DNA of 36,882 bases, taken from positions 1-36,882 of IMG/VR virus record IMGVR_UViG_3300042466_002044; one strand, given 5' to 3'. Below, piece after piece: positions 1-36,882 of this stretch. The notes below the pieces were generated by a model that worked only from the letters and a program-made list of their open reading frames with translations, was not told the origin of the DNA and did not search any database. The first letter of the stretch is position 1. Each line of letters begins with the position of its first letter. The DNA comes from a virus. The translations under genes and the position numbers were made by a program.

Positions 1-382
1 ATACAAATTTCAAATCTTCAATTTTCGGCATTTCCAACAACGGTAAACTAGGATCTTTCCAACCTAAATCAACTGCAATTTGGTCATATTCTTCAAGTTT
101 ATCATCCAACCTTTTCATTACAGCATTTATATCAATTGGCTTGAACTCTTGAAAATTATCAATCTTCATTGCTTCTGTAAAGGAAGAGTAATATTCTTCT
201 GCGGCTTTTATTTCTGAAGTTATATATTCTAGCACATTGCTTTGCTCCTCATTGTTTCCGAAAAAACTGCCAACTGACATTTTGTAATTAACTAATTCAG
301 TATCAGGAGTGTCTAACGGAATTCCTAGTTCCAATAATAATTTCTTTTTGTATTGTTCTTTGTCAAAGTTTACGTTACTCAT
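1..382 (-). CDS. Partial hypothetical protein (C-terminus beyond left edge)
   Basis: An open frame runs from ATG at 382 leftward off the window, giving 127 visible residues that start MSNVNFDKEQYKKKLL. The protein is charged, probably helical and rich in Glu and Lys, with no motif I recognise. Its ATG overlaps the last 8 bases of the upstream small ORF (ATGAGTAA), a typical translationally coupled junction. It would be co-transcribed from the promoter at 569-596. The frame has no stop in 382 bases of AT-rich DNA and has a good start context, so I regard it as real. Function unknown. Confidence 0.7.
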   Translation of the reverse strand, partial: MSNVNFDKEQYKKKLLLELGIPLDTPDTELVNYKMSVGSFFGNNEEQSNVLEYITSEIKAAEEYYSSFTEAMKIDNFQEFKPIDINAVMKRLDDKLEEYDQIAVDLGWKDPSLPLLEMPKIEDLKFV

Positions 383-563
383 ATTTTTCTATAATTTTAG
401 GTTTTGCTGGCAATTCAATAGTTTTAATTCTTATAGTGGAAGAGTCTATATAAGGAAGGTATTCCATATAATCTTTTAACTCTTTTTCAGTTTTGTATAA
501 ATTGGTTTTTTGCCAAAGGTTAGAATCAATGTATTTAAAAAATCCTATATAAAAGGTTTCCAT
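375..563 (-). CDS. Small hypothetical protein, 62 aa
   Basis: The start is ATG at 563 (METFYIGFFKYIDSN...). A longer frame opening at a TTG (596) would overlap the promoter. The protein is aromatic-rich at the N-terminus and charged in the middle, without signal peptide or membrane helix. Its stop overlaps the start of the next gene by 8 nt, and the helicase gene lies upstream on the same strand. Function unknown. Small ORFs like this beside early replication genes are common in large phages. Confidence 0.6.
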   Translation of the reverse strand: METFYIGFFKYIDSNLWQKTNLYKTEKELKDYMEYLPYIDSSTIRIKTIELPAKPKIIEKYE

Positions 564-568
564 ACTAT

Positions 569-596
569 TATCTATATTCTTTTCTTCTTTTGTCAA
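569..596 (-). promoter_or_regulatory. Sigma70-like promoter on the start codon
   Basis: Minus strand: TTGACA (596-591), 16-nt spacer, TAGATA (574-569), then 5 nt to the ATG at 563. The geometry implies a leaderless transcript. It also argues against a TTG start at 596, because that would lie inside the -35 box. Confidence 0.55.
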
Positions 597-603
597 TGAT
601 TCC

Positions 604-1944
604 TTACAAAATATAAAGCATTTTTCGTGGACGAGTCATTGCAGTGTACAAAATTCGATTTTTTTCGTCCGATTTTTTATTATATTCAATGTCCGTTGAT
701 AACACAAAGCAATTATCATAAGTGCTGCCTTGACTATTGTGTGCAGTTACTGCATAATTATACTTTACATTAGCAAAACTTTCAACTAATTTAAAATATT
801 CTCTCCAGAGTTTTAATCTTTTGGGATTATCTTTTTCTTCTTTTGCTGCACTGCTAAATTCTTTTAGTTTTTTCTGAAAAGCGATTTCTTCGCTTTCATG
901 AAGAATGCTGATATTTTCTGTTGAGTCACTTCCACTCACTACACAACTATAATAAGTCCAATCTTTATCATACATTTTTTTGGATTTTATATCCAATGAT
1001 TCTACAACCAAATCATCATTTGTATTAAACATTGCAAATGTTCCATCATCACTTTTAATTGGTCGATCTACAATTAGTTTTTCATCCAATACAATTTTCA
1101 TTGCTTTTGGTCCATATTTTATTTTACGAACCAATTTATTATAATAATCAACTGTTACATTTCTCCATGCAATGATTTTGCAATAATTTGCATCTTTATC
1201 AAAATCTTCACTCTTAAAGTAGTAATCCAATAATTGAAGAAACACATTTTGCTGTGTGTCACTCATCATTACAACTCCAGATTCGTCCACCATTTCTTTT
1301 GTTCCCGGAGAAAATTGAAATTCCCGATTAATAACTGTTTGGGAATACTTAATAATTGGATTATTTTCTGCTTGACGAACAATTGTATTCAATCGAAAAT
1401 GACCAATATTATATTGTTTCCTTTTTTCTTCACTCATTGGAATTGAAATTGAGTGATTAATTGGATTAATTTGATTACTGTCGCCTATGAATAAAACTTT
1501 TTTCTTGCGATAATTCTGTTCTTCCATTTCATAAAACAATTGATTATCAATCATGCTGCTTTCATCCACAATAACCAAATCATAAAATGGAAATTTAGTC
1601 ATAATGTTTTTGTCACGAACAAAAATTTCTTTACCGTCTTTGGTAATTTCATGCTTTAAGCCTAACATTGAATGCACTGTAGAAAATGTTATGGAACTTT
1701 TAACAGTGTCCGGACACATTTCCTTCATTACTTTTAGTGCTTTGTGTGTTGGACTTGCCATACAAATGCTATGAGCATTTTTAGAATTATTGCTTGCCCA
1801 TTCTACGAATTGTCCTAGTGTAGTAGTTTTACCAGTTCCTGCTGCACCTTCCAGCAAAAACAAATGCTGATTTGGATCATCAAGAAAATTTTGTAGTGCT
1901 TGAAATGCACTACTTTGATCATTGTTTAAGACAATTTTTGACAT
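604..1944 (-). CDS. dda: Dda-like SF1 DNA helicase
   Basis: The 446-residue protein is close to the length of T4 Dda (about 439). It has a Walker A motif GAAGTGKT at residues 33-40, the DESS Walker B (motif II) at 127-130, a GDSNQINP motif III, and the C-terminal TAHNSQGSTYD and YTAMTRPR motifs of the RecD/Dda branch of superfamily 1. By family knowledge it is an ATP-driven 5'-3' helicase that works at replication start and at protein-blocked forks. The ATG at 1944 is preceded at 5 nt by a strong promoter, so it is probably an early gene with a leaderless mRNA. The gap to the downstream small ORF is 40 nt. Family assignment is secure; orthology to T4 Dda itself is inferred. Confidence 0.9.
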   Translation of the reverse strand: MSKIVLNNDQSSAFQALQNFLDDPNQHLFLLEGAAGTGKTTTLGQFVEWASNNSKNAHSICMASPTHKALKVMKEMCPDTVKSSITFSTVHSMLGLKHEITKDGKEIFVRDKNIMTKFPFYDLVIVDESSMIDNQLFYEMEEQNYRKKKVLFIGDSNQINPINHSISIPMSEEKRKQYNIGHFRLNTIVRQAENNPIIKYSQTVINREFQFSPGTKEMVDESGVVMMSDTQQNVFLQLLDYYFKSEDFDKDANYCKIIAWRNVTVDYYNKLVRKIKYGPKAMKIVLDEKLIVDRPIKSDDGTFAMFNTNDDLVVESLDIKSKKMYDKDWTYYSCVVSGSDSTENISILHESEEIAFQKKLKEFSSAAKEEKDNPKRLKLWREYFKLVESFANVKYNYAVTAHNSQGSTYDNCFVLSTDIEYNKKSDEKNRILYTAMTRPRKMLYIL

Positions 1945-1949
1945 CTCTT

Positions 1950-1978
1950 ATAGTACACTTTTTGAATAAATTTGTCAA
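1950..1978 (-). promoter_or_regulatory. Promoter for Dda-like helicase
   Basis: Minus strand: TTGACA (1978-1973), 17-nt spacer ending GTG, TACTAT (1955-1950), then 5 nt to the ATG at 1944. This is one of the clearest leaderless promoters in the window. Confidence 0.75.
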
Positions 1979-1986
1979 CAATCTTT

Positions 1987-2871
1987 TCACCAGAAAGGAT
2001 TTTCTTCTTTTTTATTCCAAAATTGAAAACTTTTATGCAATGAATTTTCAACTGGCAAAAATGATAAACCTTGTTCTGAAATTTTAGAAGAATCTAAAAT
2101 GCAATTACTTCTTGGTGCTTTTATAACTCTGGAAAATTCTTCCAGATTTGAAAAATATTCATATTTCTCTTTTTTTAGATTATATTCTTTTGCTATTTCT
2201 AATATATCTTTTGCTGAAATTCCATTTGGATTAACCAAATTATAAGTTCCATACGAGATTTCTTTTATTAAAGAATAATAGCAAATTTGAACAAATTCAT
2301 CAATGTTTGTTAATGAATTATCGCAACTCCATACTTTAGAGTAATCAAATAATTTAGAAATATAATTTTTATTACCGGGAAGGTGATTAAAAGGCATTCG
2401 TAATCTCCAAATATAGCTTTTTTCCCAGCTTTTTCTAACAATATTTTCTCCTAATGCTTTTGTTCCACTATACCAACTACATGTTCGGGTCGGAAAAGAA
2501 AAGTTAGGAAAGTCTTTTTCAGAAAAGACATATTCATTAGTTTCTGTATAATCGTTGTATATACAGCCACTGGAAACAAATCCTAAAGGAACATTTTTTT
2601 CTTTACAAGCATCTGCAATAATTTCTGCAAGAGTTACATTTGCATACAAACATTTTTCTTTATTGTCTTCACAACTATCTACATTTGGATTTCCTGTATA
2701 TCCAATACAATTAATTACAAAACTTGGATTATGTTTTTTTAAAAGACTGCTCACATAAGATTGCGAGGTATATTCTCTTAAACTCTCTACTGAGTAATTT
2801 ACTTTTTTATATTTAAAAAAATCTTGAAAACGAGAACTAACATATCCATTTTTACCTAAAAGAAGAATCAT
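1987..2871 (-). CDS. RmlD-like NAD(P)-dependent sugar-nucleotide reductase
   Basis: This 294-residue protein belongs to the extended short-chain dehydrogenase family, RmlD/dTDP-4-dehydrorhamnose-reductase type. It opens with a Rossmann dinucleotide loop GKNGYVSSRF (residues 6-15). A VSSGCIY segment (99-105) supplies the catalytic Ser, and Y134-SGT-K138 is the YxxxK catalytic pair. Family members reduce or epimerise nucleotide sugars. With a glycosyltransferase elsewhere in the window it may help modify virion, DNA or host glycans, but that link is inference. RNase HI lies 30 nt upstream on the same strand. The ATG at 2871 is preceded at 5 nt by its own promoter-like sequence. Confidence 0.75.
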   Translation of the reverse strand: MILLLGKNGYVSSRFQDFFKYKKVNYSVESLREYTSQSYVSSLLKKHNPSFVINCIGYTGNPNVDSCEDNKEKCLYANVTLAEIIADACKEKNVPLGFVSSGCIYNDYTETNEYVFSEKDFPNFSFPTRTCSWYSGTKALGENIVRKSWEKSYIWRLRMPFNHLPGNKNYISKLFDYSKVWSCDNSLTNIDEFVQICYYSLIKEISYGTYNLVNPNGISAKDILEIAKEYNLKKEKYEYFSNLEEFSRVIKAPRSNCILDSSKISEQGLSFLPVENSLHKSFQFWNKKEENPFW

Positions 2872-2876
2872 AAATT

Positions 2877-2905
2877 TATCTATCTTTTATAAGTCTCCTT
2901 TTCAA
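2877..2905 (-). promoter_or_regulatory. Probable promoter for RmlD-like gene
   Basis: Minus strand: TTGAAA (2905-2900), overlapping the stop codon of rnhA, 17-nt spacer, TAGATA (2882-2877), 5 nt to the ATG at 2871. It matches the window-wide leaderless geometry but with weaker boxes. Confidence 0.4.
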
Positions 2906-3366
2906 GATTTTTTAATTGTATAGTTTTTAGAATATGCACTTGAACACATTTTATCAACATATTCATTCCAAACATTTTCTTTTGAATGACCTTTAATCCA
3001 TTTTATTTTTACATTTGGTTTTAATAAAGAGTCCAATTCTTTCCATAAATCAGAATTGAGTATTTCTGAATGCTTTTTCTTGAAATTAATCTTTTTCCAT
3101 TTTTCCAGCCAACCTTTGTTAATTGGATTAGAAACATATTCACTATCTGTACAAATAGTTATTTCCTCGTTTTTATCTTTTAAATATTTTAATGCAGATA
3201 TTATGGCAGATAATTCCATTCTATTGTTCGTAGTATTTTTACTAGTTTCTACTTTTTCGAATATTTTAACTCCATTTTCATTAATAATTACAAATGCAAA
3301 AGATCCATTATTGTTTGATCCTTTTTTGTTGTAATCGCAACTACCATCTGTAAAAACTGTAAACAT
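2902..3366 (-). CDS. rnhA: Ribonuclease HI
   Basis: The 154-residue protein is the usual RNase HI size. Visible are FTDGSCD with catalytic D7, NRMELSA with E51, CTDSEYV with D74, IKWIKGHS with the loop His (H127), and NEYVDKM with D138. Together these complete the DEDD active site and the flexible His. It cleaves the RNA strand of RNA-DNA hybrids, consistent with primer removal in phage replication. I chose ATG at 3366 (MFTVFTDGS) over a GTG at 3384 because the latter lies inside the -10 region and the 17-bp palindrome. It is followed by the RmlD-like gene. Confidence 0.92.
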   Translation of the reverse strand: MFTVFTDGSCDYNKKGSNNNGSFAFVIINENGVKIFEKVETSKNTTNNRMELSAIISALKYLKDKNEEITICTDSEYVSNPINKGWLEKWKKINFKKKHSEILNSDLWKELDSLLKPNVKIKWIKGHSKENVWNEYVDKMCSSAYSKNYTIKKS

Positions 3367-3367
3367 A

Positions 3368-3384
3368 GTGATACAGTGTATCAC
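3368..3384. repeat. 17-bp perfect palindrome, operator candidate
   Basis: GTGATACA-G-TGTATCAC on the plus strand: two 8-bp arms around one central base. It covers the -10 box and predicted start site of the rnhA promoter, as a repressor operator would. A related GATAC-rich direct repeat (ATGATAC twice, 15094-15107) lies over the -10 of the 15088 promoter. Confidence 0.45.
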
Positions 3385-3402
3385 ATTTAATTAAAAAATC
3401 AA
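3375..3402 (-). promoter_or_regulatory. Promoter for rnhA
   Basis: Minus strand: TTGATT (3402-3397), 16-nt spacer, TACACT (3380-3375), then 8 nt to the ATG at 3366. The -10 is embedded in a perfect palindrome (3368-3384). Confidence 0.5.
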
Positions 3403-3459
3403 GTGAAAAAAGATTATCTGAAATTTTTTGCCTGAATATTCAAAATTTTTTCCCTGAAC

Positions 3460-3488
3460 TTGATTTTGTTAGGGTCTTATTATATAAT
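3460..3488 (+). promoter_or_regulatory. Promoter for candidate ncRNA
   Basis: TTGATT (3460-3465), 17-nt spacer, consensus TATAAT (3483-3488). No ORF follows for over 350 nt; the downstream sequence is instead highly foldable. Confidence 0.5.
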
Positions 3489-3494
3489 ATATTA

Positions 3495-3787
3495 AATTAT
3501 ATAATTTATTAGATAACCATCTTGAGGGTCTTTTATACGGTAGAGAGAGGTAATCCTTTGTTCCTGTCAAATAACCCCCTACCCCCATAAGCTATTTTTA
3601 TTAGTTATTGAGTAGTTTGTTATCTGAGGAAGTTTGGACTACATCTCTTTACCAATTCTAAATTTCTTTAGTACGTATAGAGTCGAGTATAAACCTTATA
3701 ACTTCTTTCGCAGTGTTCGGAACGAATAAACCGAATAAGAAGTTACGTCCTGCCCCGCATGCCCCCTAAGACCATGCGGCGTTTTTG
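3495..3787 (+). ncRNA. Candidate structured non-coding RNA with pseudoknot, about 290 nt
   Basis: This gene-free interval lies between a promoter (3460-3488) and a terminator-like hairpin. Two long-range helices cross. AGATAAC (3511-3517) pairs with GTTATCT (3619-3625). GGTAGAGAGA (3539-3548) pairs over 10 bp, with one G-U wobble, with TCTCTTTACC (3644-3653). A third, local arm has AACTTCTT (3700-3707) with AAGAAGTT (3737-3744) and an inner TTCGG/CCGAA. The G-U wobble favours the plus strand, since it would be A-C on the minus strand. I found no match to RNase P RNA, tmRNA or another family I know. The ends are inferred from the promoter and terminator. Confidence 0.5.
3755..3787 (+). terminator. 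Intrinsic terminator-like hairpin
   Basis: CCGCATG (3755-3761) pairs with CATGCGG (3773-3779) across an 11-nt loop. After CG there are five Ts. It would end the candidate ncRNA on the plus strand. Confidence 0.5.
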
Positions 3788-3808
3788 TATGTAAAATCTG
3801 CTAAAGAT

Positions 3809-3837
3809 AATTTAGTGTATGAGGGATCTGTTGTCAA
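3809..3837 (-). promoter_or_regulatory. Possible antisense promoter facing the ncRNA
   Basis: Minus strand: TTGACA (3837-3832), 17-nt spacer, TAAATT (3814-3809). It would transcribe leftward, antisense to the candidate ncRNA and toward rnhA. Confidence 0.35.
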
Positions 3838-3845
3838 CAACTTTC

Positions 3846-3853
3846 GATAAGTA
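3846..3853 (+). promoter_or_regulatory. Late-promoter-like box
   Basis: GATAAGTA lies 5 nt before the ATG at 3859. It differs at two positions from the T4 late consensus TATAAATA but has the same spacing as better matches in the window. Confidence 0.3.
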
Positions 3854-3858
3854 TTTTT

Positions 3859-5970
3859 ATGAATTTTAAAAATTATTTTGAGGTGTTGCTGGAAAGCAAT
3901 CCTGTAAAAAGAAAAGAGTATTTAAAAAATAAATACGGAAAACTCTTGGATCAATTAATTCAAAGTTATGACACTGATAAATCTTTTTATAGCACGACTT
4001 TTTATGGGATTTTCGGAAATCCGATTGATTTTGTAGTTGATAAAATTGATCCGACTAGTGGAAATTATTCTGAATGGATAATAAAATCGCTGTTAGCGCA
4101 ATCATTTACTAGAAGCGGGTTTGATAGATTCTGGAGTGAAGATTTTTTTAAAGTTCGTGAAGATTTGGAAAAGTTTCACAAATATAAACATTTGTTTAAA
4201 AAATTAGGAAAAGAACAGGACGATCCGGAAATTTCTAAATTGACAGATTTAAACAGGATAAAAGGAATATATGATTTATATGAAAAATTAAAATTAATAA
4301 CAAATGATATAGAGTTCTCGGAAAATGAAAAAGATGTTGATAAAATTTATGAATCAAATAATTACTTAATTGTTGTTCCAAAAACAAAAGAAGCAAGTTG
4401 TGCATATGGAAGAAACACTCGTTGGTGTACCGCAGCAAATTCCAGTTATAATGCTTTTAATCAATATAATAGAGAAGGACCATTATACATAGTAATAGAT
4501 AAAGCAAACGATATAAAAACACAATTTCATTTTCAGAGCAAACAATACATGGATGAAAAAGATGATCCAATAAATGTACGACGATTTCTAAAAGAAAATA
4601 GCGAAATAAAGGATGTTATTTTAAATCTTGCAATCCAAAATGAAGATATTAATTTTGTTGCATTTCATGCTCCAGAAAAATTAAATGGAATTTATCCAGA
4701 TTTAACAGAAAAAAGTAAAATCGAATTAATACAAAATAATTTTACAATAGCAGTACCGTTGATAGAAAAATATAAAGAGGATGTTAATAAATATCAAAAT
4801 TTACTTTTTATAACCGATGAAAATACAGTTAAAATAAAAACTGATGCAACTAGTTTTTCAGAATTTATAAAATTCTATAAAGACGATTATAGAAAAAATA
4901 GTAGAAAAACTGCTGAAAAAATATTAGATGGTGAATGGTATGATGCATATGATACAACAGATTACAGTGATTATATGTTACACTTTTTAGATGCAGAAAA
5001 TTCTAAAAGAATAATAGAATATACAAAAAAAAGGACAAATGAAGAAGTATCAGATGTGGAAGAAGCAATAAAAGAATTAAAGTATATTGGCGAAGCGGAT
5101 TTTATAATTGATTTAATAGAAAAGGTTTATAATGAATATTATAATCGTGAATACATTGACGAAATATATAATAAAACGTTAAAAGGAATTTTAGAATTTA
5201 CCGGAGAAAAATATTCATTTCAAGATTATCATATAGTTCTTGAATGGAGTATAGATAAATTAACGAGTTTGAATAATCGGTTGAAAAAATTTTTAAATGA
5301 AAATCCTTATGAGGATATACGTTGTAATTGGCGCGATGTTTATAGTGCATGGATTAGTGAATTAGATAATGGAAATGATTTAATAGATTTTGATATTGAT
5401 AATGTTTATATAAATCTTTCAAAAGAAACATTAATAGAAATGAATAGTGAAATAAGCGATGATCTAGAAATAATAGAAAAGAAATTAGAAGAAGAATTAT
5501 TAAATTCTAACGAAGAAAAAGAAATAGAAGAACGTTTTAATATAAATAAAGTTATGACACAGTTTGATTCGTATGTTAAAAAAATAATGACAGAAGGTTT
5601 AGGAAATATGGGACAAGGAGGTTTGTCTAATAGAGGTCCAGCCGTTACCCAAAATAATAATTCATCTTCAACAACAGTGAATCGTTCAACAACATCCTCA
5701 CAAGCCAATTCTGCTAACAAAAACAATTCTGCACTTGATGTTGGTGCATATTTCAAAAATCAATCAACTGATTGGGATCGTGAAATGAAAATGCCGGAAT
5801 TCCAAAATGCCGTAGCAGCACACTATGATAACATGATGTTAGATCCAAAAACTCCGCCACAAGAGCGAAATGATTTAATGATGAAAATTCAGAAAACTCC
5901 TGCTCTTCAAAAATATTTCCAGAATAGAACAAACCAACAAGCAAACTTAGGAGGACCAATTAATGTCTAA
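3859..5970 (+). CDS. Large probable internal-head protein with capsid-targeting-like N-terminus
   Basis: A 703-residue protein. The first 12 residues, MNFKNYFEVLLE, fit the recurrent M-x-F-...-LLE peptide of this window and resemble the T4 capsid-targeting sequence cut after Glu. Residues about 180-240 hold a distinctive block: SCAYGRNTRWCTAANSS, then GPLYIVID, then a QFHF...YMDEKDDPI segment. I have the impression of having seen such a WCTA block in other large-phage proteins but cannot name the domain. The middle is charged and helical. Residues about 585-640 are a Gly/Asn/Ser/Thr-rich linker before a small C-terminal helical region. The next gene overlaps by 8 nt. I infer a virion protein, with enzymatic activity unknown. 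Confidence 0.75.
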   Translation: MNFKNYFEVLLESNPVKRKEYLKNKYGKLLDQLIQSYDTDKSFYSTTFYGIFGNPIDFVVDKIDPTSGNYSEWIIKSLLAQSFTRSGFDRFWSEDFFKVREDLEKFHKYKHLFKKLGKEQDDPEISKLTDLNRIKGIYDLYEKLKLITNDIEFSENEKDVDKIYESNNYLIVVPKTKEASCAYGRNTRWCTAANSSYNAFNQYNREGPLYIVIDKANDIKTQFHFQSKQYMDEKDDPINVRRFLKENSEIKDVILNLAIQNEDINFVAFHAPEKLNGIYPDLTEKSKIELIQNNFTIAVPLIEKYKEDVNKYQNLLFITDENTVKIKTDATSFSEFIKFYKDDYRKNSRKTAEKILDGEWYDAYDTTDYSDYMLHFLDAENSKRIIEYTKKRTNEEVSDVEEAIKELKYIGEADFIIDLIEKVYNEYYNREYIDEIYNKTLKGILEFTGEKYSFQDYHIVLEWSIDKLTSLNNRLKKFLNENPYEDIRCNWRDVYSAWISELDNGNDLIDFDIDNVYINLSKETLIEMNSEISDDLEIIEKKLEEELLNSNEEKEIEERFNINKVMTQFDSYVKKIMTEGLGNMGQGGLSNRGPAVTQNNNSSSTTVNRSTTSSQANSANKNNSALDVGAYFKNQSTDWDREMKMPEFQNAVAAHYDNMMLDPKTPPQERNDLMMKIQKTPALQKYFQNRTNQQANLGGPINV

Positions 5971-6637
5971 TTTTGATTTATATATTTCTAAATTATTTCT
6001 GGAAGCAGAAAATCCAGAAGAAGATCAATCACAAAATCAGGAAGCGCCCGCTAACACACAAGAATCGCCTCCAGACGAGGGTGTTCCTCCAGAAGGTGAA
6101 ATGCCCCCAGAAGAATTAGCCCCTGCTGAAATCGTTCCTCCAGAAGAATTAGAACTTGCTAAACTTGCAGTTCGCGCAATTTACTTTAATACTTCCAGTA
6201 AAGATGTTCATAACTTGAAAATGAAAGTCGGAGATCAGTTAATTCCTTTTGAAAAAATTCCTGATTATTTTGAAAAAACTAAAAAAATACTTCCTATTTT
6301 AGGATTTGTAGAATGGGCAATGGATCGTTATGAAGGAGTTAGTTCAAAATGGACGGAACAACCAGAATTTAAAGGGCAAAGTATTATTGAGAAAATTAAA
6401 AGTATGAATTCAGATTTGCCTGAAGAACAAAAACTAGACAATGGTAAAAGAGTTTACTGGACGAGAATTATATTAAACTGCTTGCTAAGAGGAAGTAGTA
6501 ATTTTAATCTTAATATTTCAGATATAAATGAGAAAAATATAAAAGAAGTATTTCGATTAATGAAGCAAGAATTTGGTCGAGATACACGCGGCTTGCTAGG
6601 AAGTGAAGTTGATTCAACTGGTCCGGGAACTTTTTGA
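5963..6637 (+). CDS. Acidic Pro/Glu-rich probable head protein
   Basis: A 224-residue protein starting MSNFDLYISKLFLEAE, which again matches the capsid-targeting-like pattern with a predicted cut after LFLE. Residues about 17-65 are an extremely acidic, Pro- and Glu-rich low-complexity segment. The remainder is a compact charged domain ending RDTRGLLGSEVDSTGPGTF. Its ATG overlaps the previous stop by 8 nt, and AGGAGG stands 8 nt upstream, one of the few good ribosome-binding sites here, though it lies within the upstream coding sequence. Function unknown; position and N-terminus suggest a capsid component. Confidence 0.7.
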   Translation: MSNFDLYISKLFLEAENPEEDQSQNQEAPANTQESPPDEGVPPEGEMPPEELAPAEIVPPEELELAKLAVRAIYFNTSSKDVHNLKMKVGDQLIPFEKIPDYFEKTKKILPILGFVEWAMDRYEGVSSKWTEQPEFKGQSIIEKIKSMNSDLPEEQKLDNGKRVYWTRIILNCLLRGSSNFNLNISDINEKNIKEVFRLMKQEFGRDTRGLLGSEVDSTGPGTF

Positions 6638-6666
6638 TTGACTGGATTCTAGTGGTAGTGTAGATT
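6638..6666 (+). promoter_or_regulatory. Promoter for HTH-metallophosphoesterase gene
   Basis: TTGACT (6638-6643), 17-nt spacer ending GTG, TAGATT (6661-6666), then 10 nt to the ATG at 6677. A degenerate late-type box (ATTAAATA, 6664-6671) overlaps it. Confidence 0.45.
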
Positions 6667-6676
6667 AAATATAGTC

Positions 6677-7960
6677 ATGACATTAACCAAAAAGAATAAA
6701 CATTATGAGTATGATTTAGCAAAAGATGAATACACTTTTTTCACAGCTAAGAAGTTTGGTTCTGATTTGGTTTTTACAAATAGTTGCATTAATCAAATAA
6801 TAAAATTATATTCAAAGTTCTCCGGAAATTTAACTTCCACAGAAATAGGAAATAAACTAGGAATATCATCCAAAGTAATTCAGCACATTTTGAGAGTCAT
6901 GCACATAACACATGACTCTCTTTCTTTTACAGACGAATATATAAATTCCAAACCCGCAGAAGAAGTTGTTTCTGAAACTTTGGAATTTAAAAAGACGAAA
7001 ATTGTAGAAAAACTTGAAAAGGTAGAATTTAATAAAATTAAAGAAAATGCCGAAAAATGGGAATTATTTGAACATAATTATAAGAATGTAATAGACAGTT
7101 TTCTCCAAAATTGGACACCTCCAAAATATTTTGCTCCTACTCTTAGTAAAGAACAAAAAGAATCAGATCAGGAATTAATTGTTGGTTGTTCGGATTGGCA
7201 TTATGGATTAATTGCAGATGAACGCTATTTATATGCGCAAAAAGAATGGAATATTAGCGCAACTGAAAAAACGGTCGAAGATTATTCAAATCAACTGGTT
7301 TCTCATATAAAAGAAAATTCATACAAAAGAATTACATTGGCATTTCTTGGAGATTTAATTCATGGATTGGACGGATTAACTGATAAAGGTACAAAATTAG
7401 AAGCGCACCCAATTCAAGAAGCACAATTAGAAACTGCAATGAATTCGTCTTTGAAATTTATTCAGAACTTATTAACAGTTCATAATAACGTAAGAGTTTT
7501 GGCAGTTCCCGGAAATCATTCTAGTTTTGGAGATTATTTCTTATTGAAAATGCTTTCGTTAATTTTCCAAAATGATCATCGCATAACTTTTGAAATTACG
7601 AATAAAAGATTTTTAACTTTTAATGTTGGTCAAAACTTGTTCCTTTTGGACCACGGTTATTCAGCAGTTACAAAAAGTCGTTTGCCTGCACCCGGTTCTG
7701 GTCGAGAAAACTATATAAACAATTTGTTTATGACTAAACCAGAACAAATGCAAAATGCAAAAAGATTATACTATATTAGTGCAGATCAGCATCACATGGA
7801 AAGTTCTGAGTTAACTAATGTGGAGCATTATATGTTTTCTACATTAGTTGGAGGATGCCGTTATGCAGATAATTCTGGATATAAATCTCGCCCTCGCCAA
7901 AGTGCATTAGTAGTCACCGAAAAAGGAGTCACGCAATTTTTACATTTCTTCTTTGATTAA
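6677..7960 (+). CDS. Helix-turn-helix plus calcineurin-like metallophosphoesterase
   Basis: A 427-residue protein. Residues about 45-75 read as a helix-turn-helix (LTSTEIGNKLGISSKVIQHI). From about 167 on, the metallophosphoesterase motifs follow in order: CSDWHYG (D173, H175), FLGDLIHG (D226), VPGNHS (N280, H281), a DHG segment and a late ADQHH. This suggests two-metal hydrolysis of a phosphodiester, either nucleic acid or nucleotide. The HTH suggests DNA binding, so a nuclease or repair role is possible but not shown. It has no capsid-targeting peptide, unlike its neighbours. A 10-bp hairpin with a T-rich tract lies inside the gene at the boundary between the two domains. Confidence 0.8.
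   Translation: MTLTKKNKHYEYDLAKDEYTFFTAKKFGSDLVFTNSCINQIIKLYSKFSGNLTSTEIGNKLGISSKVIQHILRVMHITHDSLSFTDEYINSKPAEEVVSETLEFKKTKIVEKLEKVEFNKIKENAEKWELFEHNYKNVIDSFLQNWTPPKYFAPTLSKEQKESDQELIVGCSDWHYGLIADERYLYAQKEWNISATEKTVEDYSNQLVSHIKENSYKRITLAFLGDLIHGLDGLTDKGTKLEAHPIQEAQLETAMNSSLKFIQNLLTVHNNVRVLAVPGNHSSFGDYFLLKMLSLIFQNDHRITFEITNKRFLTFNVGQNLFLLDHGYSAVTKSRLPAPGSGRENYINNLFMTKPEQMQNAKRLYYISADQHHMESSELTNVEHYMFSTLVGGCRYADNSGYKSRPRQSALVVTEKGVTQFLHFFFD
6892..6930 (+). terminator. Hairpin with T-rich tract inside the coding region
   Basis: GAGAGTCATG (6892-6901) pairs perfectly with CATGACTCTC (6911-6920) across a 9-nt loop. TTTCTTTT follows directly. It has the form of an intrinsic terminator within the 6677 gene, just after the HTH-coding part. 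Confidence 0.4.
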
Positions 7961-7961
7961 T

Positions 7962-8513
7962 ATGGAATTCTCGGATCTTTATAAAATGCTTTTAGGAGAA
8001 ATGAGTGAGCCTTGGGATTCTTATGTTAATCCTATAACTACTGTTCAAAATAAATGGCAAGAATATAAACATGATTCTAAACAAATAGTTCCGTTCAAAA
8101 CAATGTATGGGACAGAAATAGATGTATTTTTATATGATAAAGAAAAATTGAAAAGGCTTTTCTTTATAACAAATGACGTTCCGAGAGGAAATGTAGATTT
8201 TTATCTTTTAAAAGATGGCGGAATACAAATATATGAAACAATTAAAGGTGTGCCTTATGAATTTCACATGTCAGATGTTTTTAAAAATTATTTATTATTG
8301 AATTTTTCTTATATATTATCTTCTACTTTTCATACAAAAGAAGGATTCCATTTATACAAAAGATTAGCAAAAGATTCAGATATAAAATTGACTGTAGTGG
8401 ATACTGATAAAGGAACGGAAATAATTTTAAATTCACCAGATGAATTAGATAATTATTATGGTACAGGCAAACGGAATTTTGTTTATAAAATATCTAAAAA
8501 TAAGTTTACATAG
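7962..8513 (+). CDS. Hypothetical protein with capsid-targeting-like N-terminus
   Basis: A 183-residue protein with ATG at 7962, directly after the previous stop (TAATATG). A TTG start 9 nt upstream is possible but breaks the N-terminal pattern. It begins MEFSDLYKMLLGEMSE, close to the M-x-F-x-[DE]-[LF]-Y...LL-E peptide of its neighbours. The rest mixes strands and helices, with a segment GNVDFYLLKDGGIQIYE and no known catalytic motif. I infer an internal-head or injected protein of unknown activity. The next small gene has its own promoter overlapping this gene's 3' end. Confidence 0.65.
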   Translation: MEFSDLYKMLLGEMSEPWDSYVNPITTVQNKWQEYKHDSKQIVPFKTMYGTEIDVFLYDKEKLKRLFFITNDVPRGNVDFYLLKDGGIQIYETIKGVPYEFHMSDVFKNYLLLNFSYILSSTFHTKEGFHLYKRLAKDSDIKLTVVDTDKGTEIILNSPDELDNYYGTGKRNFVYKISKNKFT

Positions 8514-8532
8514 ATTAGAACAATAGTATAAT
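8505..8532 (+). promoter_or_regulatory. Promoter for 68-aa ORF and dioxygenase
   Basis: TTTACA (8505-8510), 16-nt spacer, consensus TATAAT (8527-8532), 6 nt to the ATG at 8539. Leaderless geometry. Confidence 0.55.
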
Positions 8533-8538
8533 GAAGTT

Positions 8539-8745
8539 ATGCAATATTTAGCTGTTTTTAAAAGTCGGGAAAAATTTGTAGATCAGTACGGAGAATTAAA
8601 TTATTTCCTATTTACAGAAGGAATTTCCTCAATTTCGGATGATAAAGCAGTTTTATATGCCGAAGATAAAGCCGATAATTATAACTATGATTTATTACAT
8701 GTTCATAATACATCAAACAATAAACAAATTCAACTCGCATTATGA
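8539..8745 (+). CDS. Small hypothetical protein, 68 aa
   Basis: An acidic, soluble 68-residue protein starting MQYLAVFKSREKFVDQYGEL and rich in Asp, Tyr and Asn. It has no recognised motif. It is the first gene after a good promoter and overlaps the dioxygenase gene by 4 nt (ATGA), so the two are probably translated together. A partner or regulator role for the oxygenase is only a guess. Confidence 0.6.
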   Translation: MQYLAVFKSREKFVDQYGELNYFLFTEGISSISDDKAVLYAEDKADNYNYDLLHVHNTSNNKQIQLAL

Positions 8746-9221
8746 TAACACTTATTCCAAATTTTATTAGAAATGTAGATGATATAATGATCTATATAAA
8801 ACTGCATGATCATTTATTTCAGCCCCGAGAAAACGAAGATAAACATGAAAGTTTAATTCCGGGAATTTTTTCAAAGTTTAAAACTTTGAAAGATAACCAA
8901 ATGAGTGAAGATTTGAAAAATTGTATTTTTGAGAATTCTGATTTTCCACAGGAATTAAAAGATTGCTATTCATTTATTCAAATTCAAAGATATGATCCGG
9001 GAGATTATATTTCGCCTCATCGGGATGCATATATTGTGAGAAAAATCCATTTGATTACATTAACTGATTCGGAAGTTGATGGTTTGGTTTGTGAAGACCA
9101 AAATCATAATTTGGTTAAAGTTTTTGATAAAGCAGGTCAATATATAGATTTTCCTTATGATTCAGTTCATTGGGTATGTCCGGTAAAATATCAAAGATAT
9201 TCTTTGGTAGTGGCAGAATAG
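8742..9221 (+). CDS. 2-oxoglutarate/Fe(II)-dependent dioxygenase
   Basis: A 159-residue protein whose C-terminal half is a double-stranded beta-helix oxygenase. HRD (H93, D95) and H143 form the Fe(II) facial triad, and R152 in QRYSL matches the 2-oxoglutarate-binding Arg/Ser. Such small oxygenases are common in large aquatic phages. Proposed roles include hydroxylation of proteins or nucleic-acid bases and AlkB-like repair, but the substrate here cannot be read from sequence. Start ATG overlaps the previous gene by 4 nt; the stop is TAG. Confidence 0.85.
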   Translation: MITLIPNFIRNVDDIMIYIKLHDHLFQPRENEDKHESLIPGIFSKFKTLKDNQMSEDLKNCIFENSDFPQELKDCYSFIQIQRYDPGDYISPHRDAYIVRKIHLITLTDSEVDGLVCEDQNHNLVKVFDKAGQYIDFPYDSVHWVCPVKYQRYSLVVAE

Positions 9222-9224
9222 TAG

Positions 9225-9253
9225 TTGCGAAACATGATGGAGTGTGGTATATT
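9225..9253 (+). promoter_or_regulatory. Promoter for large vWA protein
   Basis: TTGCGA (9225-9230), 17-nt spacer ending TGG (extended -10), TATATT (9248-9253), 7 nt to the ATG at 9261. It excludes an upstream TTG start at 9225, which is part of the -35. Confidence 0.6.
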
Positions 9254-9260
9254 TTGCCAT

Positions 9261-11276
9261 ATGAAAATCGTAATTCCTAAAAATAATACCGAAAGTAAAG
9301 CTCCATCAAATTACTATTTTATTACGGATCTCAGCGGGTCAATGTATTCTGCGCAAAAACAATTGCGGGAAACCCTCAAAGCTGCAAAAGATTTGATTTC
9401 TCAAGGAGACACTTTTAGCCTTGCATATTTCTCCAGCTATGGTGACTTTAATTGGATTTGCAAAGGTTCCACAATTTCTTCAAAAGGTTTGGACAAAATC
9501 ATTGAGGACAATATTTATGTTCGTGGACTCACTTGCTTTACCCAAGTTTTGGAAAGTTTGAAGACTGTAGTCAAGGATGTCGAAACACTTAGTCAAAATT
9601 CTGACAATGTTCTTTATTTCTTGACGGATGGTTATCCAAATGATCATTCACCAACCCATGAAGTATTGAGTTTGAGTAAAGAACTCCGAGATAAGTTCAC
9701 GCAAAAGAGAATCGTTGGTTATTCATCATATTATAACCGTTCTCTTCTTATTGAAATGGCAGAGAATATTGGAGGAGTTTTTAACCATATTTCTGATTTT
9801 ACCGAAATGAAAAAGAGTGCATCTGATATGATTTCCAATAAGAAAACAGTTGTTTCTGTTAAACTTCCCCAATCTTTTGATTTGGTTTGGCAAGTAACAG
9901 ACTCTGATATCCTCCCACTAGAAGTCAAAGCTGATAACACGGTTAGTGCATTGGCAACGAAAAAGGAGAGCGAACTATTTGCAGTAAATTATAATGAATT
10001 GAATACACTTCCAGCAGAACAATTGAATAATCCTACATTTGTTTATTCTTTGGCACAAATTCTTTCTCAGAAGAATAAGGCTAATCTTGGTGTTCTAGTC
10101 CTTAGAAAGGCAGGAGATAATGTTTCTGCAAAGAAACTTCAAAAGGCATTTACTGTTTTGCAAAAAGGTCAAGCAGAAAACTTCTTGAAGGAAAAAGCAA
10201 CCAGTCTTTCTGCGGTAGAAAAATCCGATCAAAATACTGGCATGACTCTTACCGAATTCTTAAAGAATATCAAAAAGGATATTGGTAAAGTTACCATTGA
10301 CTTGCATAATTCTCAATACAAGTCTATTTCCCGAAAAGGAAATGACACTAGTAAAATAGAATTCGAAACCAGTGTTGCTCCTGCAAAGATTGTGAATATT
10401 GTTGGCAACGAGAATCGTGCAAATATTAGTTTCCTCACAGTTCGTGAAGGAAAGATTAAAACTATTCTTGACGAAGATTTGAAAAATCGAGTACTAGAAT
10501 TTAATGCTAGGTCCACAACTCCGATTATTCTTCCAATTGAAAGCACTACATATCGAAATTATGCATTTGTGGCAAATGGTGATTTCAACTTTGGAAATAT
10601 TGTTCTTCATAACGAGAATACGGATAAAGTGATCAATCTTGTTCCGAATGACGTTATTGATCTTTTTGACGAAGAACAGAAAGACCTTTCCATACAAACT
10701 TTCTCCAATTTGTATAAAGCTCTGATTTCTGAAAAAGCTCATGCGAGTGTTCTTCGAATGTATATCAAGGCACATGCAACCCAAAAACATTCTGTTGACA
10801 AGCGAGTAGAACTCTATGGTACTGAAGGTGCTGCACTGTTGGAAGAAATGGGACTGGACTATGCTATGCGTTATTCTCCAAAAAGCGAATACAAGAGTAA
10901 GGATGAGAATGCAGACTTTATCCCATTTGTAGAATTGACCGCTCAATTAAAGGGCGCAAGTAAGATTACTGCAAGCGAAAGCTATAAGAAGTATCTTGCC
11001 AATGGCAAACAAAATCCCGGCGATGTTATTTGTTGGCCGCTCTTCAAGAAGTATGACGAACAATTGAATAATCTGGGTAAAGAAACCTTTGTAGAGTTTT
11101 GCCAGAAAACTTTGGAAGGGGTCGAAGATACTGTCGAACTTCTTGCACAAAAAATCTCGTCACAAAAGTTCTATATGATGGTTACTAATTCATGGTTTAC
11201 CGATATTGATAAATCCGAGAAATTCGAATACAATGATTTGGTATTCAAGATTTCAGAAGTTAATGAATATCTGTAA
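9261..11276 (+). CDS. Large von Willebrand factor A domain protein
   Basis: A 671-residue protein. Its N-terminus carries a vWA fold with a complete MIDAS: D23-LSGSM (DxSxS), a Thr in the RGLTCFTQ loop, and TDGYPNDHS. Metal-dependent protein binding is therefore expected. The roughly 450 residues after the vWA domain have no motif I recognise. Codon use looks less extremely AT-rich than in the neighbours, with more C-ending codons, which suggests high expression or a separate origin. Large vWA proteins occur in jumbo phages and in tellurite-resistance-like stress systems; the function here is unknown. Start chosen from the promoter. Confidence 0.8.
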   Translation: MKIVIPKNNTESKAPSNYYFITDLSGSMYSAQKQLRETLKAAKDLISQGDTFSLAYFSSYGDFNWICKGSTISSKGLDKIIEDNIYVRGLTCFTQVLESLKTVVKDVETLSQNSDNVLYFLTDGYPNDHSPTHEVLSLSKELRDKFTQKRIVGYSSYYNRSLLIEMAENIGGVFNHISDFTEMKKSASDMISNKKTVVSVKLPQSFDLVWQVTDSDILPLEVKADNTVSALATKKESELFAVNYNELNTLPAEQLNNPTFVYSLAQILSQKNKANLGVLVLRKAGDNVSAKKLQKAFTVLQKGQAENFLKEKATSLSAVEKSDQNTGMTLTEFLKNIKKDIGKVTIDLHNSQYKSISRKGNDTSKIEFETSVAPAKIVNIVGNENRANISFLTVREGKIKTILDEDLKNRVLEFNARSTTPIILPIESTTYRNYAFVANGDFNFGNIVLHNENTDKVINLVPNDVIDLFDEEQKDLSIQTFSNLYKALISEKAHASVLRMYIKAHATQKHSVDKRVELYGTEGAALLEEMGLDYAMRYSPKSEYKSKDENADFIPFVELTAQLKGASKITASESYKKYLANGKQNPGDVICWPLFKKYDEQLNNLGKETFVEFCQKTLEGVEDTVELLAQKISSQKFYMMVTNSWFTDIDKSEKFEYNDLVFKISEVNEYL

Positions 11277-11282
11277 TAATAC

Positions 11283-11310
11283 TTGAAAAGTTAAAAGAAT
11301 AGGCTAAAAT
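11283..11310 (+). promoter_or_regulatory. Promoter for 167-aa ORF
   Basis: TTGAAA (11283-11288), 16-nt spacer, TAAAAT (11305-11310). The predicted start site lies within the following hairpin, 20-25 nt before the ATG at 11341. Confidence 0.45.
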
Positions 11311-11340
11311 AAAGGGAGGACCAAAAATCCTCCCTTTATT
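11311..11340 (+). terminator. 10-bp hairpin: terminator of vWA gene or 5' leader element
   Basis: AAAGGGAGGA (11311-11320) pairs with TCCTCCCTTT (11328-11337) across a 7-nt loop and abuts the ATG at 11341. The T-tract is short, so termination may be weak. In a transcript from the promoter just upstream, GGAGG would be held in the stem. Confidence 0.5.
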
Positions 11341-11844
11341 ATGTCCGAAAATAATTTCTTTTTATATGCATTATTTAATCTTTCTACTAGAAAGTTCACA
11401 ACTTTTACATTTGATGTTTCTATGTTTCCAGAAACATTATTACAGAAAATGCTTATTAAAAAATATTCTTTTAGTGAGTTGGGTTTAACTGATAATAAAA
11501 TAAATTTGAACCGATTTAAGTGGGAAGGAGACTACGATTCAGGAAGATTAATTGATATTGTAACAGAAAAGAAATCAATTGTTTCTGAGAGAGAAGTAGA
11601 TGTAAAATATAGCAGTATCTTTTTTGGAAAATATAATAATGATTTAAATACTATTTTGTATGAAATTATATTAAACTTAGACATGAAAACGGAAAATGGT
11701 AAAGAAATGCAGAATTTTTTAAAAACATTATTAGAAAAGAAAAAACAAGATATAGAATATTACAAGTCATCAAATCTTCATATATTTGAATCAAATGAAG
11801 ATGTTATAAAACGCCAAAGAGATGCATTTAGTTCAACCAAATAA
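11341..11844 (+). CDS. Hypothetical protein, 167 aa
   Basis: A soluble, charged protein starting MSENNFFLYALFNLSTRKFTTFTFD and ending in a helical Lys/Glu-rich tail. It has no catalytic motif I can identify and no capsid-targeting-like N-terminus. The ATG directly follows the hairpin at 11311-11337. It stands between the vWA gene and the lysozyme-domain gene. Function unknown. Confidence 0.65.
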   Translation: MSENNFFLYALFNLSTRKFTTFTFDVSMFPETLLQKMLIKKYSFSELGLTDNKINLNRFKWEGDYDSGRLIDIVTEKKSIVSEREVDVKYSSIFFGKYNNDLNTILYEIILNLDMKTENGKEMQNFLKTLLEKKKQDIEYYKSSNLHIFESNEDVIKRQRDAFSSTK

Positions 11845-11857
11845 AATAACAATATAG

Positions 11858-11865
11858 AATAAATA
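11858..11865 (+). promoter_or_regulatory. Late-promoter-like box
   Basis: AATAAATA, one mismatch from the T4 late consensus TATAAATA, 5 nt before the ATG at 11871. Confidence 0.45.
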
Positions 11866-11870
11866 TCTAT

Positions 11871-12809
11871 ATGAAATTTGATGAACTGTTCCATTTAGTA
11901 GTTGAACACCGAGATATTGTTGTAGAAGAAGGAGTAAAGGATTTTTTAAGAAAAATCGGAATGCTGGCAATTGCAGGAATAACATGGAGTGTTCCAAGTG
12001 ATGTAGAAATGAAGGTGGCGAAATTGGCAGAAAATCCACAGAAATTTCAAGAAATTAAAACAGAAGTTGATCAAAAGTTAAAAGATCCAGATTTTGTAAC
12101 AAAATTGCAAAATTTATACAAAACTAAAAACTCATTTAATCAGCAACCAATTGCTCCAGTCACAACGACATTAGTGAATAAGTCATCAGTTGATGAATAT
12201 AGTCGGTATAAAAATTTCATAGACACTGCAATGCAGTATATTATGAAGCATGAAATTCAAGGAATAGGAATTCATACAAAAAGTTATCCAGATAATAAAG
12301 GATATAATACAATTGGAATAGGTCATTTAATAATACCTTCGGATCTTAAAGACGGCACATTTAAACCAGATGAGGTGTTAACAAAAAATAAAAAACTGGT
12401 TAAAGTAGAAATATCTAAAGCTAGAGCAGTAGAAATATTCAAAAAAGATTTGATGAAAAAATTAATAACTGTCCGGAAACAGTTTTTAGGATTTGACGAA
12501 TATCCATTATCGCTCAAGGTGGCGATTCTGGACGGGTTTTTCCGAGGTGATCTGGCAGGATCAGTCACGGCCAAAAAGCTCATTAAGAAGGCAATGGATG
12601 CATACTTCAAGGGTGAACACAGAGTAGCAAGAGTGTATTTAAAAGCTGCTGCAAAAGAATACCTTAACAGTCGTGAATATAAGAAATATTCAGACCCTAA
12701 ACAAAAAGGATATGGTATTGCATTACGTATGAAACGAAATGCGGGCGAAATAGAAAATGCGCTTCATCCTAATTACTCCTTAGATGTTAATAAAAACACT
12801 TACAAATGA
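11871..12809 (+). CDS. GH24 (T4-type) lysozyme-domain protein with capsid-targeting-like N-terminus
   Basis: A 312-residue protein. The N-terminus MKFDELFHLVVE ends in a possible prohead-protease site. A hydrophobic stretch (about 31-43) follows, then a Lys-rich linker. A phage lysozyme domain starts near 115. E128 (KHE), D141 (YPDNKGY) and T147 (NTIGIGH) align with the T4 lysozyme triad Glu-Asp-Thr, although the Glu-Asp spacing is 4 residues longer. It should cleave the MurNAc-GlcNAc bond of peptidoglycan. T4 e lysozyme is 164 residues, so the extra N-terminal third is notable, and I infer a virion-associated lysin. The lysozyme-coding stretch around 12513-12640 is visibly richer in G+C. Overlaps the next gene by 4 nt. 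Confidence 0.8.
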   Translation: MKFDELFHLVVEHRDIVVEEGVKDFLRKIGMLAIAGITWSVPSDVEMKVAKLAENPQKFQEIKTEVDQKLKDPDFVTKLQNLYKTKNSFNQQPIAPVTTTLVNKSSVDEYSRYKNFIDTAMQYIMKHEIQGIGIHTKSYPDNKGYNTIGIGHLIIPSDLKDGTFKPDEVLTKNKKLVKVEISKARAVEIFKKDLMKKLITVRKQFLGFDEYPLSLKVAILDGFFRGDLAGSVTAKKLIKKAMDAYFKGEHRVARVYLKAAAKEYLNSREYKKYSDPKQKGYGIALRMKRNAGEIENALHPNYSLDVNKNTYK

Positions 12810-13345
12810 AATTTACAGAATTTTACCAATTGTTTATTGAAAATACAACTCCAAGACCTTATGCATGTTTAATGTTAGACTTAGGGTTTCTTCTTCCGGA
12901 CTTTCAGAAAATACAAGAAAAAATATGTCCCTGCGATGTTTATGATTTAACACCGAGACATGGGTTAGAGCAAAAACCGCATATTACCGTCAAGTATGGA
13001 TTACATGATCAAAATTTCAGTTTTTTTGAAAAAAAGTTGAAATTTGAACCAATTACTTTTTCATTAACTAATATTTCATTGTTTAGGAATAAAGCATACG
13101 ATGTTTTGAAATTTGATGTAAAATCAAAATCATTAATGGAATTAAACGATATTATAACTAATAATTTTGATGCAACGGATAGCTATCCAAGGTATCATCC
13201 TCACTCTACTATTGGATATCTTCTTCCCGGCAAAGGAGAACAATATACCAAAATAAAAACCGACATTATTGGAAAAACATTTACCAGTAATAGGTTTGTG
13301 TTTTCCAATAATGTCGGTAATGAGACGTTTAAAACAGTTATTTAA
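12806..13345 (+). CDS. 2H phosphoesterase with capsid-targeting-like N-terminus
   Basis: A 179-residue protein with two HxT motifs, H59-I-T61 in KPHITVKYG and H133-S-T135 in HPHSTIGYL. These are the signature of the 2H phosphoesterase (LigT/CPDase) superfamily, which acts on 2',3'-cyclic or 2'-5'/3'-5' phosphodiester bonds of RNA or cyclic oligonucleotides. It begins MKFTEFYQLFIE, matching the neighbouring capsid-targeting-like peptides, so the enzyme may be packaged and injected. The ATG overlaps the lysozyme gene by 4 nt. Its 3' end overlaps the convergent second 2H gene by 8 nt. Substrate unknown. Confidence 0.8.
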   Translation: MKFTEFYQLFIENTTPRPYACLMLDLGFLLPDFQKIQEKICPCDVYDLTPRHGLEQKPHITVKYGLHDQNFSFFEKKLKFEPITFSLTNISLFRNKAYDVLKFDVKSKSLMELNDIITNNFDATDSYPRYHPHSTIGYLLPGKGEQYTKIKTDIIGKTFTSNRFVFSNNVGNETFKTVI

Positions 13346-13763
13346 GCCAAATATAAGGACGAACTCCTCCTTTTGTATTGCAAATAGTTAAATGCAAACC
13401 GTGACCGACACTTGCACCTAAGTAATTAACAATTTCGTTTAATTGAACACTTTTTACATTTAAATACCAATTTCGGAAGTTTTTAGTATGTCCTCCTTGT
13501 ATAATATATGGATTATATTCAAAAGGTATTTTATTATCCATATAAAACTTTTTAATAAATTTAACTTTAAACGAATCTAAAACACCATGAATTTTAGGAT
13601 GAAATAGCGTGATATGGCTTCCATGCGCGGGGAAATTAGAAAATATACGATATTCTTTATCAATTAATGATTTGTAATATCGTATAAAATCCATTGATAC
13701 TTTTAAACGAACTGCACCATTGGATATTTCTAATTTTCCTTCTGATTTAAGAAAATAATTCAT
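13338..13763 (-). CDS. 2H phosphoesterase, Acb1-like
   Basis: A 141-residue protein with GSHITLF (H50, T52) and GLHLTIC (H124, T126), the paired HxT motifs of 2H phosphoesterases. Size and His-to-His distance (74 residues) resemble T4 57B/Acb1, which degrades cyclic oligonucleotides made by CBASS defence; that comparison is from memory. RNA-end processing is the alternative. I chose ATG at 13763 over a TTG 9 nt upstream. It overlaps the SLOG gene by 17 nt and is the last gene of a three-gene operon from the promoter at 15094-15121. Confidence 0.75.
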   Translation of the reverse strand: MNYFLKSEGKLEISNGAVRLKVSMDFIRYYKSLIDKEYRIFSNFPAHGSHITLFHPKIHGVLDSFKVKFIKKFYMDNKIPFEYNPYIIQGGHTKNFRNWYLNVKSVQLNEIVNYLGASVGHGLHLTICNTKGGVRPYIWLK

Positions 13764-14292
13764 ATTGTTCAATTATTTGTAGGATATTTTCGCCGTAATG
13801 GTAGAGATTATACACAGGAACGTTATATTGTCGAGCGATTCTTATCGCCTGTCCTGTTCCACCAGTATCTTTTCCGTCTGCCGTGTAGCAGATAACCATA
13901 TCACTAAAACTCCAACCAAAATATCGACCATTTGTATTATAACGCCCCGAATCATCTCCTAATATTTGGTATGTATTTCTGGCATGTAATTTTTTAGCAG
14001 CATCTGATAAAGAACTCCAATTGGGATGATAGTATTCTGCCCTTTCGAGTGCTTCATTGCTTATATGATATAGTTCCGAAGAATTATTGTTAAAATTTTT
14101 CCAAGGAAGATATATTTCTTTTTTGCCACCAAACTTATCATATGCATTTTCCCAAAAAGTGTCTGCACCACTTGCTCCTCCGGAACGAAGAATATAATTA
14201 CGAGAAATTAATTTCTCTGATATTTTTTCAATTAAAGGAATATACGATTCAGGAGTGCTTCGACTTCCTATTCCGACGAAAAATTTATACAT
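13747..14292 (-). CDS. SLOG-fold (DprA/YspA-like) nucleotide-binding protein
   Basis: A 181-residue protein with the SLOG/DprA-like Rossmann signature: VGIGSRSTPESY near the N-terminus, LRSGGASGAD (the GGA-GAD loop), and later GGTGQAIRIA. SLOG proteins bind nucleotides or nucleotide-derived signals, and some are sensors or effectors in anti-phage systems; others, such as DprA, bind DNA. ATG at 14292 is preferred because it makes an 8-nt overlap (ATGTATAA) with the upstream phosphoesterase gene. Longer starts at 14304 or 14349 would add residues before the Rossmann strand. The tight overlaps with two phosphodiesterase-type genes suggest a shared pathway. Confidence 0.8.
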   Translation of the reverse strand: MYKFFVGIGSRSTPESYIPLIEKISEKLISRNYILRSGGASGADTFWENAYDKFGGKKEIYLPWKNFNNNSSELYHISNEALERAEYYHPNWSSLSDAAKKLHARNTYQILGDDSGRYNTNGRYFGWSFSDMVICYTADGKDTGGTGQAIRIARQYNVPVYNLYHYGENILQIIEQYELFS

Positions 14293-15088
14293 GTTCGCAT
14301 CCATGATGATCTTCAATAACAATAGTTTTACTATGCATAATAGTTTCAATTTCTTCTATTTTGAAGAATGCAGTTCCATTATACTTTATTGCATTATCGA
14401 CTCCAACATCTAGGATTTTACCTTGATTTTTACATTCAGGATTTGCAGGAAATAAATGACCATGAGAATGCCCACAAATAGCCACATAATTAGAATGCTT
14501 TACTTTGTCCCAAATTCGGGGAGCCATGTGACGGCAAAATAGAAAAGTATTTCCAATTTTGAAATAACCTTCTTCGCCCCAATAAACGATATCATTTTCT
14601 TGAACATCTTTCAATTTTTTCCGAAGTCCCGGAAACCCTGAATTAGTATATTTTCCCACTGAAAATGGGAAAGTTTGGAACGGATGATCAGAAACAGTGT
14701 TTATTCCGTCTAATGACCCGTGATCATGTCCTGCATCTCGCATAGAATAATCAAAAGTTTGCTTATAATAATTTCGAAGGGAATCTTTATAAAAACGAGA
14801 GTGATATGATTCATGGTTGCCGAAAATGTAAAACATTCGGGCATTTATTTTTTGCAACAATGCAGCACTTTGTTCAGGGGGAGAATTTAGGCTAAAATCT
14901 CCGAGAAAAATTAACAAATCGTTTTTCGTTAGTTTAGAAACTTCATTTTCCAAAAACATATCATGATCTTGAAAAGAAGAAAAACCACGCGGCTTCCACA
15001 AAAAATCTTTTTGATGATTGTAGTGGAAATCACTGGAAAAGTAGATATTGTCGTAACTATTACGATTCAGTTTGTAAGGAGTGTTCAT
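14285..15088 (-). CDS. Calcineurin-like metallophosphoesterase
   Basis: A 267-residue protein with the full metallophosphoesterase motif set: SSDFHYNH, FLGDFSLN, FGNHES, a CRHMAP segment, and CGHSHGH near the C-terminus. It needs two metal ions and should hydrolyse a phosphomono- or phosphodiester, with substrate unknown. First gene of the minus-strand operon with the SLOG and 2H genes, expressed from a strong promoter 5 nt before its ATG (leaderless). It is not an obvious paralog of the HTH-phosphoesterase at 6677 beyond the shared fold. Confidence 0.85.
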   Translation of the reverse strand: MNTPYKLNRNSYDNIYFSSDFHYNHQKDFLWKPRGFSSFQDHDMFLENEVSKLTKNDLLIFLGDFSLNSPPEQSAALLQKINARMFYIFGNHESYHSRFYKDSLRNYYKQTFDYSMRDAGHDHGSLDGINTVSDHPFQTFPFSVGKYTNSGFPGLRKKLKDVQENDIVYWGEEGYFKIGNTFLFCRHMAPRIWDKVKHSNYVAICGHSHGHLFPANPECKNQGKILDVGVDNAIKYNGTAFFKIEEIETIMHSKTIVIEDHHGCEHV

Positions 15089-15093
15089 AAATT

Positions 15094-15121
15094 ATGATAC
15101 ATGATACCGCAAAATTGTCAA
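15094..15121 (-). promoter_or_regulatory. Promoter for phosphoesterase-SLOG-2H operon
   Basis: Minus strand: TTGACA (15121-15116), 16-nt spacer, TATCAT (15099-15094), 5 nt to the ATG at 15088. A direct repeat ATGATAC-ATGATAC (15094-15107 on plus) covers the -10. It lies back to back with the plus-strand promoter at 15127. Confidence 0.7.
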
Positions 15122-15126
15122 CCCTC

Positions 15127-15154
15127 TTGACATGAAAATGTTGTAGTGTATATT
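15127..15154 (+). promoter_or_regulatory. Promoter for 62-aa ORF, divergent
   Basis: TTGACA (15127-15132), 16-nt spacer ending GTG, TATATT (15149-15154), 6 nt to the ATG at 15161. Only 5 bp separate its -35 from that of the divergent promoter. Confidence 0.7.
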
Positions 15155-15160
15155 AAAAGA

Positions 15161-15349
15161 ATGGCTAAATTAGACAAGCATGAAAAAAAGTTTTTAGATC
15201 AGTTGGGTAAATTATTTTCCCAATATAAAATGATGATTGATTGGGAGAAATTAGAAATTAAGGAATTGAATAAAAAAGATTTTATTAAATTCTTAAAAAA
15301 GATAAAACCAATTCAAAAGGAAGATAATGAAACGGAGGAAAAATCTTGA
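15161..15349 (+). CDS. Small basic protein, 62 aa
   Basis: MAKLDKHEKKFLDQLGKLF... is Lys-rich, predicted all-helical and soluble, ending in an acidic tail. ATG at 15161 is fixed by the promoter; a start 15 nt upstream would lie within the -10. It could be a small early host-takeover or DNA-associated protein, but nothing specific supports this. The next promoter overlaps its 3' end. Confidence 0.6.
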   Translation: MAKLDKHEKKFLDQLGKLFSQYKMMIDWEKLEIKELNKKDFIKFLKKIKPIQKEDNETEEKS

Positions 15350-15374
15350 CAAATACAAAGAAATAATGTAACTT
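15346..15374 (+). promoter_or_regulatory. Promoter for vWA-kinase pair
   Basis: TTGACA (15346-15351), 17-nt spacer, TAACTT (15369-15374), 7 nt to the ATG at 15382. Leaderless geometry. Confidence 0.6.
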
Positions 15375-15381
15375 ATAAAGT

Positions 15382-16032
15382 ATGAAGAATTATACAGACT
15401 TGAACATAATTTTAGACAGAAGTGGGTCAATGAACAGTATTGCCCATGATATTACCGGAGGAATTAAAACTTTTTTGGAAAAAGAAAAAAATAGCGGAGA
15501 TGAAACAAAAGTATCATTTTACCAATTTGACGATCAATACGAAACAGTATTCACCGACAAGGACATTAAAGATGATATTAATATTTCCATTTCCCCAAGA
15601 GGATCAACTGCATTATTGGATGCAATTGGAAAAACAATGACAATTGTTGGAGAAAAACTGGTAAAAATGGCAGAAGAAGATCGTCCTAATCGGGTATTGT
15701 TTTTAGTTATAACAGATGGATTTGAAAATGCATCCAAAGAATTCTCTGCATCCACTGTTTCGGAAAAAATTAAACATCAACGTGAAAAATATGCATGGGA
15801 TTTTGTTTTCCTTGGTGCAGGAGAAGAAGCAGTGCTAAAGCAACATCAATCTCTTGGTATTACAGGTTCATCTTCTAGAGGTTTTGCCAGAGATTCGACA
15901 AGCATATCAGAAGGTTTTAAATCAGTTTGTGACAGCTATACCTCTTATAAAACATTGGATCGAACAGATGCATCAACATATTGCCGCACTTTTAGCTTTG
16001 ACGAAAAAGAGAATGATAAAGAAGTTGTATGA
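15382..16032 (+). CDS. TerY-like von Willebrand factor A domain protein
   Basis: A 216-residue single-domain vWA protein with an intact MIDAS: D12-RSGSM, the Thr in PRGSTALLDA (about residue 75) and ITDGFEN (about 111). Similar stand-alone vWA proteins (TerY type) accompany tellurite-resistance and phosphorylation modules. It probably binds a protein partner through a divalent metal. It overlaps the following P-loop gene by 4 nt (ATGA), which suggests they act together. This is the second vWA protein in the window. Confidence 0.8.
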   Translation: MKNYTDLNIILDRSGSMNSIAHDITGGIKTFLEKEKNSGDETKVSFYQFDDQYETVFTDKDIKDDINISISPRGSTALLDAIGKTMTIVGEKLVKMAEEDRPNRVLFLVITDGFENASKEFSASTVSEKIKHQREKYAWDFVFLGAGEEAVLKQHQSLGITGSSSRGFARDSTSISEGFKSVCDSYTSYKTLDRTDASTYCRTFSFDEKENDKEVV

Positions 16033-16721
16033 GAATTGCTATAACAGGAACGCAAAACAATGGAAAAACAACATTAGTTGAAACTTTTAAACAGTTTTGG
16101 CCTATGTATGAAACCCCGACGAAGTCTTACCGAGACTTGATTAGAGAAAAAGAATTAACTTTGAATGAAAATGGCACACTAGAATCACAGAAAATTATTC
16201 GTGATTTTCTTGTTGATCAAGCACTTGAAAATTCAGGAAAAACAAAAACTCTACATGATCGGTGTGTATTGGATAATTTGGCATACTCCCTATGGTTAGC
16301 AGAATATAATAAGCTATCAGAGGATGAAAATGCAAATAGTGAATTTCTTGCAACATCACTTCTCTTGACAAAAGAGAGTCTGAAGTTTTATGATATAATT
16401 TTTTGGCTTCCATTAAATCCGAATATACAATTATCACCGTCCCCAAATCGTTCAACTAGTGAAAAATATCGTGAAGAAATTGATAATGTTTTTCACGGAA
16501 TTTATGAACATTATAAAAAGAATAGCGGAGTGGTTTTTGATAAAGAAGATCAACCTGCATTTATTCTTTTAGAAGGTGACGTTCATGAAAAGATAAACAC
16601 TATTCGGGAATACTTAAATCCAGAAGGTGACTTGATTGAAACTGAACAATCAGTTTTGGGTGACTTGGAAACAATGTATGACGAAATTGCATTGAGAAGT
16701 CAAATCAAGAATGTAGTTTGA
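16029..16721 (+). CDS. NadR/AAA_28-like P-loop protein
   Basis: A 230-residue protein with Walker A GTQNNGKT at residues 7-14, right at the N-terminus. A conserved HDRCVLDNLAYSLW segment and an IIFWLPL strand follow, as in the NadR-type kinase/AAA_28 family. Members phosphorylate small nucleosides such as nicotinamide riboside or act as nucleotide switches. A kinase-like role in NAD or nucleotide metabolism is plausible but unproven. It is translationally coupled to the vWA gene upstream. Confidence 0.7.
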   Translation: MRIAITGTQNNGKTTLVETFKQFWPMYETPTKSYRDLIREKELTLNENGTLESQKIIRDFLVDQALENSGKTKTLHDRCVLDNLAYSLWLAEYNKLSEDENANSEFLATSLLLTKESLKFYDIIFWLPLNPNIQLSPSPNRSTSEKYREEIDNVFHGIYEHYKKNSGVVFDKEDQPAFILLEGDVHEKINTIREYLNPEGDLIETEQSVLGDLETMYDEIALRSQIKNVV

Positions 16722-16745
16722 AAAGACCCAGAAAAATAGTAAATA
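16718..16745 (+). promoter_or_regulatory. Possible promoter for 60-aa ORF
   Basis: TTGAAA (16718-16723), 16-nt spacer, TAAATA (16740-16745), 7 nt to the ATG at 16753. The boxes are weak but the geometry fits. Confidence 0.35.
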
Positions 16746-16752
16746 ATAGCGT

Positions 16753-16935
16753 ATGGTAATAATAAATCAAAACACTGTTAAACTTTGCAGAGCAGGTTCT
16801 TGCTGCCCTTCAATTGAAAAAATCCCAGATAATAATAGTTTTGTACTTCGTGATGATCATGGAGGAACATTACTATTAACACAAGATGAACTATCAATCT
16901 TAAAAGAAGCGATAACTCATTTCGAAAATCAATAA
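16753..16935 (+). CDS. Small conserved-looking phage protein, 60 aa
   Basis: MVIINQNTVKLCRAGSCCPSIEK... contains a CRAGSCCPS motif, then a VLRDDHGG turn and a C-terminal helix (TQDELSILKEAI). I recall similar short CCP-containing proteins in other large phages but know no function. A strong terminator follows 4 nt after the stop. Confidence 0.65.
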   Translation: MVIINQNTVKLCRAGSCCPSIEKIPDNNSFVLRDDHGGTLLLTQDELSILKEAITHFENQ

Positions 16936-16939
16936 AAAT

Positions 16940-16969
16940 AAAAAACCCGGATTTTTATCCGGGTTTTTT
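16940..16969. terminator. Strong bidirectional intrinsic terminator
   Basis: AAAAAACCCGGAT (16940-16952) pairs with ATCCGGGTTTTTT (16957-16969) around a TTTT loop, with T-tracts in both directions. It separates convergent transcription from 16753 (plus) and phoH (minus). Confidence 0.9.
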
Positions 16970-16971
16970 AT

Positions 16972-17697
16972 TTAAGAGGTTATCAATTTTTTATAATCGC
17001 TATATCGTTTAGAAATGTATTTTACAAATGCACTTCTCATAACAAGTTCAGGATCACGCAATTCAAAGTAGTGTATTCCATGTTTTTCAGATTCTGAATT
17101 ATTGAAAAGATTAACTAGTTTAGAAAATTCTTGTTGAAAGTTTTTAGGCAAATCGCATTGATCAGAATCTGCAATTAAAAACATTTTGGAATTTTCTTCC
17201 AAGCGAGTCATAATTGTAATAAGTTCATTCATAACAAAATTCTGTCCCTCATCAACAATAATAACTGCATTATCAAGACTTCGACCGCGAAGATAGGAAA
17301 CCGGAATAACTTCGATAATTCCATCTTTAGTAAAATTGTCTATTTCTTCAGGTTTTAGGAGTTTATTTAGTGCATCATGAAATGGACCTGCATAAACAGC
17401 AATCTTTTCTTCCCAACTGCCCGGTAGCGCACATAATTTACTTTGAGCAGATTCTACGGCACTGCGAACATAATATATTTTCTTACATTTATTTCGCTGA
17501 AGAATTCGTAGTGCTGCAAAAGTAGACATTATTGTTTTTCCTGTTCCTGCTAAAGAATCGACTATGATACATTTAGATTTACAATCCAACATCTTTTCTA
17601 AAATCTCTTCTTGTTTATAATTCCAAGAAAATGGCTCAGATATTAAGAACGAAGTTTTCATCCGTTCTTTTACGTTTTTGGCACGGTGTATTCCCAT
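16972..17697 (-). CDS. phoH: PhoH-like ATPase
   Basis: A 241-residue protein with Walker A SLAGTGKT at residues 48-55 and Walker B VIIVDEGQN near 144, in the arrangement of the PhoH family. An SYLRGRSLDNA segment precedes Walker B, as in PhoH proteins. PhoH-like genes are frequent in large and marine phages; biochemical reports point to ATPase or RNA-helicase-type activity, but the role in infection is unclear. It has its own promoter, 5 nt before the ATG, and ends at the bidirectional terminator. Confidence 0.88.
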   Translation of the reverse strand: MGIHRAKNVKERMKTSFLISEPFSWNYKQEEILEKMLDCKSKCIIVDSLAGTGKTIMSTFAALRILQRNKCKKIYYVRSAVESAQSKLCALPGSWEEKIAVYAGPFHDALNKLLKPEEIDNFTKDGIIEVIPVSYLRGRSLDNAVIIVDEGQNFVMNELITIMTRLEENSKMFLIADSDQCDLPKNFQQEFSKLVNLFNNSESEKHGIHYFELRDPELVMRSAFVKYISKRYSDYKKLITS

Positions 17698-17702
17698 GTA
17701 TA

Positions 17703-17730
17703 ATTATACTTACCGTGGGTTATGTGGAAA
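17703..17730 (-). promoter_or_regulatory. Promoter for phoH
   Basis: Minus strand: TTTCCA (17730-17725), 16-nt spacer, consensus TATAAT (17708-17703), 5 nt to the ATG at 17697. It overlaps the end of the gp4-like gene. Confidence 0.5.
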
Positions 17731-18205
17731 GTAATTTTTCAATGTTATTTTCGTCGATAATAATGAATTGCATATTCTTTTTTTCGCAATATTTTTTTGC
17801 AGCCTCCCATTTTGCCTGATTAATAGCCCATTGTACATTTTCATATAAAATTGTAGACTTTTTCTTGTTGCCATGAGTAGTCGGCTGTTTAGTTTGTTTA
17901 TGCGGTTTAATCTCCACTAAAAATTCTTTAATAGTTTCCCCGACTCTTAATTTCATATAAAAATCTACAAAATACCGTGCAATTTCTGTTCTTCCACTTT
18001 GAGCCGTTTTTATAGGATGAACATATGGAACTATCACTTTTTCACTACTCCAAGACAACACATTAGGATTTTTATCCAAGACTTTCATAACCTTTAATTC
18101 CAAGCCGGAACGGTACTCAGGAGGCGTTTTGTTAAGACACTTGGCTGAGTCTACAGGTTTGAAGAACCCTTGCTTAAATTCACGATACGTGCGTTTCTTA
18201 CTCAT
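17720..18205 (-). CDS. T4 gp4-like head completion protein
   Basis: A 161-residue basic protein close to T4 gp4 (about 150 residues). It shares the order YRSGLELKVMKVLDKNP, an SWSSEKVIVPYVHP strand, RYFVDFYMK, FLVEIKPHKQTKQP and NQAKWEAAKKYCEKKNMQFIII. The D...E-x-K pattern is that of a PD-(D/E)XK nuclease-like fold. In T4 the protein joins the filled head before tail attachment. Its start overlaps the small membrane protein by 8 nt. Last gene of the long minus-strand structural operon. Confidence 0.85.
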   Translation of the reverse strand: MSKKRTYREFKQGFFKPVDSAKCLNKTPPEYRSGLELKVMKVLDKNPNVLSWSSEKVIVPYVHPIKTAQSGRTEIARYFVDFYMKLRVGETIKEFLVEIKPHKQTKQPTTHGNKKKSTILYENVQWAINQAKWEAAKKYCEKKNMQFIIIDENNIEKLLST

Positions 18206-18425
18206 TTTTTAAAACTTTTATTTCATCGTTTTGTGCTTTGACTTTTGAGTTTAATTTTTTAATAGTAGTTTCTTGGTAGAAATGTGATATAATTCCTCCG
18301 ACCGTTGCATAAAAAATTTCTGGAGCGACTTTTCCCATGAAAAAGCCGATTATTATAGAACAAAGTGCTATTAATGTAAAAGTATATCTAACAAGATTAT
18401 ACGATTGATTATTTAAGAAGTTCAT
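18198..18425 (-). CDS. Small membrane protein, holin-like
   Basis: A 75-residue protein with two predicted membrane segments (FTLIALCSIIIGFFMG and IFYATVGGIISHFY), then a charged coiled-coil tail (about 48-75). This topology suits a class II holin or spanin-associated membrane protein, though no lysin is adjacent. I chose ATG at 18425, which overlaps the upstream gene's end, over a TTG at 18443. It overlaps the gp4-like gene by 8 nt. Confidence 0.6.
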   Translation of the reverse strand: MNFLNNQSYNLVRYTFTLIALCSIIIGFFMGKVAPEIFYATVGGIISHFYQETTIKKLNSKVKAQNDEIKVLKNE

Positions 18426-18741
18426 TAAGTCGGTTTTCCGCAACTACTAAGTTTTGCAACATAACTTCTTCAGTTTGAACTTTCTGTTCAGTTACGGTTA
18501 AATCTAAGCCAACATATGGACCAAATTTTTCAAAAACTAATTTTACTTTAGATAAAACGCTTACAATTTGAGGTAGATTCTTTTGAAGAAGTTGACCAAG
18601 TTTTGTATCGTTTGTATGTTCACTGATATAATTCAATGCAACAAGTGTTTTATTAATTGCTACATAAGTTCCATTCAAAACCGCTTTTATTTTTTCACGA
18701 TTTTTAACTATTTGTAATGCTGCGATAAATTTCTTAAACAT
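18409..18741 (-). CDS. Hypothetical protein, 110 aa
   Basis: A Lys-rich, mainly helical protein, MFKKFIAALQIVKNREKIKAVLNG..., with amphipathic rather than clearly membrane-spanning helices and a C-terminal helix EVMLQNLVVAENRLNELL. It lies 6 nt after the methyltransferase stop and overlaps the holin-like gene by 17 nt. Function unknown; a lysis or tail-related accessory role is possible from position only. Confidence 0.55.
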   Translation of the reverse strand: MFKKFIAALQIVKNREKIKAVLNGTYVAINKTLVALNYISEHTNDTKLGQLLQKNLPQIVSVLSKVKLVFEKFGPYVGLDLTVTEQKVQTEEVMLQNLVVAENRLNELLK

Positions 18742-18747
18742 AATAAA

Positions 18748-19413
18748 CTACTTATCGTTTCTAGTTGCAATAAACAATGCCAGAGAATTATCATTTGCTA
18801 TGGATTGATATTTTACAGTATAACCCAAGGAAATTAATTTATCTACGAAATCTTTATGAGTTAATGATTTCCCATTTACAAAGTTTATAGGTAAATCACA
18901 AAGATGAACTTCACCTACTATATTTTCTATTTTCTCAAAAATATATTCCGGGCTTTCAAATATTATAGAATATTCACTACCTTCACAATCAAGTTTCATC
19001 AATTTAACATTGGAAGAAAGATTTTGAACAATTTCTTCCAATGTTATAACTTCTATATCATTCCCCTCTGCCAAGCATAATCCTCCATAATTTTTTATTT
19101 CTGCATTTTTGATATTATCTCCTACGATTATTTGCATATTTTTTAATCTATAATTTCCTCTAACTGCTTTTTGAAAAGCCTGAATATCTTTGCCTTCTAT
19201 ATTATTAGATAATATTTGGAAATTTTCATGAAACGGTTCATAAGTGTATATATTTCTGGAATTGCATTCCCATGCTTTTAAAGCGAATGACCCAATATGT
19301 CCGCCAATATCTAATATAATATCAGTCTCAAGAAACTTGTCAATCTTGTACTCATTGTAATAATATACACTGTTGAATACTATTTCATCGTTTGTATTTT
19401 TACGAAATATCAT
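18748..19413 (-). CDS. FkbM-family methyltransferase
   Basis: A 221-residue SAM-dependent methyltransferase of the FkbM type. Motif I is DIILDIGGHIGSFAL (about 31-45), followed by YTYEPF with the acidic ribose-binding residue, a GDNI segment, and KLDCEGSEY, the FkbM hallmark. FkbM enzymes usually O-methylate sugars. It overlaps the glycosyltransferase stop by 4 nt and sits in the tail-fibre operon. I infer that the pair decorates a virion protein or glycan. Confidence 0.82.
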   Translation of the reverse strand: MIFRKNTNDEIVFNSVYYYNEYKIDKFLETDIILDIGGHIGSFALKAWECNSRNIYTYEPFHENFQILSNNIEGKDIQAFQKAVRGNYRLKNMQIIVGDNIKNAEIKNYGGLCLAEGNDIEVITLEEIVQNLSSNVKLMKLDCEGSEYSIIFESPEYIFEKIENIVGEVHLCDLPINFVNGKSLTHKDFVDKLISLGYTVKYQSIANDNSLALFIATRNDK

Positions 19414-20456
19414 ATTATTTGTTTTATAGATTTTGTAACATTTTCAAATGAATAATCATTTATATTAGAGAAGTTGTAAGTTGTTGACCCATAATTTTCA
19501 ATAATATTTACTAATTTATCCACTGCATCGTCAAATTTTGGATTTGCCCATTGCCCTAAAAACAAATTATGATTTGTATCCACTAAATCATAATCTATTA
19601 ATAATCTCGGATCAGACATAAAATCCGTATTACCCGAATAATTCGTTGCTAATGGAATTGTATTTAATGGAATTGCTTCTGCCAAGCACAATCCGAAACC
19701 TTCACTTCGATGCATGGATAATAATACATGAGATTTTGCGATTAATTCTTGAACTTGTAATGACGAGTAATATTCGTCTATTACTGTTATGTCAGCGTCT
19801 TGGTTTAAATAAGAAATAAGACTTCGTTCTGTATCAGATATTGTAAATGTTTTAAATAAAATTCGGGTTTCGGGATACAACGATTTCACAGTTTTTGCAA
19901 CACTCAAACTATCCATTATATTTTTCCGATCAATGTTACTAGATATATTTCCCATGATTAGAATAGTGAATTTCTCGAATTTGCTATAATTCTTCAAAGG
20001 AAAAGGAATGGGATGCTTTATTATTCTAATTTTATCGGAAGAAATATAATTAGAAAATATTTGTTTGCAATAATTACTTGCGGTCCATATTTCATCAAAA
20101 TCAGATAACATTTCTGCTTCTTCATCTTCTAATTTACTACTTTCCCATACAAAATAACCGATTTTTTTATAATCATCTAGGTTTCTACAACAACTGCAAC
20201 GAGGTTTAGTTATTTTTGAAAGTTCTAGATAATTTTTTATTGTTGTGTGAATAAATCGAATATTATGATCAATTTTTTTAGTGTATTTAGGAAAAAATAC
20301 TTCGTCTGATTCAGAATTCGATGAAAAAATATTTATATCAAAAACATCAGGATTAGAAAATTGTTGAAAACATTCCACATAACGACGGAAAACTTCCCCG
20401 AGAGATGTTTTACTATTTGCTAAACCGGATAGTATAATTTTATCGGTTGGGTTCAT
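19410..20456 (-). CDS. GT4-type glycosyltransferase
   Basis: A 348-residue GT-B glycosyltransferase. The C-terminal half has ILIMGNISSNIDRKNI (nucleotide-sugar contact with R and K) and SEGFGLCLAEAIPLNTIP, the E-x7-E motif of retaining GT4 enzymes. A CSCC cluster (about residues 87-90) is unusual. It lies between a Cys-rich fibre-operon protein and the FkbM methyltransferase, so glycosylation of a tail or capsid protein is the likely context. Donor and acceptor cannot be read. Confidence 0.8.
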   Translation of the reverse strand: MNPTDKIILSGLANSKTSLGEVFRRYVECFQQFSNPDVFDINIFSSNSESDEVFFPKYTKKIDHNIRFIHTTIKNYLELSKITKPRCSCCRNLDDYKKIGYFVWESSKLEDEEAEMLSDFDEIWTASNYCKQIFSNYISSDKIRIIKHPIPFPLKNYSKFEKFTILIMGNISSNIDRKNIMDSLSVAKTVKSLYPETRILFKTFTISDTERSLISYLNQDADITVIDEYYSSLQVQELIAKSHVLLSMHRSEGFGLCLAEAIPLNTIPLATNYSGNTDFMSDPRLLIDYDLVDTNHNLFLGQWANPKFDDAVDKLVNIIENYGSTTYNFSNINDYSFENVTKSIKQII

Positions 20457-20471
20457 TATAGATATTAACCG

Positions 20472-21095
20472 TTAACTACACATTAATTCAATAGTAAATT
20501 CATTTTGACTTGGACAACCGCTATATAATACTGCTCCAGATTTTGATGTGATATAAACCCATGGAATAGATTCATGACAAACTCCGGGACCGAGACTACC
20601 ATTCTTTCCTTTTTTAGGATTTCCTGCGACATTACAAATTAATTGAAATGTTATTTTCTTTTCATCGACAGATGCAATACTTTCCGCTTCAGCAGTAGAT
20701 AACACAAATGAGCTTTCTCTTTCACCTCCAGAAGGATAGTTGTCCAAGTTTACATCGCCCAAAAATAAACCATTTGCATAAAACAAATATCTGGACGCAT
20801 TACAATTATGAGGTTGTGGACATGGATTTGTAATACCTTGATAAGTCGGATTTCCTGAATATATTACCCGAATAGTAATACCTTCAGTAATACACTTGTT
20901 TCCACATTCTTGTTCATCCGAAACTTTGATAAAACTGTAATCATAAAGGTTTGGATCAAAAAGAGTAGTTGATGATAGCAATGCAAAAGAATTAGTCTTT
21001 TCAACAAAGAATTTTTTACGAACGCCATTAACAAACATTTCAATAAATTGCTCATTATAGTTGGCGAATAGTGGATCGTCGGTGCGGAAATTCAT
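20472..21095 (-). CDS. Cys-rich probable tail-fibre-associated protein
   Basis: A 207-residue protein starting MNFRTDDPLFANYNEQFIEMFVNG, beta-rich, with Cys in CGNKC, NPCPQPHNC and a terminal MCS. It contains Gly/Pro turns (GKNGSLGPGVC) like virion surface proteins. It overlaps the preceding fibre-associated gene by 4 nt (ATGA) in the same operon. I recognise no domain. A decoration or receptor-binding accessory role is inferred from context. Confidence 0.6.
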   Translation of the reverse strand: MNFRTDDPLFANYNEQFIEMFVNGVRKKFFVEKTNSFALLSSTTLFDPNLYDYSFIKVSDEQECGNKCITEGITIRVIYSGNPTYQGITNPCPQPHNCNASRYLFYANGLFLGDVNLDNYPSGGERESSFVLSTAEAESIASVDEKKITFQLICNVAGNPKKGKNGSLGPGVCHESIPWVYITSKSGAVLYSGCPSQNEFTIELMCS

Positions 21096-22189
21096 GAAAA
21101 TAAATCAGATAATTGTTCAATCGCTAATAATTCTTCTGGACTATTAAAGATTTGACTAGGGGAGAATGATAATGCTCCACCATAAGGAATAGCTTCACCA
21201 CATTCTGTTAAAATATATTTAGGAACACTGTCACAATATTTACGATTTTCATAAATGGCATTAAGATCCAATGAATTATAGCAATCACTGCAAATATTTC
21301 TTGGACAAAATTCGATATTGGAGTAAGGATGATATGTCCAAGAATTGTTTATAATTTTATAGAAAAATGCTCCACCACTTGTAACAGCAACATCTTTTAA
21401 ATCGAATAGTATAATTTCTTCTGGAGGAATAACTTCTAATTCGATATATTTAGATTTATAGATATTATACAAATTATTATATTGTGTTATATATGAATCG
21501 AAATATGCTAAATCAATTTCACTGAAATTAGCTAATTGTGTTGAACTGAAAATGTTTGTACTCTTATCAAATTCCACAAATGTAGAATAACTGCTAAGGT
21601 CTTTAATTTTATCAACGTAAAAATTTGTATAATTGTACTTTTTTAATAAGAAATTTATTAAAGAGATAATTGCATTTAATTGATTTTTGATTCCTAAAAA
21701 TCTATACACTTTTTTAACAGTTGTAGTATATTTTAGAGCAATTTCTTCTAATTTAGACGAATCATAATTTAATATACGGGCACCCTCCAGCATTTCGTCA
21801 CTATAATTTTTACATAAGAAATCGCAACGCAAGATTTGTGTTGGTGAAAAATCTGTTGCAGGAAAATAATCATTTAACCATGTTTCAATTTCTACAAAAT
21901 TAGCCACATAATTAAATGTTTTATAAAAAGCTATTTGAACAGGTTCTTCCCAATATCCTTGTAGATTGTAAACAAGATCAGACGAATTTTTCCAATTAGC
22001 TGAATAAGAATTTAGAAACGTAGAAAGATCGCTCAATTTTGACGCAATTTCATTAAATTTCAACAGAGAGTTCCATTTACTAATATCACTATACAAAAGA
22101 TCAATTCTAACATTAAATTCATTCATGTTAGAATTGATTTGAGCTAATCCATTACCAAGATATTTGTACTCTGAAATTTCTTGAATCAT
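21092..22189 (-). CDS. Tail-fibre-associated protein, paralog A
   Basis: A 365-residue protein. Its N-terminal 120 residues match the next upstream protein in pattern: IN-N start helix, S..W..L, SxxW, YW..P and W.N..P..., indicating duplication. Residues about 150-260 are helical (coiled-coil-like). The C-terminus has a Cys-containing motif ICSDCYNSL and ECGEAIPYGGALSFSP. It starts 2 nt after its paralog's stop and ends overlapping the Cys-rich gene. Probably a structural or assembly component of the distal tail. Confidence 0.65.
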   Translation of the reverse strand: MIQEISEYKYLGNGLAQINSNMNEFNVRIDLLYSDISKWNSLLKFNEIASKLSDLSTFLNSYSANWKNSSDLVYNLQGYWEEPVQIAFYKTFNYVANFVEIETWLNDYFPATDFSPTQILRCDFLCKNYSDEMLEGARILNYDSSKLEEIALKYTTTVKKVYRFLGIKNQLNAIISLINFLLKKYNYTNFYVDKIKDLSSYSTFVEFDKSTNIFSSTQLANFSEIDLAYFDSYITQYNNLYNIYKSKYIELEVIPPEEIILFDLKDVAVTSGGAFFYKIINNSWTYHPYSNIEFCPRNICSDCYNSLDLNAIYENRKYCDSVPKYILTECGEAIPYGGALSFSPSQIFNSPEELLAIEQLSDLFS

Positions 22190-22191
22190 AA

Positions 22192-22893
22192 TTAATAAAG
22201 TGCGGAATCATAAATCCAACTAGTTCCTTGAGGATTGACAACAAATTTTAAACCTGCGAAATTACTAATAAACTGATCGGCAGCAGATATATCAATTCTT
22301 TGATTTCCCAAATCTACATTCACGGTTTTTACTCCTCCTCTGGTTCCTCGACCAATACAATTCACTGTATATTCGACCTCAATTGTTTTTGTTCCTAAGT
22401 TTGCTTCTTGAGAAAATATCTTATTGACTTGAGAATATTGAGGAGTAAAAACAAATAATTGTTGTCCAACAACAAAATTTCTACAACTTGTAGTGGCAAC
22501 TGGAATAGTTTCGTTTATCCAAACAGAAACTACATTAATAATATCTTCTTCAGAACCATCAATATTAAATGGATAAGGATAGATTAATGAAACGGGTTTT
22601 AACCAATATGCACTCAAAGTTTTAACAGTATTATATGTTTCTTGCCAACAACTGCTATTTGTCTGCACATTATTCACTAGATTTTCCCAAATTGCACTAT
22701 TTTGTGTAAATGCGGAATATAGTGGATTCCAAATATTATTTGCACTATATTCAAAATTACATGTATACACTTCCAATGCTTTAAAATTATAATTTATTGA
22801 AGATAATGAATCTCCAATATTTTCATAATCTTTGATTGGGAAAACTATTTGATTATCAGTTAATTTACAAATCTCTCTAGTGTAGGATGACAT
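22192..22893 (-). CDS. Tail-fibre-associated protein, paralog B
   Basis: A 233-residue protein sharing an N-terminal module (residues about 24-135) with the 365-residue neighbour: SINYNF, SxxW, TVKTLSAYWLKP and WINETIPV. The C-terminus is beta-rich, ending NPQGTSWIYDSALY like a small baseplate or fibre domain. It starts 10 nt after the giant fibre gene. Probably structural; exact role unknown. Confidence 0.65.
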   Translation of the reverse strand: MSSYTREICKLTDNQIVFPIKDYENIGDSLSSINYNFKALEVYTCNFEYSANNIWNPLYSAFTQNSAIWENLVNNVQTNSSCWQETYNTVKTLSAYWLKPVSLIYPYPFNIDGSEEDIINVVSVWINETIPVATTSCRNFVVGQQLFVFTPQYSQVNKIFSQEANLGTKTIEVEYTVNCIGRGTRGGVKTVNVDLGNQRIDISAADQFISNFAGLKFVVNPQGTSWIYDSALY

Positions 22894-22903
22894 TATATAT
22901 TAT

Positions 22904-25900
22904 TTAGCAGAGGGATACGCAATCTTCAAAAACGAAATCAGGAGTTTTGCAGCAATTATTTTCTAAATCGCTCCAACTAAAAGGATATCTGCAATTTCCA
23001 CATTCTAATTCTTCCCATGTTAATGGGAATAAACTATTGCATTGAGTTTGTAGGAAATTCCAGCATATTAGTGAATGATTTCCGGGAACACCACCACGAA
23101 GCACGCACCATGATGAAATGCCGCTTAATTGTGTACTTCCAGTTATTTGATTACTACGAAGTTCTTTCCAAGAAATCGGATTTTTATTCAATGATGGTCG
23201 TTGAATAGAATCAATATAGTGATATTTCCATGACCATTGCAAATTATTGTTATGATTTGGGTAAATGCTAAGATAATTAATATTATCTTTTAACTCCACA
23301 ATACTATTGTATAGATTTTCAATACTACGATTAATTGTGTCATATAATACTGGCTCATTTGTTCCTAGTAATATAGGACGATTAGTCAATGCACTCGGAG
23401 ATACTGAACTAGTAGATTGATAAATTACATCACCTTTTTCATCAATATTAATATATAATTTTTTAAATATTCGGCTATTCAACAAGTTTGCATTATCATA
23501 TATTTTTTGGAATGAATCGTTATAAATGTATGCAGTTACAAATTCTTTTTCTGATACGAAAATATTATTCCATTGGAAACCTGCTTTGTCTTCATCCTCA
23601 TCAATGATTTTGTCTATTTCAGTGAAATCAATATAACGATAAATGTATTGAGGAGTTAAAACATATAGGTTTGTATAGTCGAAGAATACTTCAATTATTG
23701 GATCAAAGAATGTTTTAGATGAAATTTTTGTTCCGTTGAGAGAATATTTGAAAAGAGTATTATTTGAAATAGCATATACGATTCCATCATAAATTTGATT
23801 TAATACCGCATTATTACATTCAGGAACAAAGAAAGAATTAATTATTTTTTCATTTTTATCGAATACAGTGATGTAATTATCTTCTGTTAATACGATAAAA
23901 ATTCCATCTTTTTCGGAAATAGAAATTGGACGATTGTTTGCAGAGAAATTATCTAACTGAATATTATTTAACCAGTTTAGATTTTTATTATAAACTTTGA
24001 TGATATAAGAATCTTTATCAACAATATATAATTGTTCATCTTTATCAACACAGAAATCAGTAGGACTGTTTAGTTTAGTACGATCAGTTCTTTCACCGAC
24101 ACCTCCCCAATAATGAGTAAGTTTGATATTTTGAGGAACATTTATATCAAATTCACAAACAAAAAAAGTATTTTTTCCACGATCAAGAATGAACAATCTT
24201 TTTTCATTAGAATTATATCTAATGGTAATTGGTTCTTCTAAAACTTCACCATCTCCTAAACGATTGAAAGAATATAATAATTCAGGTGTTTCGTCAATTG
24301 AATATATCTGAATATAATTTTCATTAACAGTTAATAGTTTGTCTTCTATGATTTGTGCAGATTTCAAATTTTTAAAATAAATATCCTGAATATTATCAGG
24401 AGAATAAATAGTATGCCATTTGAAATTACCAAATAGCGAACCTAAGAAACCAGCATTTGCTTTAGGGAAATTGATATTGTTTATAGAACAACTTGCACTC
24501 AAGTATTCCATATTTGTTTGGAATTTCGTTAAGCATTGATTTATTTTATCAGCAAATTGCCAATCATTAGGGTTAATTCTAGTTTCTTCTAAATTATATG
24601 GTAAAATTATTTCATCATAAAATTCTCTTTGAATGCTAGGGTCATATTTTTCAAAAGAGTTTTTTACATAAATCATATTATGCCAAGTTTGAACTGTAGT
24701 TGAGCCATCATTTAAAATTCCAGTTAATGAAGGAGATTTATTTCCTTCTGAAGAGTATGAAGTAGTTAAAAATTCTGATAAAGAACTTTGTAGAGATCCT
24801 TCCCCATTATCGAATACAAATGAAGAAAATCCAGAAAAAGGTAATGACGAAAAGTTCGTATTACTTCCATTATAAAAAGTAGCAGTTTCCCCGGTAGATA
24901 GCAAATTCTTACCAGTGTACAAATAAAGATTAGGACCATTATATGCAATCAAATCCACAATATTAGAAAATAATGGTACATTTTGAGTGCAATAATCATA
25001 ACCGGGAATATTAATTCCTATATTTCCTGATAAGAATACTTTACAATGATTAACGGAATTTTCATTAATAATAAAATCAGAGTTCTCAATATTAATTTTT
25101 AGTAATTTAGAAAATATTGATTGATTTCCATTTAAAGATTTTGTTTGAAAGAAATTAGCACTACTCAATACCAAATTGACATTATAATTAACAAGAGTTG
25201 TATATGATGTGTTTATTGTACAATTTAATTCCGGGGTTTCTGCATATTTATTAACATTAAAATAATTGTTACTCAGTGTTATAAATACGTCTGGACTTGG
25301 GAAATCATAGAATTGAACGTCTTCACGAAACACCGAAGAATTATCAGAAGATGCAGAATTGTAAATTGAAACAGGATTGCTTTCAATAAAGATTGAATTG
25401 TATGCAGAAACTGAAACTGTATTGTTTGATGAAACATCATTGTATGTTACAGGGATAACTGCAAAACTACTATTTGTTTCATATATCTTAGAACCTATTT
25501 TCCAAACATAACGATCAAAACCGGGAGTTGCAGAGAATTGGAAATTTTCCGTATGACATGGTTTATATGCACTCATTCCTAATGAGTTTAAATAAGAATT
25601 ATTCTGGAATGATAATGCGGTAGTATTTCCGTCTCTATCTCCAATTTCTTGTTGATAAATTGGAACATAAATATTACTTGGTATTCCAATATAACTAAAA
25701 GGTTGAATACTTGATAACAAATAGAAACACATATAATCTGTGAAATTATATGCTTTAAAATCCCCATCAACTGGAGTTGCATTAAATGCAGACAAATAAA
25801 CACATGCACTTGCCGTATTTAACGTAATGTTTAACGATGAACCTGTTGCATTACCAACTGTTCCATTGCTATACTTGTAATCCCATTTAACATCAGCACT

Positions 25901-28123
25901 ATTAACATTCAAGTTTGCATAAATGGCTGATAAAAGAATCGTTCCAGAAGTGGAATAGAATATATTAGTGTATTCGTCACTACGGTAAACATTTGAATCA
26001 CTTTCTTTTTTGGCATCAATAAACAAATATTGTTTGAGAGGATATTGACGAAAACTAAACATTTTTGTAGCATTAAAATTAAAATCATCACGAAACAAAT
26101 TACATGAGATATTGAATAAAACTTGTTTAGGATCGGATTCTACAGGAATTGTAGAAAAGGTTGCATTTATTAGAGAATAATTATTAGAACTAGAATATAT
26201 AGTTGATTCTTTAATAGTTTTTAAATTATCTTTTGTATATAACACTACACTTCCACGATTATCGTTTGCAGTTTCATTCCATATAATATTAGCGTTTGTA
26301 GGAACTCTATACGAATATCCATTACGATTAACAAATGCACTAAGCGTGGAATAATTGGCGCTATTATAATCGTTTGTATCGCCTTTTATTTCTAAATATG
26401 CACTTCCGAAAACACTGCTTGGAGGAAACCAAAACGTATTTGCTGATAAATCATATTCTTCAGAATATAAAACAATTTCAGTTTTGTCGATTCCCAAGTT
26501 TGAAACTTTGGAATAAACATGTAATGGATAAAATGTATTTCTTTCTAGAACGTTATCATTCTTATCTCTGAATATTATATTGTCTGGAGGATTTGCATCC
26601 CATTTTACTCGGTACTCATTGCTTGGAGTTGGGAAAATATTTGCTTCAACAATTGCGGTCGAATCTGTGGAAGATGTTAAGAATAAGTTAAAAACAACTT
26701 TATCTTTGTTTAGCAAAAATTGAATTTGATTTTCTTCTTCAAAAATAGCACCTGCGGCAGTTTGTAATTGAATACGAACTTTATGTTTATTACCGCTTCC
26801 ATCGTTTTTAAAAACTATTTGTTGATGAGAGTTGGCAGGAAACCATTGCTCACTAACATAAGTTGTTGCAGGTGCAGCAGCACGATATGCTAATAATGAA
26901 TTATCTCCTCTAGTTTCGATGAAACGTTTAAACAATATATTGCTTGTTGTTGGCATGTCATAGGAATTTTGATAATAATTATCAACCATAACAGTTTCAA
27001 CAGTTGTACTTGAAATTGTTTGTGATGTAACAAAACTTGAAGGAGCAAATGTTACCGTGAATAAATCTTTGGTAGGAGATACAAAATTATAATTAAAAAG
27101 ATAAACTGGAGAATTTGGATACACTCCTTGATTAACACTTAATGAAAAATTATTAGTTGCAGTTTTTTGAAAAAGAACGCCTCCCGGAGCAATTGGACTA
27201 GATGTTTCATACCAAACAGTTATATCACTATTTGGTTTAATATAAAGTGGTGGTTTTAATTCAATTAATACTCCACCACTTTTATCATTCATACTTGCTT
27301 GAACAGTGTAAGGTGTTGTTATTCCCATTTCTGTTAATACTTCACTTTCTAAACATGACAAGTTTGTGACAAAATTATTAGAGATATAATTGAAATTATC
27401 ATTTGTAAAATAGTCATTATAAAAACTTAAAATGAAAATTTGGTCAGGAACATCAACTGCAATATTAGTGGACGTAATAACAGGAATGTCAATTCGTAAA
27501 CTATTAGCAATCAGATCAGGAGATAAACTAGAAGAATTGAAAACTCTGTAATAATTTATATTTCTAGAGTATTCGTAATTTTTTCTTCCTCCTGCAAGTG
27601 TTGCATAACCTGATAAAGTATCTATGTTTGAATCACTAAAATCAACTGTGGAAAAATTAGTTTTTTTGACTAGTTTTCTAAAATCTGGAGTTTGAACTTC
27701 TCCATTGAATGCAGATGCACTAACAACCCCAATATCCAATGACATTGAAAAATTGTTATTTTTTGTCATTTTTGGCATTGGGTGACTTGGCCAAATTGTT
27801 AATGCTGATAAACCTCCTAATAAAGTTAAATAAAGATATTCTCGGTCGCTTTTAACATTCCAACGAAAAGGTGCTAAATCATTAGGATTTAAAAAATTAG
27901 TTGGAGAAGTTGCACTTAAAACAGTTCCAACTGTGTTATTACCAATTAAAGTATAATCATTCGTTTTTCTAAAATTGATTTTGCCTTCCCATGTATCATA
28001 ATAGAAATAACGAAATCTCACACCAAAACGAGCATTTGACAATTGAGGATTTAGTTCATTAAAAGAAATGTCGATTCTCTCGTTTGGATATGGATTAGCA
28101 ATTTGTATAGCACTCAATAACAT
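22904..28123 (-). CDS. Giant tail-fibre/adhesin-like protein with beta-propeller
   Basis: A 1739-residue protein rich in Asn, Ser, Thr and Tyr, built of many beta-sandwich-like segments, as in long tail fibres. Residues about 1290-1500 contain NHL/YVTN-type propeller blades (LFILDRGKNTFFV, SPTDFCVDKDEQLYIVD, IIKVYNKNLN). The last about 110 residues are Cys-rich with a repeated P-x-[ST]-W-x-[ED]-L motif (PISWKEL, PLTWEEL, PFSWSDL). It has no signal peptide or membrane helix. First gene of the structural operon, with a late-type box 6 nt before the ATG. Likely the host-recognition fibre; the receptor is unknown. Confidence 0.8.
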   Translation of the reverse strand: MLLSAIQIANPYPNERIDISFNELNPQLSNARFGVRFRYFYYDTWEGKINFRKTNDYTLIGNNTVGTVLSATSPTNFLNPNDLAPFRWNVKSDREYLYLTLLGGLSALTIWPSHPMPKMTKNNNFSMSLDIGVVSASAFNGEVQTPDFRKLVKKTNFSTVDFSDSNIDTLSGYATLAGGRKNYEYSRNINYYRVFNSSSLSPDLIANSLRIDIPVITSTNIAVDVPDQIFILSFYNDYFTNDNFNYISNNFVTNLSCLESEVLTEMGITTPYTVQASMNDKSGGVLIELKPPLYIKPNSDITVWYETSSPIAPGGVLFQKTATNNFSLSVNQGVYPNSPVYLFNYNFVSPTKDLFTVTFAPSSFVTSQTISSTTVETVMVDNYYQNSYDMPTTSNILFKRFIETRGDNSLLAYRAAAPATTYVSEQWFPANSHQQIVFKNDGSGNKHKVRIQLQTAAGAIFEEENQIQFLLNKDKVVFNLFLTSSTDSTAIVEANIFPTPSNEYRVKWDANPPDNIIFRDKNDNVLERNTFYPLHVYSKVSNLGIDKTEIVLYSEEYDLSANTFWFPPSSVFGSAYLEIKGDTNDYNSANYSTLSAFVNRNGYSYRVPTNANIIWNETANDNRGSVVLYTKDNLKTIKESTIYSSSNNYSLINATFSTIPVESDPKQVLFNISCNLFRDDFNFNATKMFSFRQYPLKQYLFIDAKKESDSNVYRSDEYTNIFYSTSGTILLSAIYANLNVNSADVKWDYKYSNGTVGNATGSSLNITLNTASACVYLSAFNATPVDGDFKAYNFTDYMCFYLLSSIQPFSYIGIPSNIYVPIYQQEIGDRDGNTTALSFQNNSYLNSLGMSAYKPCHTENFQFSATPGFDRYVWKIGSKIYETNSSFAVIPVTYNDVSSNNTVSVSAYNSIFIESNPVSIYNSASSDNSSVFREDVQFYDFPSPDVFITLSNNYFNVNKYAETPELNCTINTSYTTLVNYNVNLVLSSANFFQTKSLNGNQSIFSKLLKINIENSDFIINENSVNHCKVFLSGNIGINIPGYDYCTQNVPLFSNIVDLIAYNGPNLYLYTGKNLLSTGETATFYNGSNTNFSSLPFSGFSSFVFDNGEGSLQSSLSEFLTTSYSSEGNKSPSLTGILNDGSTTVQTWHNMIYVKNSFEKYDPSIQREFYDEIILPYNLEETRINPNDWQFADKINQCLTKFQTNMEYLSASCSINNINFPKANAGFLGSLFGNFKWHTIYSPDNIQDIYFKNLKSAQIIEDKLLTVNENYIQIYSIDETPELLYSFNRLGDGEVLEEPITIRYNSNEKRLFILDRGKNTFFVCEFDINVPQNIKLTHYWGGVGERTDRTKLNSPTDFCVDKDEQLYIVDKDSYIIKVYNKNLNWLNNIQLDNFSANNRPISISEKDGIFIVLTEDNYITVFDKNEKIINSFFVPECNNAVLNQIYDGIVYAISNNTLFKYSLNGTKISSKTFFDPIIEVFFDYTNLYVLTPQYIYRYIDFTEIDKIIDEDEDKAGFQWNNIFVSEKEFVTAYIYNDSFQKIYDNANLLNSRIFKKLYINIDEKGDVIYQSTSSVSPSALTNRPILLGTNEPVLYDTINRSIENLYNSIVELKDNINYLSIYPNHNNNLQWSWKYHYIDSIQRPSLNKNPISWKELRSNQITGSTQLSGISSWCVLRGGVPGNHSLICWNFLQTQCNSLFPLTWEELECGNCRYPFSWSDLENNCCKTPDFVFEDCVSLC

Positions 28124-28129
28124 TAAAAT

Positions 28130-28137
28130 TATTTATT
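28130..28137 (-). promoter_or_regulatory. Late-promoter-like box for giant fibre gene
   Basis: Minus strand AATAAATA, one mismatch from the T4 late consensus, 6 nt before the ATG at 28123. Confidence 0.45.
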
Positions 28138-28175
28138 GGAAGGAACAATGGTTTGTAGAAAAAACCAAAAAGTTG

Positions 28176-28204
28176 TTGACAATCCACATCTTATAGTGTA
28201 AAAT
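28176..28204 (+). promoter_or_regulatory. Promoter for tRNA-Met and following ORFs
   Basis: TTGACA (28176-28181), 17-nt spacer ending GTG, TAAAAT (28199-28204), 5 nt before the tRNA at 28210. Confidence 0.75.
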
Positions 28205-28209
28205 AGAAT

Positions 28210-28291
28210 TGCTGGGTGTCTGAAGTTGGTCATCAGGGAAGGCTCATAACCTTCTGCGCAAGCCTCGGAGGTTCGAATCCTCCCCCAGCAA
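28210..28291 (+). tRNA. tRNA-Met(CAT) with enlarged variable loop
   Basis: Acceptor TGCTGGG/CCCAGCA, D-stem with one G-T wobble, anticodon stem GAAGG/CCTTC, loop CTCATAA (anticodon CAT) and canonical T-loop TTCGAAT. The variable region is 12 nt, longer than the usual 4-5, and no base separates the D and anticodon stems. CCA is not encoded. Elongator, initiator or Ile2 identity cannot be decided. Confidence 0.85.
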
Positions 28292-28299
28292 CATAATTT

Positions 28300-28500
28300 A
28301 TGAGTATCACAATCCATAAAGCTAACTATAAATCTAAGGTTAATGTTTATGTTGGATTTGGGCGCTACGAATTGACTCCGACCACTGTTTGTCGGGGAGG
28401 CAAAGGGTATTATTCCCAGCGCCCACCTCGCGGTCTGATGGTAAGAAATTGGAAGCATGTAACATGCAAACATTGTCTTAGATATTTTCCGAAAAATTAA
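28300..28500 (+). CDS. Small basic protein with CxxC, 66 aa
   Basis: MSITIHKANYKSKVNVYVGFGRYEL... is very basic, with a C-terminal TCKHCLRYF motif, a possible half zinc site, and one other Cys. The ATG lies 8 nt after the tRNA-Met 3' end, so tRNA processing would leave a nearly leaderless mRNA. The following gene starts 4 nt after its stop. Function unknown; nucleic-acid binding is plausible from charge. Confidence 0.55.
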   Translation: MSITIHKANYKSKVNVYVGFGRYELTPTTVCRGGKGYYSQRPPRGLMVRNWKHVTCKHCLRYFPKN

Positions 28501-28504
28501 AAAT

Positions 28505-28792
28505 ATGTCCGAAGAAAATCCTCAAAATATTATACCAATTGCATTAATTACTAAAGTTTTAGAAGAGAATCACACGGATGATTTGGGTAGTCCTGCGGCG
28601 ATAATTTTGAATAAAAATCAGAATGTGGGATTCTATCCACGGTATGTAGCATCCGCAATGATTGCACTTTATGAAGCATTTCTCGCACATGTTCCAGAAA
28701 ATATTCAGGTTGAATTTGAGCAACAAGTAAAACATAATTTTGATGTTATGTTTGAAGAGAAAGACGATCACATGATAACAATAAAAGTATGA
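28505..28792 (+). CDS. Hypothetical protein, 95 aa, paralog of the 30887 product
   Basis: An acidic 95-residue protein. Its C-terminal half, MIALYEAFLAHVPENIQVEF..., aligns without gaps to RALFDAFSVLVPEAKDSF... in the product at 30887-31210: an ALxxAF helix, VPE turn, then an amphipathic helix. It overlaps the next gene by 4 nt. I recognise no domain. Confidence 0.65.
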   Translation: MSEENPQNIIPIALITKVLEENHTDDLGSPAAIILNKNQNVGFYPRYVASAMIALYEAFLAHVPENIQVEFEQQVKHNFDVMFEEKDDHMITIKV

Positions 28793-29289
28793 ACGAATCA
28801 ATCATAGAAAATTTAAAAAATATTTACCACTATATTTGTACGACCAGACATACAGGTTTGGGACTCAGGCAAAGTATTGCTGCATTCAGTGATAAAAAAC
28901 CTATAATTATAGTTCCAACAGAATTGCATAAAATAGCATATAGGGAGACACATCGGAATGTAGATGTAATATCATTACATGAAGTTAGTACCGCATTAAG
29001 AGGACGCAATCAACCAATAATCTTCGATACAGACACCGTAGGGGAGATTATATCAATGATATTAACGGATTTACATATTTGTATAAGTTCTACAGAAGTA
29101 TTGCTTTCCCGAGAACTATCTGATTGGGAAAATATAGTGAAATTTATAGAATCTGATGGATTTAAATTAATGAATGAATCAGTTAAACTGGCAATAAACG
29201 AAAAGAAATCAGAAATCGGCGGAAATATCACACGTTTAGAAAAACATTTACAATTTCTTGTAGAAAAAATTGCAAAAAAGAATAAGTAG
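28789..29289 (+). CDS. Hypothetical protein, 166 aa
   Basis: Starts MNESIIENLKNIYHYICTTRHTGLGL, with a KKPIIIVPTE strand and a NQPIIFDTDTVGEII segment suggesting an alpha/beta fold, then a long charged C-terminal helix. No canonical Walker motif is present. It overlaps the previous gene by 4 nt (GTATGA), so the two are probably coupled. Function unknown. Confidence 0.65.
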   Translation: MNESIIENLKNIYHYICTTRHTGLGLRQSIAAFSDKKPIIIVPTELHKIAYRETHRNVDVISLHEVSTALRGRNQPIIFDTDTVGEIISMILTDLHICISSTEVLLSRELSDWENIVKFIESDGFKLMNESVKLAINEKKSEIGGNITRLEKHLQFLVEKIAKKNK

Positions 29290-29299
29290 AAATAACAAC

Positions 29300-29518
29300 A
29301 TGGAAAATCTTCCAACATACAAGTTTTCGACAAAAGAAAAGACAGCATCTGAAATATTTTCAATGCCAACTCATTTCCGTAGTCATTTTATGGCGGAAGC
29401 TCGACCTAGTTTTGCAGGAGCAGAGGCAAGTGGTTGGCGCAAAAGTCAGAGTTTTATTCAAACAGAAAATACAACTGGAAAAAATAAAAATTTTGACACA
29501 ACCGTAAAAAATGCGTAG
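29300..29518 (+). CDS. Hypothetical protein, 72 aa
   Basis: MENLPTYKFSTKEKTASEIFSMP... is polar, Ser/Thr/Asn-rich and probably partly disordered, with a SGWRKSQSF segment. ATG at 29300 lies 10 nt after the previous stop; a longer frame starting at 29270 would overlap the neighbour. It is followed by an intrinsic terminator at 29550. Function unknown. Confidence 0.55.
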   Translation: MENLPTYKFSTKEKTASEIFSMPTHFRSHFMAEARPSFAGAEASGWRKSQSFIQTENTTGKNKNFDTTVKNA

Positions 29519-29549
29519 GTAAAGAACTGTATTAATTTTGTACTTTCAG

Positions 29550-29580
29550 AGCCTCGCCCAAAAAGCGGGGCTTTAATTTT
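29550..29580 (+). terminator. Intrinsic terminator
   Basis: AGCCTCGC (29550-29557) pairs with GCGGGGCT (29565-29572), one G-U wobble, loop CCAAAAA, followed by TTTAATTTT. It ends the 28210-29518 transcription unit. Confidence 0.8.
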
Positions 29581-29665
29581 ATCAGAAATAGTCGTTGATC
29601 AAAACCGAGAATCAACTTAAAAGGCCAAAAATGAGCTATAATCATTTAATCTGTGAAACAGGGTT

Positions 29666-30169
29666 ATGAATAATAACCGTAACAATCGTATGAAAAATTA
29701 TAAAAAAGAAATAGAAAAGTTATTAGAACAATCAACTGATTGGAAATGCACGGTTTGTAAAAACAGAACTGCCAGAGTTGTTCACTCTTTTATTCTGAAT
29801 AGAAAAATTGAGAAAATAAGTGATTGCACAATTGTTTGTAAATCTTGTAAAGAAGAAATAGATTTTGCGATAGAAAACCAATACATTTCCCAAAAAGTTT
29901 CCGAATTAGAAGAAATAAAAGAAAAAACATTGAGTCTTAGAAATGATTCTTATCAGTTTTGGAAAATCAAGTTTTTGGAAAAAAGAAGTTTGACAGAAGA
30001 AGAATTAGGGTGTATAGAAGGCTTAACAAAAGCAAGAAAAAGGAAACTTTCAAGTGCTTTGAAAAAAGATTTTCAAAGAAAAGATTTGTATAAAATGAAA
30101 TTCAATGAAAAAGAAATTCAAAAAATGAAAAAGATGCTAATCACATTTCAATATAGAACCATAGTCTAA
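29666..30169 (+). CDS. Zinc-binding (degenerate HNH-like) protein
   Basis: A 167-residue very basic protein. Residues about 23-55 hold CTVCKNRTARVVHSF and, 20 residues on, IVCKSCKEEID. Two CxxC pairs flank a His, like the treble-clef zinc core of HNH nucleases, but the catalytic HH and Asn are not evident. The C-terminal half is Lys-rich and helical. Its last 15 bases, including TAA, lie inside the tRNA-Asp gene. A DNA- or RNA-binding role near the tRNA cluster is plausible; nuclease activity is doubtful. A weak TATAAT is seen at 29637. Confidence 0.65.
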   Translation: MNNNRNNRMKNYKKEIEKLLEQSTDWKCTVCKNRTARVVHSFILNRKIEKISDCTIVCKSCKEEIDFAIENQYISQKVSELEEIKEKTLSLRNDSYQFWKIKFLEKRSLTEEELGCIEGLTKARKRKLSSALKKDFQRKDLYKMKFNEKEIQKMKKMLITFQYRTIV

Positions 30170-30230
30170 CTGGCAAGACGCAACCCTGTCACGGTTGAAG
30201 ATGCGGATTCGAATTCCGTTGGTTCTGCCA
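30155..30230 (+). tRNA. tRNA-Asp(GTC)
   Basis: Acceptor AGAACCA/TGGTTCT, D-stem GTCT/AGAC, anticodon arm CAACC-CTGTCAC-GGTTG, T-loop TTCGAAT, encoded CCA. The 5' part overlaps the 3' end of the upstream ORF. Confidence 0.92.
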
Positions 30231-30233
30231 TTT

Positions 30234-30326
30234 GGGTAGTTTAGTGGACAAGCGTGCCACGTTTGCTTGGAAAGCAAAATAGACTATAATAAAATATAGT
30301 CTGGGGAGCATGTCCTCAATTACCCG
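30234..30326 (+). tRNA. tRNA-Ser(GGA) with non-canonical D- and T-loops
   Basis: Acceptor GGGTAGT/ATTACCC, D-stem GTGG/CCAC, anticodon arm TTTGC-TTGGAAA-GCAAA, and a class II variable arm of 7 bp (GACTATA/TATAGTC). The T-stem is TGGGG/CCTCA but its loop is AGCATGT rather than TTCRANY. The D-loop lacks the GG that normally contacts the T-loop. Possibly functional with an altered elbow. Confidence 0.75.
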
Positions 30327-30330
30327 CCCT

Positions 30331-30468
30331 TAATCAACAATCGCTGCAAAAATGAGGTGCTGCATAAACCCAAATCCTCTAACAGTTCAAGATGTATTTG
30401 TTTTGGTTTATGACAAATGCCGTTGATTAGGCATCACTCATTAGAACTAGCTTACTCTAATGGAGTGA
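30331..30468 (+). ncRNA. Structured spacer element between tRNA-Ser and tRNA-Thr
   Basis: About 140 nt without an ORF but with nested helices. TAATCAAC (30331-30338) pairs with GTTGATTA (30422-30429), enclosing ATAAACC (30364-30370)/GGTTTAT (30405-30411). Next follows an 11-bp hairpin, CACTCATTAGA (30435-30445) with the 30456-30467 strand and one bulged G. It may be a small RNA, a processing signal or a remnant tRNA-like element. Strand follows its neighbours. Confidence 0.4.
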
Positions 30469-30473
30469 ACATT

Positions 30474-30545
30474 GCCTGTGTGGCTGAATGGTTAAGCACC
30501 TCTCTTGTAAAGAGGATTACGGGGGTTCGATCCCCTCCACAGGCT
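30474..30545 (+). tRNA. tRNA-Thr(TGT)
   Basis: Acceptor GCCTGTG/CACAGGC, anticodon arm CCTCT-CTTGTAA-AGAGG, T-arm GGGGG-TTCGATC-CCCTC. No encoded CCA. Confidence 0.92.
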
Positions 30546-30551
30546 CATTAA

Positions 30552-30619
30552 TTTTTAGTCGAATAAGAAGTTCAACCTCCGGGAGGAGGGAAGTAAAGGT
30601 GCAAGTCCTTTATAAAAAT
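30552..30619 (+). tRNA. tRNA-like gene with contracted anticodon arm
   Basis: An AT-only acceptor stem (TTTTTA/TAAAAA core), a short GAA/TTC D-stem, a perfect T-arm AAAGG-TGCAAGT-CCTTT and a 5-nt variable loop are recognisable. The anticodon arm folds best as CCTCC (30576-30580)/GGAGG (30585-30589) closed by GGGA, a GNRA-type tetraloop, leaving no 7-nt anticodon loop. A poorer 7-nt alternative would read CGG (Pro). Either a decayed tRNA or a tRNA-mimic. Confidence 0.45.
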
Positions 30620-30626
30620 TATATAT

Positions 30627-30700
30627 ACGCATCAATGCCAAGGCTGGCGAATTGGACTCCAAATCCGATTGGCCCGATTCGATTTCGGGGGTGCGTGCCA
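30627..30700 (+). tRNA. tRNA-Trp(CCA)
   Basis: Acceptor ACGCATC/GGTGCGT, D-stem TGCC/GGCG, anticodon loop CTCCAAA (anticodon CCA) on a 5-6-bp stem, T-arm CCCGA-TTCGATT-TCGGG, encoded CCA. Confidence 0.9.
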
Positions 30701-30709
30701 CCAAAATTG

Positions 30710-30737
30710 TTGACAATCTCCGGATATGTGATAAAAT
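30710..30737 (+). promoter_or_regulatory. Promoter inside the tRNA cluster
   Basis: TTGACA (30710-30715), 16-nt spacer ending TGA (extended -10), TAAAAT (30732-30737), immediately before the 14-bp tandem repeat and tRNA-Gly. Confidence 0.7.
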
Positions 30738-30792
30738 ACGACTATAAAAATACGACTATAAAAATACGACTATAAAAATACGACTATAAAAA
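30737..30792 (+). repeat. Four perfect 14-bp tandem repeats
   Basis: TACGACTATAAAAA four times, without a mismatch, filling the space between the -10 box and the first base of tRNA-Gly. Each unit contains TATAAA, so each could add a -10-like element, and the copy number may vary. Confidence 0.95.
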
Positions 30793-30793
30793 T

Positions 30794-30867
30794 GCGTGAT
30801 TAGTTTAGTGGCAGAACATGACATTGCCAATGTCGAAACGAGAGTTCGATTCTCTCATCACGCACCA
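30794..30867 (+). tRNA. tRNA-Gly(GCC)
   Basis: Acceptor GCGTGAT/ATCACGC, D-stem GTTT/GAAC, anticodon arm TGACA-TTGCCAA-TGTCG, T-arm GAGAG-TTCGATT-CTCTC, encoded CCA. Confidence 0.92.
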
Positions 30868-30886
30868 TCTAATAATTAACGGAAAT

Positions 30887-31210
30887 ATGAAACATCAAAT
30901 AGAAATCATCGGACAAATTGGAAATATGGAAAGTACATCAATAGATGGTAAAACGGAAGATCGTGGTGTAGTAAGATTGGAGACAGTTCCATTATCACTT
31001 GAGTTTAATGATGATAGTGGGAAAATTGATCCTCTTCGTCTTGCTTTTTATGCAGCAGGAACAATTAGGGCATTATTTGATGCTTTTTCAGTTTTAGTTC
31101 CTGAAGCAAAAGATTCTTTTAAAGAAAATTTTAAAAAATATTTCGACGAGTCCTTGGAAAAAGGTGAGGTTAAAATTTATAACAAAGATGAATATGAAAT
31201 CATTGAATAA
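30887..31210 (+). CDS. Hypothetical protein, 107 aa, paralog of the 28505 product
   Basis: ATG at 30887 is the first start outside tRNA-Gly; the frame is open further upstream but would run through the tRNA. MKHQIEIIGQIGNMESTS... has a beta-rich N-terminus, then a helical part RALFDAFSVLVPEAKDSFKE that matches the C-terminal half of the 28505 product. It begins 19 nt after the tRNA CCA. Function unknown. Confidence 0.65.
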   Translation: MKHQIEIIGQIGNMESTSIDGKTEDRGVVRLETVPLSLEFNDDSGKIDPLRLAFYAAGTIRALFDAFSVLVPEAKDSFKENFKKYFDESLEKGEVKIYNKDEYEIIE

Positions 31211-31232
31211 TACTAATAATTAATAATATAAT

Positions 31233-31442
31233 ATGTACAATACTCTTAAAAATAACATTAATAATGCAGTAATATTGTGGTTTGATTCATATAGAAGAAA
31301 ATCGTATCATGTAATATTTAAATGGTTATATAATATATTAGTAGGATTGCCGGGAACAGCATTAATTATTGTTAATTTACCATTTGTAGCAGTTTTGGTA
31401 TTTGTACGGATGGATTGTATCAGGTATACTGTATTTCATTGA
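31233..31442 (+). CDS. Small membrane protein, apparently frameshifted
   Basis: In frame the protein has 69 residues with a membrane segment NILVGLPGTALIIVNLPFVAVLVFV, then a short unlike tail ending RYTVFH. In the +1 frame the sequence from about 31390 stays open to TAA at 31486-31488 and encodes a natural-looking continuation, GWIVSGILYFIDKSIAFVL plus a basic tail. That second stop overlaps the next ATG (TAATG), the usual junction here. Either a mutation or sequencing indel around 31400-31415 or a programmed +1 frameshift would explain this. A similar membrane protein lies at 31677. Confidence 0.6.
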   Translation: MYNTLKNNINNAVILWFDSYRRKSYHVIFKWLYNILVGLPGTALIIVNLPFVAVLVFVRMDCIRYTVFH

Positions 31443-31487
31443 TAAGTCTATAGCTTTTGTTTTGAAGAATATAAAAAACGATAAATA

Positions 31488-31664
31488 ATGAAAACGTTTC
31501 AAGAACTCTTAAAAGAAGAGGAGGAAAAGGCACTTCAACTATTAAAAACGAGAAAAACATTTAAACAAATTTTAGAAGAGCAATTAGCAGAAGTTTTTCA
31601 AAAAGAGTTTCCAGACGCTACAATAGATTCTTCTAAAATAAAAGTAACAGCATCTAAAAGATAA
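31488..31664 (+). CDS. Small Glu/Lys-rich protein with T4 internal-protein-like N-terminus, 58 aa
   Basis: MKTFQELLKEEEEKALQLLK... runs from ATG 31488 to TAA 31664. The first ten residues are strikingly like the T4 internal-head-protein targeting peptide MKTYQEFIAE (from memory), with a possible cut after LKE. The remainder is a charged amphipathic helix and short tail. ATG overlaps the +1-frame stop of the upstream membrane gene. It may be a packaged peptide. Confidence 0.6.
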   Translation: MKTFQELLKEEEEKALQLLKTRKTFKQILEEQLAEVFQKEFPDATIDSSKIKVTASKR

Positions 31665-31676
31665 CCATCAAACAAT

Positions 31677-31907
31677 ATGGAAAAATTAAAAATAATTAAA
31701 GATGGATTAGTAGCGATTTCTTATTTGCTCCTAAACCTAGTGATCTTTGTACCAACATTATTGTTACTAGTGTTAATAGTCAACATTGGTAAACTAATTG
31801 CACGGGCAGGAAGTGTAATAGAAGGAATTGGCGAAAATATAGAGTATATATTCAAAAAATTAGCGATGAAGGTGATTAGATGCGGAGATAAAATATTTTT
31901 AGAATAA
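31677..31907 (+). CDS. Small membrane protein, 76 aa
   Basis: MEKLKIIKDGLVAISYLLLNLVI... has one long hydrophobic stretch (about 10-38), then an amphipathic helix (GSVIEGIGENIEYIFKKLA) and a basic end. Topology resembles the (frameshifted) membrane protein at 31233, so they may be duplicates. It starts 12 nt after the previous stop and ends 4 nt before tRNA-Ala. Function unknown; an inner-membrane host-takeover or superinfection role is speculation. Confidence 0.6.
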   Translation: MEKLKIIKDGLVAISYLLLNLVIFVPTLLLLVLIVNIGKLIARAGSVIEGIGENIEYIFKKLAMKVIRCGDKIFLE

Positions 31908-31911
31908 ACAT

Positions 31912-31991
31912 GGGGGTTGGGACTGCTTGGAGTGGTCGCCTGTTTTGCAAACAGGATATTCAGGTGGGATCGTAACCCACAACCTCCACCA
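31912..31991 (+). tRNA. tRNA-Ala(TGC)
   Basis: Acceptor GGGGGTT/AACCTCC, D-stem GACT/GGTC, anticodon arm CCTGT-TTTGCAA-ACAGG, T-stem GTGGG/CCCAC, encoded CCA. The variable loop is 8 nt and the T-loop is ATCGTAA, not the usual TTCRANY. Confidence 0.85.
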
Positions 31992-31997
31992 TTATTA

Positions 31998-32005
31998 TAT
32001 AAATA
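31998..32005 (+). promoter_or_regulatory. Perfect T4-type late promoter box
   Basis: TATAAATA, identical to the T4 late consensus, 5 nt before the ATG at 32011 and 6 nt after the tRNA-Ala CCA. Confidence 0.6.
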
Positions 32006-32010
32006 ATAGC

Positions 32011-32457
32011 ATGGAATTACCTCAGATATATGAAAACATGCTAATAGAATATTGTTCTGGAAATTTAATAAATGAATCTTTTATAGGAGATTATATCGAA
32101 AATACGGATGAATTTGATATGGAACTGGTAGAAGAAATTAAATTAGATGAATATACTCTATTTTTAGCCAAGGATGAGGGTAATAATTATTGGTTGGGGT
32201 TAACCTCTGGTGAACGTCTTTGTTTTAATCCGGAACAGCAAAATAGGAAATATCCATGTTTAGCAGACCATATTAAAATAGGTGTAGCAAAACAACTTCT
32301 AGTTGTGTTAAAAACGTGGACAAAAAAATACGGATATATTTTAGTAGGTTCTTTTGATGTTAAAAAGTTAAAAAGTTATTATAAAATATTGAAATTTGCG
32401 AAATTTGATGTTACGACGTTTAGAAATGGACCTTTTGAGTGGTATATGATAAGATGA
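32011..32457 (+). CDS. Hypothetical protein, 148 aa
   Basis: ATG at 32011 follows the late-type box; an upstream in-frame start would run through tRNA-Ala. MELPQIYENMLIEYCSGNL... has an acidic N-terminal half and a strand-helix-strand C-terminus (YILVGSFDVKKLKSYYKIL...FEWYMIR) faintly like the end of a GNAT acetyltransferase. The acetyl-CoA loop is not evident, so I assign no function. It ends 8 nt before tRNA-Gln. Confidence 0.6.
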   Translation: MELPQIYENMLIEYCSGNLINESFIGDYIENTDEFDMELVEEIKLDEYTLFLAKDEGNNYWLGLTSGERLCFNPEQQNRKYPCLADHIKIGVAKQLLVVLKTWTKKYGYILVGSFDVKKLKSYYKILKFAKFDVTTFRNGPFEWYMIR

Positions 32458-32465
32458 AAGTATAT

Positions 32466-32536
32466 CTAGGCGTAGCTTAATGGGAGAGCGGTAGTTTGAA
32501 TACAGGTTGTGGGGTTAATTCCCATCGTCTAGACCA
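32466..32536 (+). tRNA. Compact tRNA-Gln(TTG)
   Basis: Acceptor CTAGGCG/CGTCTAG, D-stem GCTT/GAGC, T-stem GTGGG/CCCAT with loop GTTAATT, encoded CCA. The anticodon arm is weak: three pairs (GTA/TAC) close loop GTTTGAA, giving anticodon TTG. The gene is only 71 nt with CCA, about 5 shorter than usual, so identity is tentative. Confidence 0.6.
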
Positions 32537-32539
32537 TTT

Positions 32540-32613
32540 GCTTCTATAGTTCAGTGGTAGAACAGTTGTTTCATAAGCAACATGAAAAGGTTCGATTCCT
32601 TTTAGAAGCACCA
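32540..32613 (+). tRNA. tRNA-Met(CAT), second copy
   Basis: Acceptor GCTTCTA/TAGAAGC, D-stem GTTC/GAAC, anticodon arm GTTGT-TTCATAA-GCAAC, T-arm AAAGG-TTCGATT-CCTTT, encoded CCA. It could be elongator Met or Ile2 with lysidine. Confidence 0.9.
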
Positions 32614-32629
32614 AATACACATTTTCTTT

Positions 32630-32657
32630 TTGACAAAAGAACTTTACAGTGTATAGT
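32630..32657 (+). promoter_or_regulatory. Promoter for tRNA-Pro and following ORFs
   Basis: TTGACA (32630-32635), 16-nt spacer ending GTG, TATAGT (32652-32657), 10 nt before the tRNA at 32668. Confidence 0.7.
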
Positions 32658-32667
32658 ATAAAAATAT

Positions 32668-32742
32668 CAGGATGTGGCAGACAAGCAATGCGCTACGTTT
32701 GGGGCGTAGAATATGTGGGAGCGTTACCCACCATCTTGACCA
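32668..32742 (+). tRNA. tRNA-Pro(TGG) with non-canonical T-loop
   Basis: Acceptor CAGGATG/CATCTTG, D-stem GCA/TGC, anticodon arm CTACG-TTTGGGG-CGTAG, T-stem GTGGG/CCCAC, encoded CCA. The T-loop is AGCGTTA and the D-loop has no GG. Confidence 0.85.
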
Positions 32743-32745
32743 TTT

Positions 32746-32949
32746 ATGTTAATTAATAAAGATGAACATGCGAGATTTTTAGACCAGAAATATCAAGACG
32801 GTTTTAAAAATTTAAAGCCGGAAGATGTTTGTCCACCATGTCCTTCTTGTAATGGAAAAATGGAACCATGGGATCTTTGGTTGGTAACAGGCGCAAATTG
32901 CACTGTTTGTGGATGGAGTATGACAGAAGGAACTGGTTGTCTCCTTTAA
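32746..32949 (+). CDS. Small zinc-ribbon-like protein, 67 aa
   Basis: MLINKDEHARFLDQKYQDG... carries two Cys pairs, CPPCPSC and CTVCGW, about 20 residues apart, a likely zinc ribbon, with a C-terminal GTGCLL. The ATG is only 3 nt after the CCA end of tRNA-Pro, so tRNA 3' processing would directly expose it. Possibly nucleic-acid or protein binding; no specific function known. Confidence 0.65.
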   Translation: MLINKDEHARFLDQKYQDGFKNLKPEDVCPPCPSCNGKMEPWDLWLVTGANCTVCGWSMTEGTGCLL

Positions 32950-32964
32950 AAATTATAATAACGT

Positions 32965-33159
32965 ATGGCAGACGAATCAACAATCCCTGAAAATACAAAA
33001 CCTTCTAAGCGTTTTGTGCAGCGGGATGCATATATTTGCAAGTATTGTGAGGGAGTATATGCAGATGAACCAGTTTCTTCTTGTGATTGTCTTGAACATC
33101 TTGGTAAAAATCCTCCCCACTTTATCAAAGGAAAAATTGAATATATTTTAACAAATTAA
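32965..33159 (+). CDS. Small Cys-containing protein, 64 aa
   Basis: MADESTIPENTKPSKRFVQRD... has CKYC and, 15 residues later, CDC-LEH, which together could bind one zinc ion. It starts 15 nt after the previous stop and ends 2 nt before thyX. The antisense frame across it is a shadow. Function unknown. Confidence 0.6.
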   Translation: MADESTIPENTKPSKRFVQRDAYICKYCEGVYADEPVSSCDCLEHLGKNPPHFIKGKIEYILTN

Positions 33160-33161
33160 AA

Positions 33162-33947
33162 ATGAAAGCACGTTTAATCACTAAAACCGCAGGAGTTGCA
33201 GAATATACAGACAAAAGTATTGACGAAATTACAGTAGGAATTGCAAGACTCAGCAGTTCCAGAGATGTAAATGAATTGTTTAATGAACCTCATAAACTTC
33301 TTCGGCATTGTCTAAGAGAAGGACATTGGAGTGTTTTTGCAATGGTTAATCTTGGAATTGAGATTGAAACGTCCCGTGCCATTGGACGAGAACTGTTGAG
33401 ACATTGGAGCTTGCAACCTCAAGAATTGAGTCAACGATATAAAATTGTTAATGAATATGAAGAAATCGAATTGCGAGAACAATGCTCTAATAATCGTCAA
33501 AGTTCAACAAATTTGGTAGATCCAATTTTGTTTGTTTCTGATAATGACTTTTTCACCGATAAAACCGGAAAGGCAAGTGAAAAAGTCAAGGAACATATGA
33601 AAAATAGTTTTGAACTATATCAGGAACTAATAAACAATAACGTTGCCCGAGAAACAGCAAGATTCGTCTTGCCAGAAGCAACAACTACAAAAATTATTTT
33701 TAATGGTAAACTTCGTGATTGGATTACCACTCTGAATAAAAGGTTGTATAAAACAGCGCAAAAAGAATGCCGGGAAGTGGCAGAAGTTATCCGGGATATT
33801 CTTATCCAAGAATGTCCAATAGTTTCTAAAATGCTTTGGAATTTTGAAGATGCATATCATATTGAAATTTTGGAAAGGTTGATTCTTGATCGTTGGGGAG
33901 TTTATGATTTGGTAAAAAATAATAACTTTAAAAAGGTAGTTTTGTAA
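33162..33947 (+). CDS. thyX: FAD-dependent thymidylate synthase with variant ThyX motif
   Basis: A 261-residue ThyX protein: it makes dTMP from dUMP using methylenetetrahydrofolate, FAD and NADPH for phage DNA synthesis. The central helix reads GRELLRHWSLQPQELSQRY (residues 75-93), matching the ThyX signature RHR(X)7S except that the second Arg is W82 (RHW-x7-S90). SQRY is retained, and an FVLPEAT-type segment (LVP/LPE helix) and C-terminal Arg/Ser region are present. Length is in the family range. It begins 2 nt after the previous gene, with no visible Shine-Dalgarno. Family call is secure; activity with the Trp substitution is untested. Confidence 0.9.
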   Translation: MKARLITKTAGVAEYTDKSIDEITVGIARLSSSRDVNELFNEPHKLLRHCLREGHWSVFAMVNLGIEIETSRAIGRELLRHWSLQPQELSQRYKIVNEYEEIELREQCSNNRQSSTNLVDPILFVSDNDFFTDKTGKASEKVKEHMKNSFELYQELINNNVARETARFVLPEATTTKIIFNGKLRDWITTLNKRLYKTAQKECREVAEVIRDILIQECPIVSKMLWNFEDAYHIEILERLILDRWGVYDLVKNNNFKKVVL

Positions 33948-33950
33948 GTT

Positions 33951-34256
33951 ATGCGAAGATACTATCTTAAAAGATTAATAGGAGAAGGAAATATTCCAAT
34001 TGAAGAAGATATGATAGCATATCTTTTGGATGAATGTGTGTTAATGATAACAGATGAAAATGATTCAATTAGTTTAACCATTAATGTAAGTGATTATTTT
34101 TACCCCGGAGCAGACGATGAAAAATTTCCAATGAATGATATTCCAAAAATATATGAACTTTATAAAGAAAAACAGTATAAGGGTATATGTGAATATGTAG
34201 CAGAAAAAAGAAAAATCGAAAATATTTCATGGAAAGATAAACTAAAATCGAATTAA
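33951..34256 (+). CDS. Hypothetical protein, 101 aa
   Basis: MRRYYLKRLIGEGNIPIEEDMIAYLLDE... is acidic in the middle with NVSDYFYPGADDEKFPMNDIPKIYELY, which resembles small phage proteins with a surface-exposed acidic patch. It has no recognised domain. It lies 3 nt after thyX and 4 nt before the CoaB/aldolase gene, so it belongs to that transcription unit. Confidence 0.6.
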   Translation: MRRYYLKRLIGEGNIPIEEDMIAYLLDECVLMITDENDSISLTINVSDYFYPGADDEKFPMNDIPKIYELYKEKQYKGICEYVAEKRKIENISWKDKLKSN

Positions 34257-34260
34257 AAGT

Positions 34261-35502
34261 ATGAAAAAGAAAATTTATGTTGTTGGTGGCGGAACGGTAG
34301 CTCATAGCAGTTGCCATTTAGGCTTGTGTGCCCCTGCATTCGGCTCAACCGCCCGAACGCTAATGAGTCTTGTTGAAAAGTTAGCTCCAGAAATGGATGC
34401 AGAACTGGTTTTAACGTCCATGGCAGGAGGAAATCACAGCTTGCAAAGTCCCAAAGATTTGGCTAAACTTGCAGAAAACATTGTAAATGACTTTTCTACA
34501 AAAATTGTTTTTTGGAGTCCAGCAGTTTGCGATTTTGAAATGATTGTAGATGCAGATAATTTGGATAAAAATGCTAATCCAAAATATAGCGGAAGATTAG
34601 ATTCTAAAAAAGAATATAATGCAAAACTAATTCCTAATACGGAAAAAGTAGTTGATCTTTTTAGAAAAACTCGAAAAGATATTACTCTTGTTGCATTCAA
34701 GACAACTTGTGGAGCAACAGAAGATGAGCAATATCTGGCGGGATTGAATTTGCTTAAAAAAGCAAGTGCTAATCTTGTACTGGCAAATGATACACTTCAC
34801 CGTCGAAACATGATTATTGTTCCAGAAGAAGCACGTTATTGTGTTACTAATAATCGAAAAGAAGTTTTGGAAGAATTGGTAAAAATTGCACTACTAAGAA
34901 GTACATTAACTTTTACAAGATCAACGGTTGTTGCAGGAAATCCTTGTGAATGGGATTCCCTTCTTGTTCCGGATGCATTGCGAGAAGTTGTAAATTATTG
35001 TGTGGAAAAAGGAGCATATAAAAAATTCCGAGGAGTAACCGCAGGACATTTTGCAGTAAAACTAAGCGAAACTAAATTTTTGTCTTCTCGTCGTAAAACT
35101 GATTTGGGAGATATTAAAAATGTTGGATTAGTTCTAGTTGAAACTGACGGTCCTGATAGAGTAATTGCATATGGCAGTAAACCAAGCGTGGGTGGACAAA
35201 GTCAAAGAATTGTATTTTCTGATCATCCGGATTTTGACAGTATTGTTCATTTTCATTGTCCAAAAAAAGAAAACTCACTGGTTCCCACAATTTCTCAAAA
35301 AGAATATGAATGTGGAAGTCACGAATGTGGGAAAAATACTTCAAATGGATTGAAATCTTTTGGTAGGCTAAAAGCAGTATTTCTGGATAATCATGGTCCA
35401 AATGTAGTGTTTAACAGTAGTGATCCCGGTATTGCAGAAGAAGTAAAGACGTTTATTGAAAATAACTTTGATTTGTCACAAAAAACTGGAGGATTGGTAT
35501 AA
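34261..35502 (+). CDS. Fusion of CoaB-like (DFP) and class II aldolase-like domains
   Basis: A 413-residue protein. Residues 1-215 resemble the CoaB half of the Dfp/CoaBC family: a glycine-rich Rossmann start YVVGGGTVAH, FWSPAVCDFE, KLIPNTEKVVDLFRK, LVAFKTT, and a LVLAND strand. Residues about 235-410 look like a class II aldolase/MtnB domain: GVTAGHFAVKL, DLGDI, the metal-binding IVHFHCP (H330, H332), and LDNHGPNV (H378). The usual PSSE catalytic Glu segment reads PSVGG, so lyase activity is doubtful. A role in pantothenate, sugar-phosphate or other cofactor metabolism is possible. The downstream 52-aa gene overlaps (TAATG). Confidence 0.7.
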   Translation: MKKKIYVVGGGTVAHSSCHLGLCAPAFGSTARTLMSLVEKLAPEMDAELVLTSMAGGNHSLQSPKDLAKLAENIVNDFSTKIVFWSPAVCDFEMIVDADNLDKNANPKYSGRLDSKKEYNAKLIPNTEKVVDLFRKTRKDITLVAFKTTCGATEDEQYLAGLNLLKKASANLVLANDTLHRRNMIIVPEEARYCVTNNRKEVLEELVKIALLRSTLTFTRSTVVAGNPCEWDSLLVPDALREVVNYCVEKGAYKKFRGVTAGHFAVKLSETKFLSSRRKTDLGDIKNVGLVLVETDGPDRVIAYGSKPSVGGQSQRIVFSDHPDFDSIVHFHCPKKENSLVPTISQKEYECGSHECGKNTSNGLKSFGRLKAVFLDNHGPNVVFNSSDPGIAEEVKTFIENNFDLSQKTGGLV

Positions 35503-35660
35503 TGAAATTGACATTTAGTATTCCTGAATTTTTAACTAATAGTTATTTTTGGATTGGAGCAGGAGCAGCAACATTGTTTTGGGTTATATCAACATATATA
35601 GTATTATATGTAATAGGAGATTGTTTAGCTGATATATTTTCAAGTTGGTATAAACGTTGA
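35502..35660 (+). CDS. Small single-pass membrane protein, 52 aa
   Basis: MKLTFSIPEFLTNSYFWIGAG... runs from ATG 35502 (sharing A with the upstream TAA) to TGA 35660. One long hydrophobic helix covers about residues 16-40, followed by DCLADIFSSWYKR. GGAGG 9 nt upstream of ATG is one of the few plausible ribosome-binding sites. Function unknown. Confidence 0.6.
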   Translation: MKLTFSIPEFLTNSYFWIGAGAATLFWVISTYIVLYVIGDCLADIFSSWYKR

Positions 35661-35691
35661 ATATAAAAAGTAGAAAAACTCCTAAAACATG

Positions 35692-35719
35692 TTGACAACA
35701 GAAAACTTTGTGGTAAAGT
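35692..35719 (+). promoter_or_regulatory. Promoter for second tRNA cluster
   Basis: TTGACA (35692-35697), 16-nt spacer ending TGG (extended -10), TAAAGT (35714-35719), 17 nt before tRNA-Glu. Confidence 0.7.
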
Positions 35720-35736
35720 AGAAGAAGAAAAGACAG

Positions 35737-35812
35737 GTCGCTATAGTGAAACGGTTATCACGCAAGACTTTCAATCTTGAGTTGAGGGGTTCGATTCCCC
35801 CTAGCGATGCCA
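35737..35812 (+). tRNA. tRNA-Glu(TTC)
   Basis: Acceptor GTCGCTA/TAGCGAT, D-stem GTGA/TCAC, anticodon arm CAAGA-CTTTCAA-TCTTG, canonical T-loop TTCGATT, encoded CCA. Confidence 0.93.
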
Positions 35813-35827
35813 TTTAAATAAAAATAT

Positions 35828-35902
35828 GCCTCTGTAATTCAACGGTAGAATAACAGACTTTTAATCTGAAGGCTATGGGTTCGAATCCCATCGGAGGCAC
35901 CA
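35828..35902 (+). tRNA. tRNA-Lys(TTT)
   Basis: Acceptor GCCTCTG/CGGAGGC, D-stem ATTC/GAAT, anticodon loop CTTTTAA, T-arm ATGGG-TTCGAAT-CCCAT, encoded CCA. One A-A mismatch at the base of the anticodon stem. Confidence 0.92.
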
Positions 35903-35909
35903 TTTTAGT

Positions 35910-35977
35910 TTATTAGTAGAATAATTGGTAATTCCTCTCATTGGGAGAGCATACAGGTTCAAATCCTGTCTAATAAC
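35910..35977 (+). tRNA. tRNA-like gene with short anticodon arm
   Basis: Acceptor TTATTAG/CTAATAA, D-arm GAAT/ATTC, T-arm ACAGG-TTCAAAT-CCTGT are all perfect. The anticodon arm folds best as CTCTC (35935-35939)/GAGAG (35945-35949) with a 5-nt loop ATTGG. A 7-nt loop ATTGGGA (anticodon TGG, Pro) leaves only 3 pairs. No CCA is encoded. Shares a 19-nt D-arm block with tRNA-Ile at 36399. Confidence 0.55.
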
Positions 35978-35988
35978 ATAATTTTTAT

Positions 35989-36063
35989 TCCCAAGTACCA
36001 TAATGGCAATGGGATTGCCTGTTACGCAATAATATGTAGGTTCGACCCCTACCTTGGGAGCCA
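35989..36063 (+). tRNA. tRNA-Asn(GTT)
   Basis: Acceptor TCCCAAG/CTTGGGA, D-stem CCAT/ATGG, anticodon arm ATTGC-CTGTTAC-GCAAT, T-loop TTCGACC, encoded CCA. Confidence 0.92.
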
Positions 36064-36070
36064 TTAAATA

Positions 36071-36078
36071 TATAAACA
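36071..36078 (+). promoter_or_regulatory. Late-promoter-like box
   Basis: TATAAACA, one mismatch from TATAAATA, 4 nt before the ATG at 36083 and 7 nt after tRNA-Asn. Confidence 0.35.
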
Positions 36079-36082
36079 AAAT

Positions 36083-36379
36083 ATGAAAGTTTATAAAACA
36101 ACATTCGATAACTTAGAAAGTTCGATATTACCATCTTCATCAATAATTAGCGCAATTGAAGGATGGCTAGTAGAATGGAAAAAAGAATTTCAACGAAGAC
36201 CAAGTAATCCCACTATTACAGTAGGTTTAAAATTACTAGATTATATAGAATCAGACAGAAAAGTATCAAACCTGAGCACATATCATCAATATCTAGTATT
36301 AAGTTTATATGATCTATCTATTAGAATAATTCCATCTTGGGAAATAGAATTGTATACAATGGAATTGTCTTTAGAATAA
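36083..36379 (+). CDS. Hypothetical protein, 98 aa
   Basis: MKVYKTTFDNLESSILPSSSIISAIEGWLVEWKKEF... is predicted mostly helical and soluble, with conserved-looking aromatic residues and no recognised motif. It starts 19 nt after tRNA-Asn and ends 19 nt before the next tRNA. Function unknown. Confidence 0.6.
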   Translation: MKVYKTTFDNLESSILPSSSIISAIEGWLVEWKKEFQRRPSNPTITVGLKLLDYIESDRKVSNLSTYHQYLVLSLYDLSIRIIPSWEIELYTMELSLE

Positions 36380-36398
36380 CAAAATAATTTTCACATTT

Positions 36399-36478
36399 GG
36401 GTTGGTAGAATAATTGGTAATTCGCACACATTTATATTGTAGTGTGAGATGTAGGTTCAAATCCTACCTGACCCTCCA
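36399..36478 (+). tRNA. tRNA-Ile(TAT), expanded anticodon arm
   Basis: Acceptor GGGTTGG/CTGACCC, D-arm GAAT/ATTC, T-arm GTAGG-TTCAAAT-CCTAC, encoded CCA. The anticodon stem CACACA pairs with TGT-a-GTG with a bulged A, closing loop TTTATAT, anticodon TAT (Ile, AUA). If the bulge is not allowed, the loop would be 12 nt. Identity is tentative. Confidence 0.65.
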
Positions 36479-36490
36479 TTTTCAACTTTT

Positions 36491-36622
36491 CGGCTAGTAA
36501 TTTAATTGGTAAAATATCCATCATAATAAAAATATTATACATTATATTATTTTAAAAATTTAATTTGCTAATTTTTAAAAATATACCGGAAAATAAAGGT
36601 TCGAATCCTTTCTAGACGACAA
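36491..36622 (+). tRNA. Degenerate or interrupted tRNA-like gene
   Basis: Acceptor CGGCTAG/CTAGACG (one G-A mismatch), D-arm ATTT/AAAT with loop AATTGGTA and T-arm AAAGG-TTCGAAT-CCTTT are clear. Between D- and T-arms lie about 79 nt instead of about 23. A possible loop ATCATAA (anticodon CAT) at 36520-36526 sits on TCC/GGA, with about 61 AT-rich nt inserted, including an 11-bp hairpin (36550-36560 with 36570-36580). This is a pseudogene or an intron-like insertion. Confidence 0.5.
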
Positions 36623-36631
36623 TTTTAACAC

Positions 36632-36639
36632 AATAAATA
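36632..36639 (+). promoter_or_regulatory. Late-promoter-like box
   Basis: AATAAATA one base before the ATG at 36641, closer than elsewhere, so it may be fortuitous. Confidence 0.2.
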
Positions 36640-36640
36640 T

Positions 36641-36882
36641 ATGGGCTGTTGGCATGAAACATGTATAATTACTAATCTTCCTATTTTGGGAGAAGGTAAA
36701 GTAATCGCATTAAAAACAAATTCTTCACATGATATAGAATTTGTTTTAGATTCTTGGTGGTTTAATGGAATATCCTTTGCAAAAGGAGAACTAGACCCTT
36801 ATGGAGAATTACATAATATAGAATCAACATTGATTGATAATCGTCTTAAAAATAAAGAGTTTTCAACCGATAAACCCGGATT
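36641..36882 (+). CDS. Partial conserved phage-type protein (runs off right edge)
   Basis: An open frame of 80 residues continues past the window. It begins MGCWHETCIITNLPILGEGKVIAL. I recall proteins with an MGCWxETC...NLPI opening in several large phages, without a known function. It holds three Cys and one His near the N-terminus and a DSWWFNG turn. It starts about 18 nt after the degenerate tRNA. Confidence 0.7.
   Translation, partial: MGCWHETCIITNLPILGEGKVIALKTNSSHDIEFVLDSWWFNGISFAKGELDPYGELHNIESTLIDNRLKNKEFSTDKPG

Follow-up and report, generated by a model that had tools for sequence, protein, structure and literature searches.

Three tRNA-shaped genes with altered anticodon arms in a phage tRNA array, and interrupted tRNA genes of large phages

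Three genes at the right end of a phage tRNA array, named here by their first positions (35910, 36399 and 36491), are tRNA-shaped beyond chance and have unusual anticodon arms. Genes 35910 and 36491 look like worn-out gene copies and not like a new kind of intron or tRNA. The best explanation, which is probably correct, is that these two genes have decayed and that 36399 is a marginal working tRNA.

Anatomy of the three genes

The window (G000), i.e., the whole stretch of DNA analysed, is a phage fragment from a virus record and comprises 36,882 bases. ARAGORN detects 12 tRNA genes in it, all on the plus strand, from 28210 to 36478. The sub-array at the right end has the order Glu-Lys-35910-Asn-ORF-36399-36491 (Table 1). 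A promoter-like TTGACA-16-TAAAGT with TG is located at 35692-35719, 5' of tRNA-Glu; such sites are present in numbers not above chance.

Table 1. Coordinates of the tRNA genes and their features in the window, its relatives and other phage contigs.
Feature	Position	Strand	Basis or remark
tRNA-Glu(UUC), normal, first in sub-array	35737..35812	+	ARAGORN
tRNA-Lys(UUU), normal	35828..35902	+	ARAGORN; ends 7 nt before gene 35910
tRNA-shaped gene 35910, 68 nt	35910..35977	+	full cloverleaf by folding; geometric scan
Contracted anticodon arm of 35910, CTCTC-ATTGG-GAGAG (5-bp stem, 5-nt loop)	35935..35949	+	sequence, folding
tRNA-Asn(GUU)	35989..36063	+	ARAGORN; relatives carry a different tRNA-Asn and several hundred nt extra here
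Candidate tRNA-Ile(UAU), gene 36399, 80 nt, CCA encoded	36399..36478	+	ARAGORN, tRNA-Ile(tat); Rfam, 50.6 bits; geometric scan
Interrupted tRNA-shaped gene 36491	36491..36619	+	geometric scan; permissive ARAGORN draws 36491-36620
TCC (36517-36519) ... GGA (36588-36590) in 36491, 68 nt enclosed	36517..36590	+	sequence
11-bp AT hairpin in 36491, TTTTAAAAATT/AATTTTTAAAA, 9-nt loop	36550-36560/36570-36580	+	folding
Weakened Gln-like (TTG) tRNA gene	32466..32536	+	40.6 bits; non-standard/degraded T loop, short anticodon stem
Damaged tRNA gene, 58 nt, no anticodon arm	L009:7007-7064; G003:26967-27024; G004:72312-72369		
Damaged tRNA-Tyr(GTA), long variable arm	L009:11186-11271		apparently no D arm
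Damaged tRNA gene	L009:6185-6236		5' acceptor lost
CAGCAA-class loci	L089:905-1026; L153:9001-9127, 15789-15910; L154:9001-9121		
CAGCAA-class loci, contigs	L105, L071, L069, L079, L053, L063, L068, L140, L173, L180, L217		

A geometric scan relying on the acceptor, T8, the D arm and the T arm only, with the anticodon arm ignored, returns 35910, 36399 and 36491 together with seven other tRNA genes of the window, the background in shuffled windows being 0.05 hits per strand. The anatomy outlined in the sequence-only reading is right, because this anticodon-blind scan returns all three genes and almost nothing in shuffles; sequence and folding agree with it. Each gene has a 7-bp acceptor (with one mismatch in 36491), a D arm and a TTCRANN T loop. 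The T loops are TTCAAAT in 35910 and 36399 and TTCGAAT in 36491, matching the TTC-A/G-AAT pattern noticed before. Assembly error was rejected, since the same genes occur in several IMG/VR contigs of different samples.

In 35910, the acceptor (TTATTAG/CTAATAA, 7/7), the D stem (GAAT/ATTC, 4/4) and the T stem (ACAGG/CCTGT, 5/5) are fully paired; CCA is not encoded (C is followed by AT). The 5-nt anticodon loop ascribed to this gene is indeed ATTGG within the 68-nt cloverleaf. Alternatively, a 4-bp stem with the 7-nt loop CATTGGG could be drawn, giving the anticodon TTG but with A at position 33. The standard elongator anticodon arm (5-bp stem, 7-nt loop, U33 and purine 37) is lacking in 35910. 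The gene is listed in the window neither by default ARAGORN nor by a fast-filter Rfam scan; in an identical contig (G001:43887-43954), it reaches 41.7 bits with the Rfam tRNA model.

The anticodon arm of 36399 (36425-36444) has the bulged 6-bp stem seen in the sequence-only reading, CACACA/TGT(A)GTG, with a single bulged A (A36441). Its 7-nt loop TTTATAT (36431-36437), carrying U33, UAU and A37, is that of a standard elongator tRNA; the stem deviates (6 bp and the bulge). The remaining arms (acceptor, D and T) are intact. Codon use of the phage is 24.4 AUA, 43.6 AUU and 8.5 AUC per 1000, AUA constituting about a third of the Ile codons. The gene may still be useful, because it is the only UAU tRNA among the examined parts of the relatives and because of this share of AUA; judged by its sequence, it may be a marginal yet plausibly working tRNA-Ile(UAU). 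It is improbable that all three genes, including 36399, are dead pseudogenes. The indel in the anticodon arm of 36399 between relatives and the G-U pairs in its acceptor are consistent with that, but the normal loop, the CCA end, the Rfam score and an anticodon useful in an AUA-rich phage argue against it.

In 36491, the acceptor CGGCTAG/CTAGACG (36491-36497/36612-36618) forms 6 of 7 pairs. The D arm (36500-36515) has the stem ATTT/AAAT consisting of A-T pairs only, the T arm (36595-36611) has the stem AAAGG/CCTTT, and the 3' end is A36619 followed by CAA, without CCA. The relaxed ARAGORN search recommended in the sequence-only reading draws the gene when run permissively. The gap between the D and T arms is 79 nt versus the usual 22-23, an excess of about 56-57 nt; measured against an ordinary anticodon arm, about 56-61 AT-rich nucleotides are extra. 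The sole possible ordinary loop, ATCATAA (CAU), is located right after TCC on a 3-bp stem, and in the usual geometry no standard elongator anticodon arm is present. The insertion of this length and its 11-bp hairpin, both noticed earlier, are present; the hairpin is no stronger than in shuffled sequences, and the insert folds at the level of shuffles (z -1.4; -1.1 for the insert of a relative). The hairpin was rejected as a selected structure, its strength being at chance for the composition. The insert was also rejected as a repeated or mobile element, since blastn against the window and its relatives gives short AT-rich chance matches only.

The identical 19-nt D-arm block GTAGAATAATTGGTAATTC attributed to the first two genes is present at 35916-35934 and again at 36405-36423. 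It is no proof of duplication, because contigs L010 and L011, for which no other link to the window is seen, contain the same 19 nt inside a tRNA-Gln whose variable arm is long. The acceptors and T stems differ among the three genes, and 36491 has in common with the other two only a generic D-arm core. Duplication, as originally suggested, is thus not established, and on sequence grounds the three genes are not clearly recent duplicates. A comparison of 35910 and 36399 with 50,697 phage records yields generic T-arm matches only. The L010 (488-668) and L011 (737-917) genes themselves are tandem tRNA-Gln genes (UUG, CUG). Their acceptor has an eighth pair and their variable arm is long and class-II-like, both unusual for glutamine tRNA.

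Interrupted tRNA genes and the insert of gene 36491

As a yardstick, IMG/VR was scanned for a common D arm and a T arm 46-76 nt apart. At least 119 stretches matched, and among the matches listed a paired acceptor and T stem were found in 58 of 120. Removal of a single block restores a perfect anticodon arm (5-bp stem, U33, purine 37) in 27 of the 62 distinct interrupted genes listed, the expectation with shuffled inserts being 0.95; with Watson-Crick pairs only, 22 of the 62 listed genes are restored versus 0.2 expected.

One class of tRNA genes in large phages carries a structured insert of about 40-50 nt in the 5' strand of the anticodon stem (in some genes in the loop). The insert consists of a hairpin followed by CAGCAA, its removal restores a perfect tRNA in sequence, and it is common to tRNA-Lys, Ile, Asn, Thr, Glu and other genes. 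The hairpin displays compensatory change at 6 of 6 pairs in 18 sequences, which were chosen partly by the motif. Judged from these patterns, the insert is possibly a common small intron. The class occurs in cultured phages (Serratia phage BF, Erwinia phages, Pectobacterium phage CBB and Cronobacter phage GAP32), in which the genes are annotated simply as tRNA, e.g., the 127-nt tRNA-Lys of GAP32. A second scan, by motif, revealed further cases in large phage contigs; among its five candidate cellular matches, one is an archaeal gene whose intron occupies the usual position; the rest are mostly unconvincing.

Other interrupted genes were observed as well. In L050 (2400-2448), L125, L067 and L075, another family has the core GGTGAAGGACC / GGTAAAGGACC and an AAGCC or ATGCC end between the D and T arms; perfect single-block excision was found in none of these four. 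In L038 (3870-4021) and L057 (4190-4347), the tRNA insert itself holds a T-arm-like GGTTCGAATCC stretch, resembling the 'tRNA inside a tRNA intron' described in Lak phages.

Gene 36491 resembles the CAGCAA class in being tRNA-shaped, with some 40-57 extra nt between the D and T arms and a hairpin inside. It differs in having neither a covarying hairpin nor the CAGCAA motif nor a perfect anticodon arm after removal. It is therefore very unlikely that its insert is a small intron, spliced out to leave a tRNA with the anticodon CAU, even though the 79-nt gap is near the range of intron-like phage tRNA genes, ATCATAA straight after TCC resembles a CAU loop and, in one lineage of relatives, pairing at the hairpin end is preserved by a T to C change together with an inserted G. 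Whereas 27 of the 62 listed interrupted genes could be restored, no single-block removal in the usual geometry yields a perfect anticodon arm in 36491, a relaxed decomposition is also negative, and the CAU loop has a 3-bp stem only. After every possible single-block removal, ARAGORN gives 16 hits for 36491 (19 for its relative). Shuffled inserts give 24-153 hits under the same procedure, and two intron-like genes give 195 and 351. The insert model R1 (hairpin and CAGCAA) has no match at 36491-36620 at E<=10 with filters off. The unusual small intron proposed earlier is consequently unsupported, block removal restoring a tRNA no oftener than in shuffled inserts.

The enzymes of splicing or repair carry little weight in this respect. 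No RtcB ligase was found in the four phage records searched, and T4-type RNA ligase was not found by a search whose controls were also silent; such absences are weak evidence, because the records are fragments. A scan for the 36491 D arm combined with a T arm at a distance of 55-85 nt, a spacing that excludes uninterrupted genes, returns near relatives only, all with the insert. The catalytic core of a group I intron comprises some 200 nt or more. A group I intron in 36491 was rejected, as the extra sequence is just 56-61 nt and the Rfam scan of the window gives no match to a group I family.

Alternatively, 36491 could work as a tRNA without splicing, the insert forming an additional AT-rich arm beside the anticodon arm. 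The tRNA body unchanged among relatives would agree with this, but the usual geometry gives no U33 anticodon stem-loop with at least 3 bp, and the 3-bp CAU option remains only if the stem may shrink, which makes the proposal extremely unlikely.

Introns in phage tRNA genes were first reported, and termed 'enigmatic', in Lak megaphages (Devoto et al. 2019, PMC6784885). As in 36491, the extra sequence lies inside a phage tRNA gene and is identical or nearly so between near relatives (PMC6784885). Unlike the Lak introns, no excision from 36491 gives an ordinary tRNA.

Conservation, decay and maintained function

The 19-nt block was found in ten IMG/VR stretches. Two contigs are identical to the window in this region, and L003-L006 and L009 are 92-99% alike in pieces. 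All available relatives keep 35910, 36399 and 36491. Among them, 35910 differs by one base in the variable region, and in one lineage a U-G pair in the acceptor of 36399 is replaced by C-G and its anticodon arm has gained one T. The tRNA body of 36491 has 0 changes, and its insert has 2 substitutions and 1 inserted G in the same lineage. Frequent indels among close relatives, suggested earlier as a sign of plain pseudogenes, give a mixed picture: in relatives 92-99% alike there are only two, of which one affects the 36399 anticodon arm and the other the 36491 insert.

The coding flanks diverge by about 9%, and 36399-36621 has 3 substitutions in 223 nt, a difference that could reflect constraint. 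Between the window and G004, the Glu-Lys-35910 block is almost unchanged, spacers included. L006 and L009 side alternately with different lineages, and the pattern of L004, L006 and L009 is that of recombination nearby. Because the region is mosaic and recombining, low divergence here is not readable as selection or as proof of function; constraint argued from the window versus G004 divergence was rejected, even the spacers being almost unchanged and 36399-36621 lying in a mosaic region.

Turnover of the array is high, with Asn, Pro, Ser and Thr genes varying from one relative to another. Where the window has its tRNA-Asn, L006 (~3630-4230) and L004/L005 (~7805-8405) contain several hundred nt beside a different tRNA-Asn. 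This extra stretch has an apparent open frame, a candidate HNH-type endonuclease, which may drive gene replacement in the array. In a more distant relative (L160, 51% protein identity), no tRNA genes were found in the part examined.

Damage is not confined to the anticodon arm. The 58-nt gene of L009, G003 and G004 is intact in its acceptor, its D and T arms and its CCA, and has a D-to-T gap of 9 nt; other genes of L009 and the Gln-like gene of the window are damaged elsewhere (Table 1). An intact tRNA-Gln(UUG) is present elsewhere in relatives, and ARAGORN finds two CAU tRNAs in the window; 35910 and 36491 look spare for these reasons. Lesions in every arm, together with the spare copies, make decay the best reading of 35910 and 36491. 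The impression of damage in the anticodon arm only arises because the search partly favoured genes with the other arms intact. Certain observations stand against decay: 35910 has complete pairing in its acceptor, D and T arms, beyond what an old pseudogene would be expected to show, and the odd genes are kept in all available relatives with few changes. Of the three suggestions originally made for the odd genes (decay, escape from anticodon nucleases and a small intron), decay fits 35910 and 36491 best, and the intron did not hold for 36491.

Further tRNA genes with unusual structure were noted. The T loop normally has U54 and A58; A54 and U58 are present instead in three different tRNAs of these phages, the window genes at 31912-31991 (Ala) and 32668-32742 (Pro) and the gene at L009:8676-8749 (Gln), whose T loops are ATCGTAA or AGCGTTA. 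At L009:10466-10558, a 93-nt tRNA called Glu has a scrambled D/anticodon region.

Genes 35910 and 36491 could instead be maintained non-decoding tRNA-like RNAs, acting as decoys for host anticodon nucleases or tRNA-binding factors, or as nuclease-proof tRNAs; the functional part would then lie outside the anticodon arm. In both genes the acceptor and the D and T arms are intact, the tRNA bodies are nearly unchanged between relatives, and a role of phage tRNAs against tRNA-cutting defences is known or has been proposed (PMC10264068; PMC11555353). Phage tRNAs with altered anticodon loops are predicted to escape host nucleases (van den Berg et al. 2023, PMC10264068), and the window genes are similar in having a changed anticodon region. 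However, the published loops still decode, while 35910 and 36491 lack an ordinary loop; the scan detecting the genes requires the very arms in question, so their intactness is partly selected by the method; and the same arrays hold genes damaged in other arms. This alternative is rather unlikely. That 35910, 36491 and the 58-nt gene without an anticodon arm found in relatives are kept on purpose as non-decoding mimics, e.g., baits for tRNA-cutting or tRNA-binding defence proteins, is considered quite unlikely.

According to the decay reading, the three genes would belong to a phage tRNA array that changes fast, and would have reached different stages of wear. Gene 35910, perhaps once a tRNA-Gln(UUG), would have lost about 4-5 nt of the anticodon and variable region. 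In 36491, possibly once a CAU tRNA, AT-rich filler of 56-61 nt would have split the anticodon arm. The two genes are probably still transcribed as part of the array, and their RNAs would be partly folded but unable to decode normally.

Tracing tRNA gene loss and interruption in phages

The array is similar to ordinary degraded phage tRNA arrays in being dense and one-stranded, with high turnover and a mixture of intact and damaged genes. It differs from them in that the damage is unusually easy to read, with a shortened, bulged or replaced anticodon arm beside other arms that are intact. The window documents gradual tRNA gene loss in a phage array and warns that a near-perfect cloverleaf may be without a usable decoding arm.

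The larger yield of the follow-up, above the window's own genes, is the CAGCAA class. Because it occurs in cultured phages, removal of its insert is open to laboratory tests. Among large phages, interrupted tRNA genes are no rare oddities, and many of them, of different tRNA types, carry one structured insert at one place of the anticodon arm.
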